Shown here: positions 1 to 64,000 of the stretch, piece by piece
How the letters are laid out: each line of letters begins with the position of its first letter
Numbering within the stretch: the first letter of the stretch is position 1
Assembly (NCBI RefSeq): GCF_009707865.1
Contig: NZ_WMBA01000001.1
Coordinates: 62,001-126,000, forward strand
Direction: 5' to 3'
Source of the DNA: Amycolatopsis pithecellobii
Lineage (GTDB): Bacteria; Actinomycetota; Actinomycetes; Mycobacteriales; Pseudonocardiaceae
DNA: 64,000 bases
Notes under the pieces: generated by a model
What the model was told of the DNA's origin: nothing
The model's database searches: none
Seen by the model: the letters and a program-made list of their open reading frames with translations, nothing else
Program-made: the position numbers and the translations under genes

Positions 1-1
1 C

Positions 2-1057
2 GCGATGATCCTCTACACCAGCGGCAGCACGGCGTTGCCGAAGGCGGTGCCACTGGAACACGGCAAGCTGCTGCGCAACGGGTACGAGATGGGCGAGCGG
101 ATGCACGTCGGGCCCGGCGACCGGTTGTGGTTCGCGATGCCGTTGTTCTTCGGCTACGGGGCCTGCAACGCGCTTCCGGTGGCGTTGAGCCACGGCCTGA
201 CGCTGTGCGTCGAGGAGAGGGTCGACGGTGACGCGTCGCTGGCCTTCATCGAGCGCGAGAGGTGCACTGTCTCTTATGGACTCGCGACAGCGGTCCGGGC
301 GCTGCTGGCCGCACCGAGTTTCGGCAGCCGGGACATTTCCTCGCTGCGCACCGGGCCGGTCGGGTTCAACGCCGAAGACAAACGGCTGGCGATCGAAGGG
401 CTCGGCGTCACCGAGGCGTGCAGCGCTTACGGGCTCACCGAGTCCTACGGCTTCGTGACCATGACCGACGCGAGCGACCTGCCGGAAGTCAAGCTGCACA
501 CCCAAGGCAGGCGGCTGCCGACCCAGGAAATCCGCATCGTGGACAAGTCCGGGGCCGTGTGCCCGCCCGGGGTCAGCGGCGAGATCGAGGTGCGCGGCTG
601 CGTGATCGACGGCTACCTCAGCGGGTCGGACGTCAGCGGCGGAACGCATTCTCCCGACGGCTGGTTCCGCACCGGCGATCTCGGGTCGATGGATGGGGAC
701 GGGCGGCTGAGTTTCGGCGGCCGCTGGAAGGAAATGCTCAAGATCAAGGGCATCAACATCTCGCCGGTGGAGATCGAGGGCATCCTCGGCGAGCACGCCG
801 AGGTCGACCAGGCCTACGTCTTCGGGCTGTCCACACCGGACGGCGACCAGGAAATGGCCTGCGTGGTGGTGCCGGATGAGCGCAGCGCCGCGGAGGACAC
901 CGAACTGGCGAGCCGGCTGCGGGAGTACGTCCGGTCCCGGGCCGCCAGCTACAAGGTGCCCGCCCGGGTCGTGGTGATGGATTCGGCCGCGGTGCCGCAG
1001 ACCCACACCGGGAAGGTCAGCAAGCTGAAACTGCGCGAGATGCTGGAGGCGGGATGA
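2..1057 (+). CDS. AMP-forming acyl/aryl-CoA ligase, 5' end outside window
   Basis: Carboxylic acid:CoA ligase of the ANL superfamily, which adenylates an acid with ATP and transfers it to CoA. The frame is open from the first bases and enters directly at the P-loop YTSGSTALPKAV, so the N-terminal part (typically 150-200 residues) lies upstream of the window. The YGLTE motif (about residue 142), GWFRTGD (about 219), the hinge KEMLKIKGINISPVEIE (about 239) and the catalytic lysine in TGKVSK near the C-terminus are all present, so the visible part looks functional. Its stop overlaps the next start (ATGA), placing it in the long operon that runs to 10.7 kb. The sequence resembles benzoate/cyclohexanecarboxylate-type ligases, but the substrate cannot be read from it. 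Confidence 0.9.
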   Translation, partial: AMILYTSGSTALPKAVPLEHGKLLRNGYEMGERMHVGPGDRLWFAMPLFFGYGACNALPVALSHGLTLCVEERVDGDASLAFIERERCTVSYGLATAVRALLAAPSFGSRDISSLRTGPVGFNAEDKRLAIEGLGVTEACSAYGLTESYGFVTMTDASDLPEVKLHTQGRRLPTQEIRIVDKSGAVCPPGVSGEIEVRGCVIDGYLSGSDVSGGTHSPDGWFRTGDLGSMDGDGRLSFGGRWKEMLKIKGINISPVEIEGILGEHAEVDQAYVFGLSTPDGDQEMACVVVPDERSAAEDTELASRLREYVRSRAASYKVPARVVVMDSAAVPQTHTGKVSKLKLREMLEAG

Positions 1058-2010
1058 CTGCCCGGCGTACCCCGGCGTTCGCGCAACTGCCGACCCTGCC
1101 GGACCGGGACGAGCGCCACGCCTGGGACGTCTGGGGGCACGCGGACGAAGTCGGGACGCTCAACCTGATCGGTCCCCGGCAACGTCTCGCCGCCGCGAAG
1201 ACGGTGCGCACCGGGCAGATGATCCCGCTGACCCTGCCGCTGAACGAACCCGACCCCGGTCTGTTCGACGAACGCGAGCTGTTCCGGCACGTAGTGGAGG
1301 ACACCGCGGCCGGGCACGATGACCGGTTGGACGGGTTCTACCTGCAGGGTTCCTCGCAGTGGGACGGGCTGCGGCACATCAAGGCCGGACGGCACGGCTA
1401 CTGGGGCGGCCGGAGCGAAACCGACCTGGCTACCAGCGACGCACTGGGTGTCGACCGGTGGGTCGAGCACGGTTTCGGCGGGCGAGGCGTGCTGGTCGAT
1501 GTCGCCGGGCATCTGGCGGCCCAAGGCACGCCGCTCGCGCCGGACGAGCCGGTGGAGATCACCGCCGCGCTGCTCGAAGAGGCCGCCGCCGCGCAGGGAA
1601 CCGTCTTCGAATCCGGGGACATCCTCGTGGTCCGCACCGGATGGACGGAGTGGTACCGGCGGCTGCCAGCGCGGGACCGGGCCGCGATGCGCGGAACGAT
1701 CGGCGCCGGTTTCGCCTGTCCCGGCCTGGAATCGGCGCAGGCAATGGCGGGCTACCTCTGGGACCGGGAATTCGCGGCGGTCGCGGTGGACAACGTGGGC
1801 GTCGAGGTCTTCCCGGTGAACCGCGCCAAGGGCTTCCTGCACCGGCGGCTGATCGCGTTGCAGGGCATGCCGCTGGGCGAGCTGTGGCTGCTGGACCGGC
1901 TCGTCCGGGCGTGCGCGCAGCGGGGGAGCTACGAGTTCCTCCTCGTCTCCGGCGTGCTGCCGCTGCCGCGCGGGGTCGGCAGCCCGGCCAACGCGCACGC
2001 GATTCTCTGA
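1054..2010 (+). CDS. Cyclase-family metal-dependent hydrolase
   Basis: 318-residue member of the putative cyclase family (PF04199; relatives are bacterial kynurenine formamidase and ring-opening hydrolases). Family features are the N-terminal WDVWGHADEVGTLN, SSQWDGLRHI in the metal-site region (about residue 106) and GFGGRGVLVDV (about 142). Enzymes of this fold hydrolyse cyclic or amide C-N, C-O or C-C bonds using a divalent metal. ATG start overlaps the ligase stop by four bases, so translation is coupled. A clear paralogue lies at 51895-52818, again beside a luciferase-like monooxygenase. Likely role (inference): hydrolytic opening of an oxidised ring before or after CoA activation. Confidence 0.88.
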   Translation: MTARRTPAFAQLPTLPDRDERHAWDVWGHADEVGTLNLIGPRQRLAAAKTVRTGQMIPLTLPLNEPDPGLFDERELFRHVVEDTAAGHDDRLDGFYLQGSSQWDGLRHIKAGRHGYWGGRSETDLATSDALGVDRWVEHGFGGRGVLVDVAGHLAAQGTPLAPDEPVEITAALLEEAAAAQGTVFESGDILVVRTGWTEWYRRLPARDRAAMRGTIGAGFACPGLESAQAMAGYLWDREFAAVAVDNVGVEVFPVNRAKGFLHRRLIALQGMPLGELWLLDRLVRACAQRGSYEFLLVSGVLPLPRGVGSPANAHAIL

Positions 2011-2031
2011 CGCTTCGAGAAAGGAAAGAAC

Positions 2032-3204
2032 ATGCCGCTAGGGCCAGTACGCCAGGTGGCGATAGTCGGGACCGGGATCACCGAGCTGTCCAGGAAATCC
2101 GAGCGCAGCGGTCTCGATCTGGCCGCCGAGGCGCTGCATCTCGGACTGGACGACGCCGGGCTGACCGCCGGAGACGTGGACGGCCTGTTCACGAACGTCG
2201 GCTACCCGCTGTCGATCGACTACGACCGGATGGCGGAGGCATTCGGACTGCAGATCCGAGCCGCCGTGCAGACCTGGAGTCACGGCCGCTTCGTCGGTCC
2301 CGCGCTGCAAGCAGCCGCCCAGGCAGTGGCGCTCGGCACCACGGAGGTGGCCGCCTGCCTGGCCGGAGTGTCGTTTTCCGGGCTGGGCATGGTGGGCGGC
2401 GCGGATGACGCGGAAGGCCTGCGTCAGGGCGGCGGCTCGCACGGAGAACTGCCGCACTATGGGATGACCGCGCCCGGCGCGGGGGCCGCGATGGCGTTCC
2501 GCCGGTACTGCGAGCGTTACGGCGTCGACCCGGCGCTGATCTCCGCGGTCCCGATCGCGATGCGCCGGCATGCTCGGCTCAACCCGAACGCGCAGATGAC
2601 CAAACCGCTGGAACAAGCGGACTACGACGCGCAACCGTACATCGTGGAACCCTTGCGCCGTCCCGATTTTGCCCTGCTCAGCGACGGTGGCGCCTGCCTG
2701 CTGGTGACCACTGTGGAACGAGCGCGCGATCTTCGCCAGCCCGCGGTGATCGTGTCCGGAATGCAGGGCCTGCGCGCCGGACGTGACGAGTTCATCTTCG
2801 CTCCGCCCGGGCTGGGCGTGTTCACCCAGGGCGACGTGCGCCGGGTCGAGGACCATCCGGTCTACGCCATGGCGGGACTGTCCGGGCCGGGCGACGTGGA
2901 CTTGCTGCAGCTCTACGACGCCTTCTCGCCCAACGTGGTGTTCGTGCTGGAGCGTTTCGGTTTCACCGGCGAAGGCGAGGCGCTCGACTGGCTGCAGGAC
3001 GGCCGGATCGAACTCGGCGGCGAACTGCCGGTCAACACCGCGGGCGGCCTGCTGTCCGAGGCACACCTTTGCGGCTGGGGGCACATGGCCGAATCCGTCC
3101 GCCAGATCCGCGGCCAGGCCGGCGACCGCCAGGTGGCCGGATGCGAGGTCGTCCAGTGGGCGACACCGTTCGGCGATTCGACAGTCTTCACGAAGGACCG
3201 GTGA
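2032..3204 (+). CDS. Thiolase-like protein (SCP-x / lipid-transfer type)
   Basis: 390 residues with the thiolase-superfamily fold: N-terminal IVGTGITELSRKSERSG, middle QTWSHGRFVGPALQAAAQA, and C-terminal LLQLYDAFSPNVVFVLERFG plus GHMAESVRQIRGQAG. This is the group annotated as acetyl-CoA acetyltransferase/lipid-transfer protein, which usually works with a small DUF35 OB-fold partner, encoded next. The usual nucleophilic cysteine is not evident at the expected place (QTWSHGR), as in many of these thiolase-like proteins, so the reaction may be a retro-aldol or other C-C cleavage rather than classical thiolysis. AAAGGA lies about 7 bases before the ATG. Same operon as its neighbours. Confidence 0.85.
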   Translation: MPLGPVRQVAIVGTGITELSRKSERSGLDLAAEALHLGLDDAGLTAGDVDGLFTNVGYPLSIDYDRMAEAFGLQIRAAVQTWSHGRFVGPALQAAAQAVALGTTEVAACLAGVSFSGLGMVGGADDAEGLRQGGGSHGELPHYGMTAPGAGAAMAFRRYCERYGVDPALISAVPIAMRRHARLNPNAQMTKPLEQADYDAQPYIVEPLRRPDFALLSDGGACLLVTTVERARDLRQPAVIVSGMQGLRAGRDEFIFAPPGLGVFTQGDVRRVEDHPVYAMAGLSGPGDVDLLQLYDAFSPNVVFVLERFGFTGEGEALDWLQDGRIELGGELPVNTAGGLLSEAHLCGWGHMAESVRQIRGQAGDRQVAGCEVVQWATPFGDSTVFTKDR

Positions 3205-3611
3205 ACACGATGACCACTGCGCGACCTCTTCCGCTCCGCTACCCCGAGGATGTCGAGCACCTCGACGGCGCGGCTCGCGGCGAGCTGCGCATCCCGGTGT
3301 GCGGCTCGTGCGGTCAGGCGTTCTGGCCGCCGTCCCCGGTGTGCCCGCGCGATTTCCGCCGCGACGTCGGATGGACGACCGATGCCGGCACCGGCCGGGT
3401 GCGCAGCTGGGTCCGGTTCCACAAGCAGTACTTCGACGGCGACGACGTGCCGTATGTCGTGGTGCAGGTCCGGCTCGACAGCGGCCCGAACCTGACGACG
3501 ACGTGGACCGGCGCGGCCGATCCGGTGCTCGGTGAACCGGTCGCGGTGTCGTTCCGCGAGGTCGGCTATTCGGTGTGGCTGCCGGAATTCGGGCCGGGGG
3601 AGCGCGCGTGA
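3201..3611 (+). CDS. Zn-ribbon OB-fold protein (DUF35), thiolase partner
   Basis: 136-residue OB-fold protein with an N-terminal zinc ribbon, CGSCGQAFWPP and a following VCP, then a beta-rich OB domain (GRVRSWVRFHKQYF, VPYVVVQVRL). Proteins of this family bind thiolase-like or aldolase-like partners and acyl-CoA, which matches the upstream gene. The start is uncertain: a GTG at 3201 overlaps the thiolase stop as GTGA, and an ATG at 3210 has GAAGGA twelve bases upstream. I chose GTG because four-base overlaps are the rule in this operon; the choice changes only three residues. Confidence 0.87.
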   Translation: MNTMTTARPLPLRYPEDVEHLDGAARGELRIPVCGSCGQAFWPPSPVCPRDFRRDVGWTTDAGTGRVRSWVRFHKQYFDGDDVPYVVVQVRLDSGPNLTTTWTGAADPVLGEPVAVSFREVGYSVWLPEFGPGERA

Positions 3612-4516
3612 AGCAGTCCCGTGAACTCGCGGCCCGGATCGGGCCGGCCGGCGTGTGGCTGTCCGTCCTGGCGGAGATTCCCGCCGCCGAGGCCGCGAAG
3701 GCCGCCCGTGTCGTCGAAGATCTCGGCTACGGCGCACTGTGGATCGGGGAATCCCCGGCGCACAAGGAAATCTTCACCAACGCCGCGTTGCTGCTGAGCG
3801 CGACCGCGCGGCTGACCGTGGCCACCGGCGTCGCGACCATCTGGGCGCGGGACGCGGTCGCGGCCGAGGGCGCGGCGCAGACCCTTGGCGAGGCCTTCCC
3901 CGGACGGTTCGTGCTCGGCCTGGGGGCCAGCCACGCCGAGGCCGGACGCGGACAAGGCCACGACCGGCCGTTGACGGCGTTGCGCGCATACCTCGACGCG
4001 CTGGACCGCGATCGCTACGAGGGGCCGCGCGCGGAACCCCCGGTGCCGCGGGTACTGGCGGCATTGCGGCCCAGGATGCAGGAACTGGCGCGCGACCGGA
4101 GTGCCGGGATGCACTCGTTCTTCGTGCCGCCCGCGCACACGGCGGCCGCCCGCGAACGCCTCGGACCGGAACCGTTGCTCGTTCCCGAACAGGCCGTGGT
4201 CGTCGACGCGGACGCCGCGCGGGCCCGTGCGATCGCGCGAGAGCACATCGCGACCCGCCTCGCGTTGCGCAACTACGTGAATCACTTGCGCGCCTTGGGT
4301 TTCGATGGCGAGGACTTCGCCGGCGGAGGCAGTGACCGCTTGGTGGACGCGCTGGTCGTGTGCGGCGACGCGCGGCTGGTGGCTGCCCGCGTCCGCGAGC
4401 ACCTCGCCGCGGGCGCGGACCACGTGGCGATCCATCCGCTGACCCGGACGCCAGGCGTCGAGTCGGTCCTGGACCAGCTCCGGGCGCTCGCGGCAGAGGG
4501 AGGGGTCCCGTCGTGA
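3608..4516 (+). CDS. Luciferase-like (LLM class) F420-type oxidoreductase
   Basis: 302-residue TIM-barrel flavin or F420 oxidoreductase. The N-terminal strand GVWLSVLAEIPAAEAAKAAR leads to GYGALWIGESPAHKE and TVATGVATIWARDAVAAEGA; GRFVLGLGASHAEAG is the signature of the TIGR03620-like F420-dependent group. GTG start overlaps the previous stop (GTGA). Such enzymes oxidise alcohols, reduce enones or carry out Baeyer-Villiger-type oxygenation with reduced cofactor. It is one of four luciferase-like genes in the window. Substrate unknown; the cluster suggests a cyclic ketone or alcohol. Confidence 0.87.
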   Translation: MKQSRELAARIGPAGVWLSVLAEIPAAEAAKAARVVEDLGYGALWIGESPAHKEIFTNAALLLSATARLTVATGVATIWARDAVAAEGAAQTLGEAFPGRFVLGLGASHAEAGRGQGHDRPLTALRAYLDALDRDRYEGPRAEPPVPRVLAALRPRMQELARDRSAGMHSFFVPPAHTAAARERLGPEPLLVPEQAVVVDADAARARAIAREHIATRLALRNYVNHLRALGFDGEDFAGGGSDRLVDALVVCGDARLVAARVREHLAAGADHVAIHPLTRTPGVESVLDQLRALAAEGGVPS

Positions 4517-5661
4517 CCGATGACCGTTACCGCGCGGCCGAAGGGCAGTTCCAGCTGACCGGTGTCCAGGCGCCGGCCCGGCTGCCGCTTGACGTCCGCC
4601 GCGCCGACCAGCGCGCGGGGCTGTGCACGGCGGCGTTCGTGTCCGGCTACGAAGGCTCCCCGCTCGGCGGGTACGACCTCGAACTGGGCAAACAGGCCAG
4701 GTCGCAGCACCGACGGGTCGACGGAGTGACCGGCTACTGGTACGGCAAGTCCCCAGGCCTGGACCGCGCTTCGGATGCCTTGCGGCACAACAACCTCATG
4801 GGCACCCACCGGCTCGACGGCGCACTGGCGCTGGTCGGCGACGACCCGGGCGCGCAGTCCTCGACGGTGCCCGGCAGCTCCGAACTGCTGCTGGCCGACC
4901 TGGGCATGCCGACGCTGTATCCGGCGGATCCGCAGGAGTTGCTCGACCTCGGGCAGCAAGCGGTCGCGCTGCCGCGGGTGTGCGGGCTCTGGGTGGGGTT
5001 CAACATCGCCACCAACGACGCCGACGGGACCGGCACCGTGCGGGTCGGCCCCCGCCGGTTCCGTTCGGTGGCGCCGGACCCGGTCGTCGGCGGGAAGACG
5101 TTCACCCACGAAATGACCGCCCGGATGCTGCAGCCGGACCTCGGCAGGCTGGAAAGCAGCCGCGACGGCGCCCGCCTGGAACTCGCCCGCCGCTACGCCG
5201 CAGCCAACGGGCTGAACACCATTCTCGGCGGCGCCGACGCCCGGATCGGGATCGCCGCGGCGGGCAAGACCTACCACGATCTCCGCCAGGCGCTGGAGAT
5301 CCTGGGCCTCGACGAACCGGAACTCGAGCGCCGCGGCGTGCGGTTGCTGCGGGCCGCGATGGTGCACCCCCTCGATCCGGAGATCGTCGCCCGGTTCGCC
5401 GCCGGACTGCGCGAAAATCTGACAGCGGGACGGCGGCTGCGCGGAACGCGGCTGGATCCGTTCGGCCACACCGCGATCCGGCGGTTGGAACGCGACTTGA
5501 TCACCGAGTACGAACTGGTCATCGGTGAGCTGGCCGAGCGCCTGCCCGATCTCGTGCGCGGCTACGAGGACGTCAAACTCGGCAGTGTCGCGAACTACCG
5601 GACCGCCGTCGCACAGCAGATGGACGAGTTCCGCGCGGTGAAAGCCGGTGCGCCGTGCTGA
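4513..5661 (+). CDS. Internally deleted indolepyruvate ferredoxin oxidoreductase
   Basis: 382 residues that align only with the two ends of the fused indolepyruvate/2-oxoacid:ferredoxin oxidoreductase (normally about 1150 residues). The N-terminal pyrimidine-binding part is recognisable (AAFVSGYEGSPLGG, GYWYGKSPGLDR, LVGDDPGAQSST, NARFGI-like ADARIGIAAAGK). Near codon 298 the sequence jumps in frame to the extreme C-terminus (GTRLDPFGHTAIRRLERDL). A second gap of about 30 residues, where the family has the PGLNEELAAT block, lies at SQHRRVDG. The diphosphate-binding and gamma domains and the cysteine clusters are therefore missing. The protein cannot be a working ferredoxin oxidoreductase, yet the frame is open and coupled to both neighbours (GTGA at both ends). 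Pseudogene, relic or assembly error are all possible. Confidence 0.75.
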   Translation: MTDDRYRAAEGQFQLTGVQAPARLPLDVRRADQRAGLCTAAFVSGYEGSPLGGYDLELGKQARSQHRRVDGVTGYWYGKSPGLDRASDALRHNNLMGTHRLDGALALVGDDPGAQSSTVPGSSELLLADLGMPTLYPADPQELLDLGQQAVALPRVCGLWVGFNIATNDADGTGTVRVGPRRFRSVAPDPVVGGKTFTHEMTARMLQPDLGRLESSRDGARLELARRYAAANGLNTILGGADARIGIAAAGKTYHDLRQALEILGLDEPELERRGVRLLRAAMVHPLDPEIVARFAAGLRENLTAGRRLRGTRLDPFGHTAIRRLERDLITEYELVIGELAERLPDLVRGYEDVKLGSVANYRTAVAQQMDEFRAVKAGAPC

Positions 5662-7019
5662 ACGAACTTCGCCGGGCATTGCCTGCCGGCCGCGTCCTCA
5701 CCGACCCCGACATCCTCGCCGCGTACGCCCACGACGAGGCGCTGTGGGCCCCGCACGACCTGCCGCTCGCGGTCGTTCGCGCGCACACCGCCGAAGAGAT
5801 CCAGCAGACAATGCAGGTGTGTCTGCGCCACCGGACACCGATCGTGCCGCGCGGTGCCGGCACGGGTCTGTCGGGCGGCGCGAACGCGGTCGCCGGCGGG
5901 ATCGTGCTGTCCACCGAGCGGATGACCGCGATCCGCGAGATCGACACAGGCGAACGGCTCGCCGTGGTCGAACCAGGGGTCGTGAACGAGACGTTGCGGT
6001 CGGCGTGCGCGGAACACGGCCTGTGGTATCCGCCGGACCCGGCGAGCGCGCCGTGGTCGACCATCGGCGGCAACGTCGCGACCAACGCCGGCGGCCTGTG
6101 CTGCGTCAAATACGGCGTCACCCGGGACTACGTGCTCGGGATGGAGGTCGTGACCGGGACCGGGGAACTGGTCCGGCTCGGCCGCCGGACGGCGAAGGGC
6201 GTCGCCGGGTACGACCTCACCGGGCTGATGGTCGGTTCGGAAGGCACTCTCGGCGTCGTCACCGAGGTCACCGTGCGGCTGCGCGGCGCACGGGCCGGCG
6301 AACGCACGGTCGCTGGATATTTTCCCAGTCTGTCGGCGGCGGGAGACGCCGTCGCGGCCGTCGCGGCGTCCGGCGTCGTGCCCTCCGCGCTGGAACTGAT
6401 CGACCGGCACACTCTCGCCGAGGTGGACGCCTGGAAGAACATGGGTCTGTCCGCCGAGGCGGAGGCGGTTTTACTCGGCCGCACCGACGCACCCGGCGAG
6501 GACGAGGCACAGGTGCTGGCGAACTGCTTCGCCGAGGCCGGGGCTACCTGGGCGGCCGTATCGTCCGATGCGGACGAAGCGGAGGCGTTGTTCGCCGCGC
6601 GGCGGCTGGCATATCCGGCGCTCGAACGGCTCGGCCCGGTGCTCACCGAGGACGTGTGCGTACCCCGCGCCGCGGTGCCGGAAATGCTGCGGCGGATCGA
6701 AAACATCGGTGCCCGCCACGAGGTGCGGATCGCGAATGTCGCGCACGCCGGGGACGGCAACCTGCATCCGGTGCTCGTCGTCCCGGCCGACGAGCGGGAA
6801 CGGGCGCAGGCCGCGTTCGAGGCGATCCTGGACGAGGCGATCTCGCTCGGCGGCACGGTCACCGGGGAACACGGCGTCGGCCTGCTCAAACGCGGCGGGC
6901 TCACCCGGGAACTCAGCCCGGCGGTGCTCGCGATGCACGCGGCGGTCAAACAGGCACTCGATCCGCACGGAATCCTCAACCCGGGCAAGGTGATCGCGTC
7001 GTGCGTGCCGTCGTCCTGA
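5655..7019 (+). CDS. FAD-linked oxidase, GlcD/LDH-D family
   Basis: 454-residue flavoprotein with the PCMH-type FAD domain: PRGAGTGLSGGANAVAGGIV (pyrophosphate loop, about residues 60-80), NVATNAGGLCCVKYG and GLMVGSEGTLGVVTEVTV. The C-terminal substrate domain carries NVAHAGDGNLHP and TGEHGVGLLKR, the metal and carboxylate site of D-2-hydroxy acid dehydrogenases. It probably oxidises a 2-hydroxy acid to a 2-oxo acid. It overlaps the truncated oxidoreductase gene by seven bases (GTG start) and the next alcohol dehydrogenase by 19, so it is translated as part of the operon. Confidence 0.9.
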   Translation: MLNELRRALPAGRVLTDPDILAAYAHDEALWAPHDLPLAVVRAHTAEEIQQTMQVCLRHRTPIVPRGAGTGLSGGANAVAGGIVLSTERMTAIREIDTGERLAVVEPGVVNETLRSACAEHGLWYPPDPASAPWSTIGGNVATNAGGLCCVKYGVTRDYVLGMEVVTGTGELVRLGRRTAKGVAGYDLTGLMVGSEGTLGVVTEVTVRLRGARAGERTVAGYFPSLSAAGDAVAAVAASGVVPSALELIDRHTLAEVDAWKNMGLSAEAEAVLLGRTDAPGEDEAQVLANCFAEAGATWAAVSSDADEAEALFAARRLAYPALERLGPVLTEDVCVPRAAVPEMLRRIENIGARHEVRIANVAHAGDGNLHPVLVVPADERERAQAAFEAILDEAISLGGTVTGEHGVGLLKRGGLTRELSPAVLAMHAAVKQALDPHGILNPGKVIASCVPSS

Positions 7020-7996
7020 GCGGTCCGGGAGCGCTGGCGGTCACTGAGATGGATTGCCCGGAACCCGGCCCCGGCGAGGTCCTGGTCGAGGTCGCGGCCT
7101 GCGGAGTGTGCGGGCACGACCAAGCCGACCGCGCCGGATTGCTGAACATTCCGTTGCCCGCGGTGCTCGGCCACGAGATCGCCGGAACTGTCGTGGCTGG
7201 CGGAACCCGGTTCGCGGTAGGGGATCGGGTCGCCGCGAAGCAGTTCGGCACCTGCGGCCACTGCGAATCGTGCGTAACCGGGGACGAATTGCGCTGCCCG
7301 CGCCGTGCGTTCCTCTACGGCGGGTTCGCCGATTACGCCGTCCTCCCGGAATCTGCTCTGCTTCCGGTGCCGCCTGAGGTCCCGCTGGCCGAGGCCGCGG
7401 TCGTCGCCTGCGCAGTCGGCACCGAACTGCAAGCTCTCCGCCGGGTGGCGCGGGTCGAGCCCGGCGAGACGGTTCTGATCACGGGAGCCGGTGGCGGTCT
7501 GGGTTTGCACGCCGTCCAGGTCGCCGCCGCGCTCGGGGCCCGCGTGCTCGCGCTCACCGGGAACCCGGCGAAGACCGCGCAGCTGAGGAAATCTGGTGCC
7601 GCGCGCGTGATTCTCACGGGAGACACCGGCTGGCAGGACATTCTCGACGCGACCGACGGCCGCGGTGCCGACGTCGTGCTCGACAACACGGGGCATCAAT
7701 CGGTGTTCCGCCAAGCCTTTCGTGGTCTCGCGCACGCGGGCCGGTACGTGCTGACCGGGCAGGTCAGCGGGGAGCCGATCCGGGTCCACCCGGCTTTCGT
7801 GTTCGAGAAAGAAGCCGTCATCACCGGCTCGGGATCCACGCTGCTGAGCACGTTCGCCGAGGCTCTGGCTTTGGTCGCGGAGGGCAGGGTGCAACCGGTG
7901 GTGACTGCCTACCCGCTCGAAGACGCGGCACGCGCCTTCACCGACCAGGTCACTGGCCGCGCCGTGCTCGTTCCCAGCTTCGGAGGACAGTCATGA
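7001..7996 (+). CDS. Zinc-dependent alcohol dehydrogenase (MDR family)
   Basis: 331 residues. Catalytic zinc site CGVCGHDQADRAG and LGHEIAGTVV, structural zinc loop CGHCESCVTGDELRCP, and the Rossmann motif GAGGGLGLHAVQVAAALG for NAD(P). Length is normal for a medium-chain dehydrogenase. I placed the start at the GTG inside the 3' end of the FAD oxidase gene because the protein begins there with the family's first strand (RAVVLSGPG). The downstream gene overlaps its stop (ATGA). It would interconvert an alcohol and a ketone or aldehyde, consistent with the aldehyde dehydrogenase two genes downstream. Confidence 0.9.
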   Translation: MRAVVLSGPGALAVTEMDCPEPGPGEVLVEVAACGVCGHDQADRAGLLNIPLPAVLGHEIAGTVVAGGTRFAVGDRVAAKQFGTCGHCESCVTGDELRCPRRAFLYGGFADYAVLPESALLPVPPEVPLAEAAVVACAVGTELQALRRVARVEPGETVLITGAGGGLGLHAVQVAAALGARVLALTGNPAKTAQLRKSGAARVILTGDTGWQDILDATDGRGADVVLDNTGHQSVFRQAFRGLAHAGRYVLTGQVSGEPIRVHPAFVFEKEAVITGSGSTLLSTFAEALALVAEGRVQPVVTAYPLEDAARAFTDQVTGRAVLVPSFGGQS

Positions 7997-9222
7997 CCAG
8001 CCCCTTGGCCGGTACCCACGTCGTCGAATGCGCGAGTTTCGTCGCCGGACCGACCGGCGGCCTGACGCTCGCCCAACTGGGTGCCGACGTCGTCCGCATC
8101 GACCCGATCGGCGGCGGCAGCGACTACCTCCGCTGGCCGGTCGCGCCGACGGGGGAGAGCTACTACTGGGCCTCCCTGAACAAGGGCAAGCGCTCGGTCG
8201 CGATCGATCTGCGCAACCCCGAAGGCCGCGAACTCGTCCTCGCTCTGGCCACCGCTTCCGGCCGCGACCGCGGAATCCTGATCGACAACGCCGTCGGACG
8301 GCCGTGGCTGGCTCACGAACGGCTGACGGCCCTCCGCCCCGACCTGGTCCACGTGCGCGTCCAGGGTTATCCGGACGGGCGGCCCGCGGTCGACTATACG
8401 GTCAACGCCGAGGCCGGGGTTCCCGGAATTACCGGCAGCGACGACTGGGCCGCCCCGGTGAACCACGTACTGCCGGCGTGGGATCTCGTCACCGGACTGA
8501 GCGTCGCGACCGGAGTGCTCGCCGCGCTGCACCGCCGCGACCGCGCTGGCGAAGGGTCCTTTGTGGAGCTGGCTCTCTCCGATGTGGCCCTCGCCGGGGT
8601 CGCGAACCTGGGGTGGCTGTCGGAAGCCGCCGACCGGGAAGGCGAACGGCCCCGGCACGGCAACCACATCTACGGCAGTTTCGGCGTCGACTTCGCCTGC
8701 CGGGACGGCGCCCGCGTGATGGTCGTGGCACTCACCGGCGGCCAGTGGCGCGCGTTGCAGACGGCGACCGGGACCGCGGAGGTGTTCACCGCGCTGGAAC
8801 GGGCATTGCACGCGGACCTGCGCGAGGAGACCGAGCGATATCGCCTCCGCGAAACCGTCGCGGCGATTTTGCGGCCGTGGTTCGCCGCGCGCGACCTCGA
8901 CGAGGTCGGCAAGGAACTGGACGCTGCCCGGGTCCTGTGGGGCCGCTACCGCGGGATGGCCGATCTCGTCGCCGAACACCGCGCGCAGGCACACGAGGTG
9001 CTCGCCGACCTGCGGCTGCCCAGCGGCAGCCCGGCTGTCACCGCGCGGTCCCCATTGCGCTTCTCCGGCGAACGCGGTCCCGCCGGCGCCTGCCCGGCGC
9101 TCGGCGCGGACACCGATTCCGTACTGGCCGACGTTCTCGGCCTCACCGCCGCCGAACTCGGCGGCCTACACGACCGGCGGGTCATCGCCACGCCGGACAA
9201 CCCGTACAAGGAGGTACGTTGA
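7993..9222 (+). CDS. Family III CoA transferase, 2-methylfumaryl-CoA isomerase-like
   Basis: 409 residues of the CaiB/BaiF fold: PLAGTHVVECASFVAGPTGG, LGADVVRIDPIGGG, NKGKRSVAIDLRNPEGREL and NHVLPAWDLVTG, whose aspartate is the catalytic CoA-carrying residue. The block pattern DYTVNAEAG, ALSDVALAGVANLG and WGRY resembles 2-methylfumaryl-CoA (mesaconyl-CoA) isomerases, which move CoA within a C5 dicarboxylate. GGAGG lies seven bases before the ATG, which overlaps the previous stop. Remnants of a matching dehydratase family occur at 14.5 kb. The exact substrate is an inference from family resemblance only. Confidence 0.85.
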   Translation: MTSPLAGTHVVECASFVAGPTGGLTLAQLGADVVRIDPIGGGSDYLRWPVAPTGESYYWASLNKGKRSVAIDLRNPEGRELVLALATASGRDRGILIDNAVGRPWLAHERLTALRPDLVHVRVQGYPDGRPAVDYTVNAEAGVPGITGSDDWAAPVNHVLPAWDLVTGLSVATGVLAALHRRDRAGEGSFVELALSDVALAGVANLGWLSEAADREGERPRHGNHIYGSFGVDFACRDGARVMVVALTGGQWRALQTATGTAEVFTALERALHADLREETERYRLRETVAAILRPWFAARDLDEVGKELDAARVLWGRYRGMADLVAEHRAQAHEVLADLRLPSGSPAVTARSPLRFSGERGPAGACPALGADTDSVLADVLGLTAAELGGLHDRRVIATPDNPYKEVR

Positions 9223-10685
9223 CCATCGATTCGAGCACTGAGCTCGACCGGACCCGGTTCTTCATCGACGGCGCCTGGACGGAGCCGAAGGGCGCCGAAA
9301 CCCACGTCGCCCTGGAAGCGGCCACCGAGAAACCGCTGGGCCTAGCCGCTTTGGGCTCCGATGCCGACATCGACGCGGCTGTCCGCGCCGCCCGCCGCGC
9401 GCTCGACGAGGGACCGTGGGGCCGGACCACGGCTGCGGAACGCGCGGCGACCATGCGCCGGTTCGCAGAGGCACTGGCCGCCCGCGCCACCGGCACCGCC
9501 ATGCTCGTCAGCCGCGAGAACGGCATGCCGATCGGGCTGTCGAACGCCTTCAACGGAGATGCTCCGGCGGGCCTGCTGAACATGTACGCGGACCACATCG
9601 AGTCGACGCCGCTGGAAGAAATCCGGCCGAGCGCGTCCGGGTCGACGGTCGTGCGCCGCGCTCCGGTGGGCGTGGTCGCCGCGATCACGCCGTGGAACTA
9701 CCCGCAGGTGCTCGCGATGATGAAAATCGCGCCGGCCTTGGCAGCGGGCTGCACTGTGGTGCTCAAGCCGTCACCGGAAACCGCGCTCGACGGTTACGTT
9801 CTCGGCGACGCCGCCGCGGAAGCCGGATTGCCGCCGGGCGTGCTCAACATCGTGGTCGCGGGCCGGGAAGCCGGTGCTTCGCTGGTGTCCCATCCGCTGG
9901 TGGACAAGGTCGCGTTCACCGGATCCACCGCGGCGGGGCGGACCATCGGCGCGGAATGCGGACGCCTGATCCGCCGGTGCACGCTGGAACTGGGCGGGAA
10001 ATCGGCGGCCATCGTGCTCGACGACGCGGACCTCGACACCTTCGTCGCCGGTCTCGACAACGCCTGCTTCCAGAACAACGGCCAGACCTGCACCGTCCAG
10101 TCGCGCATTCTCGCCCCGCGTTCGCGCTACGCCGAGGTGGTCGACGCGGTCGCCCAGTACGCCCGCGAAATGGTGCTCGGCGACCCGCTCGACCCGGCTG
10201 TCACCTGCGGACCGATGGCCAGCAAAGCGCAGCTTGACCGGGTCCTCGGCTACCTCGAACTGGGCCGAGCTTCGGACGCCCGGCTGGTGGCGGGCGGCGG
10301 CCGTCCCGCCGGGCTTGCCCGCGGCTGGTTCGTGGAGCCCACGGTGTTCGCCGACGTGGACAACCGCGAGCGGATCGCGCAGGAGGAGATCTTCGGCCCG
10401 GTCGTCACCATCACGCCCTACGAGGACGAGGACGACGCGGTCCGCCTCGCCAACGACAGCGAATACGGGCTCGGCGGTTCGGTCTGGACCGCCGACGAGG
10501 ACCGTGGCCTCGCGCTTGCCCGCCGCGTGCGGACCGGGACGATCGGCCTCAACTACTACCTGCAGGACCTCGGCGCGCCGTTCGGCGGCATGAAGGGCAG
10601 CGGCCTCGGCCGCGAACTCGGTCCCGAGGCACTCGACAGCTACCTGGAATTCCAGTCCGTCTACGCCAGCGCCGCTCAGCTCTGA
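9219..10685 (+). CDS. Aldehyde dehydrogenase (NAD(P)+)
   Basis: 488-residue ALDH. Contains AITPWNYPQVLAMMKIAPAL, the glutamate motif LELGGKSAAIVLDDAD (about residue 260) and the nucleophilic cysteine in NNGQTCTVQSR (about 290). The start is a TTG four bases after a perfect AAGGAGG (9208-9214) and overlaps the CoA transferase stop; no other start fits the spacing. It oxidises an aldehyde to an acid, probably the product of the alcohol dehydrogenase two genes upstream. It is followed by a GC-rich hairpin that probably ends this part of the operon. Confidence 0.92.
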   Translation: MTIDSSTELDRTRFFIDGAWTEPKGAETHVALEAATEKPLGLAALGSDADIDAAVRAARRALDEGPWGRTTAAERAATMRRFAEALAARATGTAMLVSRENGMPIGLSNAFNGDAPAGLLNMYADHIESTPLEEIRPSASGSTVVRRAPVGVVAAITPWNYPQVLAMMKIAPALAAGCTVVLKPSPETALDGYVLGDAAAEAGLPPGVLNIVVAGREAGASLVSHPLVDKVAFTGSTAAGRTIGAECGRLIRRCTLELGGKSAAIVLDDADLDTFVAGLDNACFQNNGQTCTVQSRILAPRSRYAEVVDAVAQYAREMVLGDPLDPAVTCGPMASKAQLDRVLGYLELGRASDARLVAGGGRPAGLARGWFVEPTVFADVDNRERIAQEEIFGPVVTITPYEDEDDAVRLANDSEYGLGGSVWTADEDRGLALARRVRTGTIGLNYYLQDLGAPFGGMKGSGLGRELGPEALDSYLEFQSVYASAAQL

Positions 10686-10691
10686 TCCGGA

Positions 10692-10718
10692 TCCCCGGGG
10701 CCGCCGCGGCCCCGGGGA
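10692..10718 (+). terminator. GC-rich perfect hairpin after the ALDH gene
   Basis: Perfect inverted repeat, 12-base arms TCCCCGGGGCCG and CGGCCCCGGGGA around a three-base loop, seven bases after the ALDH stop. There is no T-tract, as is usual for actinomycete terminators. It could end or attenuate transcription before the secreted beta-propeller gene. Confidence 0.6.
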
Positions 10719-10740
10719 CCGACCGCGGAGGAGAAGACCC

Positions 10741-12345
10741 GTGTCCACTGCCCGACGCCTGCGCTCTGTCGCGCTCGCCCTCGCGCTTGTCCTGCCCCTC
10801 ACTGCTGGCCCCGACGCTGCCGCCGCCACCCGCTACCGGGTCCAGCGGTTGGTCGCCGGCACCACGCTGCACTCGCCAAACGGCATCGCCCTCGCCCCGA
10901 ACGGCGACCTGCTCACCGCCAGCCTCGCCAGCGAAACCGTCTCCATAGTGGACCCGCGCACCGGACGGAACCGCACGCTCGTCGGTCCGCGCGACGGCCG
11001 TTCCGACGATCTCACGGTCGCCCCCTCCGGCGAAATCTTGTGGACCGACCCGGTCGGCGGTGTCGTGAAAGGACGCGCGCCGGACGGCCGGATCCGCATC
11101 GTCGCCCACGACCTTCCGGGCGTCAACTCCATCGCGTTCGACCGATCCGGCAAACACCTGTACGTCGGCCAGCTGACTTTCGCCGACGCGCTGTGGGAGA
11201 TCGACCCCGCAGGCCAGATCGCGCCGCGACTCGTCGCGCGCGACCCGGGCGGGCTCAACGCGTTCGCCTTCGGACCAGACGGAATGCTCTACGCGCCACG
11301 CTCGAAATACGGGGAAGTGGCCCGGGTCGATCCGCGAACCGGAGCGATTTCGGTCATCGCCCGAGGATTCCGCCAGCCAGTGTCCGTCCGCTTCGATTCC
11401 CGGGATCGGCTCTACGCCCTCGACGGCGCGACCGGCCAGCTCGCCCGGATCGGCCCGGACGGCGCCAAGTACACCGTGGCGACGCTGCCCGGCGCTGATG
11501 ACAACATGATCATTAGCCCCAGCGGGCACGCATACGTCAGCAATATGGCCGACAGCTCCATTTCGCGGATCGATCTGGACACGGGAGTCGTCAAGCTCGT
11601 GAGGTCGAGCAGGCTAGCGTTCCCCGCGGACCTCGCCTCAGACGGGCGCACGCTCTACGTCGCGGACTCGACCGCGCTGCGCACCGTGGACGCGCGCACC
11701 GGCGCGGTCGGCGAAATCCAGCGCCGGCTGTCGTCCTCGCTGGAGTTTCCGTCCGGGATCAGCGTCACCGCCGGGCATTTCGTGCTCACCTCGGAATTGA
11801 TCGGGTCGGTACAGGTGGTCGACCGCGCGACCGGGAAGGTCGTCCGTGAGGTGCACGGCCTCGACAATCCTGCGGACGCCGTCGAACTGCCCGACGGCAG
11901 CCTGGTGATTTCCGAGCCCGCGAAGGGACGGCTGCTTCACGCTGTCGGCGAGACTGTGCGTCCTCTCGCCGAAAACCTCGGGACACCAACGGGTCTCGCC
12001 GTTACTCAACGCGGGACCGTCCTGGCCGCCGACGCTGGCGGCCGCCTGTTCGAGGTCGAGCCCGCTTCCGGGACGACTGTCGAACGGGCCTCCGGACTCG
12101 GGGGACTCCGGGCGGTCGCGGTCCAACCGGACGGATCGGTGGTCGTGCTCGACGTCGCCGGTCGCCGCGTGCTTTCGGTGAACCGGCAGGGAAAGCCCAA
12201 GGTGCTCGCCACCGGCCTCGACGTCGGCTACCTGCGCGTGCCGTACGCCCGATCCGGCGGGCTCGCGATCGGCTCCGACGGGACTGTCTACGTCGCCGCG
12301 GACCGGCACAACGCCATCGACGCGATCCGGAAGACTCACCGATGA
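10741..12345 (+). CDS. Secreted beta-propeller protein, SMP-30/gluconolactonase-like
   Basis: 534 residues beginning with a Sec signal peptide: RR, then a hydrophobic run VALALALVLPLTA and a likely cleavage site near AAA-AT (about residue 29). The rest is a chain of propeller blades with repeated patterns such as GIALAPNGDLL, SIAFDRSGKHLYVG, AFGPDGMLYAP and LASDGRTLYVAD, about 45 residues apart. Family members are extracytoplasmic lactonases or streptogramin-lyase-like sugar/metal proteins. GTG start with GGAGGAGA about 6 bases upstream. An exported lactonase beside intracellular oxidases could act on a lactone substrate, but no catalytic metal ligands can be assigned with confidence. The next gene overlaps its stop. 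Confidence 0.8.
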   Translation: MSTARRLRSVALALALVLPLTAGPDAAAATRYRVQRLVAGTTLHSPNGIALAPNGDLLTASLASETVSIVDPRTGRNRTLVGPRDGRSDDLTVAPSGEILWTDPVGGVVKGRAPDGRIRIVAHDLPGVNSIAFDRSGKHLYVGQLTFADALWEIDPAGQIAPRLVARDPGGLNAFAFGPDGMLYAPRSKYGEVARVDPRTGAISVIARGFRQPVSVRFDSRDRLYALDGATGQLARIGPDGAKYTVATLPGADDNMIISPSGHAYVSNMADSSISRIDLDTGVVKLVRSSRLAFPADLASDGRTLYVADSTALRTVDARTGAVGEIQRRLSSSLEFPSGISVTAGHFVLTSELIGSVQVVDRATGKVVREVHGLDNPADAVELPDGSLVISEPAKGRLLHAVGETVRPLAENLGTPTGLAVTQRGTVLAADAGGRLFEVEPASGTTVERASGLGGLRAVAVQPDGSVVVLDVAGRRVLSVNRQGKPKVLATGLDVGYLRVPYARSGGLAIGSDGTVYVAADRHNAIDAIRKTHR

Positions 12346-13214
12346 CCAAGCGAGATTTCCGGTTCGGCGTCAACCTGCTCACGCCGTCCTCGCGCGCCGA
12401 ATGGCAGGCGCGCTGCCGCGACGCCGAGGACCTCGGCTACGACGTCATCGCGGTCGCCGATCACCTCGGCATGCCAGCGCCCTTGCCCGCACTGGTTTCG
12501 GCGGCCGAGGCCACCACCCGTCCGCGGCTCGCGGTGTTCGCGCTCAACTCCGGCTTCTACAACCCGGTGCTGCTGGCCCGCGATCTCGCAGGCACCGACG
12601 CACTCGTGGACGGACGCCTGGAGATCGCACTCGGAACGGGCTATGCGAAGCCCGAGTTCGACCGTGCCGGGATTCCCTGGCGCAGCGCGTCCGAACGGGT
12701 CGGCCATCTCGAACGCACCGTGCTGGAGGTCGGGCGGCTCCTCGCTGCCCCGGAGCACCGGCCAAGCCCGGTCCGACGGCCGCCGATGTGCGTCGCGGGC
12801 AACGGCGACCGGGTCCTGCGGATCGCCGCCGAACACGCCGACATCGTCGCTTTCAGCGGAGCCGCACCCGGGCAACGTCCCGGCATGCTCCGGTTCCTCG
12901 GCCCGGACGCGCTCGCCCAGCGGGTGGACCACGTGCAGCAATCGGCCCGGCACCGCTTCGACGCTCTGGAACTCAACCTGCTCGTCCACGCCGTCGCCCT
13001 CGACGGCGACCGGCGAAGCGCGATCGCCCGGCTGCCCCGGTTCGAGTCCGGCCCGTCCGATCCGGCGCAGGTACCGACTGTCCTTTCCGGACCTCCGGCG
13101 GAGATCGCGGAAACCCTTCACCAGCACCGGGAGAGGTACGGGTTCTCCTACTTCACGGTGCCCGAACCGGCGATGCGCGATTTCGCGCGCGTCATCGCCG
13201 CAGCGAGGAGCTGA
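12342..13214 (+). CDS. Luciferase-like (LLM class) oxidoreductase
   Basis: 290-residue flavin/F420-dependent barrel: FRFGVNLLTPSSRAEWQARC, GYDVIAVADHLGMPAPLPAL and GRLEIALGTGYAKPEFDRAG, where the aromatic residue and GTGYA fit the TIGR03621 group of F420-dependent enzymes. ATG overlaps the propeller gene stop (ATGA), and the acyl-CoA dehydrogenase starts five bases after its own stop. It is the second luciferase-like enzyme of region 1 and may use a different intermediate from that at 3608-4516, since the two share little beyond the fold. Confidence 0.86.
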   Translation: MTKRDFRFGVNLLTPSSRAEWQARCRDAEDLGYDVIAVADHLGMPAPLPALVSAAEATTRPRLAVFALNSGFYNPVLLARDLAGTDALVDGRLEIALGTGYAKPEFDRAGIPWRSASERVGHLERTVLEVGRLLAAPEHRPSPVRRPPMCVAGNGDRVLRIAAEHADIVAFSGAAPGQRPGMLRFLGPDALAQRVDHVQQSARHRFDALELNLLVHAVALDGDRRSAIARLPRFESGPSDPAQVPTVLSGPPAEIAETLHQHRERYGFSYFTVPEPAMRDFARVIAAARS

Positions 13215-13219
13215 CCCTG

Positions 13220-14416
13220 ATGGCTCGTTTGGCCCGGACCACGGGATTGTCCGATGTGCAGCAGGAGATTCTGTCGACGGTGCGGTCGTTCGTGGACAAG
13301 GAGATCATTCCGCACGCGCAGGCCTTGGAGCACGCGGACGAGTACCCGGCCGAGATCGTCGAGGGCATGAAGGAGATGGGGCTGTTCGGGCTCACCATCC
13401 CGGAGGAGTACGGCGGCCTCGGCGAATCGCTGCTCACCTATGCCCTGGTGGTCGAGGAGATCGCGCGCGGCTGGATGAGCGTGTCCGGCGTGATCAACAC
13501 CCACTTCATCGTGGCACACATGATCAAGCAGCACGGGACGCCCGAGCAGAAGCAGCATTTCCTGCCGAGGATGGCGACCGGCGAGGTCCGCGGCTCGTTC
13601 TCGATGTCCGAGCCCGATCTGGGTTCCGACGTGGCGGCGATCAAGACCCGCGCCCGCCGCGACGGGGACGAGTATGTGATCGACGGCGCGAAGATGTGGC
13701 TGACCAACGGTGGCTCCTCCAATCTGATCGCGCTGTTGGTGAAGACGGACGAGGGCGCGGAGAAGGCGCACCGGAACCTGACGACGTTCCTGGTCGAGAA
13801 GCCGTCCGGGTTCGGCGAGGTGCTTCCGGGGCTGACGATCCCGGGCAAGATCGACAAAATGGGCTACAAGGGCGTCGACACCACCGAGGCGGTGTTCGAC
13901 GGCGTCCGCGTCAGCGCGGACAAGGTGCTGGGGAACGCGCCGGGCAAGGGTTTCTCCTCCATGATGGACGGCGTCGAGGTCGGCAGGGTGAACGTCGCCG
14001 CGCGGGCGTGCGGCATCGCGATCAGGGCGTTCGAACTGGCCGTGGAGTACGCCCAGCAGCGCAAGACCTTCGGTAAGCCGATCGCCGAGCACCAGGCGAT
14101 CGCGTTCAAGCTCGCCGAGATGGCGACGAAGGTCGAGGCCGCGCACCTGATGATGGTCAACGCCGCCCGCCTCAAGGATTCCGGCGAGCGCAACGACGTC
14201 GAGGCCGGCATGGCGAAACTGGTCGCGAGCGAGTACTGCGCCGAGATCACCCAGGACGCATTCCGCATCCACGGCGGCTACGGCTACTCGAAGGAGTACG
14301 AGATCGAACGCCTGATGCGCGAGACGCCGTTCCTGCTCATCGGCGAAGGCACCAGCGAAATCCAGAAGACCATCATCAGTCGCGGCCTGCTCCGCGAGTA
14401 CCGGATCAACCGCTGA
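13220..14416 (+). CDS. Acyl-CoA dehydrogenase
   Basis: 398-residue FAD acyl-CoA dehydrogenase. FGLTIPEEYGGLGES at the N-terminus, SEPDLGSDVAAIKTRARRDG for flavin binding, KMGYKGVDTTEAVFDGVRV, and the C-terminal FRIHGGYGYSKEYEIERLMR with the usual catalytic glutamate position. GCGAGGAG lies nine bases before the ATG. It introduces an alpha-beta double bond in an acyl-CoA, as the first step of a beta-oxidation spiral. Its codon use is strongly GC-biased and even, like a highly expressed housekeeping paralogue. It is the last intact gene of region 1; remnants of hydratases follow. Confidence 0.93.
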   Translation: MARLARTTGLSDVQQEILSTVRSFVDKEIIPHAQALEHADEYPAEIVEGMKEMGLFGLTIPEEYGGLGESLLTYALVVEEIARGWMSVSGVINTHFIVAHMIKQHGTPEQKQHFLPRMATGEVRGSFSMSEPDLGSDVAAIKTRARRDGDEYVIDGAKMWLTNGGSSNLIALLVKTDEGAEKAHRNLTTFLVEKPSGFGEVLPGLTIPGKIDKMGYKGVDTTEAVFDGVRVSADKVLGNAPGKGFSSMMDGVEVGRVNVAARACGIAIRAFELAVEYAQQRKTFGKPIAEHQAIAFKLAEMATKVEAAHLMMVNAARLKDSGERNDVEAGMAKLVASEYCAEITQDAFRIHGGYGYSKEYEIERLMRETPFLLIGEGTSEIQKTIISRGLLREYRINR

Positions 14417-14493
14417 CTTGCCCGTCACAACATCTTTTCGACCTGCGGAAGGACATGCACGCGTGACATGACCCGTGACGCGAACCGAACTAA

Positions 14494-14772
14494 GGCAACC
14501 GGAACCAGCGCAGGCGCTGGCCGCCCGGACCAGGCCACCGCGGGATGTGGGCCGGCGGCCGGGTCCGCACGTTCGGGCCGTTGCGCTGCGGCGAACCAGC
14601 CGCCAGGCGCAGCGAAGTCCGGTCCCTGACCGGGAAACAAGGACGATGCAGATTCCAGCCTGCCGGCCCGCGACGATAACGGACCGGAGCAACCGCCTGC
14701 GGACGGCGACCGTGGCTACCCCGCGACGTGGAGGGTTATCCGGGCCTGGTCGTCCATGGCCCGCTGCAGGCA
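14494..14772 (+). pseudogene. Decayed FAS1-like/MaoC-type dehydratase (HTD2 family)
   Basis: Two short blocks in different frames match the same family (mesaconyl/itaconyl-CoA hydratases, FAS1-like dehydratase domain). In frame 1 from 14545 one reads MWAGGRVRTFGPLRCGEPAA followed by RRSEVRSLTGKQGR. From 14722 another frame reads RDVEGYPGLVVHGPLQA, the C-terminal hot-dog motif. The part between them is scrambled and has stops. The order and spacing are right for one gene that has lost most of its middle. The identification rests on these motifs alone. Confidence 0.6.
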
Positions 14773-14889
14773 TCGGCGATGGCCGAGGCTGCCCGGGCGC
14801 AGGACTTCCACGGTGCGGTCGCCGCCTTCCGCGAGAAGCGGCCGTTCGAGTTCGACGGCCGCTGGCAGGGGGCGGCGCCCCGTGGTGTG
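14773..14889 (+). pseudogene. C-terminal scrap of an enoyl-CoA hydratase
   Basis: In frame with the preceding hydratase relic, the sequence continues MAEAARAQDFHGAVAAFREK then RPFEFDGRW. This is the usual end of crotonase-family proteins (AQDFREG..AFxEKRxPxFxGR). No upstream crotonase core is present, so this is a fusion scrap left by deletion. It abuts the end of the opposite-strand HMG-CoA lyase gene. Confidence 0.5.
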
Positions 14890-15837
14890 TCACACAAGCC
14901 TGCCGGCTGGGCGACGAGGTGGCACACGCGCGCGGTCACCTGCTTTCAACAGATTACTGGGCAGCGTGCGGCCGACCGCGATTTCGGCGGCTGCGGCGGC
15001 CCGCAGCAGGAGTCCGAGGTTCACGCCCGTTTCGACGGCCATGTCCTGGCAAAGGTACACAAGCTCTTCAGTGGCAACGTTTCCACTCGCACCGGGGGCG
15101 AACGGGCATCCGCCAAGACCGCCGACCGAAGCGTCGATGTCGACGATTCCCACCTGCATCGCGGCAAGGATGCCGGCGAGCCCGGCACCTCGGGTGTTGT
15201 GCATGTGCAGACCGATCGGAGTGGATGCCACCCGCTCGCGCACCGACTCCACGAGCTCTACGATTCGCCTGGGGGTCGCCGTCCCGATTGTGTCGGCCAA
15301 GCAGACTCGGTCGACACCCGATTCCTGTGCATGCTCGACAACCTCGTGCACTCTCGCCGGTTTGGTCGGCCCATCGAAGGGACAGTCCCACGCGGTGGCA
15401 ACGATCACTTCACACCGGCCCCCGGCCTTCCGCACGGCTGCCGCGATCTCGGGTATCGCGTCGGTGGCCTCACGCGTCGAACGGCGGACATTCGCCTGAC
15501 TGTGACCGTCGGCGGCCGAGACGACGTATTCCACATTCGCGATGCCGGCGTTGATCGCGCGGACGGCTCCCCGTGGGCTCGCGACGAGAGCCGACCATTC
15601 GATCTCGGGCCATCGATGAAGCTCGGCGGCGACCTTCTCGGCGTCGGCCATGGCCGGGACGGCTCGGGGCGACACGAACGCGGTCGCTTCGATTCTCCGC
15701 AGACCGGCCGCGACAAGGCTTTCCAGGAGGCGCAGTTTGTCGGCGGTGGGAATGGGTTTTTCGATCTGCAGGCCGTCCCGGGGCCCGACCTCTCGGAGAT
15801 TGATGGCCGCGGGCAGGGACAAGGGGAAACCGCTCAC
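14890..15837 (-). CDS. Hydroxymethylglutaryl-CoA lyase family enzyme
   Basis: 315-residue TIM-barrel lyase: LREVGPRDGLQIEKPIPT (catalytic Arg and Asp), FVSPRAVPAMADAEKV, LADTIGTATPRRI, the metal-site GLHMHNTRGAGLAG and the C-terminal cysteine loop GGLGGCPFAPGASGNVATE. These are all the active-site elements of HMG-CoA lyases, which split a 3-hydroxy-3-methyl dicarboxyl-CoA into acetyl-CoA and a 2-oxo or acetoacetate product. GTG start overlaps the CoA transferase stop (GTGA), so the two work together. The last dozen residues run past the normal family end into the decayed region. The substrate could also be a citramalyl-CoA-like ester. Confidence 0.9.
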   Translation of the reverse strand: MSGFPLSLPAAINLREVGPRDGLQIEKPIPTADKLRLLESLVAAGLRRIEATAFVSPRAVPAMADAEKVAAELHRWPEIEWSALVASPRGAVRAINAGIANVEYVVSAADGHSQANVRRSTREATDAIPEIAAAVRKAGGRCEVIVATAWDCPFDGPTKPARVHEVVEHAQESGVDRVCLADTIGTATPRRIVELVESVRERVASTPIGLHMHNTRGAGLAGILAAMQVGIVDIDASVGGLGGCPFAPGASGNVATEELVYLCQDMAVETGVNLGLLLRAAAAAEIAVGRTLPSNLLKAGDRARVPPRRPAGRLV

Positions 15838-17051
15838 TGGGACTCCTTCTGGTCCACGCCTTCCGGCGTCGAAGCGAGAATCTCGCGGAGTACCTCGGCG
15901 TTGTGGTAACCGGGTTCGGCGGGGCCCGCCCATCGAACGGACTTCGGAGACGCCGAGAACTTCGGGACGACGCCGGGCCCGAGCACGTTCTCACCGACTC
16001 GCTCGTCGTAATGAGGGACCAGCATCTCCCTGGCCTCAAAGTGCGGGTCGGAAACGATTTCCTTCGCTGTCCACAATGGACCGACGACGACGTCGGCATC
16101 GTCGAGCAGCCGTTGCACGGTCTCCGCGTCGTGCCCGGCCACCCATTCCGCGACGATTCCCTCGACGAGGTCCTGGTTCCGCCCGCGGTCCACGTGCGTC
16201 GCGAACCGGGGATCGTCCGCCAGTTCCGGGCGGGCCATGGCCCGGCACAGCCGTCGGAAAACCGTGTCCTGATTGGCCGCGACGATGACCCAGACTCCGT
16301 CCGCCGTTTTGAACAGATTCGACGGCGCGATGCCGTCCAGCCGCGTGCCCGAAGGCCGGCGGACCCGGCCGAGACGATCGAATTCCGGGATCATGGATTC
16401 GGTCAGCGCGAGGCAGGATTCGGCCAGCGAGACATCGACGACCTGCCCCAGGCCCGTCCTCGACCGGTGCTGCAGCGCCGCCACGGCACCGAGCGCGGCG
16501 AACAGGCCCCCGAGTGAGTCGCCCAGGGAAATCGCCATCCGTGGTGGCGCCTGTCCCGGATATCCGTTGATCGCCCGCAAGCCCCCCATCGCCTCGGCCA
16601 CGGACGCGTATCCAGGTCGCTTACTGTACGGCCCCGTCTGCCCGAACCCCGAGACCCGGACCAGGACGAGCCCCTTGTTCGCCGCCGACAATGTGGGGTA
16701 ATCCAGATTCCATTTCTCCATTGTTCCCGGCCGGAAATTCTCGACCACCACGTCGGCCGTCCGGGCGAGTTCGAGGAACGGTTTCCGGCCGTCCGGCGAA
16801 CGAAGATCCAACGTGATACAGCGTTTGTTCCGTGCGTGCACGGTCCACCAAAGGTGGTGGTCGCGATAGGCTTCCTGGCCCCATGTCCGTAACGGGTCCG
16901 GACGATCGGGCGCCTCCACCTTGATCACATCGGCGCCGTAGTCGGCCAGCAGCCGGGTCGCAAACGGACCGGCCACCACGGAGCCGAGTTCGATGACACG
17001 AATTCCGGTCAGCGGGCCGCGTTCGGTCCGCACCACGGGCTCTGAGGGCAT
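15834..17051 (-). CDS. Family III (CaiB/BaiF) CoA transferase
   Basis: 405 residues: LTGIRVIELGSVVAGPFATR, LLADYGADVIKVEAPDRPDP, NKRCITLDLRSPDGRKPFLE, and SLGDSLGGLFAALGAVAALQ with the catalytic aspartate. It moves CoA between carboxylates, for example succinyl-CoA to a branched dicarboxylate. I chose the ATG at 17051, preceded by GAAAGGAG eleven bases away; a GTG 12 bases earlier would sit on the ribosome site. It is coupled to the lyase gene, so a likely sequence is acid activation followed by retro-Claisen cleavage. Confidence 0.9.
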   Translation of the reverse strand: MPSEPVVRTERGPLTGIRVIELGSVVAGPFATRLLADYGADVIKVEAPDRPDPLRTWGQEAYRDHHLWWTVHARNKRCITLDLRSPDGRKPFLELARTADVVVENFRPGTMEKWNLDYPTLSAANKGLVLVRVSGFGQTGPYSKRPGYASVAEAMGGLRAINGYPGQAPPRMAISLGDSLGGLFAALGAVAALQHRSRTGLGQVVDVSLAESCLALTESMIPEFDRLGRVRRPSGTRLDGIAPSNLFKTADGVWVIVAANQDTVFRRLCRAMARPELADDPRFATHVDRGRNQDLVEGIVAEWVAGHDAETVQRLLDDADVVVGPLWTAKEIVSDPHFEAREMLVPHYDERVGENVLGPGVVPKFSASPKSVRWAGPAEPGYHNAEVLREILASTPEGVDQKESQ

Positions 17052-17082
17052 GGGCGCCCGCACTCCTTTCTGGGCAAGAAAC

Positions 17083-18567
17083 TCAGGTGCGCAGTACGAA
17101 CGGATCTTCCATCCGGCCCTGATCCAGGTTGACCCAGACACTCTTGGGGTGGCAATACTCGTTCAGTACCGACGGGCCGTTCTCGACTCCCATGCCGCTC
17201 TGCTTGAAGCCCGCACGCGGGGACAGCGGTGACATCGCCCGGTAGGTGTTGACCCATATCGTTCCGCACTCCAGTGATTCCGCCATCCGGTGCGCACGCC
17301 CGAGATCCGATGTCCACACTCCGGCGGCGAGACCGAATTCGGTGTCGTTCGCCTGCCGGACGACCTCTTCTTCCGTGGTGAAACGCATGGCCGCCATCAC
17401 CGGACCGAAGATTTCCTCCTGGCAAATGGTGTGCGTATTCTCCACCCCGGTGAAAATCGTCGGCTGATAGAACCACCCGTCGCCCTGACCGACGGGCCGG
17501 GCACCCCCCAGCAGGAGATCGCCGCCCTCCCGCAGGCCCAGCTCGACGTAGCGTTCGACCTTCTCGAGCTGTTCCCGGAGCGCAAGGGGCCCGAGTTCGG
17601 TGGCCGCTTCCAGCGGATCGCCGATGCGAATCGTCTTCGCGCGATCGACCACCTTCGCCAATACCTCGTCGTAGATCGAATCCTGAAGGAAAACTCGTGA
17701 ACCCGCGATACAGCTCTGCCCGCCGGCCGCGAAGATTCCCGCCACGATGCCGGTCGCCGCGTTGTCCAGGTCCGAATCCGCGAAGACGATATTGGGCGAC
17801 TTTCCACCCAGTTCCAGCGCCACGCCCGCGAGCCGGCTGCCTGCTTCCCGGGCGATATCACGGCCGGTCGCGGTACTGCCGGTAAAGGCGATCTTGGCGA
17901 CTCCCGGATTGCGGACCAGTGGTGCACCGGCCTCGGTTCCGTAACCGGTGACGATGTTGATGACACCGGGCGGAAATCCCGCCTGATCGAACAGTTGCGC
18001 CAGGGCGAGCACGGAAGCGGCGGTGTGTTCGGACGGTTTGACCACCACGGTGTTTCCTGCCGCGAGTGCGGGCGCGACCTTCGTGGTGGTCAGCAACAAC
18101 GGCGAATTCCAGGGGGTGATCGCGCCGATCACGCCGAGCGGTTCCCTGCGTGTGTAGTTGAGAATCGCCGGATCCAGCGTGTTCAGCAGTTCACCGTTGA
18201 CCTTGTCGGCCAGGCCGCCGAAATAGTGATAGTACTCAGGCAACGCTTTGACCTGACCCAGCATTTCCCGCAGCAGCTTGCCGTTGTCGAGCGACTCCTT
18301 GCGGGCCAGTTCTTCGGTGTTCTCCTCGATCAGGTCGCCGAGGCGCCTGAGCAGTTTTCCGCGTTTGGTCGGGGTGAGCCGGGGCCAAATCCCGACCGAA
18401 AAGGCGTTTTGCGCCGCGACGACAGCATCGGTGACGTCCACGTGGTTGCCCCGTGCGGCCCGGTACCACGGCCGGCCCGTGGCCGGGTTGAAGCTGTCGA
18501 AGTATTCACCCGTCGCCGGTGGACGCCAATCTCCGCCGATGAAATGGTCGTAGTGATGTTCAGTCAT
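17083..18567 (-). CDS. Aldehyde dehydrogenase
   Basis: 494-residue NAD(P)-dependent ALDH. ITPWNSPLLLTTTKVAPALA, IAFTGSTATGRDIA, ELGGKSPNIVFADSDLD and the nucleophilic cysteine in AAGGQSCIAGSR are present; TSDLGRAHRMAESLECGTIW and the C-terminal GFKQSGMGVENG are typical of betaine-/5-carboxymethyl-2-hydroxymuconate-type enzymes. Its start overlaps the stop of the upstream phytoene-dehydrogenase-like gene by eight bases. It probably finishes oxidation of an aldehyde made in this operon. Confidence 0.92.
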   Translation of the reverse strand: MTEHHYDHFIGGDWRPPATGEYFDSFNPATGRPWYRAARGNHVDVTDAVVAAQNAFSVGIWPRLTPTKRGKLLRRLGDLIEENTEELARKESLDNGKLLREMLGQVKALPEYYHYFGGLADKVNGELLNTLDPAILNYTRREPLGVIGAITPWNSPLLLTTTKVAPALAAGNTVVVKPSEHTAASVLALAQLFDQAGFPPGVINIVTGYGTEAGAPLVRNPGVAKIAFTGSTATGRDIAREAGSRLAGVALELGGKSPNIVFADSDLDNAATGIVAGIFAAGGQSCIAGSRVFLQDSIYDEVLAKVVDRAKTIRIGDPLEAATELGPLALREQLEKVERYVELGLREGGDLLLGGARPVGQGDGWFYQPTIFTGVENTHTICQEEIFGPVMAAMRFTTEEEVVRQANDTEFGLAAGVWTSDLGRAHRMAESLECGTIWVNTYRAMSPLSPRAGFKQSGMGVENGPSVLNEYCHPKSVWVNLDQGRMEDPFVLRT

Positions 18568-20302
18568 TCCGCCCGGCCTTCGAGCCAAGTTGCGAACTAC
18601 GAGTGAAGAACTTGACCACCTGGCGGAGCGCGGGCTGGCGTGCGACGCGATAGCCCAATTCGCGACCGTACCTACTGCCCATGACACGATCGGGCAAGCC
18701 CCGGTGAAGCTTGGCCGTGACCGGCGCGGACGGGACGGTTCTGGACCCGTCGAGGTCCTCCAGCACCGTTTTCGCCGCGTTGTGTCCGTTCGCGCCTATC
18801 ACACCCCCGCCGGGGTGGGTACCTGAACCGCAGAGATAGTAACCGCCGACCGGAGTACGGTAGTCGGCCAGCGCGGGAATCGGCCGGTTGCCGAAGAGCT
18901 GGTCGAAGTACATTGCTCCGTGGAAAATGTTGCCACCGGTCAGGTGATATTCGCGTTCCAGATCCAGCGGGGTGAGCACGACCCGGTCCAGAACATGCCC
19001 GCGGAGATTCGGCGCGTAACGGAACACCGTCTCCAGAACCGCGTCGGCGAACTCGTCACGTTTCTCGTCCCAGGTGGTACCGGCGAGCTCGTAGGGAATC
19101 TGCAGTACGCCAAGGGTCATCGTGTGCTTTCCGGGGGGCGCGAGAGTCGGATCGGTCGTGGACTGGATCATCGCTTCGACCACGAACTCGTCCGGCAGCT
19201 CTCCGCGCCGTTGAGCCTCCCACGCCAGCTCGAACGTCTCGACCGAGGCATTCATGATCTGCTGGGCTTCGTGCTGGGGACCGCGGCCAGGGGGGAAACC
19301 GATGTACTCGGGAAGTTCATCGATAAGCAGATGAATTCGCGCCATGGAACCCCGGTAGTCGAACTGGCTGATCGACTTCCTGACCGCGGGCTTCAGCGCT
19401 CCGCTCGGCAGCAGGTCGAGCGAGCGCAACGGATCGGCGTTCGACACGACAACGGGCGCACGGAAGATTTCGCCCGACTTCAGCCGTACCCCGGTGGTGC
19501 GACCGCGTGACACCAGCACCTCCGCCACCGGCGAACCGGTCCGGATGACCGCGCCGTGGGCCTCGGCCGACTTCGCGATCGCGCCGGTGATGCCGCCCAT
19601 CCCGCCCTTGACCAGACCCCATTGGCCGAGGTGACCCTTGAATTCGCCGACCGAATGGTGTCCGTAGACACCTGCCGTGCCCGGGGTCGACGGGCCACCC
19701 CAGATCGATACCATGCCGAAAAAGGTGAACAGTCCCTTGATGTTGCCGGACTCGAAGTAGCGATCAAGAAGGTCCTTGATCGAGGACAGCACGAACTCGT
19801 CGAACAGTCCCTCTGCGCCCGCCTCTTCGAAAGCGCGCATGACCTCGGAGCGGCTGGTCGGAGGTCGCATGAGAAACGGCGTAATAATGGATGCGAACTG
19901 CTTGACGTGAAGGCCGAAATCCAGGAACGACTTGGCGTCGGCCTCGCTGAATTTGGCCAGCTCCTTGAGGGTGCGGTCCATGTCCTTCCAGAGGAACAGG
20001 TGACTGCCGTCCGGGAAGATACCGACCTCGAGTGCCTCGTTCTGGTACAACTCGAGCCCGTATTTCTCCAGTTCCAGGTCCCGCAGGAGCTCCGGCCGGA
20101 GCAGGCCCGCGATGAACGCGCAGGAGGACCACTTGGCGCCGGGGATGAGTTCTTCGGTGACACACGCACCACCGACCACATCGCGGGCCTCGAGCACCAG
20201 GACGCGGCGGCCGGCCCGGGCGAGATAGTTCGCCGTGATCAGACCATTGTGACCGGCACCGACGACAATCGCGTCGTAGGCCTTGGTTCCGTTTTCAGAC
20301 AT
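18560..20302 (-). CDS. FAD-dependent oxidoreductase, phytoene-dehydrogenase/PYROXD2-like
   Basis: 580-residue flavoprotein. The N-terminal dinucleotide motif VVGAGHNGLITANYLARAGR (residues about 12-31) is followed by VLEARDVVGGACVTEEL; the C-terminus has YLCGSGTHPGGGVIGANGHN, the second FAD contact of the CrtI/PYROXD2 group. Length and motifs fit this group rather than true carotenoid desaturases, and no phytoene synthase is nearby. ATG start is clear because the dinucleotide motif begins right after it. The upstream barrel protein ends two bases before it, so the pair is co-translated. Substrate unknown; an amine or alcohol oxidation would feed the adjacent aldehyde dehydrogenases. Confidence 0.85.
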   Translation of the reverse strand: MSENGTKAYDAIVVGAGHNGLITANYLARAGRRVLVLEARDVVGGACVTEELIPGAKWSSCAFIAGLLRPELLRDLELEKYGLELYQNEALEVGIFPDGSHLFLWKDMDRTLKELAKFSEADAKSFLDFGLHVKQFASIITPFLMRPPTSRSEVMRAFEEAGAEGLFDEFVLSSIKDLLDRYFESGNIKGLFTFFGMVSIWGGPSTPGTAGVYGHHSVGEFKGHLGQWGLVKGGMGGITGAIAKSAEAHGAVIRTGSPVAEVLVSRGRTTGVRLKSGEIFRAPVVVSNADPLRSLDLLPSGALKPAVRKSISQFDYRGSMARIHLLIDELPEYIGFPPGRGPQHEAQQIMNASVETFELAWEAQRRGELPDEFVVEAMIQSTTDPTLAPPGKHTMTLGVLQIPYELAGTTWDEKRDEFADAVLETVFRYAPNLRGHVLDRVVLTPLDLEREYHLTGGNIFHGAMYFDQLFGNRPIPALADYRTPVGGYYLCGSGTHPGGGVIGANGHNAAKTVLEDLDGSRTVPSAPVTAKLHRGLPDRVMGSRYGRELGYRVARQPALRQVVKFFTRSSQLGSKAGRND

Positions 20303-20304
20303 GA

Positions 20305-20655
20305 TCAATGCACCTTCGGAATCGCAGTGACGAAAGACGAACGCACGGAGGCCGGATCGACCAGTTCGTCGAAGCCGGACATGACAGGACGCAGCGACGG
20401 GTCGTTGTCCCGGATCCGCACCCACTCGTCCCAGTCGCTCACCTCCAGGAACTCGACGACATCCGCGTCCAGCGCCTCGGCCGTCGCGCCGGCGACCACG
20501 TAGGCGTCGAATCGTTTGACCACACCGGTGTGCGCGAGGCAAAGCGGCTGGTCCACTTTGGCCGAGAACTCCGCGAACTGCGCCGCGGAGACACCAGAAC
20601 GGGTCCGGAACATATTCACCACGAGCGTGCGACCGCCGGTGGAATGGTCCATCAT
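20305..20655 (-). CDS. Small dimeric alpha/beta-barrel protein (RedY/HapK- or EthD-like)
   Basis: 116 residues with a ferredoxin-like alpha/beta pattern: TLVVNMFRTRSGVSAAQFAE, LCLAHTGVVKRFDAYVV, VVEFLEVSDWDEWVRIRDND and a C-terminal RSSFVTAIPKVH. This layout matches the stress-responsive/EthD/RedY group, small proteins that bind or act on oxidised intermediates, often beside oxygenases and oxidases. Three in-frame ATGs exist (20661, 20655, 20652); GAAGGA ends five bases before the one chosen. It lies two bases upstream of the flavoprotein gene. Exact family is uncertain. Confidence 0.65.
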   Translation of the reverse strand: MMDHSTGGRTLVVNMFRTRSGVSAAQFAEFSAKVDQPLCLAHTGVVKRFDAYVVAGATAEALDADVVEFLEVSDWDEWVRIRDNDPSLRPVMSGFDELVDPASVRSSFVTAIPKVH

Positions 20656-20686
20656 CGTCATCCTTCACATTTGGCGGAAAAAGGCC

Positions 20687-22123
20687 TCAGCCCTCGACGA
20701 GATTGATCATCACGTGCTTGATCTCGGTGTAGCCCTCGAGCGAATACGCCGACATGTCGTTGCCGTAGCCGGATTGCTTGAAGCCGCCGTGTGGCATCTC
20801 CGGCACGATCGGGGCGTGCTCGTTGATCCACACGGTGCCGAACTGCAGGCGCCGGGCCGCTCGCATGGCGCGGGACACGCTCGCCGTGAACACCGAGGAG
20901 GCGAGCCCGTATTCGATGTCGTTGGCCCACTCGAACGCCTGCGCCTCGTCGGCGAAAGGCGTGGTGGTGACAACCGGTCCGAACACCTCTCGTTGCACGA
21001 TCTCGGAGTGCTGCGGAGCATCGACGATCAACGACGGCTTGTACCAGAAGCCGGGGCCATCGGCGGGACCACCGACGGTGAGTTCACCGTCGCCCGCCGC
21101 CACGGCGCGTGCCACGAATTGCGCGACACGGTCGCGGTGCTGCTCCGAAATGACCGGCCCCATCTCGGTCGTGGCCAGTTTCGGATCGCCCATGGCCACG
21201 TTGCCCACGGCTTTGGCCAACTCGGCCGCGAAGTCGTCGTGAATGGAGGCCGCCACGTAAACGCGGGACGCGGCCATGCAGTCCTGCCCGGAATTGCCGT
21301 ATCCGCCTTCGACGATCTTGCGTATCGCGAGTTCGATGTCCGCGTCCTCGAAAACGAGAACCGGTGCTTTGCCACCCAGTTCGAGGGCGAGGCATTTGAG
21401 GTTTCCGCCGGCGGCCACGGCGACGCGCTTGCCCGTGGCCGAGTCACCGGTGAGTGAGGTCATCCGGATCCGGGGATGAGTCGTGATCGCCTCGCCCACC
21501 GTGTCGCCGTGCCCGGTGACCACGTTGAACACGCCCGCGGGAAACAGGTCGGCGGCGAGTTCGGCCAGCTTGAGGGCGGTGAGCGGGGTTTGTTCACTCG
21601 GTTTGAGAACGAGCGTGTTGCCGGTCACCAGTGCGGGCCCGATCTTCCATGTCGCCAGTACCAAGGGGAAATTCCACGCCGCGATACTGCCGACGACACC
21701 GAGCGGATCACGCCGGAGGAAACTGGTGTGGGTCGGCGAATACTCGCCGGCGGCCTTACCTTCGAGAACCCGGGCCGCGCCCGCGAAGAAACGGAAGTTG
21801 TCGGCCGCGAAATCGACCTCCTCGCGGGCGATGTGCAAGGGCTTGCCCACGTTGGTCGATTCCAGCGACGCGAATTCGTCGGCGTTGGCTTCGAGCCGGT
21901 CGGCAAGCGTGAGCAATGCCTTCGCGCGCTCGGCCGGCGACGTCTCTGCCCAGTCCCAGAAGGCATTTTCCGCGGCCGCCACGGCCCGGTCGACGTCCTC
22001 CTTGCCGCCAAGCGGAACACTGGCGACGACCTCACCGTCGGCCGGGTTCACAACAGATTCGGTCGCACCGGATGCCGATGGGCCGGCTTCCCCGTCGATA
22101 AACATGTTCAGGTTGGTGGCCAT
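20687..22123 (-). CDS. Aldehyde dehydrogenase, gamma-aminobutyraldehyde dehydrogenase-like
   Basis: 478 residues: NMFIDGEAGPSASGATESVV at the start, AAWNFPLVLATWKIGPAL, ELGGKAPVLVFEDADIELA and cysteine motif YGNSGQDCMAASRVYV. The GYGNSGQDC form and overall layout resemble aminobutyraldehyde/betaine-aldehyde dehydrogenases acting on amino-aldehydes. ATG is five bases after AAGGAG and overlaps the stop of the upstream kinase-aminotransferase fusion (TGATG). An aldehyde dehydrogenase directly after a kinase/phospho-lyase fusion fits the known logic of ethanolamine or hydroxylysine breakdown, in which the phospho-lyase releases an aldehyde. Confidence 0.9.
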   Translation of the reverse strand: MATNLNMFIDGEAGPSASGATESVVNPADGEVVASVPLGGKEDVDRAVAAAENAFWDWAETSPAERAKALLTLADRLEANADEFASLESTNVGKPLHIAREEVDFAADNFRFFAGAARVLEGKAAGEYSPTHTSFLRRDPLGVVGSIAAWNFPLVLATWKIGPALVTGNTLVLKPSEQTPLTALKLAELAADLFPAGVFNVVTGHGDTVGEAITTHPRIRMTSLTGDSATGKRVAVAAGGNLKCLALELGGKAPVLVFEDADIELAIRKIVEGGYGNSGQDCMAASRVYVAASIHDDFAAELAKAVGNVAMGDPKLATTEMGPVISEQHRDRVAQFVARAVAAGDGELTVGGPADGPGFWYKPSLIVDAPQHSEIVQREVFGPVVTTTPFADEAQAFEWANDIEYGLASSVFTASVSRAMRAARRLQFGTVWINEHAPIVPEMPHGGFKQSGYGNDMSAYSLEGYTEIKHVMINLVEG

Positions 22124-25041
22124 CAAAACTCCTTATTCGGACGGGCGGAAAGCTCAGGTAGTGACAAGACCTGATCGAGCGTTTCCACGTACCTGTCGAC
22201 ATGCTCCCGGCGGAAGGTCAGGGGCGGCCTGATGGTGAGCACGTTTTCGTGCACACCCGCCGGGAAAACCATCACTCCATGGTGGTTAAGGGCCAGCCCG
22301 GCGACGACTGACGCCTCGCGGCGCGCCGGCTCCTTGGTCTCGCGGTCGCGGACGAGTTCGACGCCAAGAGACAAGCCGTGCGCGCGGACTTCCCCGATCA
22401 GCGGCTGCCGGTGCTGAAGCTCGCGCAGTGCATATGCGAAATAGTCACCTACTTCCACCGCATTCTCCCGGAGACCGTCGCCGTCGACGATGTCGAGTAC
22501 CGCCTCGCCGATGGCACACGAGACAGGATTCCCGCTGAACTCGGAGAAGTATTCCGTGCTGCCGTCGAGTTCCCCGGCGATTTCCCGGGTGGTGACGACA
22601 GCGCCCAGCGGATGGCCGTTTCCCAAGGATTCTCCCATCGTGACGATGTCGGGTATCACATTCTGACTTTCGAATCCCCACCACGGTCCGAGCCGCCCGA
22701 CACCGGTTTGGACTTCGTCGGAGATACAGAGCGCACCGGCCTTCCGGGCTGCGTCGTGCACGCCGGCAAGATAGCCCTCCGGCAGAACGACGGTGCCGGC
22801 CTGGCCCATCAGCGGCTCACCGATGAAGGCCGCGGGCCGGCGGCCGTCCGCGTCGATTCGTTCGATGACGGAAGCGGCATCGCTTGCGTATTTCGAGCCC
22901 GCGCCCGGATCGCCGTAGCCGTAGGGACCGCGATAGCGGTCAGGTATTCGAACTTCGTGTGTCGCGTACCGGGCGATACTGCCACAAAACGAGCCCTCGA
23001 CGGCGACAACATGTTCGCGCCCGGTGACTTGCCGGGCCATCCGCACGGCGAGTTCGTTGGCTTCATCGCCGGAACGGACCAGAAAGACGACTTCGAGCGG
23101 CGCGGGCAAGGTCGCCACCAGTTTCTTGACATAACTGGCGACCTGTGGGGATACGAACCCGCTGCCGGTGACGAGTTTGCGCATCTGGCGAGTTGCCACG
23201 GCAGTGATCCGTGGTTCAGCATGCCCAACGGGCGCGACGGTGCTCAGCGCATCCAGGTACCCCAGCCCGTCTCCATCGAACAGCCAGACATCCCGGCCAC
23301 GCACAAAATTCATGGGGCCGGCCCGAAGCCGCACGGTGCCGAATTCCCGTAAGGTCGACGCGGTCGCCTTCCCCGGGATGTCGCGCGGCATTGGCACCGG
23401 GTCGGCAGAAAGTTGTTCCCACGCCGCTCGCTGAGACGGCCGGATCCGGCGCGGCGGTGGCCAGGTCGCGATCTGCGCCGAGGCGAGAAGTTGTACCTGG
23501 ACGCCCGGTCCGAAGCCTGGCTCGACCGGGCGCGGACCGACGACCCCGAGCCGGGCATCCAACGCCAGTTCGTCGCCGATCCGGTGGGCACACTCCAGAT
23601 TCCACCAGCAGGTGTAAAGCTCGGCGCCGTCTACTTCATGACGCAAGACCAGCGGACGGTCTTCGGCTGCGGTGTGTTCGACGATGCCGTGGATCGGGAC
23701 GCGGACTTCCGTGCCCTCATCGAGGAGCACCGTCGCGCCCAGCCTGGCCGTGGCCGGCTCCTTCGATCCGACCGCACCGGGACCGGACCACATGAGGGAT
23801 GCGTCCAGATGCGCCAGTACGCCCGGACGTCCGTCCAGCAGGCTACGGACTGCCGCGCGCAGCTCCGCCTGATCGGTCCAGTCGAGATCGTCATAGATAT
23901 CGGCCGCCGGCGTCGCGTCGAGGTGGCGCGCGGGGCCGAGGGAAGACGCGATCGCGTCGCCCGCGGTCTTCACCCCCTCCGCCATTTCCGGAGGCAATGC
24001 GCAGGCGGCCCGGAAAATGGCTTCGGCGAGGTCAGGTGGAGTCCGGGTGAGTTTCCGGATGGTGGGCCAGACATGCCGCGAACGGCTGCGCCCGTACTCC
24101 GATCCCGACTCCGCCACCCGGCGATACCAGGTCACGGCGTTCATGCACAGCCGGGTGGCGGCCAGCGGATAGATGACGGCGAGTTCCTCCGCGGTGATCG
24201 GCACGACGGCGTGGAAACCCGCCACCACCTCCGCGGCGGCGGTGAGCGGGTCGTCTTTGCGCAGCATCGCATACCCCGCCGCGATGGCGACCTCGACGGC
24301 GCGGGCGCTGTACATGGCGTCGCCGACATCGACCATTCCACTGATCCGCAGGGCGCCGTTTTCGTCCAGGTCCGCGAGGACGTTGGCATCGTTGAGGTCG
24401 TGGTGCACAACGCAATGAGGCAGATTCGGCAGCTCCGCCCGGATATCATCGAACCACGTCATGATTTCACCGACGTGCGCCGCGTCCCCCCGATCGTCGA
24501 TGAACGAGATCGAGCTGTCGATGATTTCGCGGCCACGTAACACGTCCCAGTCATGACCGGCCAGCCCGTCCGGCCGGGCCAGTCCCGACAGGCCCAGGTT
24601 CATCCGGCCCGCCATGGTGCCGAGCTCGCGTAACAGGTTTTTCGGATGATGCGGGATTTCGACCAGCGGACGTCCGCGCAACCAGCTCATCACGCGGACG
24701 ACGTAGGACGTTCCGGCATAGGACAGAGCAACCTGGTCGTCACCGGACGCGGTCCGGACGAGGCGGGGAACCGGCAGTTCCGGCACGGTACTGGCAAGAT
24801 GCCGCAACAGGGTGTTCTGCCAGGCGAGATCGACCGAAGAGGGATCGGCCCGCGTCACACGGACGAAATAGAGCTGCCCATTCTGATCGATGACCTTGAA
24901 GTTCTGGTCGATTTCGCCACCCAGCTGTTCGCCGGCGGCACAGGTGATATCGAAGTAGCGCAGCAGTGCCGCCGTCAGCATGTGCTCGGGAAGCCGCATC
25001 AAGGTTGCTTTGCCGGCGTCGTCGGCGGTGACCGAAGTCAT
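22123..25041 (-). CDS. Kinase-aminotransferase fusion; PLP lysine replaced by Glu
   Basis: 972 residues in three parts. Residues 1-350 are an aminoglycoside-phosphotransferase-like kinase with catalytic loop VVHHDLNDANVL (H214, D215, N220) and metal motif DVGDAMYS. Residues about 380-550 are a beta-rich linker (LGATVLLDEGTEVRVPIHG), the place of an M23-like domain in related fusions. Residues about 575-960 are a class III aminotransferase fold of the phospho-lyase (AGXT2L) type, with SDEVQTGVGR and RPPLTF. Where relatives read VTMGK, this gene reads VTMGESLGNGHP: the Schiff-base lysine is Glu804 (codon GAA, complement 22630-22632). VGHCHP is VGHAEP and the GAYHG segment is shortened. The kinase half looks active; the PLP half looks dead or repurposed. 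Confidence 0.88.
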   Translation of the reverse strand: MTSVTADDAGKATLMRLPEHMLTAALLRYFDITCAAGEQLGGEIDQNFKVIDQNGQLYFVRVTRADPSSVDLAWQNTLLRHLASTVPELPVPRLVRTASGDDQVALSYAGTSYVVRVMSWLRGRPLVEIPHHPKNLLRELGTMAGRMNLGLSGLARPDGLAGHDWDVLRGREIIDSSISFIDDRGDAAHVGEIMTWFDDIRAELPNLPHCVVHHDLNDANVLADLDENGALRISGMVDVGDAMYSARAVEVAIAAGYAMLRKDDPLTAAAEVVAGFHAVVPITAEELAVIYPLAATRLCMNAVTWYRRVAESGSEYGRSRSRHVWPTIRKLTRTPPDLAEAIFRAACALPPEMAEGVKTAGDAIASSLGPARHLDATPAADIYDDLDWTDQAELRAAVRSLLDGRPGVLAHLDASLMWSGPGAVGSKEPATARLGATVLLDEGTEVRVPIHGIVEHTAAEDRPLVLRHEVDGAELYTCWWNLECAHRIGDELALDARLGVVGPRPVEPGFGPGVQVQLLASAQIATWPPPRRIRPSQRAAWEQLSADPVPMPRDIPGKATASTLREFGTVRLRAGPMNFVRGRDVWLFDGDGLGYLDALSTVAPVGHAEPRITAVATRQMRKLVTGSGFVSPQVASYVKKLVATLPAPLEVVFLVRSGDEANELAVRMARQVTGREHVVAVEGSFCGSIARYATHEVRIPDRYRGPYGYGDPGAGSKYASDAASVIERIDADGRRPAAFIGEPLMGQAGTVVLPEGYLAGVHDAARKAGALCISDEVQTGVGRLGPWWGFESQNVIPDIVTMGESLGNGHPLGAVVTTREIAGELDGSTEYFSEFSGNPVSCAIGEAVLDIVDGDGLRENAVEVGDYFAYALRELQHRQPLIGEVRAHGLSLGVELVRDRETKEPARREASVVAGLALNHHGVMVFPAGVHENVLTIRPPLTFRREHVDRYVETLDQVLSLPELSARPNKEF

Positions 25042-25110
25042 CTGCGGATGCCTCTCACTGTGTAGTCCGAATCGAAGGGCGGTCTGTGCCCGCGCACAGC
25101 GGGACCGGCG

Positions 25111-26589
25111 CTATTGGCCGACATCGCTGAGCAACCGTGAATAGGCCCGCGGCCTGGCCTTACGAAGGACGAGCCCCCATGCGATGCCGCCGAGCAGGGA
25201 CGCGAACACCAGACCGACGAGTAGCGTCGCGAGCCAGCCACCGGTGCCCAGCAGGACGTCGACCTGGCTGAGCGCGAAATAGAGAATCGGTGCCAGCCCG
25301 GCCATGCCCAGCAGGGGCGCGATGACGGTGTTCCACACGCGCTTGTCGAGATTGTTGCGCCGGAAGAACACGAAGATCGCGATGCTCGCGACGAACTGCA
25401 GCAGAATGATGGCCACCGCGCCGATCCCGGTCATCCAGGAGAACAATGTGGTGTACGGGTCGAGGCGGGCCACCGCGAACACGGCGACGACCACACCCAC
25501 CATAATGGTCTGGACCACACAGGCGATATGTGGTGACTGGCGCTTGACGTGGGTCCGGCCGAGGAAAGCGGGCAGTGCACCCTGGCGGGCCAGTGAAAAC
25601 AGGTAGCGTGCGACGTTGTTGTGAAAGGTCAGCAGCGCCGCGAACATGCTGGTGATGATCAGGATGTGGATCACTCCGGTCAGCACGGCCGGGAGTACGT
25701 GGTCACTGACGGCGAACACCAGGTTCCCCGACTGTTCCTTCGCTACGGTGACCGCGTTGTCGACGCCGAGGGCGTTCACGATCAGCCAGGAGGTGATCGC
25801 GTAGAACACGCCCATGAAGATCACCGAAATATAGGTGGCGCGGGGCACGGTCCGCTTCGGGTCCCGGGCTTCTTCACCGTAGATCGCGGTGCCTTCGAAA
25901 CCGATGAAGGAAGCGTGGGCGAACATGAGAGCGACCCCGACCGCCCCGGCAAAAATTGTCGACGGCGCGAACGGCTGAAAGGAGAATTTGCCGACCGGTG
26001 TGTCGGAATTGAACAGGATCGCCACGTTCAGGACGATGATGACCGCGGTCTCCAGTGTCAGCAGCGCGCCCAGGACACGGGCACCGGAGTGAATACGATT
26101 CACGCCCAGAACAAGGCATATCAGCATGGCAAGGAATGAGTACAGCCACCACGGCACGTCGATCCCGGCCCAGTCCTTCACCAGGTCGTGTGCGTAATAG
26201 CCGATGCCGCCGTACAGCCCGAGCTGGATGGCGTTGTAGCCGAAAACCGCCAGGCTGGCGGCTCCGAGACCGGGGGAACGGCCCAATCCCAGAGTGACGT
26301 AGGCGTAGAAGGCACCGGCGTTGGTCACATGCCTGCTCATGGCGACGTACCCCACCGAAAAGACCAGCAGCACGATCGCTATCGCGAGGAACGCGCCGGC
26401 GATTCCGATGCCGTTCCCACTACCGATAATGAGCGGGTAAAGCGCGATGACCACGGTCAGCGGTGCGGCGGCGGCGACCACGAAAAACACAATGCCGGTG
26501 ACGCCGATGCTATTCTTGCTCAGGCCACTTTCCGTGGCCGGCAGACTCCGCTGCGGCTCCGCTGCTTCTGCCGGGGACGATACGCTCAT
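25111..26589 (-). CDS. APC-family amino acid/amine permease
   Basis: 492-residue integral membrane protein with about 12 hydrophobic helices. Helix 1 carries GVTGIVFFVVAAAAPLTVV and the unwound-helix signature; YVTLGLGRSPGLGAASLAVF and FEGTAIYGEEARDPKRTVPR are characteristic of the amino acid-polyamine-organocation family. It ends in a short cytoplasmic tail. It lies 69 bases upstream of the fusion gene on the same strand and probably imports the amine or amino acid handled by the kinase, phospho-lyase and aldehyde dehydrogenases. The divergent PucR gene likely controls it. Confidence 0.92.
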   Translation of the reverse strand: MSVSSPAEAAEPQRSLPATESGLSKNSIGVTGIVFFVVAAAAPLTVVIALYPLIIGSGNGIGIAGAFLAIAIVLLVFSVGYVAMSRHVTNAGAFYAYVTLGLGRSPGLGAASLAVFGYNAIQLGLYGGIGYYAHDLVKDWAGIDVPWWLYSFLAMLICLVLGVNRIHSGARVLGALLTLETAVIIVLNVAILFNSDTPVGKFSFQPFAPSTIFAGAVGVALMFAHASFIGFEGTAIYGEEARDPKRTVPRATYISVIFMGVFYAITSWLIVNALGVDNAVTVAKEQSGNLVFAVSDHVLPAVLTGVIHILIITSMFAALLTFHNNVARYLFSLARQGALPAFLGRTHVKRQSPHIACVVQTIMVGVVVAVFAVARLDPYTTLFSWMTGIGAVAIILLQFVASIAIFVFFRRNNLDKRVWNTVIAPLLGMAGLAPILYFALSQVDVLLGTGGWLATLLVGLVFASLLGGIAWGLVLRKARPRAYSRLLSDVGQ

Positions 26590-26660
26590 GTGATCACCGT
26601 CTCTTCACGGGTGGATTTCGCCTAGTCAATCAGCGCCCGCCAGGAAGGGTCAATGGAGCT

Positions 26661-26689
26661 TTGACCTGCGATGACACGCCTATTATTGT
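26661..26689 (+). promoter_or_regulatory. Sigma-70-type promoter candidate for the PucR gene
   Basis: TTGACC (26661-26666) and TATTGT (26684-26689) are separated by 17 bases in the AT-richer gap between the divergent permease and PucR genes. The expected transcription start lies only about 18 bases before the first GTG. Confidence 0.4.
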
Positions 26690-26718
26690 GCGCGTGCACA
26701 ATCCTCACAGATCGTGAG
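26686..26718. promoter_or_regulatory. Two adjacent dyads in the permease/PucR gap
   Basis: Perfect half-sites TTGTGC and GCACAA (26686-26701, four-base centre) overlap the putative -10 box. CTCAC and GTGAG (26704-26718, five-base centre) follow directly and include the first possible start codon. They are plausible operators for autoregulation or for the divergent permease operon. Confidence 0.4.
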
Positions 26719-27979
26719 CCCACGGATGAGAGATGTGGTCATGAGGACATCAGCCGACGACTGGAGTCGAGGCCGCCAAGACGAGGCGGTCCGTTCGATC
26801 GCCAAAATGCTGCTCACCGAGCGCCTCGACGAACTGGCCGTTACCGCTCAAGCACGCCTTGATCGGGAAGAGCCCGCTTATGCGCGGATGACTGAAACCG
26901 AGCCGGGGCAGAAATTGGCGGGCATGCGTCGGACACTCCGGCTGGCACTCACCCGGCTCGCGGGCGAATCGGTGCCCGCCGAGGTCGCGCAAGCCACGGC
27001 AGACGTCGGCCGGCAGCGGGCCGAACAAGGTTTTCCGCTACCCGCGGTGGTTCGTTCGTTTCAGTTGGACCTCCACACCGTGTGGGAGGCAATCATCGAG
27101 GAGGGGCGCAGCCGGGGCCTTGCCGATGGACACAATTTTCTCGATGGCCTGCTGGTGGCCTGGGAAGCGATCGACGCCAACAACATCGAAGTCGTCGACG
27201 CATACCGGCGTACGCAGGCCCATTTGGACAGTCACCGCTTCGAAATCCGCAGGCGTGCCTTCGAGCGCCTGATTCTGGAGGGAGAACACGACGACGCCGT
27301 CGTCGCCGAGGCTTCGGCCGCTCTGGGCATGGCGGCGCACGGCAGCTTCACCGTCGTCGTGGCCGCCGGGGTACCGATTCAACATCACGCCCTCACAAAA
27401 TGTCGCCACGCGCTCCAGCAGGCCAGCCTGCCCTTTCATTTCGGATACCTCGGCGACGAGTTACTGGGAATCGTGAACAGCGGACGTCAAGGCGGCCGCG
27501 CCATTCACCGCATGCTCAGGCCACTGGACGACTGGCGTTGCGGGACGGCGGAAATCACCGGACTCGGGAACACCGCCGCCGGAGTACGGCTGGCTCGCGC
27601 CGCGATGCGGAGCAGCGTCGAGTCCGGTCTCCGCCCCATCAAGTCCCATTGGGTCGGCGCCATCATGTCGGGCAACGAGGAACTCGCGGGCCTGATGGCC
27701 GGGGAGGTGCTCACGCCGTTGATGAAACTCCGTGAGTGCGAAAGCATCATCGAAACGGTGGGTAGTTTTCTCGAACTCGGATCGGTGGCGGCGGTGGCCG
27801 AGCAGACCTACCGGCATCGCAACACCGTCCGGAACCGGCTGAAGGCGGTGGAGGACGCGACCGGTCTGAGGCTCGCTGTTCCCAACGAGGCCGCATTACT
27901 GGTGATGGCCCTTGAATGGCTGAGGTCGCCCCGAGGGCGTTCGTTTTATGAAAGGTATGGCCCGGCGGCCTCGGCGTAG
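26714..27979 (+). CDS. PucR/CdaR-type transcriptional regulator
   Basis: 421 residues. The N-terminal half (to about 190) is an all-helical sensor-like region of the RsbRD/PucR-associated type; a GGDEF-like middle domain follows, and the C-terminus is the PucR helix-turn-helix: LGSVAAVAEQTYRHRNTVRN then RLKAVEDATGLRL. Family members sense small nitrogenous or catabolic ligands and activate neighbouring operons. The start is uncertain: GTG 26714, ATG 26726 or ATG 26741 are in frame and none has a strong ribosome site, so a near-leaderless message is possible. It is divergent from the permease-led operon and converges on the ROK gene with a 34-base overlap of the 3' ends. Confidence 0.85.
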   Translation: MSPRMRDVVMRTSADDWSRGRQDEAVRSIAKMLLTERLDELAVTAQARLDREEPAYARMTETEPGQKLAGMRRTLRLALTRLAGESVPAEVAQATADVGRQRAEQGFPLPAVVRSFQLDLHTVWEAIIEEGRSRGLADGHNFLDGLLVAWEAIDANNIEVVDAYRRTQAHLDSHRFEIRRRAFERLILEGEHDDAVVAEASAALGMAAHGSFTVVVAAGVPIQHHALTKCRHALQQASLPFHFGYLGDELLGIVNSGRQGGRAIHRMLRPLDDWRCGTAEITGLGNTAAGVRLARAAMRSSVESGLRPIKSHWVGAIMSGNEELAGLMAGEVLTPLMKLRECESIIETVGSFLELGSVAAVAEQTYRHRNTVRNRLKAVEDATGLRLAVPNEAALLVMALEWLRSPRGRSFYERYGPAASA

Positions 27980-29118
27980 AGCCGCTTTGAGCGCGCGGTC
28001 AGCATGTGGTCGCGCAATTGCCGGTGGGCGGCGCGGATTCCGGCTTCGGCGGCACCCCGGATCGTCGACAGGCCGAGTTCACGCGTGCTGGAAATCATGA
28101 TGGCCGGCACGATCGGCAGCGCGGACGCCAGCGCGTCGCGAACCTGGGGCAGTACCTTTTCCACGAGTGGTGCGAGACGACCGGTGAACAGGACGGTGGC
28201 GGGGTCGAGGGTCACGGCGACGACGCCGACGGCGGCGATGACGGCGGAGGTGAACGCACGCACGACATCTTCGCTCCCCGGCGGGGTGCGGGTCCAGGCG
28301 TGCTCGATCCGCTGGAGGCGTAAACCTTGCCGGCGAGCGAAGTCGAGCAATCCCCTGCTGCTCAGCAGCCGGCCGAGGGTCTCTTCGCCGACACCGGCCG
28401 GCAGGACACCAAGTTCTCCGAAGGCCGCGGTATGTCCGCGCACCAGCTGACGGTCGACGCAGGCCGCGACGGTGAAGACGCTGCTGACGCTGAACAGCAC
28501 GGCATCTCCTCGAACCCCGATGTCCTCCTCCGCGAGCGTGCCGAGTAACGCCGCGTTGGCGTCGCTGTCGAAGCTGACCGGCACTTCAAACTTGCGCTGC
28601 ATGGCATCGTGCAACGCCGTCCCGGCGAGGAAGCCGAGCGCAGCCGGGGGGCGCACAACCTCGGCCCCGGCCCGCACGGTGGCCGGGACCGCGACCACGA
28701 CCTGGCGGAGGGCGCCATCGGCGGCCGCACTCGCCCGGCGTACGTGCCGCGTCAGCCAGGCCCCGGCCTCCGCGGCGGAACTCAGCCCCGGAGTGGGGTG
28801 CGACTCCTTGACGATCGCCCGGCCCCGCAGGTCGGTGACCAGCAGACGGGTGTCCTGTACGCCGAAGCTGACGCCGGCCACGTGTCCCGCGTTCCGCGCC
28901 AGATCGAGGTAGGTCGACCGGCGACCGCGGCCGACCACGCTGTCGACGTCGCCGTCGACGACCAGGCCCGCGATGCGCAGTTCCTCCACGGCACGGGAGA
29001 CGGTGGCTTTGCTCAGCCCGGTCAACGCCATGACTTGGTTGCGGGTGATCGGGGCCCCGGCAAGAACCGCCCCGAGCACGCTGATCGTGTTGTGGTCACG
29101 GGCGGTCGGCGAACTCAT
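27946..29118 (-). CDS. ROK-family transcriptional repressor
   Basis: 390 residues: N-terminal winged helix-turn-helix (AGAPITRNQVMALTGLSKAT, VSRAVEELRIAGLV) and a C-terminal ROK domain (VAGVSFGVQDTRLLVTDLRG, FDSDANAALLG, GHTAAFGELGVLP). The cysteine-rich zinc motif of sugar kinases in the ROK family is absent, which fits a regulator binding a ligand without phosphorylating it. It is divergent from the class III aminotransferase with a 124-base gap that contains a dyad, so it very likely represses that gene and its own. Its 3' end overlaps that of the PucR gene. Confidence 0.88.
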   Translation of the reverse strand: MSSPTARDHNTISVLGAVLAGAPITRNQVMALTGLSKATVSRAVEELRIAGLVVDGDVDSVVGRGRRSTYLDLARNAGHVAGVSFGVQDTRLLVTDLRGRAIVKESHPTPGLSSAAEAGAWLTRHVRRASAAADGALRQVVVAVPATVRAGAEVVRPPAALGFLAGTALHDAMQRKFEVPVSFDSDANAALLGTLAEEDIGVRGDAVLFSVSSVFTVAACVDRQLVRGHTAAFGELGVLPAGVGEETLGRLLSSRGLLDFARRQGLRLQRIEHAWTRTPPGSEDVVRAFTSAVIAAVGVVAVTLDPATVLFTGRLAPLVEKVLPQVRDALASALPIVPAIMISSTRELGLSTIRGAAEAGIRAAHRQLRDHMLTARSKRLYAEAAGPYLS

Positions 29119-29200
29119 CGGACAACTTTAACCGAGTGTTTTGTCTCAGTTCCAGCCTGTGCGGAAAAAGGACATTGCCTTCTGGCAGCGGTCCGTATAA

Positions 29201-29217
29201 AGTTTCTGACTGAAACT
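29201..29217. promoter_or_regulatory. Dyad operator candidate between ROK and aminotransferase genes
   Basis: Perfect six-base arms AGTTTC and GAAACT flank TGACT. The first arm overlaps a -10-like TATAAA (29196-29201), and GAAACT is followed by a second GAAACT copy. The site is AT-rich compared with its surroundings, and its place upstream of the aminotransferase ATG suits a repressor site for the ROK protein. Confidence 0.5.
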
Positions 29218-29242
29218 GAAACTTACTCCCGAGGTGGTTTCG

Positions 29243-30592
29243 ATGACCTTCACCGTGAGCCGGGCACTGGCGAACTATCCGAACCGGTTCGATCCGGGAT
29301 CGCTGGCCGAACTGGCCCCGGAACTGCGATCAACGATCGAGCGGCGGATAAACGTGCTGGGACCGGGCTACTCGCTGATCTACCGGGAGCCGGTCGGGTT
29401 CGTGTCGGGCCGCGGAGCCCACCTGTTCGACGCGGAGGGCAACGACTTCCTCGACGCGTACAACAACGTGCCCTGTGTCGGCCACTGCCATCCGCATGTG
29501 GTGGAGGCGGTGGACCGGCAGATGGCGACGCTGAATACCAACACCCGGTACGTGCAGAACAACCTGGTCGAATACGCCGAACGGCTGGTGGCGACCTTCC
29601 CGGTGGAGCTGTCCCGGGTGACGTTCGCGTGCTCGGGTTCGGAGGCCAACGATCTCGCGGTCCGGGTCGCCCGGTTCTACACGGGCCACGAGGGCATCGT
29701 GGTCACTCGCTACGCCTATCACGGGATCACACGCGAGACCGCGTCTTTCTCCCCGCACCTGGGCACGGGCTCTCCGCTGGGCCCGAACGTGCGGCTGATC
29801 GAACCGCCGGATCCGCGGCTGGTGCCCGCGGGCACAACATTGGCCGAGTACATGCGGGAACAGGTGCGGGGGGCGATCGCCGACCTGGAGCGCCACGGAC
29901 ACGGGCTGGCCGCGCTGATCACCGACAACGCGCATACGAGCGACGGAATCTTCACCGATCCGGTCGGCTACCTCCAGGTCATGATCGACGAGGCACACGC
30001 CGCCGGGGGGATCTACATCGCGGACGAGGTTCAGTCCGGGTTCGCCAGGCTCGGTGAGTCGATGTGGGGCTTCCAGCGCCATGACGTGGTCCCCGACATC
30101 GTCACGATGGGCAAGCCGATGGCCAACGGGCTCCCACTGTCGGGCGTGGTGTTCCGCCCTGAGGTATCCGACGAGTTCGGCCGGAATGTTCGCTATTTCA
30201 ACACCTTCGGGGGCAGCTCCGTCCCGATCGCCGCGGCGGCCGCCGTGCTCGATGTCCTGGAGACCGAAGGAGTTGCGGAACGTGTCCTGGCCACCGGCAC
30301 GGCCTTACGTGAGGGGTTGCGCGAAATCCTTGCGGAATCCGAGCATGTCGCCGAGGTGCGCGGGGCGGGCTTGTATATCGGTGTCGAGATCGTCACCCAC
30401 CGCGACAACGGCACGCCGGACCGGTCCCGCACCGAAGCGGTGATCAACGCGCTGCGCGACCAGCGCATTCTCATCAACGGCACCGGCATCGGTGTAAACG
30501 TCCTGAAGATTCGTCCTCCGCTGGCCTTCACCTTCGACGACGTCGGCCGTTTCCTCGACACTTTCGCGCCGATCGCTCGCACGCACCTCTGA
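29243..30592 (+). CDS. Class III aminotransferase, phospho-lyase (AGXT2L)-like
   Basis: 449-residue PLP enzyme. NNVPCVGHCHPHVVEA (about 75-90), NTNTRYVQNN, CSGSEANDLAVRVARF, IADEVQSGFARLG with the PLP-pyridine aspartate D261, and VTMGKPMANGLPLSG with the Schiff-base lysine K291. This is the same subfamily as ethanolamine-phosphate and phosphohydroxylysine phospho-lyases, and all active-site residues missing from the fusion protein at 22123-25041 are present here. ATG is five bases after GAGGTGG; a GTG nine bases earlier lies inside that site and was rejected. Monocistronic and probably controlled by the divergent ROK protein. Transaminase versus phospho-lyase activity cannot be told from sequence. 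Confidence 0.9.
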   Translation: MTFTVSRALANYPNRFDPGSLAELAPELRSTIERRINVLGPGYSLIYREPVGFVSGRGAHLFDAEGNDFLDAYNNVPCVGHCHPHVVEAVDRQMATLNTNTRYVQNNLVEYAERLVATFPVELSRVTFACSGSEANDLAVRVARFYTGHEGIVVTRYAYHGITRETASFSPHLGTGSPLGPNVRLIEPPDPRLVPAGTTLAEYMREQVRGAIADLERHGHGLAALITDNAHTSDGIFTDPVGYLQVMIDEAHAAGGIYIADEVQSGFARLGESMWGFQRHDVVPDIVTMGKPMANGLPLSGVVFRPEVSDEFGRNVRYFNTFGGSSVPIAAAAAVLDVLETEGVAERVLATGTALREGLREILAESEHVAEVRGAGLYIGVEIVTHRDNGTPDRSRTEAVINALRDQRILINGTGIGVNVLKIRPPLAFTFDDVGRFLDTFAPIARTHL

Positions 30593-30623
30593 CTCCGTCG
30601 GTGCCTGAACGGTGCTGACCTAA

Positions 30624-30735
30624 CAGCGCGGCCAGGACCTCGCCGCATGGATCGCCACGGCGCGCGCCGACACGCTCCCCGGTTTTGACTCCTACCTCAA
30701 CGGCCTGGACAAGGCAATCAACGCCAGAGCCAAGT
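30624..30735 (+). pseudogene. Fragment resembling an ISL3-family transposase
   Basis: About 37 codons read QRGQDLAAWIATARADTLPG then FDSYLNGLDKAINARAK, similar to the C-terminal part of ISL3-type transposases (AWI..AR...LP...S...GLD). No terminal repeats, start codon or catalytic core remain. If right, it marks an old insertion at the edge of the decayed 30.6-31.2 kb stretch. The match is short and may be misleading. Confidence 0.35.
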
Positions 30736-30890
30736 CAGCTGTGCCGCGATGCGGGGTTCAGTCGGATCTCGATGTTGCCGGACGTCGTCTCCGGCGCCGG
30801 GCCGGCCGAAGTGGCCAGGGAGTGTCCTCTACATCCCAATGATCTTATGGCCGAGTATTACGCGTCGGCGGTCTATTTTGTTCACACACC
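30736..30890. other. Gap without recognisable gene
   Basis: About 155 bases between the transposase-like scrap and the allophanate hydrolase relic. Short frames only; one reads CRDAGFSRISMLPDV, faintly like a methyltransferase C-terminus, but too short to assign. Confidence 0.3.
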
Positions 30891-31193
30891 AACAGCACCG
30901 GCCCGGGCTACCGGATGTACACAGTGGACGGTCTGTTTTCGCGGCCGGGTCTCGTCCACACCGGAACTGGACCGGCGGACGGCATCGAGCTGGAAGTGTG
31001 GGACCTGCCCGGCTCGGCGGTCGGCCCGTTGCTCGCCCCGACCGCCGAGCCACGGCATCTGGGTCCGCCGGCGCTGGACGACGGCAGCACCGTGCTCGGT
31101 TTCATGGCGGACAGCGGGTGCGCCGACCCGGCCCGCGACATCACCGGCTTCAGCGGCCGGCGCTCCTACCTGGCGTCGGGCGCAGGAGGGTAA
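30891..31193 (+). pseudogene. C-terminal relic of allophanate hydrolase
   Basis: An open frame of about 100 codons matches the C-terminal domain of allophanate hydrolase (AtzF type): NSTGPGYRMYTVDGLFSRPG, LVHTG, DGIELEVWDLPGSAVGPLLA, LDDGSTVLGFMAD and the closing DITGFSGRRSYLASG. The amidase core (about 450 residues) is absent, so the enzyme that splits allophanate to ammonia and CO2 cannot be made here. The 3' end overlaps the opposite SnoaL-like gene by 44 bases. No urea carboxylase is nearby. Confidence 0.6.
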
Positions 31194-31584
31194 CGGCGGC
31201 GGCGTGTTCCCGTTGGCGCGCCTCGTCCCAGTCGCCGGTGCAGTAGACGGCGGCCGCGGTGATCAGGCCATCGGTGACCTCGGCCCGCATCATCTCGCGG
31301 CAGTACCAGTTCTGGCCGTCGGCGTGCCAGCGTTCGTGGAACTCGACGACGAACCCGGTGTCGGTGGGGTTGGCCTGTACGAACGGCACCGAGCCCAGCG
31401 ACGGATGGGAGGCGAGCCGGGTCCGCAGCACGTCGGCCGCGCCCTGCACCTGGATCCACCAGGTCGGCATGGTGAACTCGAGGAACACTTCCTCGGCGAA
31501 CAGGCCCTCCGGCAGGGTTCCGGTCTCGAGGAACTCGACGAACTTGCCGGTCAGGTTCTTCACGAGCTGCGCGTCGGTCGACAT
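31150..31584 (-). CDS. SnoaL/NTF2-like protein
   Basis: 144 residues with a cone-shaped NTF2-like fold: LVKNLTGKFVEFLETGTLPE, LFAEEVFLEFTMPTWWIQVQ, FVVEFHERWHADGQNWYCRE and VTDGLITAAAVYCTGDWDEA. Such proteins are isomerases, hydrolases or ligand-binding partners. ATG lies four bases after the cupin gene stop, so the two are co-translated. No catalytic residue can be assigned with confidence. Confidence 0.75.
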   Translation of the reverse strand: MSTDAQLVKNLTGKFVEFLETGTLPEGLFAEEVFLEFTMPTWWIQVQGAADVLRTRLASHPSLGSVPFVQANPTDTGFVVEFHERWHADGQNWYCREMMRAEVTDGLITAAAVYCTGDWDEARQREHAAAVTLLRPTPGRSAGR

Positions 31585-31588
31585 GGCG

Positions 31589-31969
31589 TCACACCTCGGA
31601 GTTCAGCAGGCCGGCGTTGCGGGTGACGACGGCCATCGTGGCCGCCAGCCCGTCGGACGGGCTGAATTCGACGACCTCGGTGCCGGCGAACAGTAGCGGC
31701 AGGTGGCCGGGCGCGCCGTAGTAGGCGTCGCCTGCGGTGTACTCCTCGTCGTGGTCGGCGTACCGGAACACGACGCGCCCGGCCAGCACGACGCCCCAGT
31801 GCGGGCACTGGCACCGGTTGCCGGGCAGGCCCGCGAAGAGGGGACCGGGGTCGAAGTCGAGCTTGTGCGTTTCGAAGCCGACGGTGTAGTCACCGAGCTC
31901 GGCGTAGCGGCCCTCGATCATGGGCTCGTCGACGCTCATCGCGGCCTCGGTCTTGTTGATGTGTGGCAT
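31589..31969 (-). CDS. Cupin-domain protein
   Basis: 126 residues: CPHWGVVLAGRVVFRYADHD is the first cupin motif, followed by EEYTAGDAYYGAPGHLPLLF and VVEFSPSDG. A single small jelly-roll barrel of unknown ligand; of the usual metal ligands the histidine in CPHWG is clear but the second His-x-His pair is not. AGAAGGAG lies eight bases before the ATG. It sits 64 bases downstream of the large ATPase gene on the same strand and directly before the SnoaL-like gene, so all three may be one transcript. Confidence 0.75.
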   Translation of the reverse strand: MPHINKTEAAMSVDEPMIEGRYAELGDYTVGFETHKLDFDPGPLFAGLPGNRCQCPHWGVVLAGRVVFRYADHDEEYTAGDAYYGAPGHLPLLFAGTEVVEFSPSDGLAATMAVVTRNAGLLNSEV

Positions 31970-32033
31970 CGCGGGGCTCCTTCTCTCGCTGGGTATGTCC
32001 CGGAGGCGTGAGAAGGCGTCGCACGGTGTGCGA

Positions 32034-34910
32034 TCAGGTGCGCCAGTCGACGGGCGACTCGGGGTCGTAGACGCAGAACGTGCCGGTTCGCACGCAGCGC
32101 CGCAGGTGCTCTGCGAGCGCCCGGTCGGTCCCGGCGATGCGGCGGATGGCGTAGGAGATGCGCGCGGTGACTGCGGTGCGGGCCCGTTCGGCCGACGATC
32201 CGGCGCGGCGATCGCGGCCGCCGAGCCCGTAGGCGCGCGTCAGCTCCGCGAGCAAGGCTTCGCGTTCGGCGCCGATCTTGGCCGCACGTCCGGCATCGCC
32301 GGTGGCGTCCGCGTCGTCGGCTTCGGTCTCCAGCTCGCGCAGCCGGCGCTGGTACGCGGTGCGGGCGTGCGTGTCGAGCATGGGACCGGTGTCGCTCTCG
32401 ACGACCACACCGGCGAGGTCGAGCGCGGCGACCGGACGCCCCGGTGCCGCGAGTAGCGCGCCGAGGTCGCGCAGGCCCTTGCTGTCCCGCAGGCGCGACT
32501 CGACGCCCGACCAGCGGACGGTCCAGTACTCGCCGTCGCGCCGGAACTCGTTGTCCGTCAACGGTTTCTGCCCGTCGAGCTGATCGAGGAACTGCCGTAC
32601 CGGGCCGCGCACGGCGGCGCCGATGCCCTCCACGGCGTACAGCCCGGCGTAGGGGGTGAGCGCGTCGCGCACCCACCGGGTGACCGCGCGCGGCCCGGTT
32701 ACGGCGAGGGTTTCGGCGAGCTGGGCCATCGCGGGCAGCCACTCCGAGTCGCGCACCATGCCGGGCAGCAGCGGCGCGACGGCGTCGAGCTGGTCGCGGG
32801 CCTCCGGTACCCGGCCCAGCTGCGCCAGCAGCAACGCGCGCGTGATGTGCGGCCACGCCCCGGGCAGCGCGGCCTGGTCGAGTTCCGCCAGCATCCCGCG
32901 CAGTCCCTCGCGGTCACCGGATTCGGCGCACAGCAGCCACCGTTGCGTGCTCACCAGCACGGCGGCGTTGTCGCTGCCGGCGCGCTCGCCGAGCGCGGCC
33001 GCCTCCGCGAGCGAGGCACGGCAGTCGTCGAACCGCCGCTGCATGAGTGCGCGCATGCCGCGCCACAGCGGGACATACCAGGTGTAGAGCGGGTGACCCA
33101 CCGTTTCCGCGACGACCCGGTACGCGGTGATCTCGGCGTCCGCGTCACCGATGCGGCCGATTTCCAGCAACGCCACGAGCCGCAGCCGCCGCCCCAGCAG
33201 CACCAGCCGCGGGTCCCGGATCCGCTGCGCGACCTCGACGATCTCGGTCGCCGCGGCCAGCCGCTCGTGACAGTGTTCCGGACCGGCCATCGCATCGCAC
33301 GACGCCGCGAGTGCCGCCGCGACCGCCACGTCGTCACCGCTGGCGCGTGCCTCGGTCACCGCGTCGGTGGCGAGTTCAAGCCGCCGCTGCGGGGACCCGA
33401 CGAACGTCAGCGCCACCGACAACCGCGCCGTCACCAGCGCGCGCAGCACATCCGGCAAAGGCTCCTCGCGCAACCGTTCCAGCAGGTCGATCTGGCGCTG
33501 GTCGAGCAGACCGATCTCGAACCCGGCCCGGCCCGCGCCGATCCCGAGCACCGCCTCGGCGACGAGATCCATCCGGCCCGCGCGCTCCGCGCGGTCGGCG
33601 GCCTCCAGCAGGCAGGCGCGCGCCCTCGGCCGCGCACCTGACGCGGTCAGCGCTTCGCCCAGCGCGATCCCGTTTCGCGCGCGCTCCTCCCACGGCGCCC
33701 CGGCGGCTTCGAGGCACCGACCGGCTTCGGCGTACCAGGCCGCGGCGTCCTCGAAGGCCAAGCGCCGCAACGCTTCCTGCCCCGCGCGCGTCGCCCAGTC
33801 GGCGCCTTCGGGCGCGCCCGCTCGCAGGAGATGCGCCGCGATCTCGGCCGCGTCGACGTCGAACCCGCGGCCCGCCCTCCGGATGAGACAGTCCGCCGCC
33901 ACCCGGTGCCTGCCCGCCAGCTCGCCCGGTGCGAGGACGTCGTAGACCGCGTCGCGGATCAGTTCGTGCCGGAACCGGCCGATGCCCGGTTCGACCCGTT
34001 CGACGACGCCGGCCGCCTCGTCCATCCGCTCGCCGACATCGCTCAGCGACACGCCCGCCAGCTCGGCCAGGACGTCGAGCCGGAACCGGCTGCCCAGCAC
34101 CGCCGCCCTGGTCACCACGGCGCGGGCCGGCTCGGGCAGACCGGCCAGCCGGGCGGCCACCAGCGCCTGCACCGACGACGGAACGACCGAATCCGGGTCC
34201 GCGCCGGACGCCAGCAACTCGCAGACCAGCAGCGGGTTTCCACCGGTGCGGCGGCTGATCGTCCGGACCACCGCGGGCGCGGCGCCGGTCGCGGCCGCCA
34301 GCTCGGCTACTTCCGCGTCGGCGAACGGGTGCAGCCGGACCCGCGCACCGAGCCGGTTCAGCGTCGCCCGCACCTCTTCCCGGCCACGCCACTCCGCCTC
34401 GTCGTCGCGCGCGGTGGCCAGCACCAGCACCGGCGCCGACCGGAGCGCGGGCGCGATCTCGGTGAGCAGACGCAGCGACGAGAGGTCCGCGTCCTGCAGG
34501 TCGTCCACGATCACCAGCACCGGCGCCGCCGCGCGCAGCAGGTCCGTCAGGTCGAGCGACAACCACCAGCGCGCAGTCTCGGGATCCCGGGATTCGGGCG
34601 ATGTCGCGAGACCCGCCAGCCCCGCCAGCGACGTCGACCGGCGCACGATCTCTCCGGTCTCCCGCTCCGCCGCCAGCGTGCGCACCACCCGCGCCCAGGG
34701 CCGCAACGCCGCACCCGGCGTGCACCACGTCCACAGCACCCGAAGCCCGTCTGCGGCGGCGCTCGCCTCCTCGGCCAGCCGGGTCTTGCCGACCCCCGCA
34801 TCCCCCGTGACCAGCACCAAGCCGCCCCGGCCGGCGCGCGCACGCTCGACCGCGGCACGGATCTCCGCGACCGCACCAGACCTCGCCACCAGCGGAAGCC
34901 GCACGACCAC
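32034..34910 (-). CDS. Large AAA/STAND-type ATPase regulator
   Basis: 958 residues. An N-terminal NTPase carries Walker A GDAGVGKT (residues 36-43), a Walker B strand VLVIVDDLQDAD (about 145) and a winged-helix region. A long helical TPR-like stretch follows (about 350-760). The C-terminal 150 residues (WTVRWSGVESRLRDSKGLRD, LDTHARTAYQRRLRELETEA, YGLGGRDRR, AVTARISYAIRRI, CVRTGTFCVYDP) form a conserved actinobacterial domain found at the end of this regulator class, in place of a LuxR helix-turn-helix. The start is uncertain: GTG 34910 is where homology begins, and in-frame starts reach 35051. Divergent from the HD-GYP/LuxR gene, with a palindrome between them. Confidence 0.82.
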   Translation of the reverse strand: MVVRLPLVARSGAVAEIRAAVERARAGRGGLVLVTGDAGVGKTRLAEEASAAADGLRVLWTWCTPGAALRPWARVVRTLAAERETGEIVRRSTSLAGLAGLATSPESRDPETARWWLSLDLTDLLRAAAPVLVIVDDLQDADLSSLRLLTEIAPALRSAPVLVLATARDDEAEWRGREEVRATLNRLGARVRLHPFADAEVAELAAATGAAPAVVRTISRRTGGNPLLVCELLASGADPDSVVPSSVQALVAARLAGLPEPARAVVTRAAVLGSRFRLDVLAELAGVSLSDVGERMDEAAGVVERVEPGIGRFRHELIRDAVYDVLAPGELAGRHRVAADCLIRRAGRGFDVDAAEIAAHLLRAGAPEGADWATRAGQEALRRLAFEDAAAWYAEAGRCLEAAGAPWEERARNGIALGEALTASGARPRARACLLEAADRAERAGRMDLVAEAVLGIGAGRAGFEIGLLDQRQIDLLERLREEPLPDVLRALVTARLSVALTFVGSPQRRLELATDAVTEARASGDDVAVAAALAASCDAMAGPEHCHERLAAATEIVEVAQRIRDPRLVLLGRRLRLVALLEIGRIGDADAEITAYRVVAETVGHPLYTWYVPLWRGMRALMQRRFDDCRASLAEAAALGERAGSDNAAVLVSTQRWLLCAESGDREGLRGMLAELDQAALPGAWPHITRALLLAQLGRVPEARDQLDAVAPLLPGMVRDSEWLPAMAQLAETLAVTGPRAVTRWVRDALTPYAGLYAVEGIGAAVRGPVRQFLDQLDGQKPLTDNEFRRDGEYWTVRWSGVESRLRDSKGLRDLGALLAAPGRPVAALDLAGVVVESDTGPMLDTHARTAYQRRLRELETEADDADATGDAGRAAKIGAEREALLAELTRAYGLGGRDRRAGSSAERARTAVTARISYAIRRIAGTDRALAEHLRRCVRTGTFCVYDPESPVDWRT

Positions 34911-34970
34911 ACTGTCCCACGCACCGCCCCCGCCCGGCTCGCCTCGTTCGCAAACCGTAAGGGCTGCGTG

Positions 34971-34985
34971 GGTCAGCCGCTGACC
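34971..34985. promoter_or_regulatory. Palindrome between divergent regulators
   Basis: Perfect seven-base arms GGTCAGC and GCTGACC around one central base, in the 118-base gap between the ATPase gene and the HD-GYP/LuxR gene. A symmetric site in a divergent control region suggests an operator for one of the two. Confidence 0.45.
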
Positions 34986-35028
34986 ATTTCGGGAGTCGCC
35001 GTGGCTGCGTGCGCGTACGCTGTGGACG

Positions 35029-36594
35029 GTGGGCGGGGACCGCGCGGGCACCGTGGGCAGCGTGCGGCTCGCCGAACTGGTGGCCGCGCTGTCGTTGGGC
35101 GTCGACCTGGGGTTCGGCCAGCCGATGGAACACGTCCTGCGCGAATGTCTGATCGCGTTGCGGCTGGCCGACCGTGTGGGGCTGGCCGATGCGGACCGGC
35201 TGGTCGTCTACTACACGGCATTGCTGGTGAACGTCGGCTGTCATTCGGACGCGCACGAGCAGGCGAAGTGGTTCAGTGACGACATCGCCCTCAAGAGCGG
35301 CAAATACGAACGCGAGATCGGCGGCCTCGCCGATGCCCGGGCCGCGTTCCGGCTGTTCGGTGCGGGCCAGCCCGTGCTGCACCGGTTCCGGCTCGGGCTC
35401 GAGTTCGCCGTGTCCGGTCACCACGACTTCGACGACATGATCAGCAACCATTCTCGGCTGGCTCGCGCGCTCGCGGAGCAGCTGGGGTTGCCGCCCGCGG
35501 TGCAGGAGTCCGTCGGAGCCTCCTACGAGCAGTGGGACGGCAGGGGATGGCCGGGCCGGCTGCGGGGCGAGGGTGTTCCGATCGCGTCGCGCCTCACACA
35601 GCTCGCCGAGTTCACCGAGGTGGCACACCGCGTCGGCGGAGCGGAAGCGGCGGCGCGACTGGCCCGGCAGCGTTCGGGCCGTCAGTTCGATCCGACGCTG
35701 TCGGGCATCCTGTGCGCGGACGGTGCGGCGATCTTCGACGGCCTCGACTCCATCCGCACGTGGGACGCGGTGATCGACGCGGAGCCCGCGCTCGGCGTGC
35801 GGATGTCCACCGCGCAGTTCGATCAGGCGCTGCTCGCCATCGCGGACTTCGTCGATCTCAAGTCGCCGTACATGCTCGGGCACGCCCGGGGCGTCGCCGC
35901 ACTGGCCGGCGGCGCCGCGGAACGGCTCGCGCTGCCGGCGGACGACGTCGCCGTGCTGCGGCGCGCGGCGCTCGTGCACGGCTGGGGCAGGCTGGGCGTG
36001 TCCAACTCGATCTGGGACAAGCCCAGCGACCTCGGCGCGGGCGAGCTGGAGAGGGTGCGGCTCTATCCGCACATCACCGAACGGATGCTGCGGCAGTCGG
36101 CCACGCTCGCGCCCATCGGCGCGGTTGCCGTGCAGTGCCAGGAGCGGCTCGACGGCTCGGGCTACCCGCGACAGCTGTCCGGCACGGCGATCTCGCTGCA
36201 CGGACGGATCATCGCCGCGGCGCAGGCGTACCAGACCAAGATCGAGGACCGTCCCCACCGGTCGGCGCTGCGCCCGCCGATGGCGGCGGGGTTCCTTCGC
36301 GCGGAAGCCACGGCGGGGCGGCTGGATTCCCGCGCGGTCGAGGCCGTGCTGGAGGCCGCCGGGCACCGGGTGTCGCGCGCCGTGAACGGGCCGGCTCGCC
36401 TTACGGAGCGGGAAATCGACGTGCTGCGCCTGCTCGCGCGCGGGTTGCGCAGCCGCGAGATCGCGACGCGGCTGGTCATCTCGCCGAAAACCGCGCGCAA
36501 CCACATCGAGCACATCTACACCAAGATCGACGCGACGAACCGCGCCAGCGCAAGCCTCTTCGCGATGCGCCACGGACTGCTCACCGACGAGTAG
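35029..36594 (+). CDS. Degenerate HD-GYP domain protein with LuxR helix-turn-helix
   Basis: 521 residues. Residues about 15-400 form HD-type helical domains; the C-terminus is a LuxR helix-turn-helix (LTEREIDVLRLLARGLRSRE, then IATRLVISPKTARNHIEHIY). The HD-GYP motifs have changed: the usual HDIGK segment reads HGWGRLG and the usual HHE before the GYP loop reads QCQERLDGSGYP. Metal-binding histidine and aspartate residues are thus lost in at least two places, so phosphodiesterase activity is unlikely and the domain probably senses or dimerises. GTG start is the first after the divergent promoter region. Expected to be a DNA-binding regulator of nearby genes. Confidence 0.85.
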   Translation: MGGDRAGTVGSVRLAELVAALSLGVDLGFGQPMEHVLRECLIALRLADRVGLADADRLVVYYTALLVNVGCHSDAHEQAKWFSDDIALKSGKYEREIGGLADARAAFRLFGAGQPVLHRFRLGLEFAVSGHHDFDDMISNHSRLARALAEQLGLPPAVQESVGASYEQWDGRGWPGRLRGEGVPIASRLTQLAEFTEVAHRVGGAEAAARLARQRSGRQFDPTLSGILCADGAAIFDGLDSIRTWDAVIDAEPALGVRMSTAQFDQALLAIADFVDLKSPYMLGHARGVAALAGGAAERLALPADDVAVLRRAALVHGWGRLGVSNSIWDKPSDLGAGELERVRLYPHITERMLRQSATLAPIGAVAVQCQERLDGSGYPRQLSGTAISLHGRIIAAAQAYQTKIEDRPHRSALRPPMAAGFLRAEATAGRLDSRAVEAVLEAAGHRVSRAVNGPARLTEREIDVLRLLARGLRSREIATRLVISPKTARNHIEHIYTKIDATNRASASLFAMRHGLLTDE

Positions 36595-36626
36595 AGACTG
36601 TTCCGGAAACACGGAGCAGCCCGAAA

Positions 36627-36642
36627 TGGGGCAACTGCCTCA
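36627..36642. promoter_or_regulatory. Imperfect dyad upstream of the methyltransferase
   Basis: TGGGGCA and TGCCTCA (arms match at six of seven positions, two-base centre) lie 60 bases upstream of the methyltransferase ATG. A LuxR-type site is conceivable given the upstream gene. Confidence 0.3.
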
Positions 36643-36701
36643 TGCCCGCCACTCGCGACGGGGCTAGCTTCGATTCATCCCGACGAGGAATCGAGGCAGC
36701 C

Positions 36702-37346
36702 ATGAGTATCCACAGTGTACTGTTCGCCGCCAGCTACGACCGGTTCATGGCGAAGACCGAGAAGCTGCTCTTGGCGGACCTGCGCCACAAGCTGCTGGCC
36801 ACCGCGAAGGGCGACGTGCTCGAGATCGGTGGTGGGACCGGGGCGAACATCGCGGCCTACGGTCCGGAGGTGCGGTCGCTGACCATCACCGAACCCGACC
36901 CCTCGATGTTGCGCCGGCTCGAGCGCCACGCGGAAGCGGCGCCTCGTCCGGTGACCGTGTTGCAGGCGCCGGCCGAAGACCTCCCGTTCGAGGACGGCAC
37001 CTTCGACATCGTCGTCTCCACGCTCGTGCTCTGCGGAGTCAGCGACCAGCGGCGGGCACTCAACCAGATCCGGCGTGTCCTGCGCCGCGACGGGCAACTG
37101 CTGTTCGTCGAACACGTCCGCTCGGACGAGCCGAAGGCCGCCCGGCACCAGGACCGGATGAACTGGCTCAACCGGCTTCTGGTGTGCTGCGACTGCAACC
37201 GCCCGACGCCGACATCGATCCGCGAAGCGGGATTCACCGTCGACGAGCTGGATCACTACACGATGCCGAAGTCGCCGTCCTTCGTGCGACCGGTCGTCGC
37301 CGGCACCGCCACCTGCCGCGCCGCCGTGCCTCACCAGGCGACGTAG
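36702..37346 (+). CDS. Class I SAM-dependent methyltransferase
   Basis: 214 residues. SAM-binding motif I is VLEIGGGTGANIAAYGPEV (about 33-51), the acidic end of strand 2 is ITEPDPSMLRRLERHA, and motif II/III FDIVVSTLVLCGV and RRDGQLLFVEHVRS follow. The layout is that of METTL7/UbiE-like lipid or small-molecule methyltransferases. GAGG lies six bases before the ATG. Its 3' end overlaps that of the opposite conservon GTPase gene by 16 bases. The target is unknown. Confidence 0.9.
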   Translation: MSIHSVLFAASYDRFMAKTEKLLLADLRHKLLATAKGDVLEIGGGTGANIAAYGPEVRSLTITEPDPSMLRRLERHAEAAPRPVTVLQAPAEDLPFEDGTFDIVVSTLVLCGVSDQRRALNQIRRVLRRDGQLLFVEHVRSDEPKAARHQDRMNWLNRLLVCCDCNRPTPTSIREAGFTVDELDHYTMPKSPSFVRPVVAGTATCRAAVPHQAT

Positions 37347-37774
37347 GTGGCCGGCACTCGGCCGGTGAGTGCGATGAGCGTGTGTTTGACCGACTCGCGT
37401 TCGCGGGCATCGCACTCGACGACGGGTATGTCCTCGCCGACGCCGACCGCTTCGCGGATCTCGTCGATGTCGAACTGGCCGGCTCCGTCGAAGCGGTTGA
37501 CGGCCAGCAGGAACGGTGTCGATCCTTCCTCGAAGTACTCGACGGTGAGGAAGCAGTCCTCGATGCGTCGGGTGTCGACGGTGGTGGTGAGCTTGTCCGA
37601 CAGGTCGCTGGTGTCGTTGACGCGGACAGACACTTCGGTCATCGCCGCCTCGGTGTCCAGCGGCCCGATCTCGGAGATGGCGCCGATGAACGTCGTCTTG
37701 CCAACGCCGAAGCCGCCGCTGATCACAACCTTGACGGAGGACAGCGTGACTAGGGGTTCAGAGGGCCGCGACAA
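37331..37774 (-). CDS. Conservon-type GTPase (CvnD) lacking its G3 segment
   Basis: About 147 residues. Walker A GGFGVGKT (20-27), TEAAMTEVSV, then LTTTV followed at once by DTRRIEDCF, and later the NKxD-like AVNRFDG and CDARERESVK. Conservon GTPases are about 190 residues and between TTTV and VDTRR carry a block of about 44 residues with the FGTPGQ (G3) motif; it is missing here in frame, at codon 66/67. GTP hydrolysis is therefore doubtful. The start is not clear: no ATG exists, and TTG 37774 (AAAGGA nine bases upstream, overlapping the cvnC-like end) is my choice. The sensor kinase and Roadblock partners (CvnA/B) are absent. Confidence 0.7.
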   Translation of the reverse strand: MSRPSEPLVTLSSVKVVISGGFGVGKTTFIGAISEIGPLDTEAAMTEVSVRVNDTSDLSDKLTTTVDTRRIEDCFLTVEYFEEGSTPFLLAVNRFDGAGQFDIDEIREAVGVGEDIPVVECDARERESVKHTLIALTGRVPATYVAW

Positions 37775-37810
37775 GATCCGTGATCCTTTCGAGTACGTGC
37801 ACCCGCACAC
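37758..37810 (-). pseudogene. C-terminal scrap of a conservon DUF742 (CvnC) gene
   Basis: Immediately before the GTPase and in another frame one reads VHVLERITDLVAAL and a stop, as at the end of DUF742 proteins (VLERVL.GLR.L). In intact conservons this gene precedes the GTPase and overlaps it just as here. Everything upstream is lost. Confidence 0.4.
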
Positions 37811-38129
37811 ATGTCTCGAAGCACGCTCGTCCCGCCGAGATCGTAGGTGGTATCGCAGCTGATCGGGTCGTCGAGGGCGCTCAGGTCAGGGTCTTGCCGG
37901 CGCTGAGCAGCCGCGGCACGTTACGGCGTCGTACTTGACCAGCGATTCGGTCGTCCGACGGTCATCGCCGAGGTCGCCGGCCGGATAACCGGGCAGGCGA
38001 TGGGGAAGCCGGACGTCGGCCATGACGCCGCTGGTGGACTGGCGATAGGTCTGTGCGCGGGTGCGACTGCGCAGGCCCGTACAAGCAGAGTCGCCACGCC
38101 AGACCGTGCCGGTCTTGCTTGCCCATACC
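37811..38129. other. 319 bases without recognisable gene
   Basis: Short, stop-interrupted frames on both strands; none gave a recognisable motif. It lies between conservon remnants and the TetR relic and is presumably degraded DNA. Confidence 0.5.
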
Positions 38130-38410
38130 TCGATGTCGGCTCCTGTCCTCGACTCCGGCTACGACGGCACCTCGCTGGCCCGCATCGGCGAGGCGGCCGG
38201 AGTTGTCGAGGGCGACACTGTTCAAGCAGTTCACCACCGAGGCGGCCCTGTTCGAGGCGATCGTCACCGAATACTGGAAGGTGGGAGCCTCCGCACAGGA
38301 CTTGAGACCATCGGACACCGATACGTGGCGCTTAACGAACAGCTTCGTCGCTGCCTCGATGATGGACGTCAGCTTCTGCGCTGCCACGCGCCGGTGGTAC
38401 TCCGAAGGCT
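38130..38410 (+). pseudogene. Frameshifted TetR-family regulator
   Basis: One frame reads LDSGYDGTSLARIGEAAGV; the next reads SRATLFKQFTTEAALFEAIV then TEYWKVG. Joined at about 38200 these give a normal TetR helix-turn-helix, so one frameshift separates helix 2 from helix 3. The ligand domain after about 38290 is not recognisable. The gene cannot make a normal repressor, yet two palindromes and a promoter-like element follow directly, in front of an SDR gene. Confidence 0.7.
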
Positions 38411-38424
38411 GTGCCTCTCGCTGC

Positions 38425-38448
38425 GAGGTGAGTCGCTTGACTCGCCTC
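38425..38448. promoter_or_regulatory. Operator copy 1 (GAGGTGAGTC-type palindrome)
   Basis: Arms GAGGTGAGTC and GACTCGCCTC around a four-base centre, nine of ten positions symmetric. It overlaps the -35 element TTGACT. The same left arm recurs at 38474. Size and symmetry suit a TetR dimer. Confidence 0.6.
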
Positions 38449-38466
38449 TAACTCTGCTCCTACTCT
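38437..38466 (+). promoter_or_regulatory. Promoter candidate of the SDR gene
   Basis: TTGACT (38437-38442) and TACTCT (38461-38466) with 18 bases between them. Operator copy 1 covers the -35 box and copy 2 covers the expected start point. Confidence 0.45.
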
Positions 38467-38473
38467 GAGACAG

Positions 38474-38495
38474 GAGGTGAGTCACTCGGCTCACC
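38474..38495. promoter_or_regulatory. Operator copy 2
   Basis: Left arm GAGGTGAGTC is identical to copy 1; after a four-base centre the right arm GGCTCACC is partly symmetric (GGTGAG opposite CTCACC). It starts 49 bases after copy 1, just past the promoter. Confidence 0.55.
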
Positions 38496-38522
38496 ATTGA
38501 GGCAAGGCTGGAAGGAAGCATC

Positions 38523-39311
38523 ATGGGACGCTTTGAGGGCCAGACCGTCATCGTCACGGGCGGCAGCGGGGGCATGGGCAGCAGTCATGTCCAGGGCTAC
38601 CACGCCGAGGGGGCGAACGTCGTCATTGCCGGACGCGACGAGGACGCCGGCCGCGATCTCGCTGCTCAGCTCGGTAATCGTGCTCTGTCCGTGCACCTGG
38701 ATGTCGCCAGCGAGGACAACTGGGCGACGGTGGTGCGAGACGTCGAAGGCCACTTCGGGCCGATCACCATCCTGGTGAACAACGCGGGCGTCCAGAACCC
38801 GGCGGCCCCTATCGAGCACACCGAACTCCGCACCTGGGAGCACGCCTTCAGCGTCAACGTCACCGGCCAGTTCCTCGGCATCAGGGCCGTGGCTCCGTCG
38901 ATGCGCAGGGGCGGTGGCGGAACCATCGTCAACATCGCCTCGACCATGGCCCACGTCGGCACGGCCTTCTACGCCCCCTACACCGCCAGCAAGTGGGCCG
39001 TGCGCGGGCTGACCAAGACGGCTGCGCTGGAGCTGGGACGGGACAACATCCGGGTCAACTCCATCCACCCCGGCGTCGTCTCCACCCCGCTGATCAACGA
39101 ACCCACCATCGCAGGCCAGCCGGCCATCGCCGAGTTCTACTCGCCCGATCCCTTCGCCATCCCCCGCCTCGCCGAACCCTCTGAGATCACCCGCCTGTTG
39201 CTCTTCATCACCTCCCAGGACGCATCTTTCGCTACGGGCTCGGAATTCGTCCTGGACGGCGGCCTGCTGCTCGGCCCTGCACTCACACCTGAAGCCGACA
39301 TCGCAGCGTGA
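38523..39311 (+). CDS. Short-chain dehydrogenase/reductase
   Basis: 262-residue classical SDR: TGGSGGMGSSHVQGYHAEGA cofactor loop (about 12-31), NNAGV, and catalytic tyrosine-lysine in YAPYTASKWAVRGLTKTAAL, with PGVVSTPLI. The acidic residue after strand 2 is replaced (VVIAGRDED), allowing NADP. GGAAGGA lies six bases before the ATG. The TetR relic and twin operators upstream indicate that the gene was once controlled by a TetR repressor that is now broken. Substrate unknown. Confidence 0.92.
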   Translation: MGRFEGQTVIVTGGSGGMGSSHVQGYHAEGANVVIAGRDEDAGRDLAAQLGNRALSVHLDVASEDNWATVVRDVEGHFGPITILVNNAGVQNPAAPIEHTELRTWEHAFSVNVTGQFLGIRAVAPSMRRGGGGTIVNIASTMAHVGTAFYAPYTASKWAVRGLTKTAALELGRDNIRVNSIHPGVVSTPLINEPTIAGQPAIAEFYSPDPFAIPRLAEPSEITRLLLFITSQDASFATGSEFVLDGGLLLGPALTPEADIAA

Positions 39312-39483
39312 GCTGGCATTGCAGTACCGAGCGTCGCGGGCGTAGAAGCCGCCCTGGATAGCTCCATTCACTGGGCTCTCGGCATCGCCCACCTACGCAC
39401 CTTCGCCTCCGGTGGACAGGCGGTCCGGACGAGCAATCCGCGCAGAGCCGACATGACCTCCAGAGATCATTACGGGACAACTC

Positions 39484-39815
39484 TCAGCCGAGCGAGGTTG
39501 GGAACGGTGACCGCCGCGCCGTCCAGGCCACGACGGGGACGACGAGCCCATCAGGCGTCTCCGTGGCGACGCCGATGCTGACCTGGCGGTGCAGGAGGAC
39601 CGCATCGTCGACGGCGGAGGCGTTCATGCGCGGGAAGATCCGCAGGGCGAGGGCGGTCGCGTGACGACGAGGTCCGTGATCGTTGGTGCCGCGTCGGTTA
39701 CGTCCGCCCGGACAATACCGTCGCCGAGCCGGACCTCCGCGCTCGAGTTGTGCAACCAGCGCACGATGTTTCCTCGGCCATCGACTCCGTGCGCGGTTGC
39801 CTGGTGTTGCGCGCG
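39484..39815 (-). pseudogene. Frameshifted piece of an E2 acyltransferase
   Basis: Two frames give consecutive blocks of a 2-oxoacid dehydrogenase E2 catalytic domain: SSAEVRLGDGIV with APTITDLVV in one, and ATALALRIFPRMNASAVDDA then VLLHRQVSIGVATETPDGLV and VPVV in the other. The order matches E2 proteins (NDLVVRAAALALR, NASxxD, IGVATxTPDGLVVPVV). The C-terminal catalytic HxxxDG part is missing. It is antisense to, and just upstream of, the E1 genes. The rest of 39312-39959 shows no gene. Confidence 0.55.
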
Positions 39816-39959
39816 CGTGGAGTACCAGATAAACGCGCACGCAGCCGATGGTCTGCGCGAGCTCATCGCCCTAGCGTTCTGTCTCATCGCGAAACCAAAG
39901 TGCATTCGCGCCAGACGGCCCGCATGCGCGAGGTGTCCGCCAGATGAAGGAGCGACCGC

Positions 39960-41006
39960 GTGACCGCCACCGACCAAGTCAGCGAATCTGTCCTCGACAT
40001 ATCCCGGCAAGTCGAGATGTATCGGCACATGGTGCGGATCCGTGAATTCGAGGAGCGAGTCAAGCGAACGTTCGCCGAACACCCAGGGGTCATCCGTGGG
40101 CACACCCACCTCGCGGACGGCGCCGAGGCGTCGATCGTCGGTTCGCTCGCCGCGATCCGCCCCGGTGATCAAGTGATCGCTACTTACCGATGCCACGGCT
40201 ATCCGATCGCACTGGGCACCGATACCTCGGCGATGATGGCCGAAATCTTCGGCCGGGCAACGGGCCTGTGCAAGGGCTACGGCGGTTCGATGCATCTGGT
40301 GGATCTCGCCAGGGGCTTCCTGGGGACATCCGGCATCGTCGGGCAGAGCATCCCGCAAGGTACTGGGGCCGCCTACGCCGCGCAATTGCGGGGACGCGGC
40401 GAAGTCGTGCTGACCTTCTTCGGCGACGGTGCGTCCAAGCAGGGCGCCTTCCACGAATCGCTCAACCTCGCCGCGTTGTGGAAGTTGCCGGTCGTGTACG
40501 TCATGGAGAACAACAGCTTCAGCGTCGAAGTCCGGACCGAGGAGGAAGACGCCAATGCGGCGGCCGGTGAGCCGCTCGCCACCAAGGCCAGGGCGTACAG
40601 CATTCCCGGCGTCACGATCGACGGTAGTGACCCGCTGGTCGTGCACGAGGCCGTTGCCATCGCGGTGGCACGTGCGCGGTCCGGTGCGGGGCCGACGCTG
40701 ATCGAGTCCAAAGTGTACCGGCTGTCCGCGCACGGAAACTCCATCGCACCGCCTGGGGTGCCGCTGCACTTTCCCGAGCACGAGGCCATCGCCCGGTACG
40801 GCGATGTCGCGGAGTACGAGGCCGCCAAGCGGGGTGACCCCGTGCCCAAGTTTCGCGCCCACCTTGTCGAGCAGGGGTTGCTTTCGGTGGCCGAGGGTGA
40901 CTCGATCCTCGATAACGCCCGCGCCGAAATGCAGCGCGCGGTCGATTTCGCCTTGAGCAGTCCGCTTCCCGAGGCCTCGGCGGCGCTTTCCTACGTGTAC
41001 GCGTGA
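39960..41006 (+). CDS. 2-oxoacid/acetoin dehydrogenase E1 component, alpha subunit
   Basis: 348 residues. The thiamine-diphosphate motif runs from FFGDGASKQGAFHESLNLAA to VVYVMENNSFS (about 157-190); HTHLADGAEASIVGS and YRCHGYPIALGTD are the substrate and cofactor contacts of E1 alpha. Together with the next gene it makes the heterotetrameric thiamine enzyme that decarboxylates a 2-oxo acid or cleaves acetoin. GTG start, with AAGGAG nine bases upstream. No intact E2 or E3 follows in the window; the only E2-like sequence is a relic on the other strand. Confidence 0.92.
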   Translation: MTATDQVSESVLDISRQVEMYRHMVRIREFEERVKRTFAEHPGVIRGHTHLADGAEASIVGSLAAIRPGDQVIATYRCHGYPIALGTDTSAMMAEIFGRATGLCKGYGGSMHLVDLARGFLGTSGIVGQSIPQGTGAAYAAQLRGRGEVVLTFFGDGASKQGAFHESLNLAALWKLPVVYVMENNSFSVEVRTEEEDANAAAGEPLATKARAYSIPGVTIDGSDPLVVHEAVAIAVARARSGAGPTLIESKVYRLSAHGNSIAPPGVPLHFPEHEAIARYGDVAEYEAAKRGDPVPKFRAHLVEQGLLSVAEGDSILDNARAEMQRAVDFALSSPLPEASAALSYVYA

Positions 41007-41034
41007 AACCCGGTCCCGTGAGGAGGAGGATTCC

Positions 41035-42015
41035 ATGATCCGCGACATGCCGTATATCGCCGCCATCAACGAAGCCGTCTACCTGGAGATGGCTCGTGAC
41101 GAAGACGTGCTGCTGATCGGGCAGACCGTTACCGAAGAACACAACGAGGCCTTCGAACGCGATTTCGGCCCCAACCGAGTCCGGGTGACGCCGATCTCGG
41201 AGACCGCCGAAATCGGTGTCGCCGCCGGTGCCGCCATCGCGGGCAAGCGTCCGGTCGTCGACTGCACGATGGCCGAGTTCCTGCTGGTCGCGATGGAACA
41301 GGTGGTGAACGAGGGGAACCGGTTTCACTACATGAGCGGCGGCCAGGTGAAAGTGCCGATGGTGCTCAAGGCCGGTTACGGGTTCACCGCGGGCTGGGCC
41401 GGTCAGCACACCGGGTCCATCTATGGGCTGTTCATGGGGGTGCCCGGGCTCAAGGTTGCCCTGCCCTCGACGCCGGCAGACGCGAAAGGCCTGATGGCGA
41501 CTGCGATCCGTGACGACAACCCGGTCCTTTTTCTGCACCACTTCCTGCTGCTGCTCGAGACCGGTCCGGTGCCGGAAGGCGAGCACCTGGTCCCGTTCGG
41601 TGTCGCCGACGTCAAACGCCCTGGCAGCGACGTGACGCTCGTGGCGACCGGGTGGACGGTGCACCGGGCGCTGGCGGCTGCGGGACGGCTCGCCGCCGAC
41701 GGGATCGACGTGGAAGTCATCGATCCCCGCACGATCGCGCCGCTGGACATCGAGACAATCCTCGCGTCGGTGGCGAAGACCGGTCGGCTGGTGCTCGTTG
41801 ATCAGGCCACCCGGCACGCGTCGGTCGCGACGGTGATCGCGGGTGAGGTCGCCGAACACGGCTTCTCGTCGCTGCGCGCGCCGATCGTGCAGGTGACGGC
41901 GATGGACACCACGATCGCCTACAGCAAGACCATGGAGAGCTTCGTCCTCCCTGACGAGGAGAAGATCGTCGCGGCGGTGCACGAAGTGGTCGGTGCACGG
42001 ACCGGGGTCGCATGA
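41035..42015 (+). CDS. 2-oxoacid/acetoin dehydrogenase E1 component, beta subunit
   Basis: 326-residue transketolase-type beta subunit: MPYIAAINEAVYLEMARDED, ISETAEIGVAAGAAIAGKRP, FMGVPGLKVALPSTPADAKG and the C-terminal EVIDPRTIAPLDIETILASV. These are the E1 beta contacts to thiamine diphosphate and to the alpha subunit. GAGGAGG sits about 8 bases before the ATG. The next gene overlaps its stop (ATGA), tying an EthD-like protein into the same unit. Confidence 0.92.
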   Translation: MIRDMPYIAAINEAVYLEMARDEDVLLIGQTVTEEHNEAFERDFGPNRVRVTPISETAEIGVAAGAAIAGKRPVVDCTMAEFLLVAMEQVVNEGNRFHYMSGGQVKVPMVLKAGYGFTAGWAGQHTGSIYGLFMGVPGLKVALPSTPADAKGLMATAIRDDNPVLFLHHFLLLLETGPVPEGEHLVPFGVADVKRPGSDVTLVATGWTVHRALAAAGRLAADGIDVEVIDPRTIAPLDIETILASVAKTGRLVLVDQATRHASVATVIAGEVAEHGFSSLRAPIVQVTAMDTTIAYSKTMESFVLPDEEKIVAAVHEVVGARTGVA

Positions 42016-42446
42016 AGCCCGACGCCCACCTCCCCAGTGCGCCGGAGATCAGCATGCCGGACGAAGGGGTCTATCTCCTGTTCGGAATCTACCGCTGGGC
42101 CGGTACGACCGTCGCCGAGTTCCAGAACCATCTCAAGCAGGTCCACGGTCCGATCGCGCGCCGGTTCCCCGGACTCCTCTGGTACGAGAGCTTTCTGAAC
42201 ACCGAGGCGGCCGACGGGTGGCCGGGCACCTCGGCGCCTGTTCCGGACGCCTTCGCGGTGATGAAGTTCGAATCAGAGAAAGCCAAGAACGAGATCGTGA
42301 ACTCGTCCGCGTGGCAAGAGGCGCAGGCCGACAGCCCGGGATTCATCGCGCATTACGACGTCTTCGCCGTGGATCGCATCACCTGGGTTCCGGACGAGGA
42401 GCCACGAAAGCCATTCGACTCCGGCCAGGAAGGAACTCCGCGATGA
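42012..42446 (+). CDS. EthD-like small barrel protein, copy 1
   Basis: 144 residues with the dimeric alpha/beta barrel pattern: GVYLLFGIYRWAGTTVAEFQ, NHLKQVHGPIARRFPGL, WYESFL, DAFAVMKFESEK and FAVDRITWVP. EthD-like proteins accompany P450 or dioxygenase pathways and include lactone isomerases and decarboxylases. ATG overlaps the E1 beta stop; an internal ATG at 42054 matches the start of its paralogue at 51015-51374. The next gene (PcaH-like) overlaps its stop. Confidence 0.8.
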   Translation: MKPDAHLPSAPEISMPDEGVYLLFGIYRWAGTTVAEFQNHLKQVHGPIARRFPGLLWYESFLNTEAADGWPGTSAPVPDAFAVMKFESEKAKNEIVNSSAWQEAQADSPGFIAHYDVFAVDRITWVPDEEPRKPFDSGQEGTPR

Positions 42447-43147
42447 CGTCAGCGGAAGCCGTCGACTGCAATCCGCCGTACCTGCATCCCGAGTACAAAA
42501 ACACGATCCTGCGCTCGCCCCGCAGGCCACTCATCGAACTCCCCGACGAGTGGTTTCACCACGTGCGCGGCCCGGCTTTCGGCCGGATACCGGTGCGCCC
42601 CGGCGACAACGACCTCACGAAGCAGCACGCAGGCAGGCCGATCGGCCAATTCATCGTGCTGTCCGGCCGAGTGCTCGACAGCCGACTGCGCCCGGTGCCC
42701 AATACTTTGGTCGAGATCTGGCAGGCCAACGGAGCCGGCCGCTATGTCGACAAAGCGGACCCGGGTCTCCTTCCGCTCGATCCGAATTTCACCGGTGCTG
42801 GGCGCACGCTGACCGACGCTGACGGGCGCTACCGGTTCCGGACCATCAGGCCGGGTGCCTATCCCGCCAAGAAACGCGGCCTGTACCGGCCGGCTCATAT
42901 CCATTTTTCGTTGTTCGGGCCGGACGTGCAGAGCCGCATTGTCACCCAGTGCTATTTCGAAGGTGATCCGTTGATCGCCTACGACCCGATCGCGCAGGCC
43001 ATTCCTGATCCGCGTGGCATCGACCGGCTGACCGCACGGCTGGACTGGGAGGGAACTGAGCCGGGCGACGTCGACGCCGCCCTGTCCTATGAATGGGACA
43101 TCGTTCTCCGGGGACTCGCCATGACACCGTCGGAGCTCGTGCGATGA
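42443..43147 (+). CDS. pcaH: Protocatechuate 3,4-dioxygenase-type beta subunit
   Basis: 234 residues of the intradiol dioxygenase family. GRVLDSRLRPVPNTLVEIWQ and AGRY, GRTLTDADGRYRFRTIRPG, and the iron site: Tyr101 (GAGRY), Tyr140 (PGAYP), His152 and His154 (YRPAHIHF), with the conserved arginine 149. All four iron ligands are present, so it should be a functional Fe(III) intradiol ring-cleaving subunit acting on protocatechuate or a related catechol. ATG and stop overlap both neighbours. The family name is secure; the usual pcaB, pcaC and pcaD genes are not in the window, so the true substrate may differ. Confidence 0.9.
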   Translation: MTSAEAVDCNPPYLHPEYKNTILRSPRRPLIELPDEWFHHVRGPAFGRIPVRPGDNDLTKQHAGRPIGQFIVLSGRVLDSRLRPVPNTLVEIWQANGAGRYVDKADPGLLPLDPNFTGAGRTLTDADGRYRFRTIRPGAYPAKKRGLYRPAHIHFSLFGPDVQSRIVTQCYFEGDPLIAYDPIAQAIPDPRGIDRLTARLDWEGTEPGDVDAALSYEWDIVLRGLAMTPSELVR

Positions 43148-43686
43148 GCGCGGCGCCAGATGAGGTGCGCGACAGCGGATCGCTGACCGGCTATGCGCTT
43201 ACCCCGTCTCAGACGATCGGTCCGCTGTACGGCTTTGCGCTTCTGCTCGAAGGAATCGAGAACTCGGTTGATCCCGGAAGCCCGAATGCCATCGCTATCG
43301 ACGTTTCCGTCGCCGACGGGAACGGCCGGGTGATCCCTTACCCGGACACGCTGATCGAGGCCTGGCACGGCGATCAGTGGGTGCGCGCCCGAGCTGGCGA
43401 AAATGGTCTCGCGCGGTTCGTCGTGCGGAAACCCGATCCTGAGCCAACGCCATACGGCATCCTCGCGCCGCATCTGAACATCGTGGTGTTCGCCAGCGGC
43501 CTGCTCAAACAGGCCGTCACCCGCCTCTACTTCCCCGACGAGGACGACCTCAACACCGAGGACCCGGTGCTCGCGCGAATCCCGGCAGACCTCAGGCAGC
43601 GGATGATCGCGCGGGAAACAGGGGACGGATTGCGTTTCGATATCCATCTGCAGGGCGCCCGGGAAAGCGTCTTCTTTCAGTTCTAG
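43144..43686 (+). CDS. pcaG: Protocatechuate 3,4-dioxygenase-type alpha subunit
   Basis: 180 residues: LTPSQTIGPLYGFALLLEG, YPDTLIEAWHGDQW, APHLNIVVFASGLLKQAVTR and LYFPDEDDLNTEDPVL are typical of PcaG. The alpha subunit lacks iron ligands and shapes the active site with the beta subunit. ATG overlaps the PcaH-like stop (ATGA), giving one-to-one synthesis. It is followed by a flavoenzyme 47 bases later. Confidence 0.9.
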   Translation: MSAAPDEVRDSGSLTGYALTPSQTIGPLYGFALLLEGIENSVDPGSPNAIAIDVSVADGNGRVIPYPDTLIEAWHGDQWVRARAGENGLARFVVRKPDPEPTPYGILAPHLNIVVFASGLLKQAVTRLYFPDEDDLNTEDPVLARIPADLRQRMIARETGDGLRFDIHLQGARESVFFQF

Positions 43687-43733
43687 GGCGATTCATCGAT
43701 ACCCGAGGCCCCAACCGATTCGAGGTGAATGCA

Positions 43734-45113
43734 ATGGTGCACGACACTCGCGAGGCGAAGTCCGGCGTGGTCTCTTCGCTGCGGCTCGCGCTGGGTGCGA
43801 ACGCGCTGATCACACCGGAGGATCCCCGCTACGAACGAGCGCGAAGGGTATTCTCCGGCGGCTACGACCGGCATCCGGTCGTGATCGCGCTGCCGGGCGA
43901 CGCCGGCGAAGTGGCCAAGGTCGTCTCCATCGTCCAGGAAGCGGGCGTGGAGTTGGCCATTCGGGGTGGCGGGCACAGTCCGGCCGGTTACGGTGTGGTC
44001 GACGGCGGGGTCGTGCTCGACCTGTCGCGGCTGCGTGACCTGGAAATCGACGTCGACCAGCGCACAGCTTGGGCACAGACCGGGCTGACCGCCGGCGAAT
44101 ACACCAATGCCACCGCACGGCACGGTTTGGCGACCGGGTTCGGTGACACCGCGTCGGTCGGAATCGGCGGCGCAACTCTGGCCGGCGGGCTCGGCCTGCT
44201 GTCCCGCAAATACGGCCTCACCGTGGATGACCTGCTGGCGGCTGAAATCGTCACCGCCGACGGGCAGCTCCAGCGCGTGGATGACGCCTCCCATCCCGAC
44301 CTGTTCTGGGCCCTGAAGGGCGGCGGCGGCAACTTCGGTGTCGTGACACGCTTCAAGTACCGCCTGCGCGATGTCTCCCAGTTCACCGGCGGGGTGCTGG
44401 TCCACGCGGCGACGCCAGACATCGTAACCAAGTTCATCGCGGCCGCCGATGCGGCTCCCGACGAGCTATCGACCGTCGTGATGGTGATGTCCGCGCCCCC
44501 GTTGCCGTTTCTGCCGGCGGATGTCCATGGGAAACCCATTTTGCTGGCGACTCTGGCGTACAACGGCCCGTCCGAATCCGCCGAACGCGCGATCGCACCG
44601 TTACGTGCGGTGGCCGCGCCGCTCGCGGATCTGGTCGGCCCGAAGCCGTACCAGCAGCTGCTGGCGCCCGAGGATGAGAACCGCCCGATCGCCGCACACC
44701 GGAACATGTTCCTCGACAGCCTGGACGAGGAGGCCGCGGCCAGGATTGTCGCGGCAGTGGGCACGTCGTCAGCACAGGTGCCCGCCGTCCAGTTCCGGAT
44801 CATGGGTGGGGCGGTCGCCAGGGTGCCGGCCGATGCGACCGCGTTCGCACACCGGCACCGGCGCATGATGGTCAATGTCATCGCCATCTACGAGGACGCA
44901 AGCCAGGCCACGGCACACGAAGCTTGGGTCGCCACGCTGGCCGACTCGCTGCGACCGGGCCCGGGTGTCTACACCGGATTTCTGGGCGAAGAGGGCGGGG
45001 GCTTGATGCACGAGGCCTATCCGGACGCGACCTGGGACAGGCTCGTCAGCATCAAAGGAAAGTACGATCCCGGCAATCTTTTCCACCACAATCACAACGT
45101 CCCGCCGGAGTAA
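43734..45113 (+). CDS. BBE-type FAD-linked oxidoreductase
   Basis: 459 residues. VELAIRGGGHSPAGYG carries the histidine that can bind FAD covalently; SVGIGGATLAGGLGLLSRKY and GGGGNFGVVTRFKYRL follow, and the C-terminal berberine-bridge motif ends in YDPGNLFHHNHNVPP. The second covalent link (cysteine) is not evident, so monocovalent attachment is likely. ATG lies six bases after GAGGTG; an earlier GTG is inside that site. It may oxidise a phenolic or lactone intermediate made before or after the dioxygenase. Confidence 0.88.
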   Translation: MVHDTREAKSGVVSSLRLALGANALITPEDPRYERARRVFSGGYDRHPVVIALPGDAGEVAKVVSIVQEAGVELAIRGGGHSPAGYGVVDGGVVLDLSRLRDLEIDVDQRTAWAQTGLTAGEYTNATARHGLATGFGDTASVGIGGATLAGGLGLLSRKYGLTVDDLLAAEIVTADGQLQRVDDASHPDLFWALKGGGGNFGVVTRFKYRLRDVSQFTGGVLVHAATPDIVTKFIAAADAAPDELSTVVMVMSAPPLPFLPADVHGKPILLATLAYNGPSESAERAIAPLRAVAAPLADLVGPKPYQQLLAPEDENRPIAAHRNMFLDSLDEEAAARIVAAVGTSSAQVPAVQFRIMGGAVARVPADATAFAHRHRRMMVNVIAIYEDASQATAHEAWVATLADSLRPGPGVYTGFLGEEGGGLMHEAYPDATWDRLVSIKGKYDPGNLFHHNHNVPPE

Positions 45114-45242
45114 CAGCCGTCGGCCTGGACCGGCTGCGACCCGGAACGGGCCTCGCCAGGCTTGTTTACCCGCGCGTTGTGGGACAGGATCGTGGTGTTT
45201 GTGAACCGCTCGCGGTCGGTTCACCCCGTGCAACGTGGCGCG

Positions 45243-46244
45243 ATGGAGCAAGCGATGCAGGTCGACAACATTATCGAGCACGATGAGCGGTGGGTCGTCC
45301 GGTCCGGGCGGGGCGTCCGTACGACGCAGGAGTGGCAGTGCGTGCTCGCCGCAACACATGTCGGCTTCGACATCGGTTTTCCTGCCGGGAATGACCGCGG
45401 CTTCGTCGGTGAGGTGGTGCGAACCCGCCTCGGGCCCATGGACCTGGTCGAATGCCGGGCTGAGCCCTTCATGGGGCGCCGCGGCCCGGCTGTGATGGGG
45501 GACCCGGGTGAGGACCGCATCGGCGTCCAGATGGTGCTGTCTGGCGTTGAGCGGGTCAAGGGGCCCCATGCCGAGCCGATTGTGGTCACCGCGGGACAGC
45601 TGGATCTGTGGGACGGAGCGCGGCGGGTCGACCTGGAGATAGTCGAGCCCTTCATCAAGCGGACCCTGGTGTTTCCGCGGGATCTAGTGCTCAACGTCTG
45701 TCCACGGCTCGGTGAAGTGGCTTCGGTGCCCGCGCTCGGTAGCTTGCCGGGCGCGCGTTTCCTGGCCCGGTACGTGGACGCCATGATCTCCGAGTTGTCC
45801 GACATGGACGCCCGGATGCGCGTCACCGCGGCAGAAGTGGCACTGGAACTGCTTCGCTCGGCGGTCGAGCCGCTACTGCCTGCCAGCAAGACCTTGCGGC
45901 GCGAAGCACTGCGCGCCCGTGCACGCCGCTATATCCGTGCTCACCTCGCTGATCCAGCACTTGGCCCGGAGCCGATCGCACGGGAACTGCTGGCCTCGTT
46001 GCGTACGCTGCATGCCGCTTTCGAGGACAGTGGGGACACCGTCGCGTCGTTTATCCGCCGGACGAGGCTCGCGCGCTGCCGTGAGGATCTGGCCGACCCC
46101 AGCGGCGGCTCGGTCACCGAAATCGCCTTCCGGTGGGGGTTTTCCGACGCGACGCACTTCTCCCAGGCGTTCAAACGGGAGTACGGCATCTCCCCGCGGG
46201 ACGTGCGGACGCAGGGCTCCGGCCGGACCTCGGAACGGGGCTAG
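45243..46244 (+). CDS. AraC-family transcriptional regulator
   Basis: 333 residues. The N-terminal AraC-binding-like domain covers WQCVLAATHVGFDI to PRDLVLNVCPRLGEVASVP; the C-terminus has the double helix-turn-helix, ARELLASLRTLHAAFEDSGD and SVTEIAFRWGFSDATHFSQA then FKREYGISPRDVR. I chose the ATG at 45243, where homology starts; a TTG 81 bases earlier is in frame. Members with this sensor domain activate aromatic-acid catabolic genes, so it is the likely activator of this cluster. Confidence 0.87.
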   Translation: MEQAMQVDNIIEHDERWVVRSGRGVRTTQEWQCVLAATHVGFDIGFPAGNDRGFVGEVVRTRLGPMDLVECRAEPFMGRRGPAVMGDPGEDRIGVQMVLSGVERVKGPHAEPIVVTAGQLDLWDGARRVDLEIVEPFIKRTLVFPRDLVLNVCPRLGEVASVPALGSLPGARFLARYVDAMISELSDMDARMRVTAAEVALELLRSAVEPLLPASKTLRREALRARARRYIRAHLADPALGPEPIARELLASLRTLHAAFEDSGDTVASFIRRTRLARCREDLADPSGGSVTEIAFRWGFSDATHFSQAFKREYGISPRDVRTQGSGRTSERG

Positions 46245-46273
46245 CGGGGACGACCGCGTGCGACCAGGCCGGT

Positions 46274-46301
46274 GTGCATGCGGTACCACATAACCATGCA
46301 C
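46274..46301. promoter_or_regulatory. Inverted repeat upstream of the BKACE gene
   Basis: Perfect seven-base arms GTGCATG and CATGCAC are separated by 14 bases, 45 bases upstream of a promoter-like element. Spacing fits an activator bound in two halves and could be the AraC protein's site. Confidence 0.4.
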
Positions 46302-46343
46302 GGAGCCGATAGTGCTGCCGGACCGTTCACCCTATCGTTGGCC

Positions 46344-46373
46344 TTGAAGAACGGATGCGCAGTGAGATCAAAT
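46344..46373 (+). promoter_or_regulatory. Promoter candidate for the BKACE gene
   Basis: TTGAAG (46344-46349) and TCAAAT (46368-46373) with 18 bases between, about 35 bases before the ATG. Confidence 0.35.
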
Positions 46374-46407
46374 CCTGAGCTCCGTCAGTCGTGCGGAAGG
46401 ACTTTTC

Positions 46408-47292
46408 ATGGCTCCGAAGAAAAAGCTGATCCTCGAGATGCGTGTCAACGAGTACACGATGCGCGATGTGAGTCCACGCGTTCCGTACACCGTGGACGAA
46501 ATCGGCAAGGTCGCCGACGAGTGCCGCGAGGCGGGGGCTACCGCCTTTCATTTCCATGGCCGGACGAAAAAAGGCGCGCCCGATCTCACCTTCGAAACCT
46601 ACCACGCGATTGTCGAGAGGATCCGCAAGGGCTCCGACATCTTGGTGCACCCCACGCTGGGCGCGGAAACCCAGGTTACTGATCCGGCAACAAGACTGTC
46701 GAACATCATTCGCCTTTCGGAGAGTGGCCTCACGCCGGATTTCGTTCCGCTGGACATGGGCAGCAGTAACTGGGATCAGCTCAACGCGGACGGCACCGAC
46801 TTCCTGACTCAAGAGAACACCTATGTCAACACCACCGCGACGCTCAAATTCTTCGCGGAGACGATCCGGAAGATCTCGGTCAAGCCTTACCTCCAGATCT
46901 GGAACGCACCGCAAATGCGGCTCGCGGAGATCTTTCACCGGCTGGGTATCCTCGACGGCCCGGTCTGGATGTCTCTCGGGCACAGTGCGGGAGCCACCTT
47001 CGCGAACCATCCCGGCACACTGGCCGGCCTGCGTGCCTACCTGAGCCTGATCCCGGAGGGACTGCCGAACGAATGGAGTGCGGCCGTCTACGGTGGCGAC
47101 ATTTTTGACATCGCCGCGGAGGTGATCTCGAACGGCGGTCACCTTGCTCTCGGAACAGGCGACTTCGCGTATCCGAAGCTCGGCACGCCCAGCAACGCCG
47201 AAATAGCTCGACGCATCGTCGAAATCGCCAAGGAGCTCGGCCGGGAAGTTGCTACGCCGGACGAGGCGAAAGAGATGCTCGGCATGTCCTGA
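46408..47292 (+). CDS. BKACE (DUF849) beta-keto acid cleavage enzyme
   Basis: 294-residue TIM barrel of the 3-keto-5-aminohexanoate cleavage enzyme family. LILEMRVNEYTM, the zinc-binding histidines in TAFHFHGRTKKG, LVHPTLGAETQ, MGSSNW and GNGGHLALGTGDF fit the family. These enzymes use zinc and acetyl-CoA to split a beta-keto acid into acetoacetate and a shortened acyl-CoA. GGAAGGA is seven bases before the ATG. In this cluster it could take a beta-keto acid that arises after ring cleavage. Confidence 0.9.
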   Translation: MAPKKKLILEMRVNEYTMRDVSPRVPYTVDEIGKVADECREAGATAFHFHGRTKKGAPDLTFETYHAIVERIRKGSDILVHPTLGAETQVTDPATRLSNIIRLSESGLTPDFVPLDMGSSNWDQLNADGTDFLTQENTYVNTTATLKFFAETIRKISVKPYLQIWNAPQMRLAEIFHRLGILDGPVWMSLGHSAGATFANHPGTLAGLRAYLSLIPEGLPNEWSAAVYGGDIFDIAAEVISNGGHLALGTGDFAYPKLGTPSNAEIARRIVEIAKELGREVATPDEAKEMLGMS

Positions 47293-47468
47293 TTGCTGGG
47301 AACCAGGTCAAATCGAGAGCCTGATCGAGTGTGAAACCCGGTATTAATCCGACCAAAAGCAGGCGGACTCCGAACAGCGCGTAATCGTTGCTACGCAAGC
47401 CGGATAGCCGTGGCTGTGGTCGGATTGGTAACGAACGGCACAGCAGGAACGCAGGTGAGGAGCGCGCA

Positions 47469-48335
47469 GTGGCCCGCATCAACGGATTGATCGACAAATT
47501 GGCGCGGAAGGAGATCGCGTTCGGCACCTGGGTGCAGTCCGGCGACTTCGCCGCTGCCCGGGTCGCGGGCGATTCTTCGGCAGACTTCGCGTTTGTCGAC
47601 ATGGAGCACACCGGTTTTCATTTCCCGGACCTGGGACATACCTTGCAGTGGATGGTGAGCCGGCGCACGGCTGCCCAGCAGCCGGCGCCGGCCTCGCCGA
47701 TCGTCCGGACTCCGCCGAACGCGAGCGAACGCAACCAATGGATGACCAAACAGGCGCTTGACTACGGCGCGATGGGTATTCTGCTTCCCCAAGTGATGAA
47801 CGCGGACGATGTGGCAGCAGCCGTCGAGGCCGCGCGCTACCCGCTGGGGCCCGACGGTATTGGGCCGCAGGGTGTTCGAGGATCATTGCCGTTTCAGGCG
47901 ATGCGGTACTGGGGGATGACCTCGGTGCCGGACTATTACGAGAAGGCGGATTTGTGGCCGCTGAACGAACACGGTGAGCTGCTACTACTGCTGCTCGTCG
48001 AGAACGTCGCCGCTTGGGAAAACATCGAGGAACTGGTCGCGGTGCCCGGTGTCGGTGGCGTCGTCTGGGGAGCAGGGGACGGCGCCGTCAGCATGGGTAT
48101 CCGTACCTTCGACATCACCGACCCCAGGCTGACGCCATACCGGAGGAAGGTCATTTCCGCGTGTAAGGCCGCCGGGGTCGCGGTAGGGACGCCGGCGGCC
48201 GGTGTGGCCGTGGGCTCGCCGGCTCCGGATATCTATGAAGCGATTGACGAAGGCTTCGACTTCATCGCCCTGGGCAGGTGGGATTCGGACTTGGCCGCAA
48301 AGGCTCGCGACTACGCGGCAAGTAAGGCCGGGTAG
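47469..48335 (+). CDS. HpcH/HpaI-type class II aldolase
   Basis: 288 residues: AFGTWVQSGDFAAARVAGDS, FAFVDMEHTGFHFPDLGHTL with the metal-binding acidic residues, MGILLPQVMNADDVAAAVEA, GVRGSL and AVGTPAAGVAVGSPAPDIYE. Aldolases of this family split 4-hydroxy-2-oxo acids into pyruvate and an aldehyde. GAGGAG lies six bases before the GTG, which I take as start because homology begins there. The 176-base gap before it shows no other gene. Confidence 0.88.
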   Translation: MARINGLIDKLARKEIAFGTWVQSGDFAAARVAGDSSADFAFVDMEHTGFHFPDLGHTLQWMVSRRTAAQQPAPASPIVRTPPNASERNQWMTKQALDYGAMGILLPQVMNADDVAAAVEAARYPLGPDGIGPQGVRGSLPFQAMRYWGMTSVPDYYEKADLWPLNEHGELLLLLLVENVAAWENIEELVAVPGVGGVVWGAGDGAVSMGIRTFDITDPRLTPYRRKVISACKAAGVAVGTPAAGVAVGSPAPDIYEAIDEGFDFIALGRWDSDLAAKARDYAASKAG

Positions 48336-48402
48336 TCGCTTGGTCACCCCACGAACGGCGCCGGCTCGCCTCGAAACGACGCCTTCCCATCGAGCGAGGA
48401 AA

Positions 48403-48417
48403 CAGTTTATACAACTG
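48403..48417. promoter_or_regulatory. Dyad upstream of the MFS gene
   Basis: Arms CAGTT and AACTG flank TATAC, giving an AT-rich site close to the form bound by GntR-type repressors. It lies about 24 bases before the -35 box of the promoter candidate. Confidence 0.4.
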
Positions 48418-48440
48418 AAAACCATCACAGAACTCAGACG

Positions 48441-48470
48441 TTGACGATCCGGCTTTCGTAGCTGTTTGAT
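48441..48470 (+). promoter_or_regulatory. Promoter candidate for the small ORF and MFS gene
   Basis: TTGACG (48441-48446) and TTTGAT (48465-48470) spaced by 18 bases, about 75 bases upstream of the short ORF at 48546. The remaining 308-base gap after the aldolase gene holds no other gene. Confidence 0.4.
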
Positions 48471-48545
48471 GCGCGCGAAGTCCATGAAATTGGTTCACGA
48501 CGCTGTTGAGTCGACACCGTTGTCGAAAAAGGAGCGTGTTCGATC

Positions 48546-48644
48546 ATGGCCTTGATGGATTGGGCGAGCCTCGTTGAGGTAACCCCCGCGGCTGTTGCCG
48601 CGACGGGCTTGCGGAACGTGGCTGACGGAGGTGTGAAGAGCTGA
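48546..48644 (+). CDS. Short ORF (32 residues) coupled to the MFS gene
   Basis: ATG with AAAAAGGAG upstream (11-base spacing) opens a 32-codon frame beginning MALMDWASLVEVTP and ending ADGGVKS. The stop overlaps the transporter ATG as TGATG, so its translation would deliver ribosomes to the transporter. It could be a leader peptide, a small protein or the remnant of a gene. No homologue recognised. Confidence 0.4.
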   Translation: MALMDWASLVEVTPAAVAATGLRNVADGGVKS

Positions 48645-50044
48645 TGACCACACCTGACGTTTCCCTCTCCGCGGAAGAAGTCAAGCGGCTTTCGCGCAAG
48701 GCGATATGGCGGGTAATGCCACTCGTCGGATTTCTTGCACTCGTCGCCTATCTCGACCGAATCTCGATTGCGTTCGCCGGCCCCTTGGGGATGAACAAAG
48801 AACTAGGCCTCACCGCGACCACGTTCGGCTTCGCGGTGAGCATCCTCACCATTGGGTACGTGATATTCGAAGTCCCCACCTCCGGGCTGCTGGCGAAGTT
48901 CGGGACCCGGCTCTGGGTTATCCGGATCATGCTCACCTGGGGTGTGATCCAGGTCTTGATCGGTTTCGCGCCGAACAAGGAGATGCTCTACCTCGGCCGG
49001 TTCCTGCTCGGCGTCGCTGAGGCCGGTATCAACCCCGCGCTCTACTTCTTCATTTCCGTCTGGTTCATCCGGTCCTACCGGCCGTTGGCGTACACACTCT
49101 ACGGTGTGGCCATTGGGCTCTCCGGTGTCTTTGGTCCACTGATCGCGAACAGCCTCGTCTCGCTCGGCGGCCACCTCAACTTCGACGGCGGCCACGGCTG
49201 GCGTTTCCTGCTGGTCATGCTCGGGGTGGTGGCCCTGCTCGCGGTCATCCCCACCGCGCTCTGGCTCCGCGACCACCCGCGCGACGCGAAGTGGTGGACC
49301 GACACAGAACGGCGGAAGTATCAAGCGATGCTCGATGCCGACGCGGTCAGCGCCAACGTGCCGCACTTGTCGATCTGGCAGGTGCTACGGCAATGGCGGC
49401 CGTGGGTGATGGGCTTCGGCTACTTCGCCTTCTTCTACGCCTACTACACGATTTCCGTCTGGGCGCCGACGATCGTGCTCGGGTTCAAGAAGCAGTTCGG
49501 CACCACCTTCACCTCACTGCAATCGGCGTTGATCACCGGCATCCCGACGTTGATCGCACTCATCGGCGCCCTCATCCTGGGCATCATCGCGGGGAAGAGG
49601 GGCCGCAGCGGCTGGCTTCTCGTGGGGGCTTCGGTAGCCGGAGCCGTGGGCTGCCTGACCACGACTGTCGCGAGGGGACCGTGGGTTCTGATCATCGCGC
49701 TCGGCGCGGTCGCATTGGCGGGTAACGCCATCGGCCTGTACATGCCGATCGCCAACCGCGTGTTCGCGGGAACCGGGCTGGTGGCCGCGCTCGCGCTGAT
49801 TAACTCGATGGGCGCTGCCGCGGGATTCTTCAGCCCACTCGTCACTGGCTACCTCTCGGACGTGACAGGCAATCAGAATGCCGGTTTCTACGTAATGACG
49901 GGTCTTTTGCTCATCGCCGCGGTCATCTCCGTCGTCGCTGAGCGGCATGCCAACCGGATCGAGCGGGACAGCGGAGTCAGTCTCGTCAGCTCTGGGCACG
50001 GCACGACGACGGCCAGTAAGGACGGCTCCGTCCCGGCGCCTTGA
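48644..50044 (+). CDS. MFS transporter, anion:cation symporter type
   Basis: 466 residues with about 12 membrane helices. Helix 1-2 AYLDRISIAFAGPLGMNKEL and IFEVPTSGLLAKFGTRLW, helix 4 FLLGVAEAGINPALYFFISV fit the ACS family (aromatic acid or glucarate importers). Loops carry RRK-rich segments, and the C-terminal tail is cytoplasmic. Coupled to the preceding short ORF. Likely imports the aromatic or organic acid degraded by this cluster. Confidence 0.92.
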   Translation: MTTPDVSLSAEEVKRLSRKAIWRVMPLVGFLALVAYLDRISIAFAGPLGMNKELGLTATTFGFAVSILTIGYVIFEVPTSGLLAKFGTRLWVIRIMLTWGVIQVLIGFAPNKEMLYLGRFLLGVAEAGINPALYFFISVWFIRSYRPLAYTLYGVAIGLSGVFGPLIANSLVSLGGHLNFDGGHGWRFLLVMLGVVALLAVIPTALWLRDHPRDAKWWTDTERRKYQAMLDADAVSANVPHLSIWQVLRQWRPWVMGFGYFAFFYAYYTISVWAPTIVLGFKKQFGTTFTSLQSALITGIPTLIALIGALILGIIAGKRGRSGWLLVGASVAGAVGCLTTTVARGPWVLIIALGAVALAGNAIGLYMPIANRVFAGTGLVAALALINSMGAAAGFFSPLVTGYLSDVTGNQNAGFYVMTGLLLIAAVISVVAERHANRIERDSGVSLVSSGHGTTTASKDGSVPAP

Positions 50045-50058
50045 TGCGGCGACACAGT

Positions 50059-50080
50059 GGTGGTCACATCGGTGGTCACA
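50059..50080 (+). repeat. Direct repeat GGTGGTCACA
   Basis: Two copies of GGTGGTCACA start 12 bases apart in the gap upstream of the SDR gene. The 12-base spacing is near one helical turn and could be part of a binding site. Confidence 0.35.
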
Positions 50081-50142
50081 GTGCAATCGATCCAAGCATC
50101 GCTCGAGCCGTCACACGGTTCGAAACCGAAAGGAGCGCACGA

Positions 50143-51000
50143 ATGGGTTTGCTGGATGGTGCGGTTGTCCTCATCACAGGTGGTGCCCGTGGCCAGGGGC
50201 GGGAGCACGCGGTCACGTCCGCTCGGGAGGGAGCCGATGTCATCATCCTCGACATCGGTGAACCGATCGACAGTGTGCCCTATCCACTGGCAAGCCCGGA
50301 GGACCTGAAGGAGACCGCCCGGGCTGTAGAGGCCCATGGCCGGCGAGCGCTGGCGATACAGGCGGACGTTCGATCGCAGGAGGAGATGAACGCCGCGGTT
50401 GCCCGTGGAATCACGGAGTTCGGGCACATCGACTCGGTCATCGCCAACGCCGGTGTCTGGTCGACAGGGCCGTTCTGGGAGCTGGATGAGCAGACGTGGG
50501 CCGACATGATGGATATCAATCTGACCGGTGTCTGGAAAACGGCGAAGGCAGTCGGTCGCCACATGATCGACCGGCAGGCCGGTTCGATCGTGGTGATCGC
50601 GTCGGTCAACGGGCTCGAGGCCGGCGCGCACCACGCCCACTACACCGCTGCCAAGCACGGGCTGATCGGGCTGATGAAGACGATGGCCGTGGAGCTGGCT
50701 CCCCATGGGGTGCGCTGCAACGCGATCTGCCCTGGCGTGATCGACACCGATATGATTCGCAACCAGTACCAATTCGACCGGGTGGCCGGCCACCCCGGCG
50801 GTACCGCCGAGGAGTGGTACGAGGGCGGCTATCGCTACGGAGTGCTCAAGGGACGAAGCTTCTTGCCGCCCTCGTCGATCGCCGACACGGCCCTGTACCT
50901 CAACTCAGGGCTGGCCGCACACGTTACCGGCGTAGCGATACCGGTCGAAGCCGGGCATCTGCTTCTCCCCGGCTACAACCACAACCCAGTGCGGAACTGA
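50143..51000 (+). CDS. Mycofactocin-type short-chain dehydrogenase
   Basis: 285 residues: TGGARGQGREHAVTSAREGA, DIGEPIDSVPYPLASPEDLK, VIANAGVW and catalytic YTAAKHGLIGLMK. The GARGQGR loop with the ASPEDLKET segment is the mark of mycofactocin-coupled (TIGR03971-type) dehydrogenases, which keep NAD(H) bound and pass electrons to mycofactocin. AAAGGAG lies seven bases before the ATG. No mycofactocin biosynthesis genes are in the window; they would have to be elsewhere. It may oxidise a hydroxyl group of the pathway substrate. Confidence 0.9.
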   Translation: MGLLDGAVVLITGGARGQGREHAVTSAREGADVIILDIGEPIDSVPYPLASPEDLKETARAVEAHGRRALAIQADVRSQEEMNAAVARGITEFGHIDSVIANAGVWSTGPFWELDEQTWADMMDINLTGVWKTAKAVGRHMIDRQAGSIVVIASVNGLEAGAHHAHYTAAKHGLIGLMKTMAVELAPHGVRCNAICPGVIDTDMIRNQYQFDRVAGHPGGTAEEWYEGGYRYGVLKGRSFLPPSSIADTALYLNSGLAAHVTGVAIPVEAGHLLLPGYNHNPVRN

Positions 51001-51014
51001 TCTCTCCAGCGTGG

Positions 51015-51374
51015 ATGGATGAGTCAATGTCGAATGATGAATGTTATCTCCTGTTCGCGATCTACCGCTGGCCGGGAACCAGTGTCGAAGAATTTCGCAA
51101 CCATCTGAGGGAAACGCACGGTCCGCTCGCCAAGCGATTTCCAGGACTTGCCTGGTACGAATCCTTCTTGACCGACAATGCGCAAGAAGGATGGCCGGTC
51201 ACGTCAGCGCCGGCGCCCGATGCGTTCGCGATCATGAAATTCGACTCCGAGGCCGCGAAACAGGAGGCGGCGAAATCGCCGGCCTGGGCCGAGGCGGACG
51301 CGGACCTGCCGGGATTCATCGGCCATTTCAATGTCTTCGCGGTCGACAGGATCACTTGGGTCCCGGGTAAGTGA
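51015..51374 (+). CDS. EthD-like small barrel protein, copy 2
   Basis: 119 residues, a paralogue of the protein at 42012-42446: CYLLFAIYRWPGTSVEEFRN, HLRETHGPLAKRFPGLAWYE, DAFAIMKFDSEAA and FAVDRITWVPGK, with conserved motifs lining up without gaps. The first ATG at 51015 is used; an ATG at 51027 aligns better with the other copy. It sits right after the SDR gene and before the SnoaL-like gene. The two copies frame the region 5 cluster. Confidence 0.8.
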   Translation: MDESMSNDECYLLFAIYRWPGTSVEEFRNHLRETHGPLAKRFPGLAWYESFLTDNAQEGWPVTSAPAPDAFAIMKFDSEAAKQEAAKSPAWAEADADLPGFIGHFNVFAVDRITWVPGK

Positions 51375-51387
51375 GGATGTGGTGATC

Positions 51388-51882
51388 ATGGTCTCGGACG
51401 CACCGGTGGGTGACGTCGAGCGGCTGGCTGCGATTGAGGCCATCAAGCAGCTCAAGGCGCGCTACTTCCGCAGCCTCGATGGCCAGGACTGGGAGGGGTT
51501 TCGCGGCGTCTTCACCGAAGACGCGAGGATCGGCCCCAATGAAAGTGGCCGACCGGGCCGGCGAATCGTGGGCCCGCAGGGCCGCGACGAGTTCCTTGCG
51601 CTGGTCAAGACGAGGATGGCGCAGGTGACCAGTGTGCATCACGGGCACATGCCGGAGATCGACGTTCTTTCTCCGACCGAAGCGCGTGGTATCTGGGCGA
51701 TGGAAGATCTCCTCGTCTTTCCGGACAGCTCGCCAATGGCCCGGTTGCACGGGTTCGGCCACTACCACGAGAGGTACGTCCGGAGCCGGGAGGGCTGGAA
51801 GATCGCGTCCACTCGATTGACTCGAATCCGGGTGGAGCTCGACTGGCGGGACGTCGCTGGTTCAGGCGAAATCGCCCGGTAG
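51388..51882 (+). CDS. SnoaL-like/NTF2-superfamily protein
   Basis: 164 residues: RLAAIEAIKQLKARYFRSLD, DWEGFRGVFTEDARIG, SVHHGHMPEIDVLSP and GFGHYHERYVRSREGWKIAS. The pattern (IxxLKARYFR, DxxxFTEDA, RxxxGWKI) is that of the SnoaL_4 type with hydratase, dehydratase or isomerase members. GAGGAT lies nine bases before the ATG. The convergent cyclase gene ends 13 bases downstream. Confidence 0.82.
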   Translation: MVSDAPVGDVERLAAIEAIKQLKARYFRSLDGQDWEGFRGVFTEDARIGPNESGRPGRRIVGPQGRDEFLALVKTRMAQVTSVHHGHMPEIDVLSPTEARGIWAMEDLLVFPDSSPMARLHGFGHYHERYVRSREGWKIASTRLTRIRVELDWRDVAGSGEIAR

Positions 51883-51894
51883 CCCGCTGACCGT

Positions 51895-52818
51895 TCACAG
51901 AATGGCTACCGCATTTCCCGGCGAGCCGACACCTCCGGGAAGATTCAACGGCACCGAAACGAAGAGGAACTCCCAACGGCCGAGCTCGGCACAGGTTTCC
52001 GCCAGGCGGTCAAAGGTGAACAGCTCTCCCATCGGCATCCCGAGCAGCGGAAGCAGGCGCCGATGCAGTGACCCGTCCCGCGTTCTGCCAGGGCTGGCCT
52101 CCACCGCTGGATTGTCCGCGGTGACCGCACAAACTCCCCAGTCCCACAACAACTCGGCGACCGCGCTCGATCCGGCCAGCCCGGGCCACGACCTTTCGTT
52201 CGCGAGGCGTGCTCGGGTTTCCAGGTCGCTGTCCTGGTACCGCTTCATCCAGCCCGTTCGCACGCACAGCACGTCGCCCCGTGCCACCTGGACACCGGCG
52301 TGCTCGGCGGCCAGGGCCAGTGCTTCGGCGTCGATGATCCACTCGTCCGGATCGTGCGGCGCATGGAACTGGGCGGCGACATCGAGCAGGATGCCTCGGC
52401 CGATGATCCCGGTTGCCGCCCAATGGTTGATCCCGAGCCGGTCGTTTGCCGCGAAGTCGCCCGTATATCCGGTGAAGAAGCCGAACTCGCGTGCGCGGAC
52501 GTGCCGGAAACCGTCCCATTGGGTCGATGCCTGCGGGAAGAAGCTGTCGAGCCGGTCGTCCACGGTGTTCCGGGTCGGAGCGAACATCCGGTGCTCGATT
52601 TCTTTCCTGCCGAACAGCGGGGGAGCGGGCTCGTTCACCGGCAGTGAGATGGTGACTACGGTGTTCTCGGTGACCGTGGCCAGGCCGCGGCCCCGTGCCT
52701 CAGGGGTGAGGCGGCGCAGGCAACCAAGGTTGTCGTCCGGCGGGAAGACGTCCCAAGCGTGCCGGTAGTCGCCCGCGGCGTCGATCAGGGGCAGTTCCCG
52801 GTAGCTGGGCGTGGTCAC
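51895..52818 (-). CDS. Cyclase-family metal-dependent hydrolase, copy 2
   Basis: 307 residues, paralogous to 1054-2010: ISLPVNEPAPPLFGRKEIEH, STQWDGFRHVRAREFGFFTG, GIIGRGILLDVAAQF and a C-terminal GGVGSPGNAVAIL that closely matches the end of copy 1 (GGVGSPANAHAIL-like). GTG start overlaps the upstream monooxygenase stop (GTGA). The upstream luciferase-like gene and this hydrolase are thus co-translated. Inferred role: opening a ring or lactone made by the monooxygenase. Confidence 0.88.
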   Translation of the reverse strand: MTTPSYRELPLIDAAGDYRHAWDVFPPDDNLGCLRRLTPEARGRGLATVTENTVVTISLPVNEPAPPLFGRKEIEHRMFAPTRNTVDDRLDSFFPQASTQWDGFRHVRAREFGFFTGYTGDFAANDRLGINHWAATGIIGRGILLDVAAQFHAPHDPDEWIIDAEALALAAEHAGVQVARGDVLCVRTGWMKRYQDSDLETRARLANERSWPGLAGSSAVAELLWDWGVCAVTADNPAVEASPGRTRDGSLHRRLLPLLGMPMGELFTFDRLAETCAELGRWEFLFVSVPLNLPGGVGSPGNAVAIL

Positions 52819-53837
52819 TGCCGCACCCCTGCCAGCTCGGTGAGCATCCGTACACAATCCGTGGCCGGAACCTGTTTCGGCAGGCGAAGCACTGGCCGGT
52901 CGACACCCGCGTCGCGGAAGGCGCCGGCTTGGCGTAGGACCTCGGCGGGCTCACCGAGCAGCGTGCAGTCGGCGAGCATTTCATCGGTGACCGCACGGCG
53001 CGCGCGCTCCCGCTCACCTGTTGTCCACAATCGGCAAATCCGGTCGACTTCGTCGGCATAGCCGTAGCGCTCGAACAGCCTGCGGTAGGCCGTGCCGTTC
53101 GCGGCGACATACCAGGCGAGGTTGGCCCGCAGATGAGCGGCGAGTGCGGGCTCGGTGCCGACCGCGCCGTAGAGGTAACCAGCGACCGTCGGCATCGGGC
53201 GGTTCGCCGCCGTCGCCGCCTTCCGGATAACCCCGACCTGCTGGCCGGATTCGCGTCGGGACGGCCAGATGGGCAACCAGCCATCCGCGACCGTGCCCGT
53301 TACCTCGAGGGTCTTTTCGGTCAGCCCGGCCACATACAGTCTGAGCCGCGCCCGGTCCGTGGGTACCCCCAGCGCCAGCCCGCCGAAGCGGAACTCGGCG
53401 CCGCCCACGGGTAGCGAGCCCGTCGTGAACACACGATCGAGCGCGCCGATTGTCTCCTTCATTCTGGTGACCGGTCGCTCGAAGGGAATCCCGTGGTAAT
53501 CCTCGACGAGGCCACGCCCGCTCGTGCCGAGCCCGAGGTTGAAGGTGCGGGTTCCCATGAGCTCGAGCAGGCTCGCGGCGGCCTGGGCCAGCGCCGTCGG
53601 GGTACGGCTGAATACGTTCACGATCCCTGTGCCCAGCCCGATCCTGGTGGTCCGCAACGCTAGTTCCGTCAGCAGCGAGAACGCGTCGCGGCCCACCCCT
53701 TCGGTAACCCACACCGTGCCCACCCCGAGCTGGTCGGCGGCACCGGCGATGAGAGCGATGTCTTCACGCGGTCGTTCCCGGCCTCCGATCGCGATGTCGA
53801 GGTCGGCGATCGACGTGACCAGCGGATCGCGGCTCAC
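52815..53837 (-). CDS. Luciferase-like (LLM class) monooxygenase/oxidoreductase
   Basis: 340 residues: LGVGTVWVTEGVGRDAFSLL, TTRIGLGTGIVNVFSRTPTA, GTRTFNLGLGTSGRGLVEDY and FERPVTRMKETIGALDRVF. The LGLGTSGRG loop fits the F420- or FMN-dependent barrel family. GTG start overlaps the stop of the ADP-forming synthetase. Together with the cyclase it reproduces the pairing seen at the left end of the window. Confidence 0.87.
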   Translation of the reverse strand: MSRDPLVTSIADLDIAIGGRERPREDIALIAGAADQLGVGTVWVTEGVGRDAFSLLTELALRTTRIGLGTGIVNVFSRTPTALAQAAASLLELMGTRTFNLGLGTSGRGLVEDYHGIPFERPVTRMKETIGALDRVFTTGSLPVGGAEFRFGGLALGVPTDRARLRLYVAGLTEKTLEVTGTVADGWLPIWPSRRESGQQVGVIRKAATAANRPMPTVAGYLYGAVGTEPALAAHLRANLAWYVAANGTAYRRLFERYGYADEVDRICRLWTTGERERARRAVTDEMLADCTLLGEPAEVLRQAGAFRDAGVDRPVLRLPKQVPATDCVRMLTELAGVRQ

Positions 53838-55921
53838 AGGAGCACCGCGTCGACGATATGTGCCTGGCCGTCTTCCCCGATGATCACGGGGTTCAGCTCG
53901 ACCGTCTCGAATCGCGCCAGCGACCCCTCGGTCGCGTGCCGGCCGACCAGCTCGCAGACCCGGCAAAGGGACTCCGCACCCCCGGCCGGCAAGGCTTCGA
54001 CGATCTGGTGCAGCCCTGATCGGTCCAGCAGCGAATCCCAGGACGTGGCGTGCATCGGCAGCGGAATGCTCGCGCTCGTCCGCAATGCCTCGACCAGGGT
54101 TCCGCCGAGCGCGAGTGTCAGGAACGGCACACCCTTGACCCACCGGACCGAAACCATGACCTCGAATCCGCCGACCATCTCCTCCACGAGGAAACCTTCG
54201 AAACGCTCGTCGAGCCCGTGTTCGGTGGCGCTGCGCCGGATCGCCTCGCAAGCCGTCCGCACACCCGCCGCATCCACCGCCCCGAGCCCGACCAGCCCGA
54301 GGCGGGCCTTGTGAAGGGCGCCCCGCACGACGCCCTTTACGGCGTACGGGCCGTTGCCGGGCAGGCCGTCGAGGTCATCCACGTGCCGCAGCCGGCTCCC
54401 TGGGGGAACAGACAGACCACACGACGCGAGCAGATCCTTCGCCGCGGGCTCACTGATCCACTCCGTATGGTCGGCTCGGTGGTCGTACTCGGCGAGCGGC
54501 GCTGGATCGGCGCGTGCGTACTGGGTTCGCCGCTGGAGGATCGCGAGCGCGTCAGCGCTGCGGCGCAGGCTGCGCACCAGACCCACCCTGGGATTGTCCC
54601 GGACGAGCCGGCCCATCCAGTCCGTCACCTCTTGGTCGGCGACGCCGGTGATGATCACATGCTGCCCCGTGCGCTCGGTCGAACGGGCCAGGACACTCAG
54701 CATCGACCGGTGCATCGCCCGGAAATCCGCGTCGTCCGGATACGTGACACCCAAGACGTAGAGACCGCCGGTGACCTTCTCGTCGCCGAGCAAGGACTCA
54801 TAGAGCCTGAGCCGGGACTCTTCGTCCAAGCCACCCGAGGCGGTGAGGTCCATCGGATTGCCGATGTACCCCGATGCCGAGACGAATTCGGCCAGCAGAG
54901 ACCGCGATACGTCACTGAGGTCCGGCAGCTTCAGGCCGGCGTCTCCGGCGAGGTCGGCGGACAGTGTCGCGGCGCCGCCCGACGCCGTGATCACGATCGG
55001 ACCGCGCCCGGCCGCCGAATCGGCCGCGAGCCCGCGGTCGTGCAGGTGGCAGACCGTCACCATGGTTTCGATGTCCGGCACCAGAGCGACCCCGGTGTCG
55101 GCGCACAGAGCCTCCAGCAGACTGCGATCCGTCGCGATCGAGGCGGTGTGGGACAGCGCGATGTCGCGTGCGAGCGCGTGCCGACCCGCGGCGAGCAGCA
55201 CGACGAGGACACCGCGGGTGGCGGCGCGCTCCGCGATCTCCCGGAACCGGGCCAGGTCGTCGATGCCTTCGGCATAGCAGGCGACGGTCGTGGTCGCCGG
55301 GTCGTCGACCATCCACTCCAGCCAGTCCAGCAGGCCGGTCACCACGCCGTTGCCCACGGAGACAACGACGTTCACCCCAACGCTCTCGGTGACGAACCCG
55401 TCCAGCATTCCGGAGATCAACGCCCCGCTGTGGCTGACGATCGAGACGTGCCCCGGCCGGACTCCGGCCGGGATGGGCTCGCAGATCAGCACGGTGCTGT
55501 CCGCGAAGGCCGCGATCCCGATCCCGTTAGGGCCGACCAGCTCGACTTGGTGCTGTTCACACACCCGCCGCAGCTGGTCCGTTCGGGCGACGCCGACATC
55601 GTCCGCCCGCTCGTCGTAGCCGTCCGCAATGAGCACGACCCGACGGCAACCACGCGAGGCGAGCTGCTCCACCGCTTCGATCGCCCGGTCCGGCGAGACG
55701 CCGATGACTGCGAGGTCGGGGTCGACGGGCAGGCTCTCGATATCGCGGTAGACCTTGTGATCGAGCAACGTCCCGCCGGCCCGGTGCACGGGCAGGATCT
55801 CGCCGGCAAAGCCGTACGCGACGAGATTCCGCACGGCCATGGCCGCGTACGGGCTGCGCTCCGACGCGCCGATGACGGCGACGGAACGCGTGTCGCGCAG
55901 GTAGTCGGTCGATGGTTTCAT
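53834..55921 (-). CDS. ADP-forming acyl-CoA synthetase, fused alpha-beta type
   Basis: 695 residues. An N-terminal CoA-binding domain (SVAVIGASERSPYAAMAVRN) is followed by succinyl-CoA-ligase-like domains with the phosphohistidine loop SHTASIATD (about residue 258) and a C-terminal ATP-grasp region ending TVELNPVIIGEDG. It makes an acyl-CoA from acid, CoA and ATP with ADP as product, reversibly. ATG overlaps the hydratase gene stop. It activates a carboxylate formed or imported in this operon and plays the role that an AMP-forming ligase plays in region 1. Confidence 0.9.
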   Translation of the reverse strand: MKPSTDYLRDTRSVAVIGASERSPYAAMAVRNLVAYGFAGEILPVHRAGGTLLDHKVYRDIESLPVDPDLAVIGVSPDRAIEAVEQLASRGCRRVVLIADGYDERADDVGVARTDQLRRVCEQHQVELVGPNGIGIAAFADSTVLICEPIPAGVRPGHVSIVSHSGALISGMLDGFVTESVGVNVVVSVGNGVVTGLLDWLEWMVDDPATTTVACYAEGIDDLARFREIAERAATRGVLVVLLAAGRHALARDIALSHTASIATDRSLLEALCADTGVALVPDIETMVTVCHLHDRGLAADSAAGRGPIVITASGGAATLSADLAGDAGLKLPDLSDVSRSLLAEFVSASGYIGNPMDLTASGGLDEESRLRLYESLLGDEKVTGGLYVLGVTYPDDADFRAMHRSMLSVLARSTERTGQHVIITGVADQEVTDWMGRLVRDNPRVGLVRSLRRSADALAILQRRTQYARADPAPLAEYDHRADHTEWISEPAAKDLLASCGLSVPPGSRLRHVDDLDGLPGNGPYAVKGVVRGALHKARLGLVGLGAVDAAGVRTACEAIRRSATEHGLDERFEGFLVEEMVGGFEVMVSVRWVKGVPFLTLALGGTLVEALRTSASIPLPMHATSWDSLLDRSGLHQIVEALPAGGAESLCRVCELVGRHATEGSLARFETVELNPVIIGEDGQAHIVDAVLL

Positions 55922-56760
55922 GACACCGTCCTCGTGCTGTCAACGGGTTCACTCGTCGATCGCCACGCCGCGATGGTCGCGGCCAGCCCGTCCCGCTCCC
56001 GCTGGACGCGTACCTCGGCGGCGGCCTGGGTCGTGTGCGCGAGCGCGTCCCATGCGGCCCCAGCCCGCACGGCCTCTTCGAAGCCGAGCCGGCCGTGCAC
56101 CTGGTTGAGCGCATCCTTCTTCAGCGTGAGCAGATCGCGGGAGATCCGGGCGATGTTCACCGCCATTTCGCTGGTGAACGAGTGGAGCTGGGCGGCGGGC
56201 ACGGCGTGGTTGGCGAACCCGCACGCCGCGGCCTTCCGGCCGGTCATCTTGGAGCCGACCTGGTAGCTCATTTCCTTGGCCTGGTGTATCCCGACATGCC
56301 ATACCCAGGTGGGGCTGATCAGACCGCCGCCGAGCGGGAGGGCGGGCCAGCCCACGGTCGCTTCCTCCTCGCAGATGACGATGTCGCAGCAGTTCGCGAG
56401 GATCGTGGCGAGGCCGAGGCAATATCCGCTGATCTTTGCGATCACCGGCACCGGAAGTCGCCAGACATCAAGGCACAGCTCGATCGAGTCGTCGAGGATG
56501 TGTCGGCGGTCGTCCTCGGGCGACCTCTTTCCGTAGTCCGAATCCCGCCCGACATCGGCTCCGACGCAGAACGCGCGTCCCGCTCCGGAGAGCACCACCA
56601 CACGCACGTCCTTGTCATCCCGGGCGACGCGCACCGCGTTCCGCAGGCCGGCGCGCAGCCCGGCGTCGAGGGCGTTGAGCTTTTCCGGCCGGTTCATCGT
56701 GACTTCGAGAACGTGGGCGGACGGTCGGCTCAACAGCACAACGGAGTCGCTGCCGCTCAC
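55918..56760 (-). CDS. Enoyl-CoA hydratase/isomerase family protein
   Basis: 280-residue crotonase: LEVTMNRPEKLNALDAGLRA, VVLSGAGRAFCVGADVG (oxyanion hole), PVIAKISGYCLGLATILANC and GWPALPLGGGLISPTWVW. The region where hydratases carry a pair of glutamates has GWPALPLGG, so the chemistry may be isomerase or another crotonase reaction rather than simple hydration. GTG overlaps the SRPBCC gene stop. Part of the coupled five-gene operon. Confidence 0.87.
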   Translation of the reverse strand: MSGSDSVVLLSRPSAHVLEVTMNRPEKLNALDAGLRAGLRNAVRVARDDKDVRVVVLSGAGRAFCVGADVGRDSDYGKRSPEDDRRHILDDSIELCLDVWRLPVPVIAKISGYCLGLATILANCCDIVICEEEATVGWPALPLGGGLISPTWVWHVGIHQAKEMSYQVGSKMTGRKAAACGFANHAVPAAQLHSFTSEMAVNIARISRDLLTLKKDALNQVHGRLGFEEAVRAGAAWDALAHTTQAAAEVRVQRERDGLAATIAAWRSTSEPVDSTRTVS

Positions 56761-57188
56761 GCCTGTCCTCGTCCGCCGAACCATGCGGCCAGCGCGTCGA
56801 GGCCCACTTGAAAAGTGTGCTTGCCCATTGCGTCGTCCACCATCGCGAGTACCTCGTCGTCAGCGTCGAACGTCGCGCGCCAGGTCACCGTGCAGTTCGC
56901 GTCGCCGTCGGCGGTCACCGACAGCCTCGCGCGGTGATGCGAGATAGGCAGTGGTGGGGCGGGCATCGTATACACGACACACATGGCCTCGTCGTCCACC
57001 TCGACGAGGCGCTCCACGAACTCGGTGCCGCCGAACATCACGACGCGTTCGAGTCCTGCGTTCGTCTGCCGTAGCTTGATGTCCTCGACGCCGGGGAACC
57101 AGCGGTCGACCGCCCCGAACTCGCCGATCAGGGACCAGACTTCCCGCGCTGCGACGGGAAGACCGAGCGAACGCGTTACCGAGGCCAT
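56757..57188 (-). CDS. SRPBCC / polyketide cyclase-like protein
   Basis: 143 residues with a Bet v 1-like hydrophobic cavity fold: VTRSLGLPVAAREVWSLIGE, FGAVDRWFPGVEDI, GLERVVMFGGTEFVERLVEV, VVYTMPAPPLPIS and the C-terminal helix FQVGLDALAAWF. Members bind hydrophobic ligands or act as cyclases. ATG starts the operon; no clear promoter was seen in the decayed DNA upstream. It might present a hydrophobic substrate to the monooxygenase. Confidence 0.85.
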   Translation of the reverse strand: MASVTRSLGLPVAAREVWSLIGEFGAVDRWFPGVEDIKLRQTNAGLERVVMFGGTEFVERLVEVDDEAMCVVYTMPAPPLPISHHRARLSVTADGDANCTVTWRATFDADDEVLAMVDDAMGKHTFQVGLDALAAWFGGRGQA

Positions 57189-57299
57189 GACACGACCCAC
57201 CCGGTGTGCGTGCCGCCGCGGTACAGGGCCGGACTCCAGCCTGTTTCGCTTGCCGTCATATCGGATCGACTCCTCCGCACTCGGGGAGACCAACGCTAT

Positions 57300-57660
57300 G
57301 GCCCAGCGGGACACCCGCGCCATCGGCTGCGCGCCCCGATCCCTGGTGCAGCGTGCGATTCTGTGCCGACGTCAGGAGGGGTACCGGACGCCGAAGCGCG
57401 CCGCACCTCACAGATCCTGTTCGGGTCCGGAAGCCCACGCCGGGCGGACGTCGCCGAATCCTCGATGGGGTCGGCGAGGATCCCGGCCCATGACCGGCGG
57501 AACACTTCGCGGCGCAGCGCCGAAGGGCGTCGGCAAGGCAGTAGCCCGAGTTCGCATCCAGCCGGATCGCGGGGTCCGGGTCGAAGGCCGCCCGGATGTC
57601 CTGCACCAGGGCGATGTCCTCGCGTACGTCAGTGCCTGCGCGAGCCCGGTCGCCTCCTCC
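57300..57660 (-). pseudogene. Frameshifted enolase-superfamily (glucarate dehydratase-like) remnant
   Basis: One frame gives EDIALVQDIRAAFDPDPAIR then LDANSGYCLADALRR, as in the strand bearing the first metal ligand of mandelate racemase/glucarate dehydratase enzymes. Another frame continues RRSWAGILADPIEDSATSAR, matching the next ligand region. No full-length frame exists. The rest of the 720-base gap 57189-57912 shows no other gene. Confidence 0.5.
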
Positions 57661-57912
57661 GTTCCCCGGCTGCGCCCACGCCATGCCCTGCGGTCGCGCG
57701 CCGGGCCGCCGTCGCGCACACACCCAGGAAACCGCGCGCCGAACCAATGGTTCGAGCGCTTGAGCCGCCCTAGCATCGCTATGCGGTCAGGATCAGGCGT
57801 CCTGAACGGGCCGCACCTTCCTCGACGCGATCCGCCGCGCGAACGGGTTCGCCACGACGCAGGGTGCATACGCACCGGACTCAAACCCCTCTACCCTCAG
57901 GAGCGTGAACTG

Positions 57913-59079
57913 ATGACCCAAGCGCCTCAATCAGCCGTGCCCGCGGCCGGCGATGTGGTCGACCCCGTGGTGTCTCCGAAGGACACTCCCATTCTCAACG
58001 ACATCAACAAGTTCAAACTCGTGTTGCTGTCGCTGAACACCGCGCGCGGCACCACCCTCACCCACGGCGAGGGGACACTGCAGATCACCTGGGACGAGAC
58101 CGTTCGCATCGCCAAGGCAGCGGAAAAGGCCGGCCTCGACGCGATCCTGTCCATCGCGCACTGGAAGAATTGGGCACAATCCCGTCCGCAGTACGACCGG
58201 ATGTGGGACGCGATTACGTTCGCCGCCGGGCTAGCGGCCGTAACCGAACGGATCCAGTTCTTCTCCACTGTGCACATCCCGCTGTTTCATCCGGTGATGG
58301 TCGCCAAGATGGCCGCCACCGTGGACCACATCGCGTCGGGCAGGCTGGCGCTGAACGTGGTCGCCGGGTGGAACCAGAGCGAGTTCGGGATGTTCGGCCT
58401 GCCCGAGATCGAGCACGACAAGCGGTACGAGTACGCCGCGGAGTGGATGGACTTCCTGCTGAAGATCTTCGAGTCTGACGAGCCGTTCGACTTCCACGGC
58501 CACTTCCTGCACGGCGAAAATGTCGTATCGCAGCCGAAACCGCTGCAACGGCCGCGTCCCGTGATCATGAGCGCGGGTTCCAGCGGGGCCGGTATGGCGT
58601 TCGCGTCGAAGTACGCGGACGTCAACTTCGGAATCTACCCCAGCCTCGAGGAGTTTCCCGCCATACTGGCGAAGGCCAAGGCGACCGCGACCGAGGCGGG
58701 CAACCCGGGTTTGAAGTTCTGCGGGCACGGATACATCGTGTGCGGCGATACCGAGGCCGACGCGAAGAAGCAGTTCAAGTATCTTGTCGAGGACAAACTC
58801 GACCGTCTCTCGACCGAGACCTTGACCGAGATGTCCATGGGCAAGATGCACAGCGTCGACGTGGTCGCCCGCGAGCACATGTATCAGCAGACCGCCGGAG
58901 GCAATTGGGGATTCCCGCTAGTGGGTACCGCGGAGCAGGTGTTCGAGGGAATCAAGGTCATGGCGGAGGGCGGGATGGCGGGGATGGCGGTCTCGTTCCC
59001 CGACTATGACGAAGGTGTCGCGCGCTACGACGAGACAATCAGGCCGTTGCTGATCGAAGCGGGTCTGCGAAAGTTCTGA
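57913..59079 (+). CDS. Luciferase-like monooxygenase, RutA/SsuD type
   Basis: 388 residues: FKLVLLSLNTARGTTLTHGE, HWKNWAQSRPQYDRMWDAIT, AAVTERIQFFSTVHIPLF, MAATVDHIASGRLALNVVAG then WNQSEFGMFG, and SAGSSGAGMAFASKYADVNF. The SGRLALNVVAGW block and SGAGMAFASKYAD match the pyrimidine monooxygenase/alkanesulfonate monooxygenase branch, FMNH2-dependent enzymes. CAGGAG lies nine bases before the ATG. It stands alone, followed by a strong terminator. No flavin reductase is adjacent. Substrate unknown; this branch includes amide-, sulfonate- and sulfone-cleaving oxygenases. Confidence 0.88.
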   Translation: MTQAPQSAVPAAGDVVDPVVSPKDTPILNDINKFKLVLLSLNTARGTTLTHGEGTLQITWDETVRIAKAAEKAGLDAILSIAHWKNWAQSRPQYDRMWDAITFAAGLAAVTERIQFFSTVHIPLFHPVMVAKMAATVDHIASGRLALNVVAGWNQSEFGMFGLPEIEHDKRYEYAAEWMDFLLKIFESDEPFDFHGHFLHGENVVSQPKPLQRPRPVIMSAGSSGAGMAFASKYADVNFGIYPSLEEFPAILAKAKATATEAGNPGLKFCGHGYIVCGDTEADAKKQFKYLVEDKLDRLSTETLTEMSMGKMHSVDVVAREHMYQQTAGGNWGFPLVGTAEQVFEGIKVMAEGGMAGMAVSFPDYDEGVARYDETIRPLLIEAGLRKF

Positions 59080-59099
59080 GTTTGTCCTGATTCCGGTGC

Positions 59100-59142
59100 G
59101 ACAGGGCCTCTGCTCACGAGCAGAGGCCCTGTCTACTTTTCC
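59100..59142. terminator. Strong bidirectional Rho-independent terminator
   Basis: Perfect 16-base arms, GACAGGGCCTCTGCTC and GAGCAGAGGCCCTGTC (59100-59133), around two bases, followed by TACTTTTCC. It lies between the convergent luciferase-like and thioredoxin reductase genes and would end both transcripts. Confidence 0.9.
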
Positions 59143-59157
59143 TTGAGCAGTTGGCCG

Positions 59158-60123
59158 TCAATTGTCGCCGAGTGCGGCCAGATAGCGCTCCGCGTCGAGC
59201 GCCGCGGCGCAACCGGTGCCCGCGGCGGTGATCGCCTGACGGTAACGGTGGTCGACCACGTCCCCGCACGCGAAGACACCGGGCAGATTCGTCATCGTGG
59301 TCGGGTGGTCCACCAAGACGTAGCCGTTTTCGTTGAGCCGAACCTGGCCGGCTACCAACGTGGACCGAGGGACATGCCCGATGGCCACGAAGAGCCCGGC
59401 GACCGGCAGTTCCCTGCTGGTCCGGGTCAGTGTGTCGGTGAGTGTCACCGCTGAGAGCCTGTCGTCGCCATTGACGGCGGTTACCTGCGCGTTCCAGATG
59501 ATCTCCAGCTTGGGATCGGCGAACGCACGCGCTTGCATGATCTTCGATGCGCGCAGCTCCTTCCGCCGGTGTACGAGGAAGACCTTGGTCGCGAACCGGG
59601 TGAGAAACGTGGCTTCCTCGATCGCCGTGTCCCCGCCACCGACCACCGCGACAGGCTGGTCGCGGAAGAAGAATCCGTCGCATGTCGCGCACCACGAAAC
59701 CCCGCGCCCGGAAAGCCGTGCCTCTCCCGGAAGTCCGAGCTGCTGATGAGCGGAACCTGTTGCCAGGATGACTGAGCGGGCCGTGTGCTCGGTACCCGCG
59801 CCGTCGATGACCTTCTTGACCGGGCCGGTGAGGTCCACGGACACGATGTCCGCCGGAGCCAGATCCGCGCCGAAACGTTCGGCCTGGGCCCGCATTTCGG
59901 CCATGAGGGCCGGGCCGTCTATGCCGTCGCGGAACCCGGGATAATTCTCCACCTCGGTCGTGGTCATCAGCGCGCCGCCAGCGGTGACCGACCCTTCGAA
60001 CACCAGGGGCCGCAGTTGCGCGCGTGCCGTATAGACCGCGGCGGTATACCCTGCCGGCCCCGAGCCGATGATGATCACATCACGAATGTCGCTTGTCGTG
60101 CTGGCAGCGTCCTGTGCTGTCAC
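59158..60123 (-). CDS. trxB: Thioredoxin reductase
   Basis: 321 residues: FAD motif [20 protein letters not shown] (16-35), TEVENYPGF, redox-active WCATCDG (C145, C148) and NADPH motif [14 protein letters not shown]. Complete, of normal length. GTG start. It lies 48 bases downstream of the AhpD-like gene on the same strand, and no thioredoxin gene is adjacent, so the AhpD-like protein may be its partner here. It is unlikely to be the cell's only copy. Confidence 0.93.
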
Positions 60124-60170
60124 TTCTGCCCGGACTCCTCGCGGATTGTCAACGTAGTCGTTGGTGGTAC

Positions 60171-61244
60171 TCAGCCCGCTTGGGTGCCTGCTCGCTGATT
60201 GGCGTTGCCGAAACCGAACTGGCCGTCACCATCGAAGTGGAATATGGCGACCCCGGCCTCGTCTGTTGGCAACGCTGCTCGACCCTGACGCTGGGCCGCG
60301 TCTTCGACGCCATCCAGTCCTTGTGCCACATGAATCTTTTGGGTACTCCACTTAGTGATATCCAGGCACAGCTCAGCGAGTTGTGCCGAGCTGAAATGGG
60401 AGTGCGCTTGCTCGACGACGATGTCATCCATCGTGTCGGGCCGGATGATAAACGCGTCCGTGATCCGCAGCGCTACCTTGTACTGCTCAGGGAGATCGCT
60501 TTTCTCATAGAAGTCGATCTTAGCTGTCATCGCGTCATCGGCGCCGGCTTCCTTCGCATCAGCCATGCGCAGAGTTTGACAGATACGGCACCGGTGTGTC
60601 CGGGCGCAACGCAGCCGGACCAGTTCCGTCGTGATCGGATCCAGTGCCTCGCCGCGCATCACCGCCGACTGGTATTCGTCGAGCAATTCTTGTAATGAGC
60701 CAGTCCGGGGGGAAGTATTCGTAGTGTCTTGACCCGGGGGCGCCTCGCCGGTGGTGGACGCAAAAAGGGCGCGGGAGACCAGCTGCAACCGCTGGGTGAA
60801 CTCAACGACGTAGACTGCTGTGACGAAATCATTTACTAAATCCTGCCCAAAATGTCCGGCCAGGGTGTCGCGCATCTCGGTTGAGGTTTGGCTGACGTCC
60901 ATGACGAACTGCTCAGCGAAGGCCAGGCAGTCGCGTTCAACGTTCGAGAACTCCGCCGAGGTTGAGTACGATGCCAGATCGCGAACTTTGTGCTCAGGCA
61001 GACCGATGCGGCGTGTGTGAGCGACATGAGTGTGGTCACCGCCGCCATCCTGGGCGCCGATCAGCCACGCCATGCGCAACCGGATCAACTCGAGCAGCGC
61101 AGGATCGATCGTGTTCCAGGCAACTTCGTTCACCCCGTCGAGCTCGCGGGCCGCGTCTGGCCGCAGCTTGTACATTGCTTCCGGCAGCCGCCAAACCGGT
61201 TCGACTTCGCCAGTGGTGTCACCGACAGCGTTGATGTAGGTCAT
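60171..61244 (-). CDS. Carboxymuconolactone decarboxylase/AhpD-fold protein with CxxC
   Basis: 357 residues that look like two AhpD-fold domains. The first (about 30-160) lacks a Cxx[18 protein letters not shown]. The second (about 190-330) has [20 protein letters not shown], a possible redox pair C219-C222. The CxxC motif of this fold is a peroxidase/disulfide reductase centre. GGGAG lies eight bases before the ATG. The reductase encoded next could recycle it. Function: either a redox protein or a pathway decarboxylase-like enzyme. Confidence 0.85.
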
Positions 61245-61299
61245 CTGGCAAACTCCCGTGTGTCCAGTGGCGATTGGTGATTGCTCGAACGGGTCGATG

Positions 61300-61885
61300 A
61301 GGCTGGTTGGCAAGTACAGCGCGCTGCTGGAATTCCAGGCGGCGTCGTCCTTGACCGACAAGCGAGACGCGGTCCTTCAGCCTCCACGGCATTGGTCGTC
61401 GACGCCCACGGTATCGCGTCGGTATCAGTCAGGCCATTGACTGCGTGCGCGGCTTTTTGGTGCTGCGCGCACGGTCGTAGATGTGTCGTGCGTACCAGAG
61501 TGGAGCCTGTCTCTACCACCCACTCGCCAGCCGGCCGGCACCCCACACCGCGAACGCCCTTGGTGCCGATGGCCTCGATTGCGTAGGCATGGGCTCCTTT
61601 GGTGGCGGCGGGGCTCAGTCGTTGGTGGAACGTCCCTGGTGCCGTCGCGGTGGCTGCGTACGGACTCATCTGGGCACGGCCCAGCAGCTCGGCGTAACGG
61701 CGACCGATGATGCTGAGGGCAGCTTTGCTCGGAAACTGCTTGAACAAGGTGGCCCGCGAAACGCCCGAGCGCTCCGCGATCCGCGATCCGCGACGTCCGG
61801 TCGTAGCCCAACTCGAGAAACAGTGCGGTCGCGGCCGTCACGATCAGCGCGCGCTTCTCCTGGGCGATGCGCTGGTGATACGTCT
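61300..61885 (-). pseudogene. Frameshifted TetR-family regulator
   Basis: In one frame: QRIAQEKRALIVTAATALFL and ELGYDRTS; in another from about 61780: ERSGVSRATLFKQFPSKAAL then SIIGRRYAELLG. Joined, they form a TetR helix-turn-helix with a shift between helix 1 and helix 2. A C-terminal segment (AQHQKAAHAVNGLTDT) continues in that frame. Located directly upstream of, and in the same direction as, the AhpD-like gene. SRATLFKQF recurs in the relic at 38130. Confidence 0.65.
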
Positions 61886-62035
61886 AGCCGGCGTCAAGCA
61901 GGTATTCGACCCGCCTGCGATCATGAGTGCCGGTAAGTCGATCGCATCGGCCATCCCGGGCGCGGACGCGAATCCCGTCCGCGTCGCCAGTTGAGATCGT
62001 GGCTTCATGCCAGTCAAGCCGGCCGTCGAAGGGCA

Positions 62036-62772
62036 TCACGGTGTCCCCAGGTCCTTGGCGGATCGCGGTGCGTGGAGGAGATCGTTCAGCCCGCCGCGGG
62101 CATCCTCGATGAGGATGGCTTCGGCGGCAGCTGAATCACGCGCGCGGAGAGCGCGGACCAGTGCCCGATGGCTGGAGTAGCGGTTCAGCCCGAAGGTGGT
62201 GTCCTGTGCGATCCGTTCGAGTTGGCGGGTCCGGCGTTCGGCCTTGGAGAACACCCGAGCCTGGTCCAGTAGCCGGGACAGCACGGGGTTTCCCGCGCAC
62301 GCCTCCAGTGTGTCGTTGAACCGCTGCATCGTGTCCAGCAGCTGATTGAGGTGCCCCTGCGGAATATGCCCGTCCCGCGTCCGCTGGACGACAAGGATCA
62401 GGAGATCGTCAGCCTCGTCCAGGATCGCGTCGAGGCAGTCGAGCTGGTCCGGGGTCGCGTGTCGAGCCGCGAACCGGGCGACTATCCCGCGCAGGCCGAC
62501 TTCTACTCCGACGAGGTCCTGCAGTGCCGTGTCGCTGATCTTCGAGACCGTCACCGTGCGCGGCCCCTTGCGGACCTGAGACCGTCCTGCTCCAGCCGTC
62601 TGATCGCCTCGCGGACCGGGGTCGGGCCGACCGAGAGCTGCGCGGCCAGGCCACATTCGGTGACCTTTTCGCCGGCGCGGATCGCCCCGGTCACGATCGC
62701 GTTGCGGATGGCCTTGTACGTGCGATCGGCAAGCGTGTCGCTCCGCAGTTTCGAGAGAGGGTCGATGGTCAC
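62036..62772 (-). pseudogene. GntR/FCD-family regulator broken by one frameshift
   Basis: The first 66 residues encode the winged helix-turn-helix: DTLADRTYKAIRNAIVTGAI, AAQLSVGPTPVREAIRRLEQ, DGL. Two extra bases (62576-62577 on the + strand) then shift the frame; the rest, VRKGPRTVTVSKISDTALQD to LLHAPRSAKDLGTP, is a complete FCD ligand domain. Removing those bases would restore one continuous gene of about 245 residues. It may be a recent mutation or a base-calling error. The intact form would be a repressor sensing an organic acid. Confidence 0.8.
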
Positions 62773-62840
62773 CTCGGCACCGTACCGGCTGCCATAGCAG
62801 CACCCCGGAAAGTAACCCTTTCGCGAGGAGAAAGGTGCGG

Positions 62841-63749
62841 CTACTGGGAGCGGGCAATACGGTCCGGTAATCGTGCGGCCAGATGCTTGATCAACTCGCT
62901 GATCCGCCGAGGGATGTGGACATCGTCGGACAGGAGTGCGTAGATGTCGGCGGGCGGTGTCGGCACGTCAGGCAGCACGCGCACCAGGGCGCCGCTCTCG
63001 AGGTGGGGCCGGACCTGCCATTCCGAGCGCATGATCACGCCACGGCCCTGCAGCGCCCAGTCGGTCACGACGTCCCCGTCGTTGCTCGACAGGCGGCCGC
63101 GCACACGCACCTGACGAGGGTTACGGGCGTCTCCGAAGCGCCACAGTGCGAATTCCCCCTCGTTCTCGCGGAGCACGATGCAGTCGTGGCCGGTCAGGTC
63201 CTCGATCCGCTCGGGCATCCCTCGCAGTTCCACATAGGACGGCGCGGCGCACGGGACCCGGCGGTTCTTCGCCAGCCGCCGCATCCGCAGCGATGAGTCC
63301 GGCGGCGTTCCGACGTGGACGGCCATGTCGAACTCGCGCCGGTGCGGGCGCAGGGGGAGGGGTGTGGTGCGGAGCTGAATGCTCAGCTGTGGATGCAGAG
63401 CGGTGAACTCGCCGAGGAGCGGCGCGACGTGTGCGCGTCCGAGGCCGAGAGTCGCCTGAACCACGATGGATCCCCGCAGGTCGCCGGATCGGTGGGTGAT
63501 CAGGTCTTCGAGTTCGCGGACCTGGTCGAGGATCGACTCCACGCGCGCGGCGTACAACTCTCCCTCAGAGGTCAGCGCGAGCCGGCGCGTGCCGCGGCGC
63601 ACCAAGCGTGCGTCGAGCCGGCGTTCCAGGGCGCTGAGGCGCTTGCTGACGACCGGCAGCGAGCATTCCAGCTCACGGGCGGCCGCCGTGAGCGTCTCGC
63701 TGGCGGCGACCACTTGGAAGAAGCGGAGGTCGTCGATCGAGGTGGTCAT
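62841..63749 (-). CDS. LysR-family transcriptional regulator
   Basis: 302 residues: N-terminal winged helix IDDLRFFQVVAASETLTAAA, SLPVVSKRLSALERRLDARL, VRRGTRRLALTSEGELYAAR, then a periplasmic-binding-protein-like effector domain (GSIVVQATLGLGRAHVAPLL, LSIQLRTTPLPLRPHRREF, DMAVHVGTPPDSSLRMRRL). ATG at 63749; an earlier in-frame TTG has no homology beyond it. Divergent from the dehydrogenase at the right edge and probably its regulator. Confidence 0.9.
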   Translation of the reverse strand: MTTSIDDLRFFQVVAASETLTAAARELECSLPVVSKRLSALERRLDARLVRRGTRRLALTSEGELYAARVESILDQVRELEDLITHRSGDLRGSIVVQATLGLGRAHVAPLLGEFTALHPQLSIQLRTTPLPLRPHRREFDMAVHVGTPPDSSLRMRRLAKNRRVPCAAPSYVELRGMPERIEDLTGHDCIVLRENEGEFALWRFGDARNPRQVRVRGRLSSNDGDVVTDWALQGRGVIMRSEWQVRPHLESGALVRVLPDVPTPPADIYALLSDDVHIPRRISELIKHLAARLPDRIARSQ

Positions 63750-63779
63750 CGCGTCACACCGGGGCAAGCGTCAAGTTCG

Positions 63780-63807
63780 TTGCTTTCCATGAGCGAAAGG
63801 ATATGTT
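63780..63807 (+). promoter_or_regulatory. LysR-type dyad and promoter of the right-edge gene
   Basis: CTTTC and GAAAG (63783-63799, seven-base centre) lie in the divergent gap. TTGCTT (63780-63785) and TATGTT (63802-63807), 16 bases apart, form a rightward promoter that the dyad overlaps. Confidence 0.4.
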
Positions 63808-63912
63808 GCCCCGGGCCCTCTTGTTGCGGCGTTCGCTGTCGATCAAGGTGGAGGCGCGCGCTTACCCGCCAGACCGGGCGCGTGCCTACCCGAAGAGGCA
63901 GAGGAGTGTCCG

Positions 63913-64000
63913 GTGTCCCACCGTTACCGCATCGCGGCCATCCCGGGCGATGGCATCGGTCGTGAAGTCGTCCCGGAAGGGCTCAGATGCCTGCAGGCCG
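63913..64000 (+). CDS. Isocitrate/isopropylmalate/tartrate dehydrogenase, 3' end outside window
   Basis: The 29 visible codons read SHRYRIAAIPGDGIGREVVP then EGLRCLQA. IAAIPGDGIGxEV is the N-terminus of the beta-decarboxylating dehydrogenase family; the form with HRYRIA before it is usual in tartrate dehydrogenases. GTG start with GAGGAG about 8 bases upstream. The gene is divergent from a LysR regulator, as ttuC-like and dml-like genes often are. Only the start is in the window. Confidence 0.8.
   Translation, partial: MSHRYRIAAIPGDGIGREVVPEGLRCLQA

What the first reader, a model, noticed from the sequence alone, without database searches (positions are those of the whole stretch)
22123..25041. 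Kinase-aminotransferase fusion whose PLP lysine has become glutamate
The C-terminal class III aminotransferase/phospho-lyase domain reads VTMGE where relatives read VTMGK; the codon is GAA (complement 22630-22632, residue 804). VGHCHP has changed to VGHAEP, and the GAYHG region is shortened by about 20 residues. The frame is intact over 972 residues and the kinase half keeps H214, D215 and N220, so this is not simple decay. It may be a kinase whose partner domain has become a pseudoenzyme (scaffold or ligand sensor), or one with a new PLP-free activity.
Basis: partly seen in the sequence, partly recalled or inferred. Interest (0 to 1): 0.72.

Follow-up and report, generated by a model that had tools for sequence, protein, structure and literature searches.

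The report
Kinase fused to a dead lyase
An actinomycete carries, in two copies, a kinase whose fused partner domain has lost the lysine that holds its vitamin B6 cofactor, and near it a separate intact enzyme of that kind that lacks its usual kinase, so the two incomplete halves may work as one pathway.

Summary
The 972-residue fusion has Glu804 (GAA, 22630-22632) where a class III aminotransferase/phospho-lyase needs its PLP lysine. A second copy in the same genome, 91% identical, has the same change, so a sequencing error is very unlikely. All 27 orthologues with a readable column keep Lys (31 examined). VGHAEP is no decay: 26 of the 31 share it. Both copies also lost the Tyr-His of AYHG, an invariant Arg and 18 residues. 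Only the lyase domain is accelerated (69:17 changes against a Lys-bearing relative; kinase 29:25), yet its dN/dS between the copies, 0.37, stays below 1. The same duplicated 15.7-kb block holds an intact stand-alone phospho-lyase-like enzyme. Its homologues are followed by their own kinase in 31 of 31 other loci, in neither window copy, and a genome search found no relative of that kinase but the two fusions. Best reading: reciprocal loss; the fusion supplies the kinase, the neighbour the lyase, and the dead domain survives as structure. Pseudoenzyme is supported; sensor or new PLP-free chemistry is not. No biochemistry was possible; a pseudo-subunit complex or slow decay remain open.

The parts
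22123..25041 (-). Fusion protein, 972 aa: APH-type kinase, M23-like middle domain, class III aminotransferase-like domain
24211..24921 (-). Kinase domain (Pfam APH, residues 41-277), motifs H213-x-D215-x4-N220 and D238-x-x-D241 kept
   Evidence: dN/dS 0.17 and no rate increase
23392..23904 (-). Middle domain (residues 380-550), weakly M23-peptidase-like, without HxxxD/HxH metal motifs; the one Shinella relative read has them
   Evidence: weak matches of relatives, (the window stretch itself has no Pfam match); motif comparison by eye
22165..23313 (-). Inactivated class III aminotransferase/phospho-lyase domain (Pfam Aminotran_3, residues 577-959)
22630..22632 (-). GAA codon, Glu804 in place of the PLP-binding lysine
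22963..22983 (-). Residues 687-693: site of the 18-residue loss after the changed AYHG motif
29234..30592 (+). Stand-alone class III aminotransferase/phospho-lyase, 452 aa, Lys and AYHG intact; closest solved structures are phospho-lyases 5g4i and 6tor; its usual downstream kinase is missing
   Evidence: kinase not found
27946..29118 (-). Probable ROK-family regulator; homologues (45-67% identity) lie near the stand-alone lyase in other genomes
   Evidence: 26 of 31 loci within the flank held; the name ROK is recalled, no family search was run on it
26714..27979 (+). PucR-type regulator, next to the fusion in 27 of 31 orthologue loci
25111..26589 (-). Amino acid permease (APC type)
20687..22126 (-). 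Aldehyde dehydrogenase, aminobutyraldehyde-dehydrogenase-like (669.8 bits, above the NCBIfam cut-off of NF010000)
20305..20661 (-). 118-aa protein, no Pfam or NCBIfam match; conserved in the syntenic Streptomyces iranensis cluster
18560..20308 (-). FAD oxidoreductase resembling the phytoene-desaturase group, below its curated cut-offs (start approximate)
14869..30600 (.). 15.7-kb block present twice in the genome at 94.5% nucleotide identity; second copy on contig C87

Best explanation
The fusion is a working small-molecule kinase with a dead lyase domain. Ancestrally it was a bifunctional enzyme: the kinase phosphorylates a hydroxy-amine (ethanolamine-like or hydroxylysine-like) and the C-terminal PLP domain removes phosphate and ammonia to give an aldehyde. 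In this lineage the cluster also contains a stand-alone PLP lyase of the same subgroup. That lyase arrived, or was left, without its dedicated kinase, and the fused lyase lost its PLP site. Each block therefore encodes one kinase (fusion) and one lyase (stand-alone), which together still make one kinase-lyase route: permease, fusion kinase, stand-alone lyase, aldehyde dehydrogenase. The Glu804 domain is kept as a fold or dimer module that the kinase still needs. Shown: loss of the PLP site in both copies, Lys in the readable orthologues, rate change only in the lyase domain, dN/dS below 1, intact stand-alone lyase, missing partner kinase, joint duplication. Inferred: substrates, kinase activity, that the two proteins act in sequence, and the structural role of the dead domain.
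For: Both copies have GAA at codon 804. Lys in 27 of 27 readable orthologues, 31 examined. 54 of 222 lyase-domain columns invariant in 25 orthologues are changed in one or both copies, against 6 of 86 kinase columns (Fisher p 3.6e-4). Relative rate of the window copy against S. iranensis: lyase domain 69:17 (p 1.3e-8), kinase 29:25 (p 0.68); over all ten comparisons the lyase domain gives p between 7e-13 and 5e-4, the kinase never below 0.14. Tree stem 0.37 against 0.057 for S. iranensis in the lyase domain, 0.38 against 0.27 in the kinase. dN/dS between copies: kinase 0.17 (0.10-0.27), lyase domain 0.37 (0.26-0.57), stand-alone lyase 0.12 (0.06-0.21). Homologues of the stand-alone lyase (73-76%) are followed by a kinase gene 20-37 nt downstream in 31 of 31 non-window loci and in 0 of 2 window copies. 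At E <= 1e-3 the only matches to that kinase in this genome are the two fusion kinases, and no third full-length fusion was found. S. iranensis has the syntenic cluster with a Lys-bearing fusion and no such stand-alone lyase at E <= 1e-60, its own fusion apart. The stand-alone lyase matches phospho-lyases 5g4i (329 bits) and 6tor (305 bits) far above the next solved structure (163 bits). The duplicated block ends 8 bases past its stop codon.
Against: Nothing shows that the two proteins share a substrate: the missing kinase is only 26-29% identical to the fusion kinase. 22 of the 31 genomes that hold the examined fusion loci also hold the stand-alone lyase at 73-76%, there with its own kinase, so the two systems may normally serve different substrates. 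The stand-alone lyase is 4.2 kb away, on the other strand, beside its own regulator. dN/dS of 0.37 is also compatible with slow decay. No structural evidence: both models have low confidence in much of the lyase domain, and the Lys-bearing control is no better.
Confidence: 0.55

Rival explanations
1. Pseudo-subunit: the Glu804 domain binds the stand-alone lyase as an inactive partner, as LCB1 does to LCB2 in serine palmitoyltransferase, and thereby tethers or controls the active lyase beside the kinase.
For: Intact paralogue in the same duplicated block; class III enzymes are dimers with shared active sites (recalled); LCB1 lacks the PLP lysine but works with LCB2 (passages of PMC3794620); lyase domain still under constraint.
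Against: The two lyase proteins are only about 37% identical; the window copy also lost the conserved Thr of NTFGG (E834), which in class III enzymes reaches the partner's cofactor (recalled), while the other copy keeps it. No complex could be modelled with these tools.
Confidence: 0.17
2. Slow decay: the fusion is becoming a pseudogene and its lyase domain went first.
For: Relaxed rate only in the lyase domain; some former invariant positions differ between the copies.
Against: No stop or frameshift in either copy over 972 codons and no gap between them; kinase dN/dS 0.17 and no rate increase; the lyase-domain dN/dS interval 0.26-0.57 excludes 1.
Confidence: 0.18
3. The domain became a ligand sensor or gained a PLP-free activity.
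For: The domain is kept in frame under some constraint; the window copy has three acidic residues, D659, E804 and E834, where Ser, Lys and Thr stood.
Against: Of 14 changed formerly invariant positions, 6 differ between the two copies, so no new pocket appears conserved; two of the three acidic residues are in one copy only.
Confidence: 0.06
4. Sequencing or assembly error at codon 804.
For: The held assembly is a draft of 144 contigs with an estimated contamination of 3.21%.
Against: The 91%-identical copy on another contig has the same GAA with synonymous differences around it, and the AYHG losses are shared.
Confidence: 0.01

Closest known systems
Bacterial kinase-M23-class III aminotransferase fusions (NCBIfam NF004799 PRK06148, NF004800 PRK06149)
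   Same: Homology over nearly the whole length (699 and 614 bits) and the same domain order
   Different: Below the curated cut-offs (1128, 973), as are the two Lys-bearing Streptomyces orthologues tested; PLP lysine and M23 metal motifs absent
Ethanolamine-phosphate phospho-lyase (human, PDB 6tor) and Arthrobacter phospholyase A1RDF1 (PDB 5g4i)
   Same: Best solved-structure relatives of the dead domain and of the stand-alone lyase
   Different: The dead domain lacks the Schiff-base Lys, the Tyr-His of AYHG and the Arg of NTNxR; the stand-alone enzyme keeps them
Serine palmitoyltransferase LCB1 (SPTLC1)
   Same: PLP-fold protein without the PLP lysine beside an active paralogue (passages of PMC3794620)
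   Different: Another PLP subfamily and not fused to a kinase (recalled); complex formation not shown here
Two-gene module in Streptomyces and Pseudonocardiaceae: stand-alone lyase followed by an APH-type kinase
   Same: The window's stand-alone lyase is a 73-76% identical relative
   Different: The window copies lack the kinase gene present in 31 of 31 other loci

Membership tests
Kinase-M23-class III aminotransferase fusion (PRK06148) | APH kinase at the N-terminus and class III aminotransferase fold at the C-terminus | tested here: met
   Pfam APH 41-277 and Aminotran_3 577-959
Kinase-M23-class III aminotransferase fusion (PRK06148) | Score above the curated NCBIfam cut-off | tested here: not met
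   698.9 bits against 1128; two Lys-bearing orthologues also fail, 872 and 892 bits
Kinase-M23-class III aminotransferase fusion (PRK06148) | M23 domain with HxxxD and HxH metal motifs | tested here: not met
   Absent by eye in the window and the 9 relatives aligned, present in the one Shinella protein read; that these motifs bind the metal is recalled
Class III PLP-dependent phospho-lyase (ETNPPL-like) | Schiff-base lysine | tested here: not met
   Glu804 in both copies
Class III PLP-dependent phospho-lyase (ETNPPL-like) | AYHG and NTNxR motifs | tested here: not met
   SFCG and VTGSG in the window copy; the stand-alone protein has both motifs
Class III PLP-dependent phospho-lyase (ETNPPL-like) | Phosphate and ammonia release from a phospho-amine | not testable with these tools
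   Needs an enzyme assay
Pseudoenzyme domain | Homologue of an enzyme lacking its essential catalytic residues | tested here: met
Pseudoenzyme domain | Retained under selection rather than decaying | tested here: inconclusive
   dN/dS 0.37, interval 0.26-0.57, below 1 but about three times that of the stand-alone lyase
APH-type small-molecule kinase | HxDxxxxN and a following Asp | tested here: met
   activity not testable here

The most novel reading that the evidence does not exclude
Two complete kinase-lyase systems collapsed into one by reciprocal loss, and the dead lyase domain of the fusion now docks the stand-alone lyase from the other system, so that a pseudo-subunit rebuilds in trans a bifunctional enzyme that was once a single chain.
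Probability: 0.2. Interest if true: 0.75.

Novelty: new variant of a known kind. Interest (0 to 1): 0.55.

Why it matters
Here a fused enzyme has lost one activity while a neighbour lacks the complementary one, and both halves, close Lys-bearing relatives and an internal duplicate are at hand. That allows a direct test of whether a dead PLP domain is kept for structure, for docking, or only for lack of time. It also suggests stepwise loss along one chain: the one Rhizobiales relative read has the motifs of all three domains, the actinobacterial relatives aligned lack the M23 metal motifs, and this lineage lost the lyase site as well.

Tried and rejected
Sequencing error: made very unlikely by the second copy. 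VGHAEP as decay: rejected, shared by Lys-bearing orthologues. Compensating lysine: the C-terminal domain has Lys only at 622, 639, 640, 717, 767, 903 and 970, none close to 804 in sequence; not excluded in space because no reliable model was obtained. Structure route: the window model has low confidence at 555-657 and 803-857; the Lys-bearing S. iranensis orthologue folded with the same 15 sequences is equally low there (558-675, 835-882; mean pLDDT 68.6 against 72.8), so the result says nothing about degeneration. Simple displacement of the fused lyase by the stand-alone one: 22 of the 31 genomes behind the examined loci also have the stand-alone lyase, so its presence alone does not explain the loss; the missing partner kinase is the informative part. 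Kinase against solved structures: no match at E <= 0.01. Strain mixture as the source of the second copy: two 5-kb samples of C87, about 6 kb outside the block on either side, have no near-identical second place apart from a 345-base piece on C114 at 99%; the second sample also has eight weaker matches of 67-79%. Literature: nine searches listed no paper whose title or abstract start concerns this fusion with a lost lysine; only the held open-access library was searched, and the lists were cut (25 of 41, 15 of 40, 10 of 145 papers shown).

Rows dropped: of 36 loci, five distant matches (L050-L054) were not examined; of the 31 examined, L038 is cut at its contig end before the column, L046 does not read in one frame, and L048 and L049 have kinase and lyase in different frames, so four gave no lysine column. 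The 25-orthologue counts leave out L033, L038 and L046-L049; L047 enters only the count with 29 sequences, which also holds L010, L011 and the window's own stand-alone lyase.

Full report
Observation. The complement strand 22123-25041 encodes 972 residues without a stop. Pfam places an APH kinase at 41-277 and a class III aminotransferase at 577-959. Residue 804 is Glu, codon GAA at 22630-22632, in the motif VTMGE. The kinase motifs HHD at 213-215, N220 and DVGD 238-241 are intact. The AYHG region reads SFCG and is 18 residues shorter than in the same-genus homologue.

A second copy. The held genome of the window (7.9 Mb, 144 contigs) contains a second fusion on contig C87, 91% identical (translation). 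It has the same Glu804 with a GAA codon, reads SSRG in place of AYHG, and has the same shortening. The two copies lie in a 15.7-kb block, window 14869-30600, that is 94.5% identical in DNA and collinear, with no gaps in the 11 genes compared. Two 5-kb samples of C87, about 6 kb outside the block on either side, have no near-identical second place in the genome apart from a 345-base piece on C114; the second sample has eight further matches of 67-79%. This argues for a duplication of the block rather than two mixed strains.

Orthologues. One scan of the species-genome collection with an alignment of the two copies and the same-genus homologue gave 36 loci, 25 of them Streptomyces, at 28-60% identity. 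I examined 31. All 27 with a readable column have Lys; none has Glu. Streptomyces iranensis (L042) has the same cluster, PucR, permease, fusion, aldehyde dehydrogenase, 118-aa protein, FAD oxidoreductase, with a Lys-bearing fusion. A pattern for the Glu form matched only the window genome among 394 genomes of its class.

Which part changed. Of 222 lyase-domain columns invariant in 25 orthologues, 54 are changed in one or both window copies, against 6 of 86 in the kinase and 2 of 23 in the middle domain. Of 73 positions invariant in 29 diverse Lys-type sequences, 14 are changed in one or both copies, including Lys804, Tyr685, His686, Arg628, Asn600, Asn601 and Asn624. Relative-rate counts against S. 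iranensis with A. alkalitolerans as outgroup are 69:17 for the lyase domain, 29:25 for the kinase and 13:11 for the middle domain; the ten comparisons run give p from 7e-13 to 5e-4 for the lyase domain, 0.14 or more for the kinase and 0.08 or more for the middle domain. In trees the stem of the window pair is 0.37 in the lyase domain against 0.057 for S. iranensis, and 0.38 against 0.27 in the kinase. Support for that sister grouping is only 81/69 and 82/83, and 7 of 15 inner branches of the kinase tree are open.

Selection. Between the two copies dN/dS is 0.17 for the kinase, 0.37 for the middle domain and 0.37 for the lyase domain, with bootstrap intervals 0.10-0.27, 0.19-0.70 and 0.26-0.57. 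The ten other genes of the block range from 0.08 to 0.25; the stand-alone lyase has 0.12. The lyase domain is therefore relaxed but not free. Six of the 14 changed invariant positions differ between the copies, which speaks for drift in the former active site. I note that this last comparison is biased towards sites already known to be free.

The neighbour. At 29234-30592, on the other strand but inside the same duplicated block, lies a stand-alone class III enzyme with VTMGK and AYHG intact. Its best solved relatives are the phospho-lyases 5g4i and 6tor at 329 and 305 bits, the next being 163 bits; the fused domain also ranks these two first. Homologues at 73-76% identity were found in 31 non-window places. 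I read the flanks of all 31: every one has a kinase gene 20-37 nucleotides downstream on the same strand, and 26 have the regulator gene within the DNA held. Neither window copy has that kinase. A search of the whole window genome with one such kinase finds, at E <= 1e-3, only the two fusion kinases at 26-27% identity; in the window and on C87 there is no other match better than E 0.3.

Interpretation. As far as the searches show, the genome has one kind of kinase and one kind of active lyase of this system, each from a different ancestral pair and each without its original partner. The simplest account is reciprocal loss with functional pairing: permease, kinase of the fusion, stand-alone lyase, aldehyde dehydrogenase. 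That phospho-lyases of this kind act on phosphoethanolamine and 5-phosphohydroxylysine is established knowledge (Veiga-da-Cunha 2012, of which I saw only the entry in the reference list of PMC8154272; the paper itself is not held). The substrate here is unknown; the wider cluster, with a CoA-transferase, a lyase of the HMG-CoA type and a second aldehyde dehydrogenase, may point to a larger amine. Against the model: 22 of the 31 genomes behind the examined fusion loci also hold the stand-alone lyase, there with its own kinase, so the two systems may have had different substrates.

The middle domain. It resembles peptidase family M23 only weakly (4 of 10 sequences, best E 0.001, and not the window sequence itself; 5kqb at E 0.085). 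The one Shinella fusion that I read has HLGLDL and HLHLQ, while the window protein and the nine actinobacterial relatives aligned lack these motifs. Loss of function along this chain therefore may have happened in two steps.

Structure. The AlphaFold model of the window protein is confident for most of the kinase and middle domain but not for much of the lyase domain. The Lys-bearing control, folded with the same sequences, is equally poor there. No conclusion is drawn from it. Foldseek still ranks phospho-lyases first.

Precedents. LCB1 of serine palmitoyltransferase lacks the PLP lysine and works with an active paralogue (passages of PMC3794620). Yeast Alt2 lost alanine transaminase activity but still forms a Schiff base (passages of PMC5960717). 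I found no paper on a kinase-lyase fusion with a lost lysine in the listings of the nine searches, which cover open-access papers only and were partly cut.

Verdict. A real, lineage-specific pseudoenzyme domain in an otherwise normal-looking kinase, with a plausible trans-acting replacement in the same block. New variant of a known kind, moderate interest, testable with ordinary enzymology.

Noticed in passing
window 14869-30600 and contig C87 (L014-L017): A 15.7-kb catabolic block of at least 11 genes is duplicated at 94.5% identity; one end lies 8 bases past the stop of the stand-alone lyase. The cause of the duplication was not determined.
   Followed up: partly
window 30915-31193: An open stretch just beyond the block end resembles the C-terminal part of allophanate hydrolase (motif recalled, no search run) with stops upstream in that frame; probably a remnant.
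   Followed up: no
window 26714-27979 and 27946-29118: The PucR-type and probable ROK regulator genes converge and overlap by 34 bases.
   Followed up: no
fusion residues 380-550; L080 4905-7955: The M23-like middle domain lacks the metal motifs in the actinobacterial members aligned but has them in the one Shinella fusion read, so that site was probably lost before the lyase site.
   Followed up: partly
L046 9001-11962: The Streptomyces tuirus orthologue does not read in one frame in this assembly; its kinase, middle and lyase pieces lie in different frames.
   Followed up: no
L048 and L049, around 9001-11270: Two mycobacterial contigs have a kinase frame directly followed by a lyase 52-54% identical to the window's stand-alone lyase, in kinase-lyase order, the reverse of the 31 Streptomyces and Pseudonocardiaceae-type loci.
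   Followed up: partly
window 20305-20661: A 118-aa protein without any Pfam or NCBIfam match is conserved at 68% in the syntenic S. iranensis cluster and differs by only 3 residues between the copies (dN/dS 0.12).
   Followed up: no
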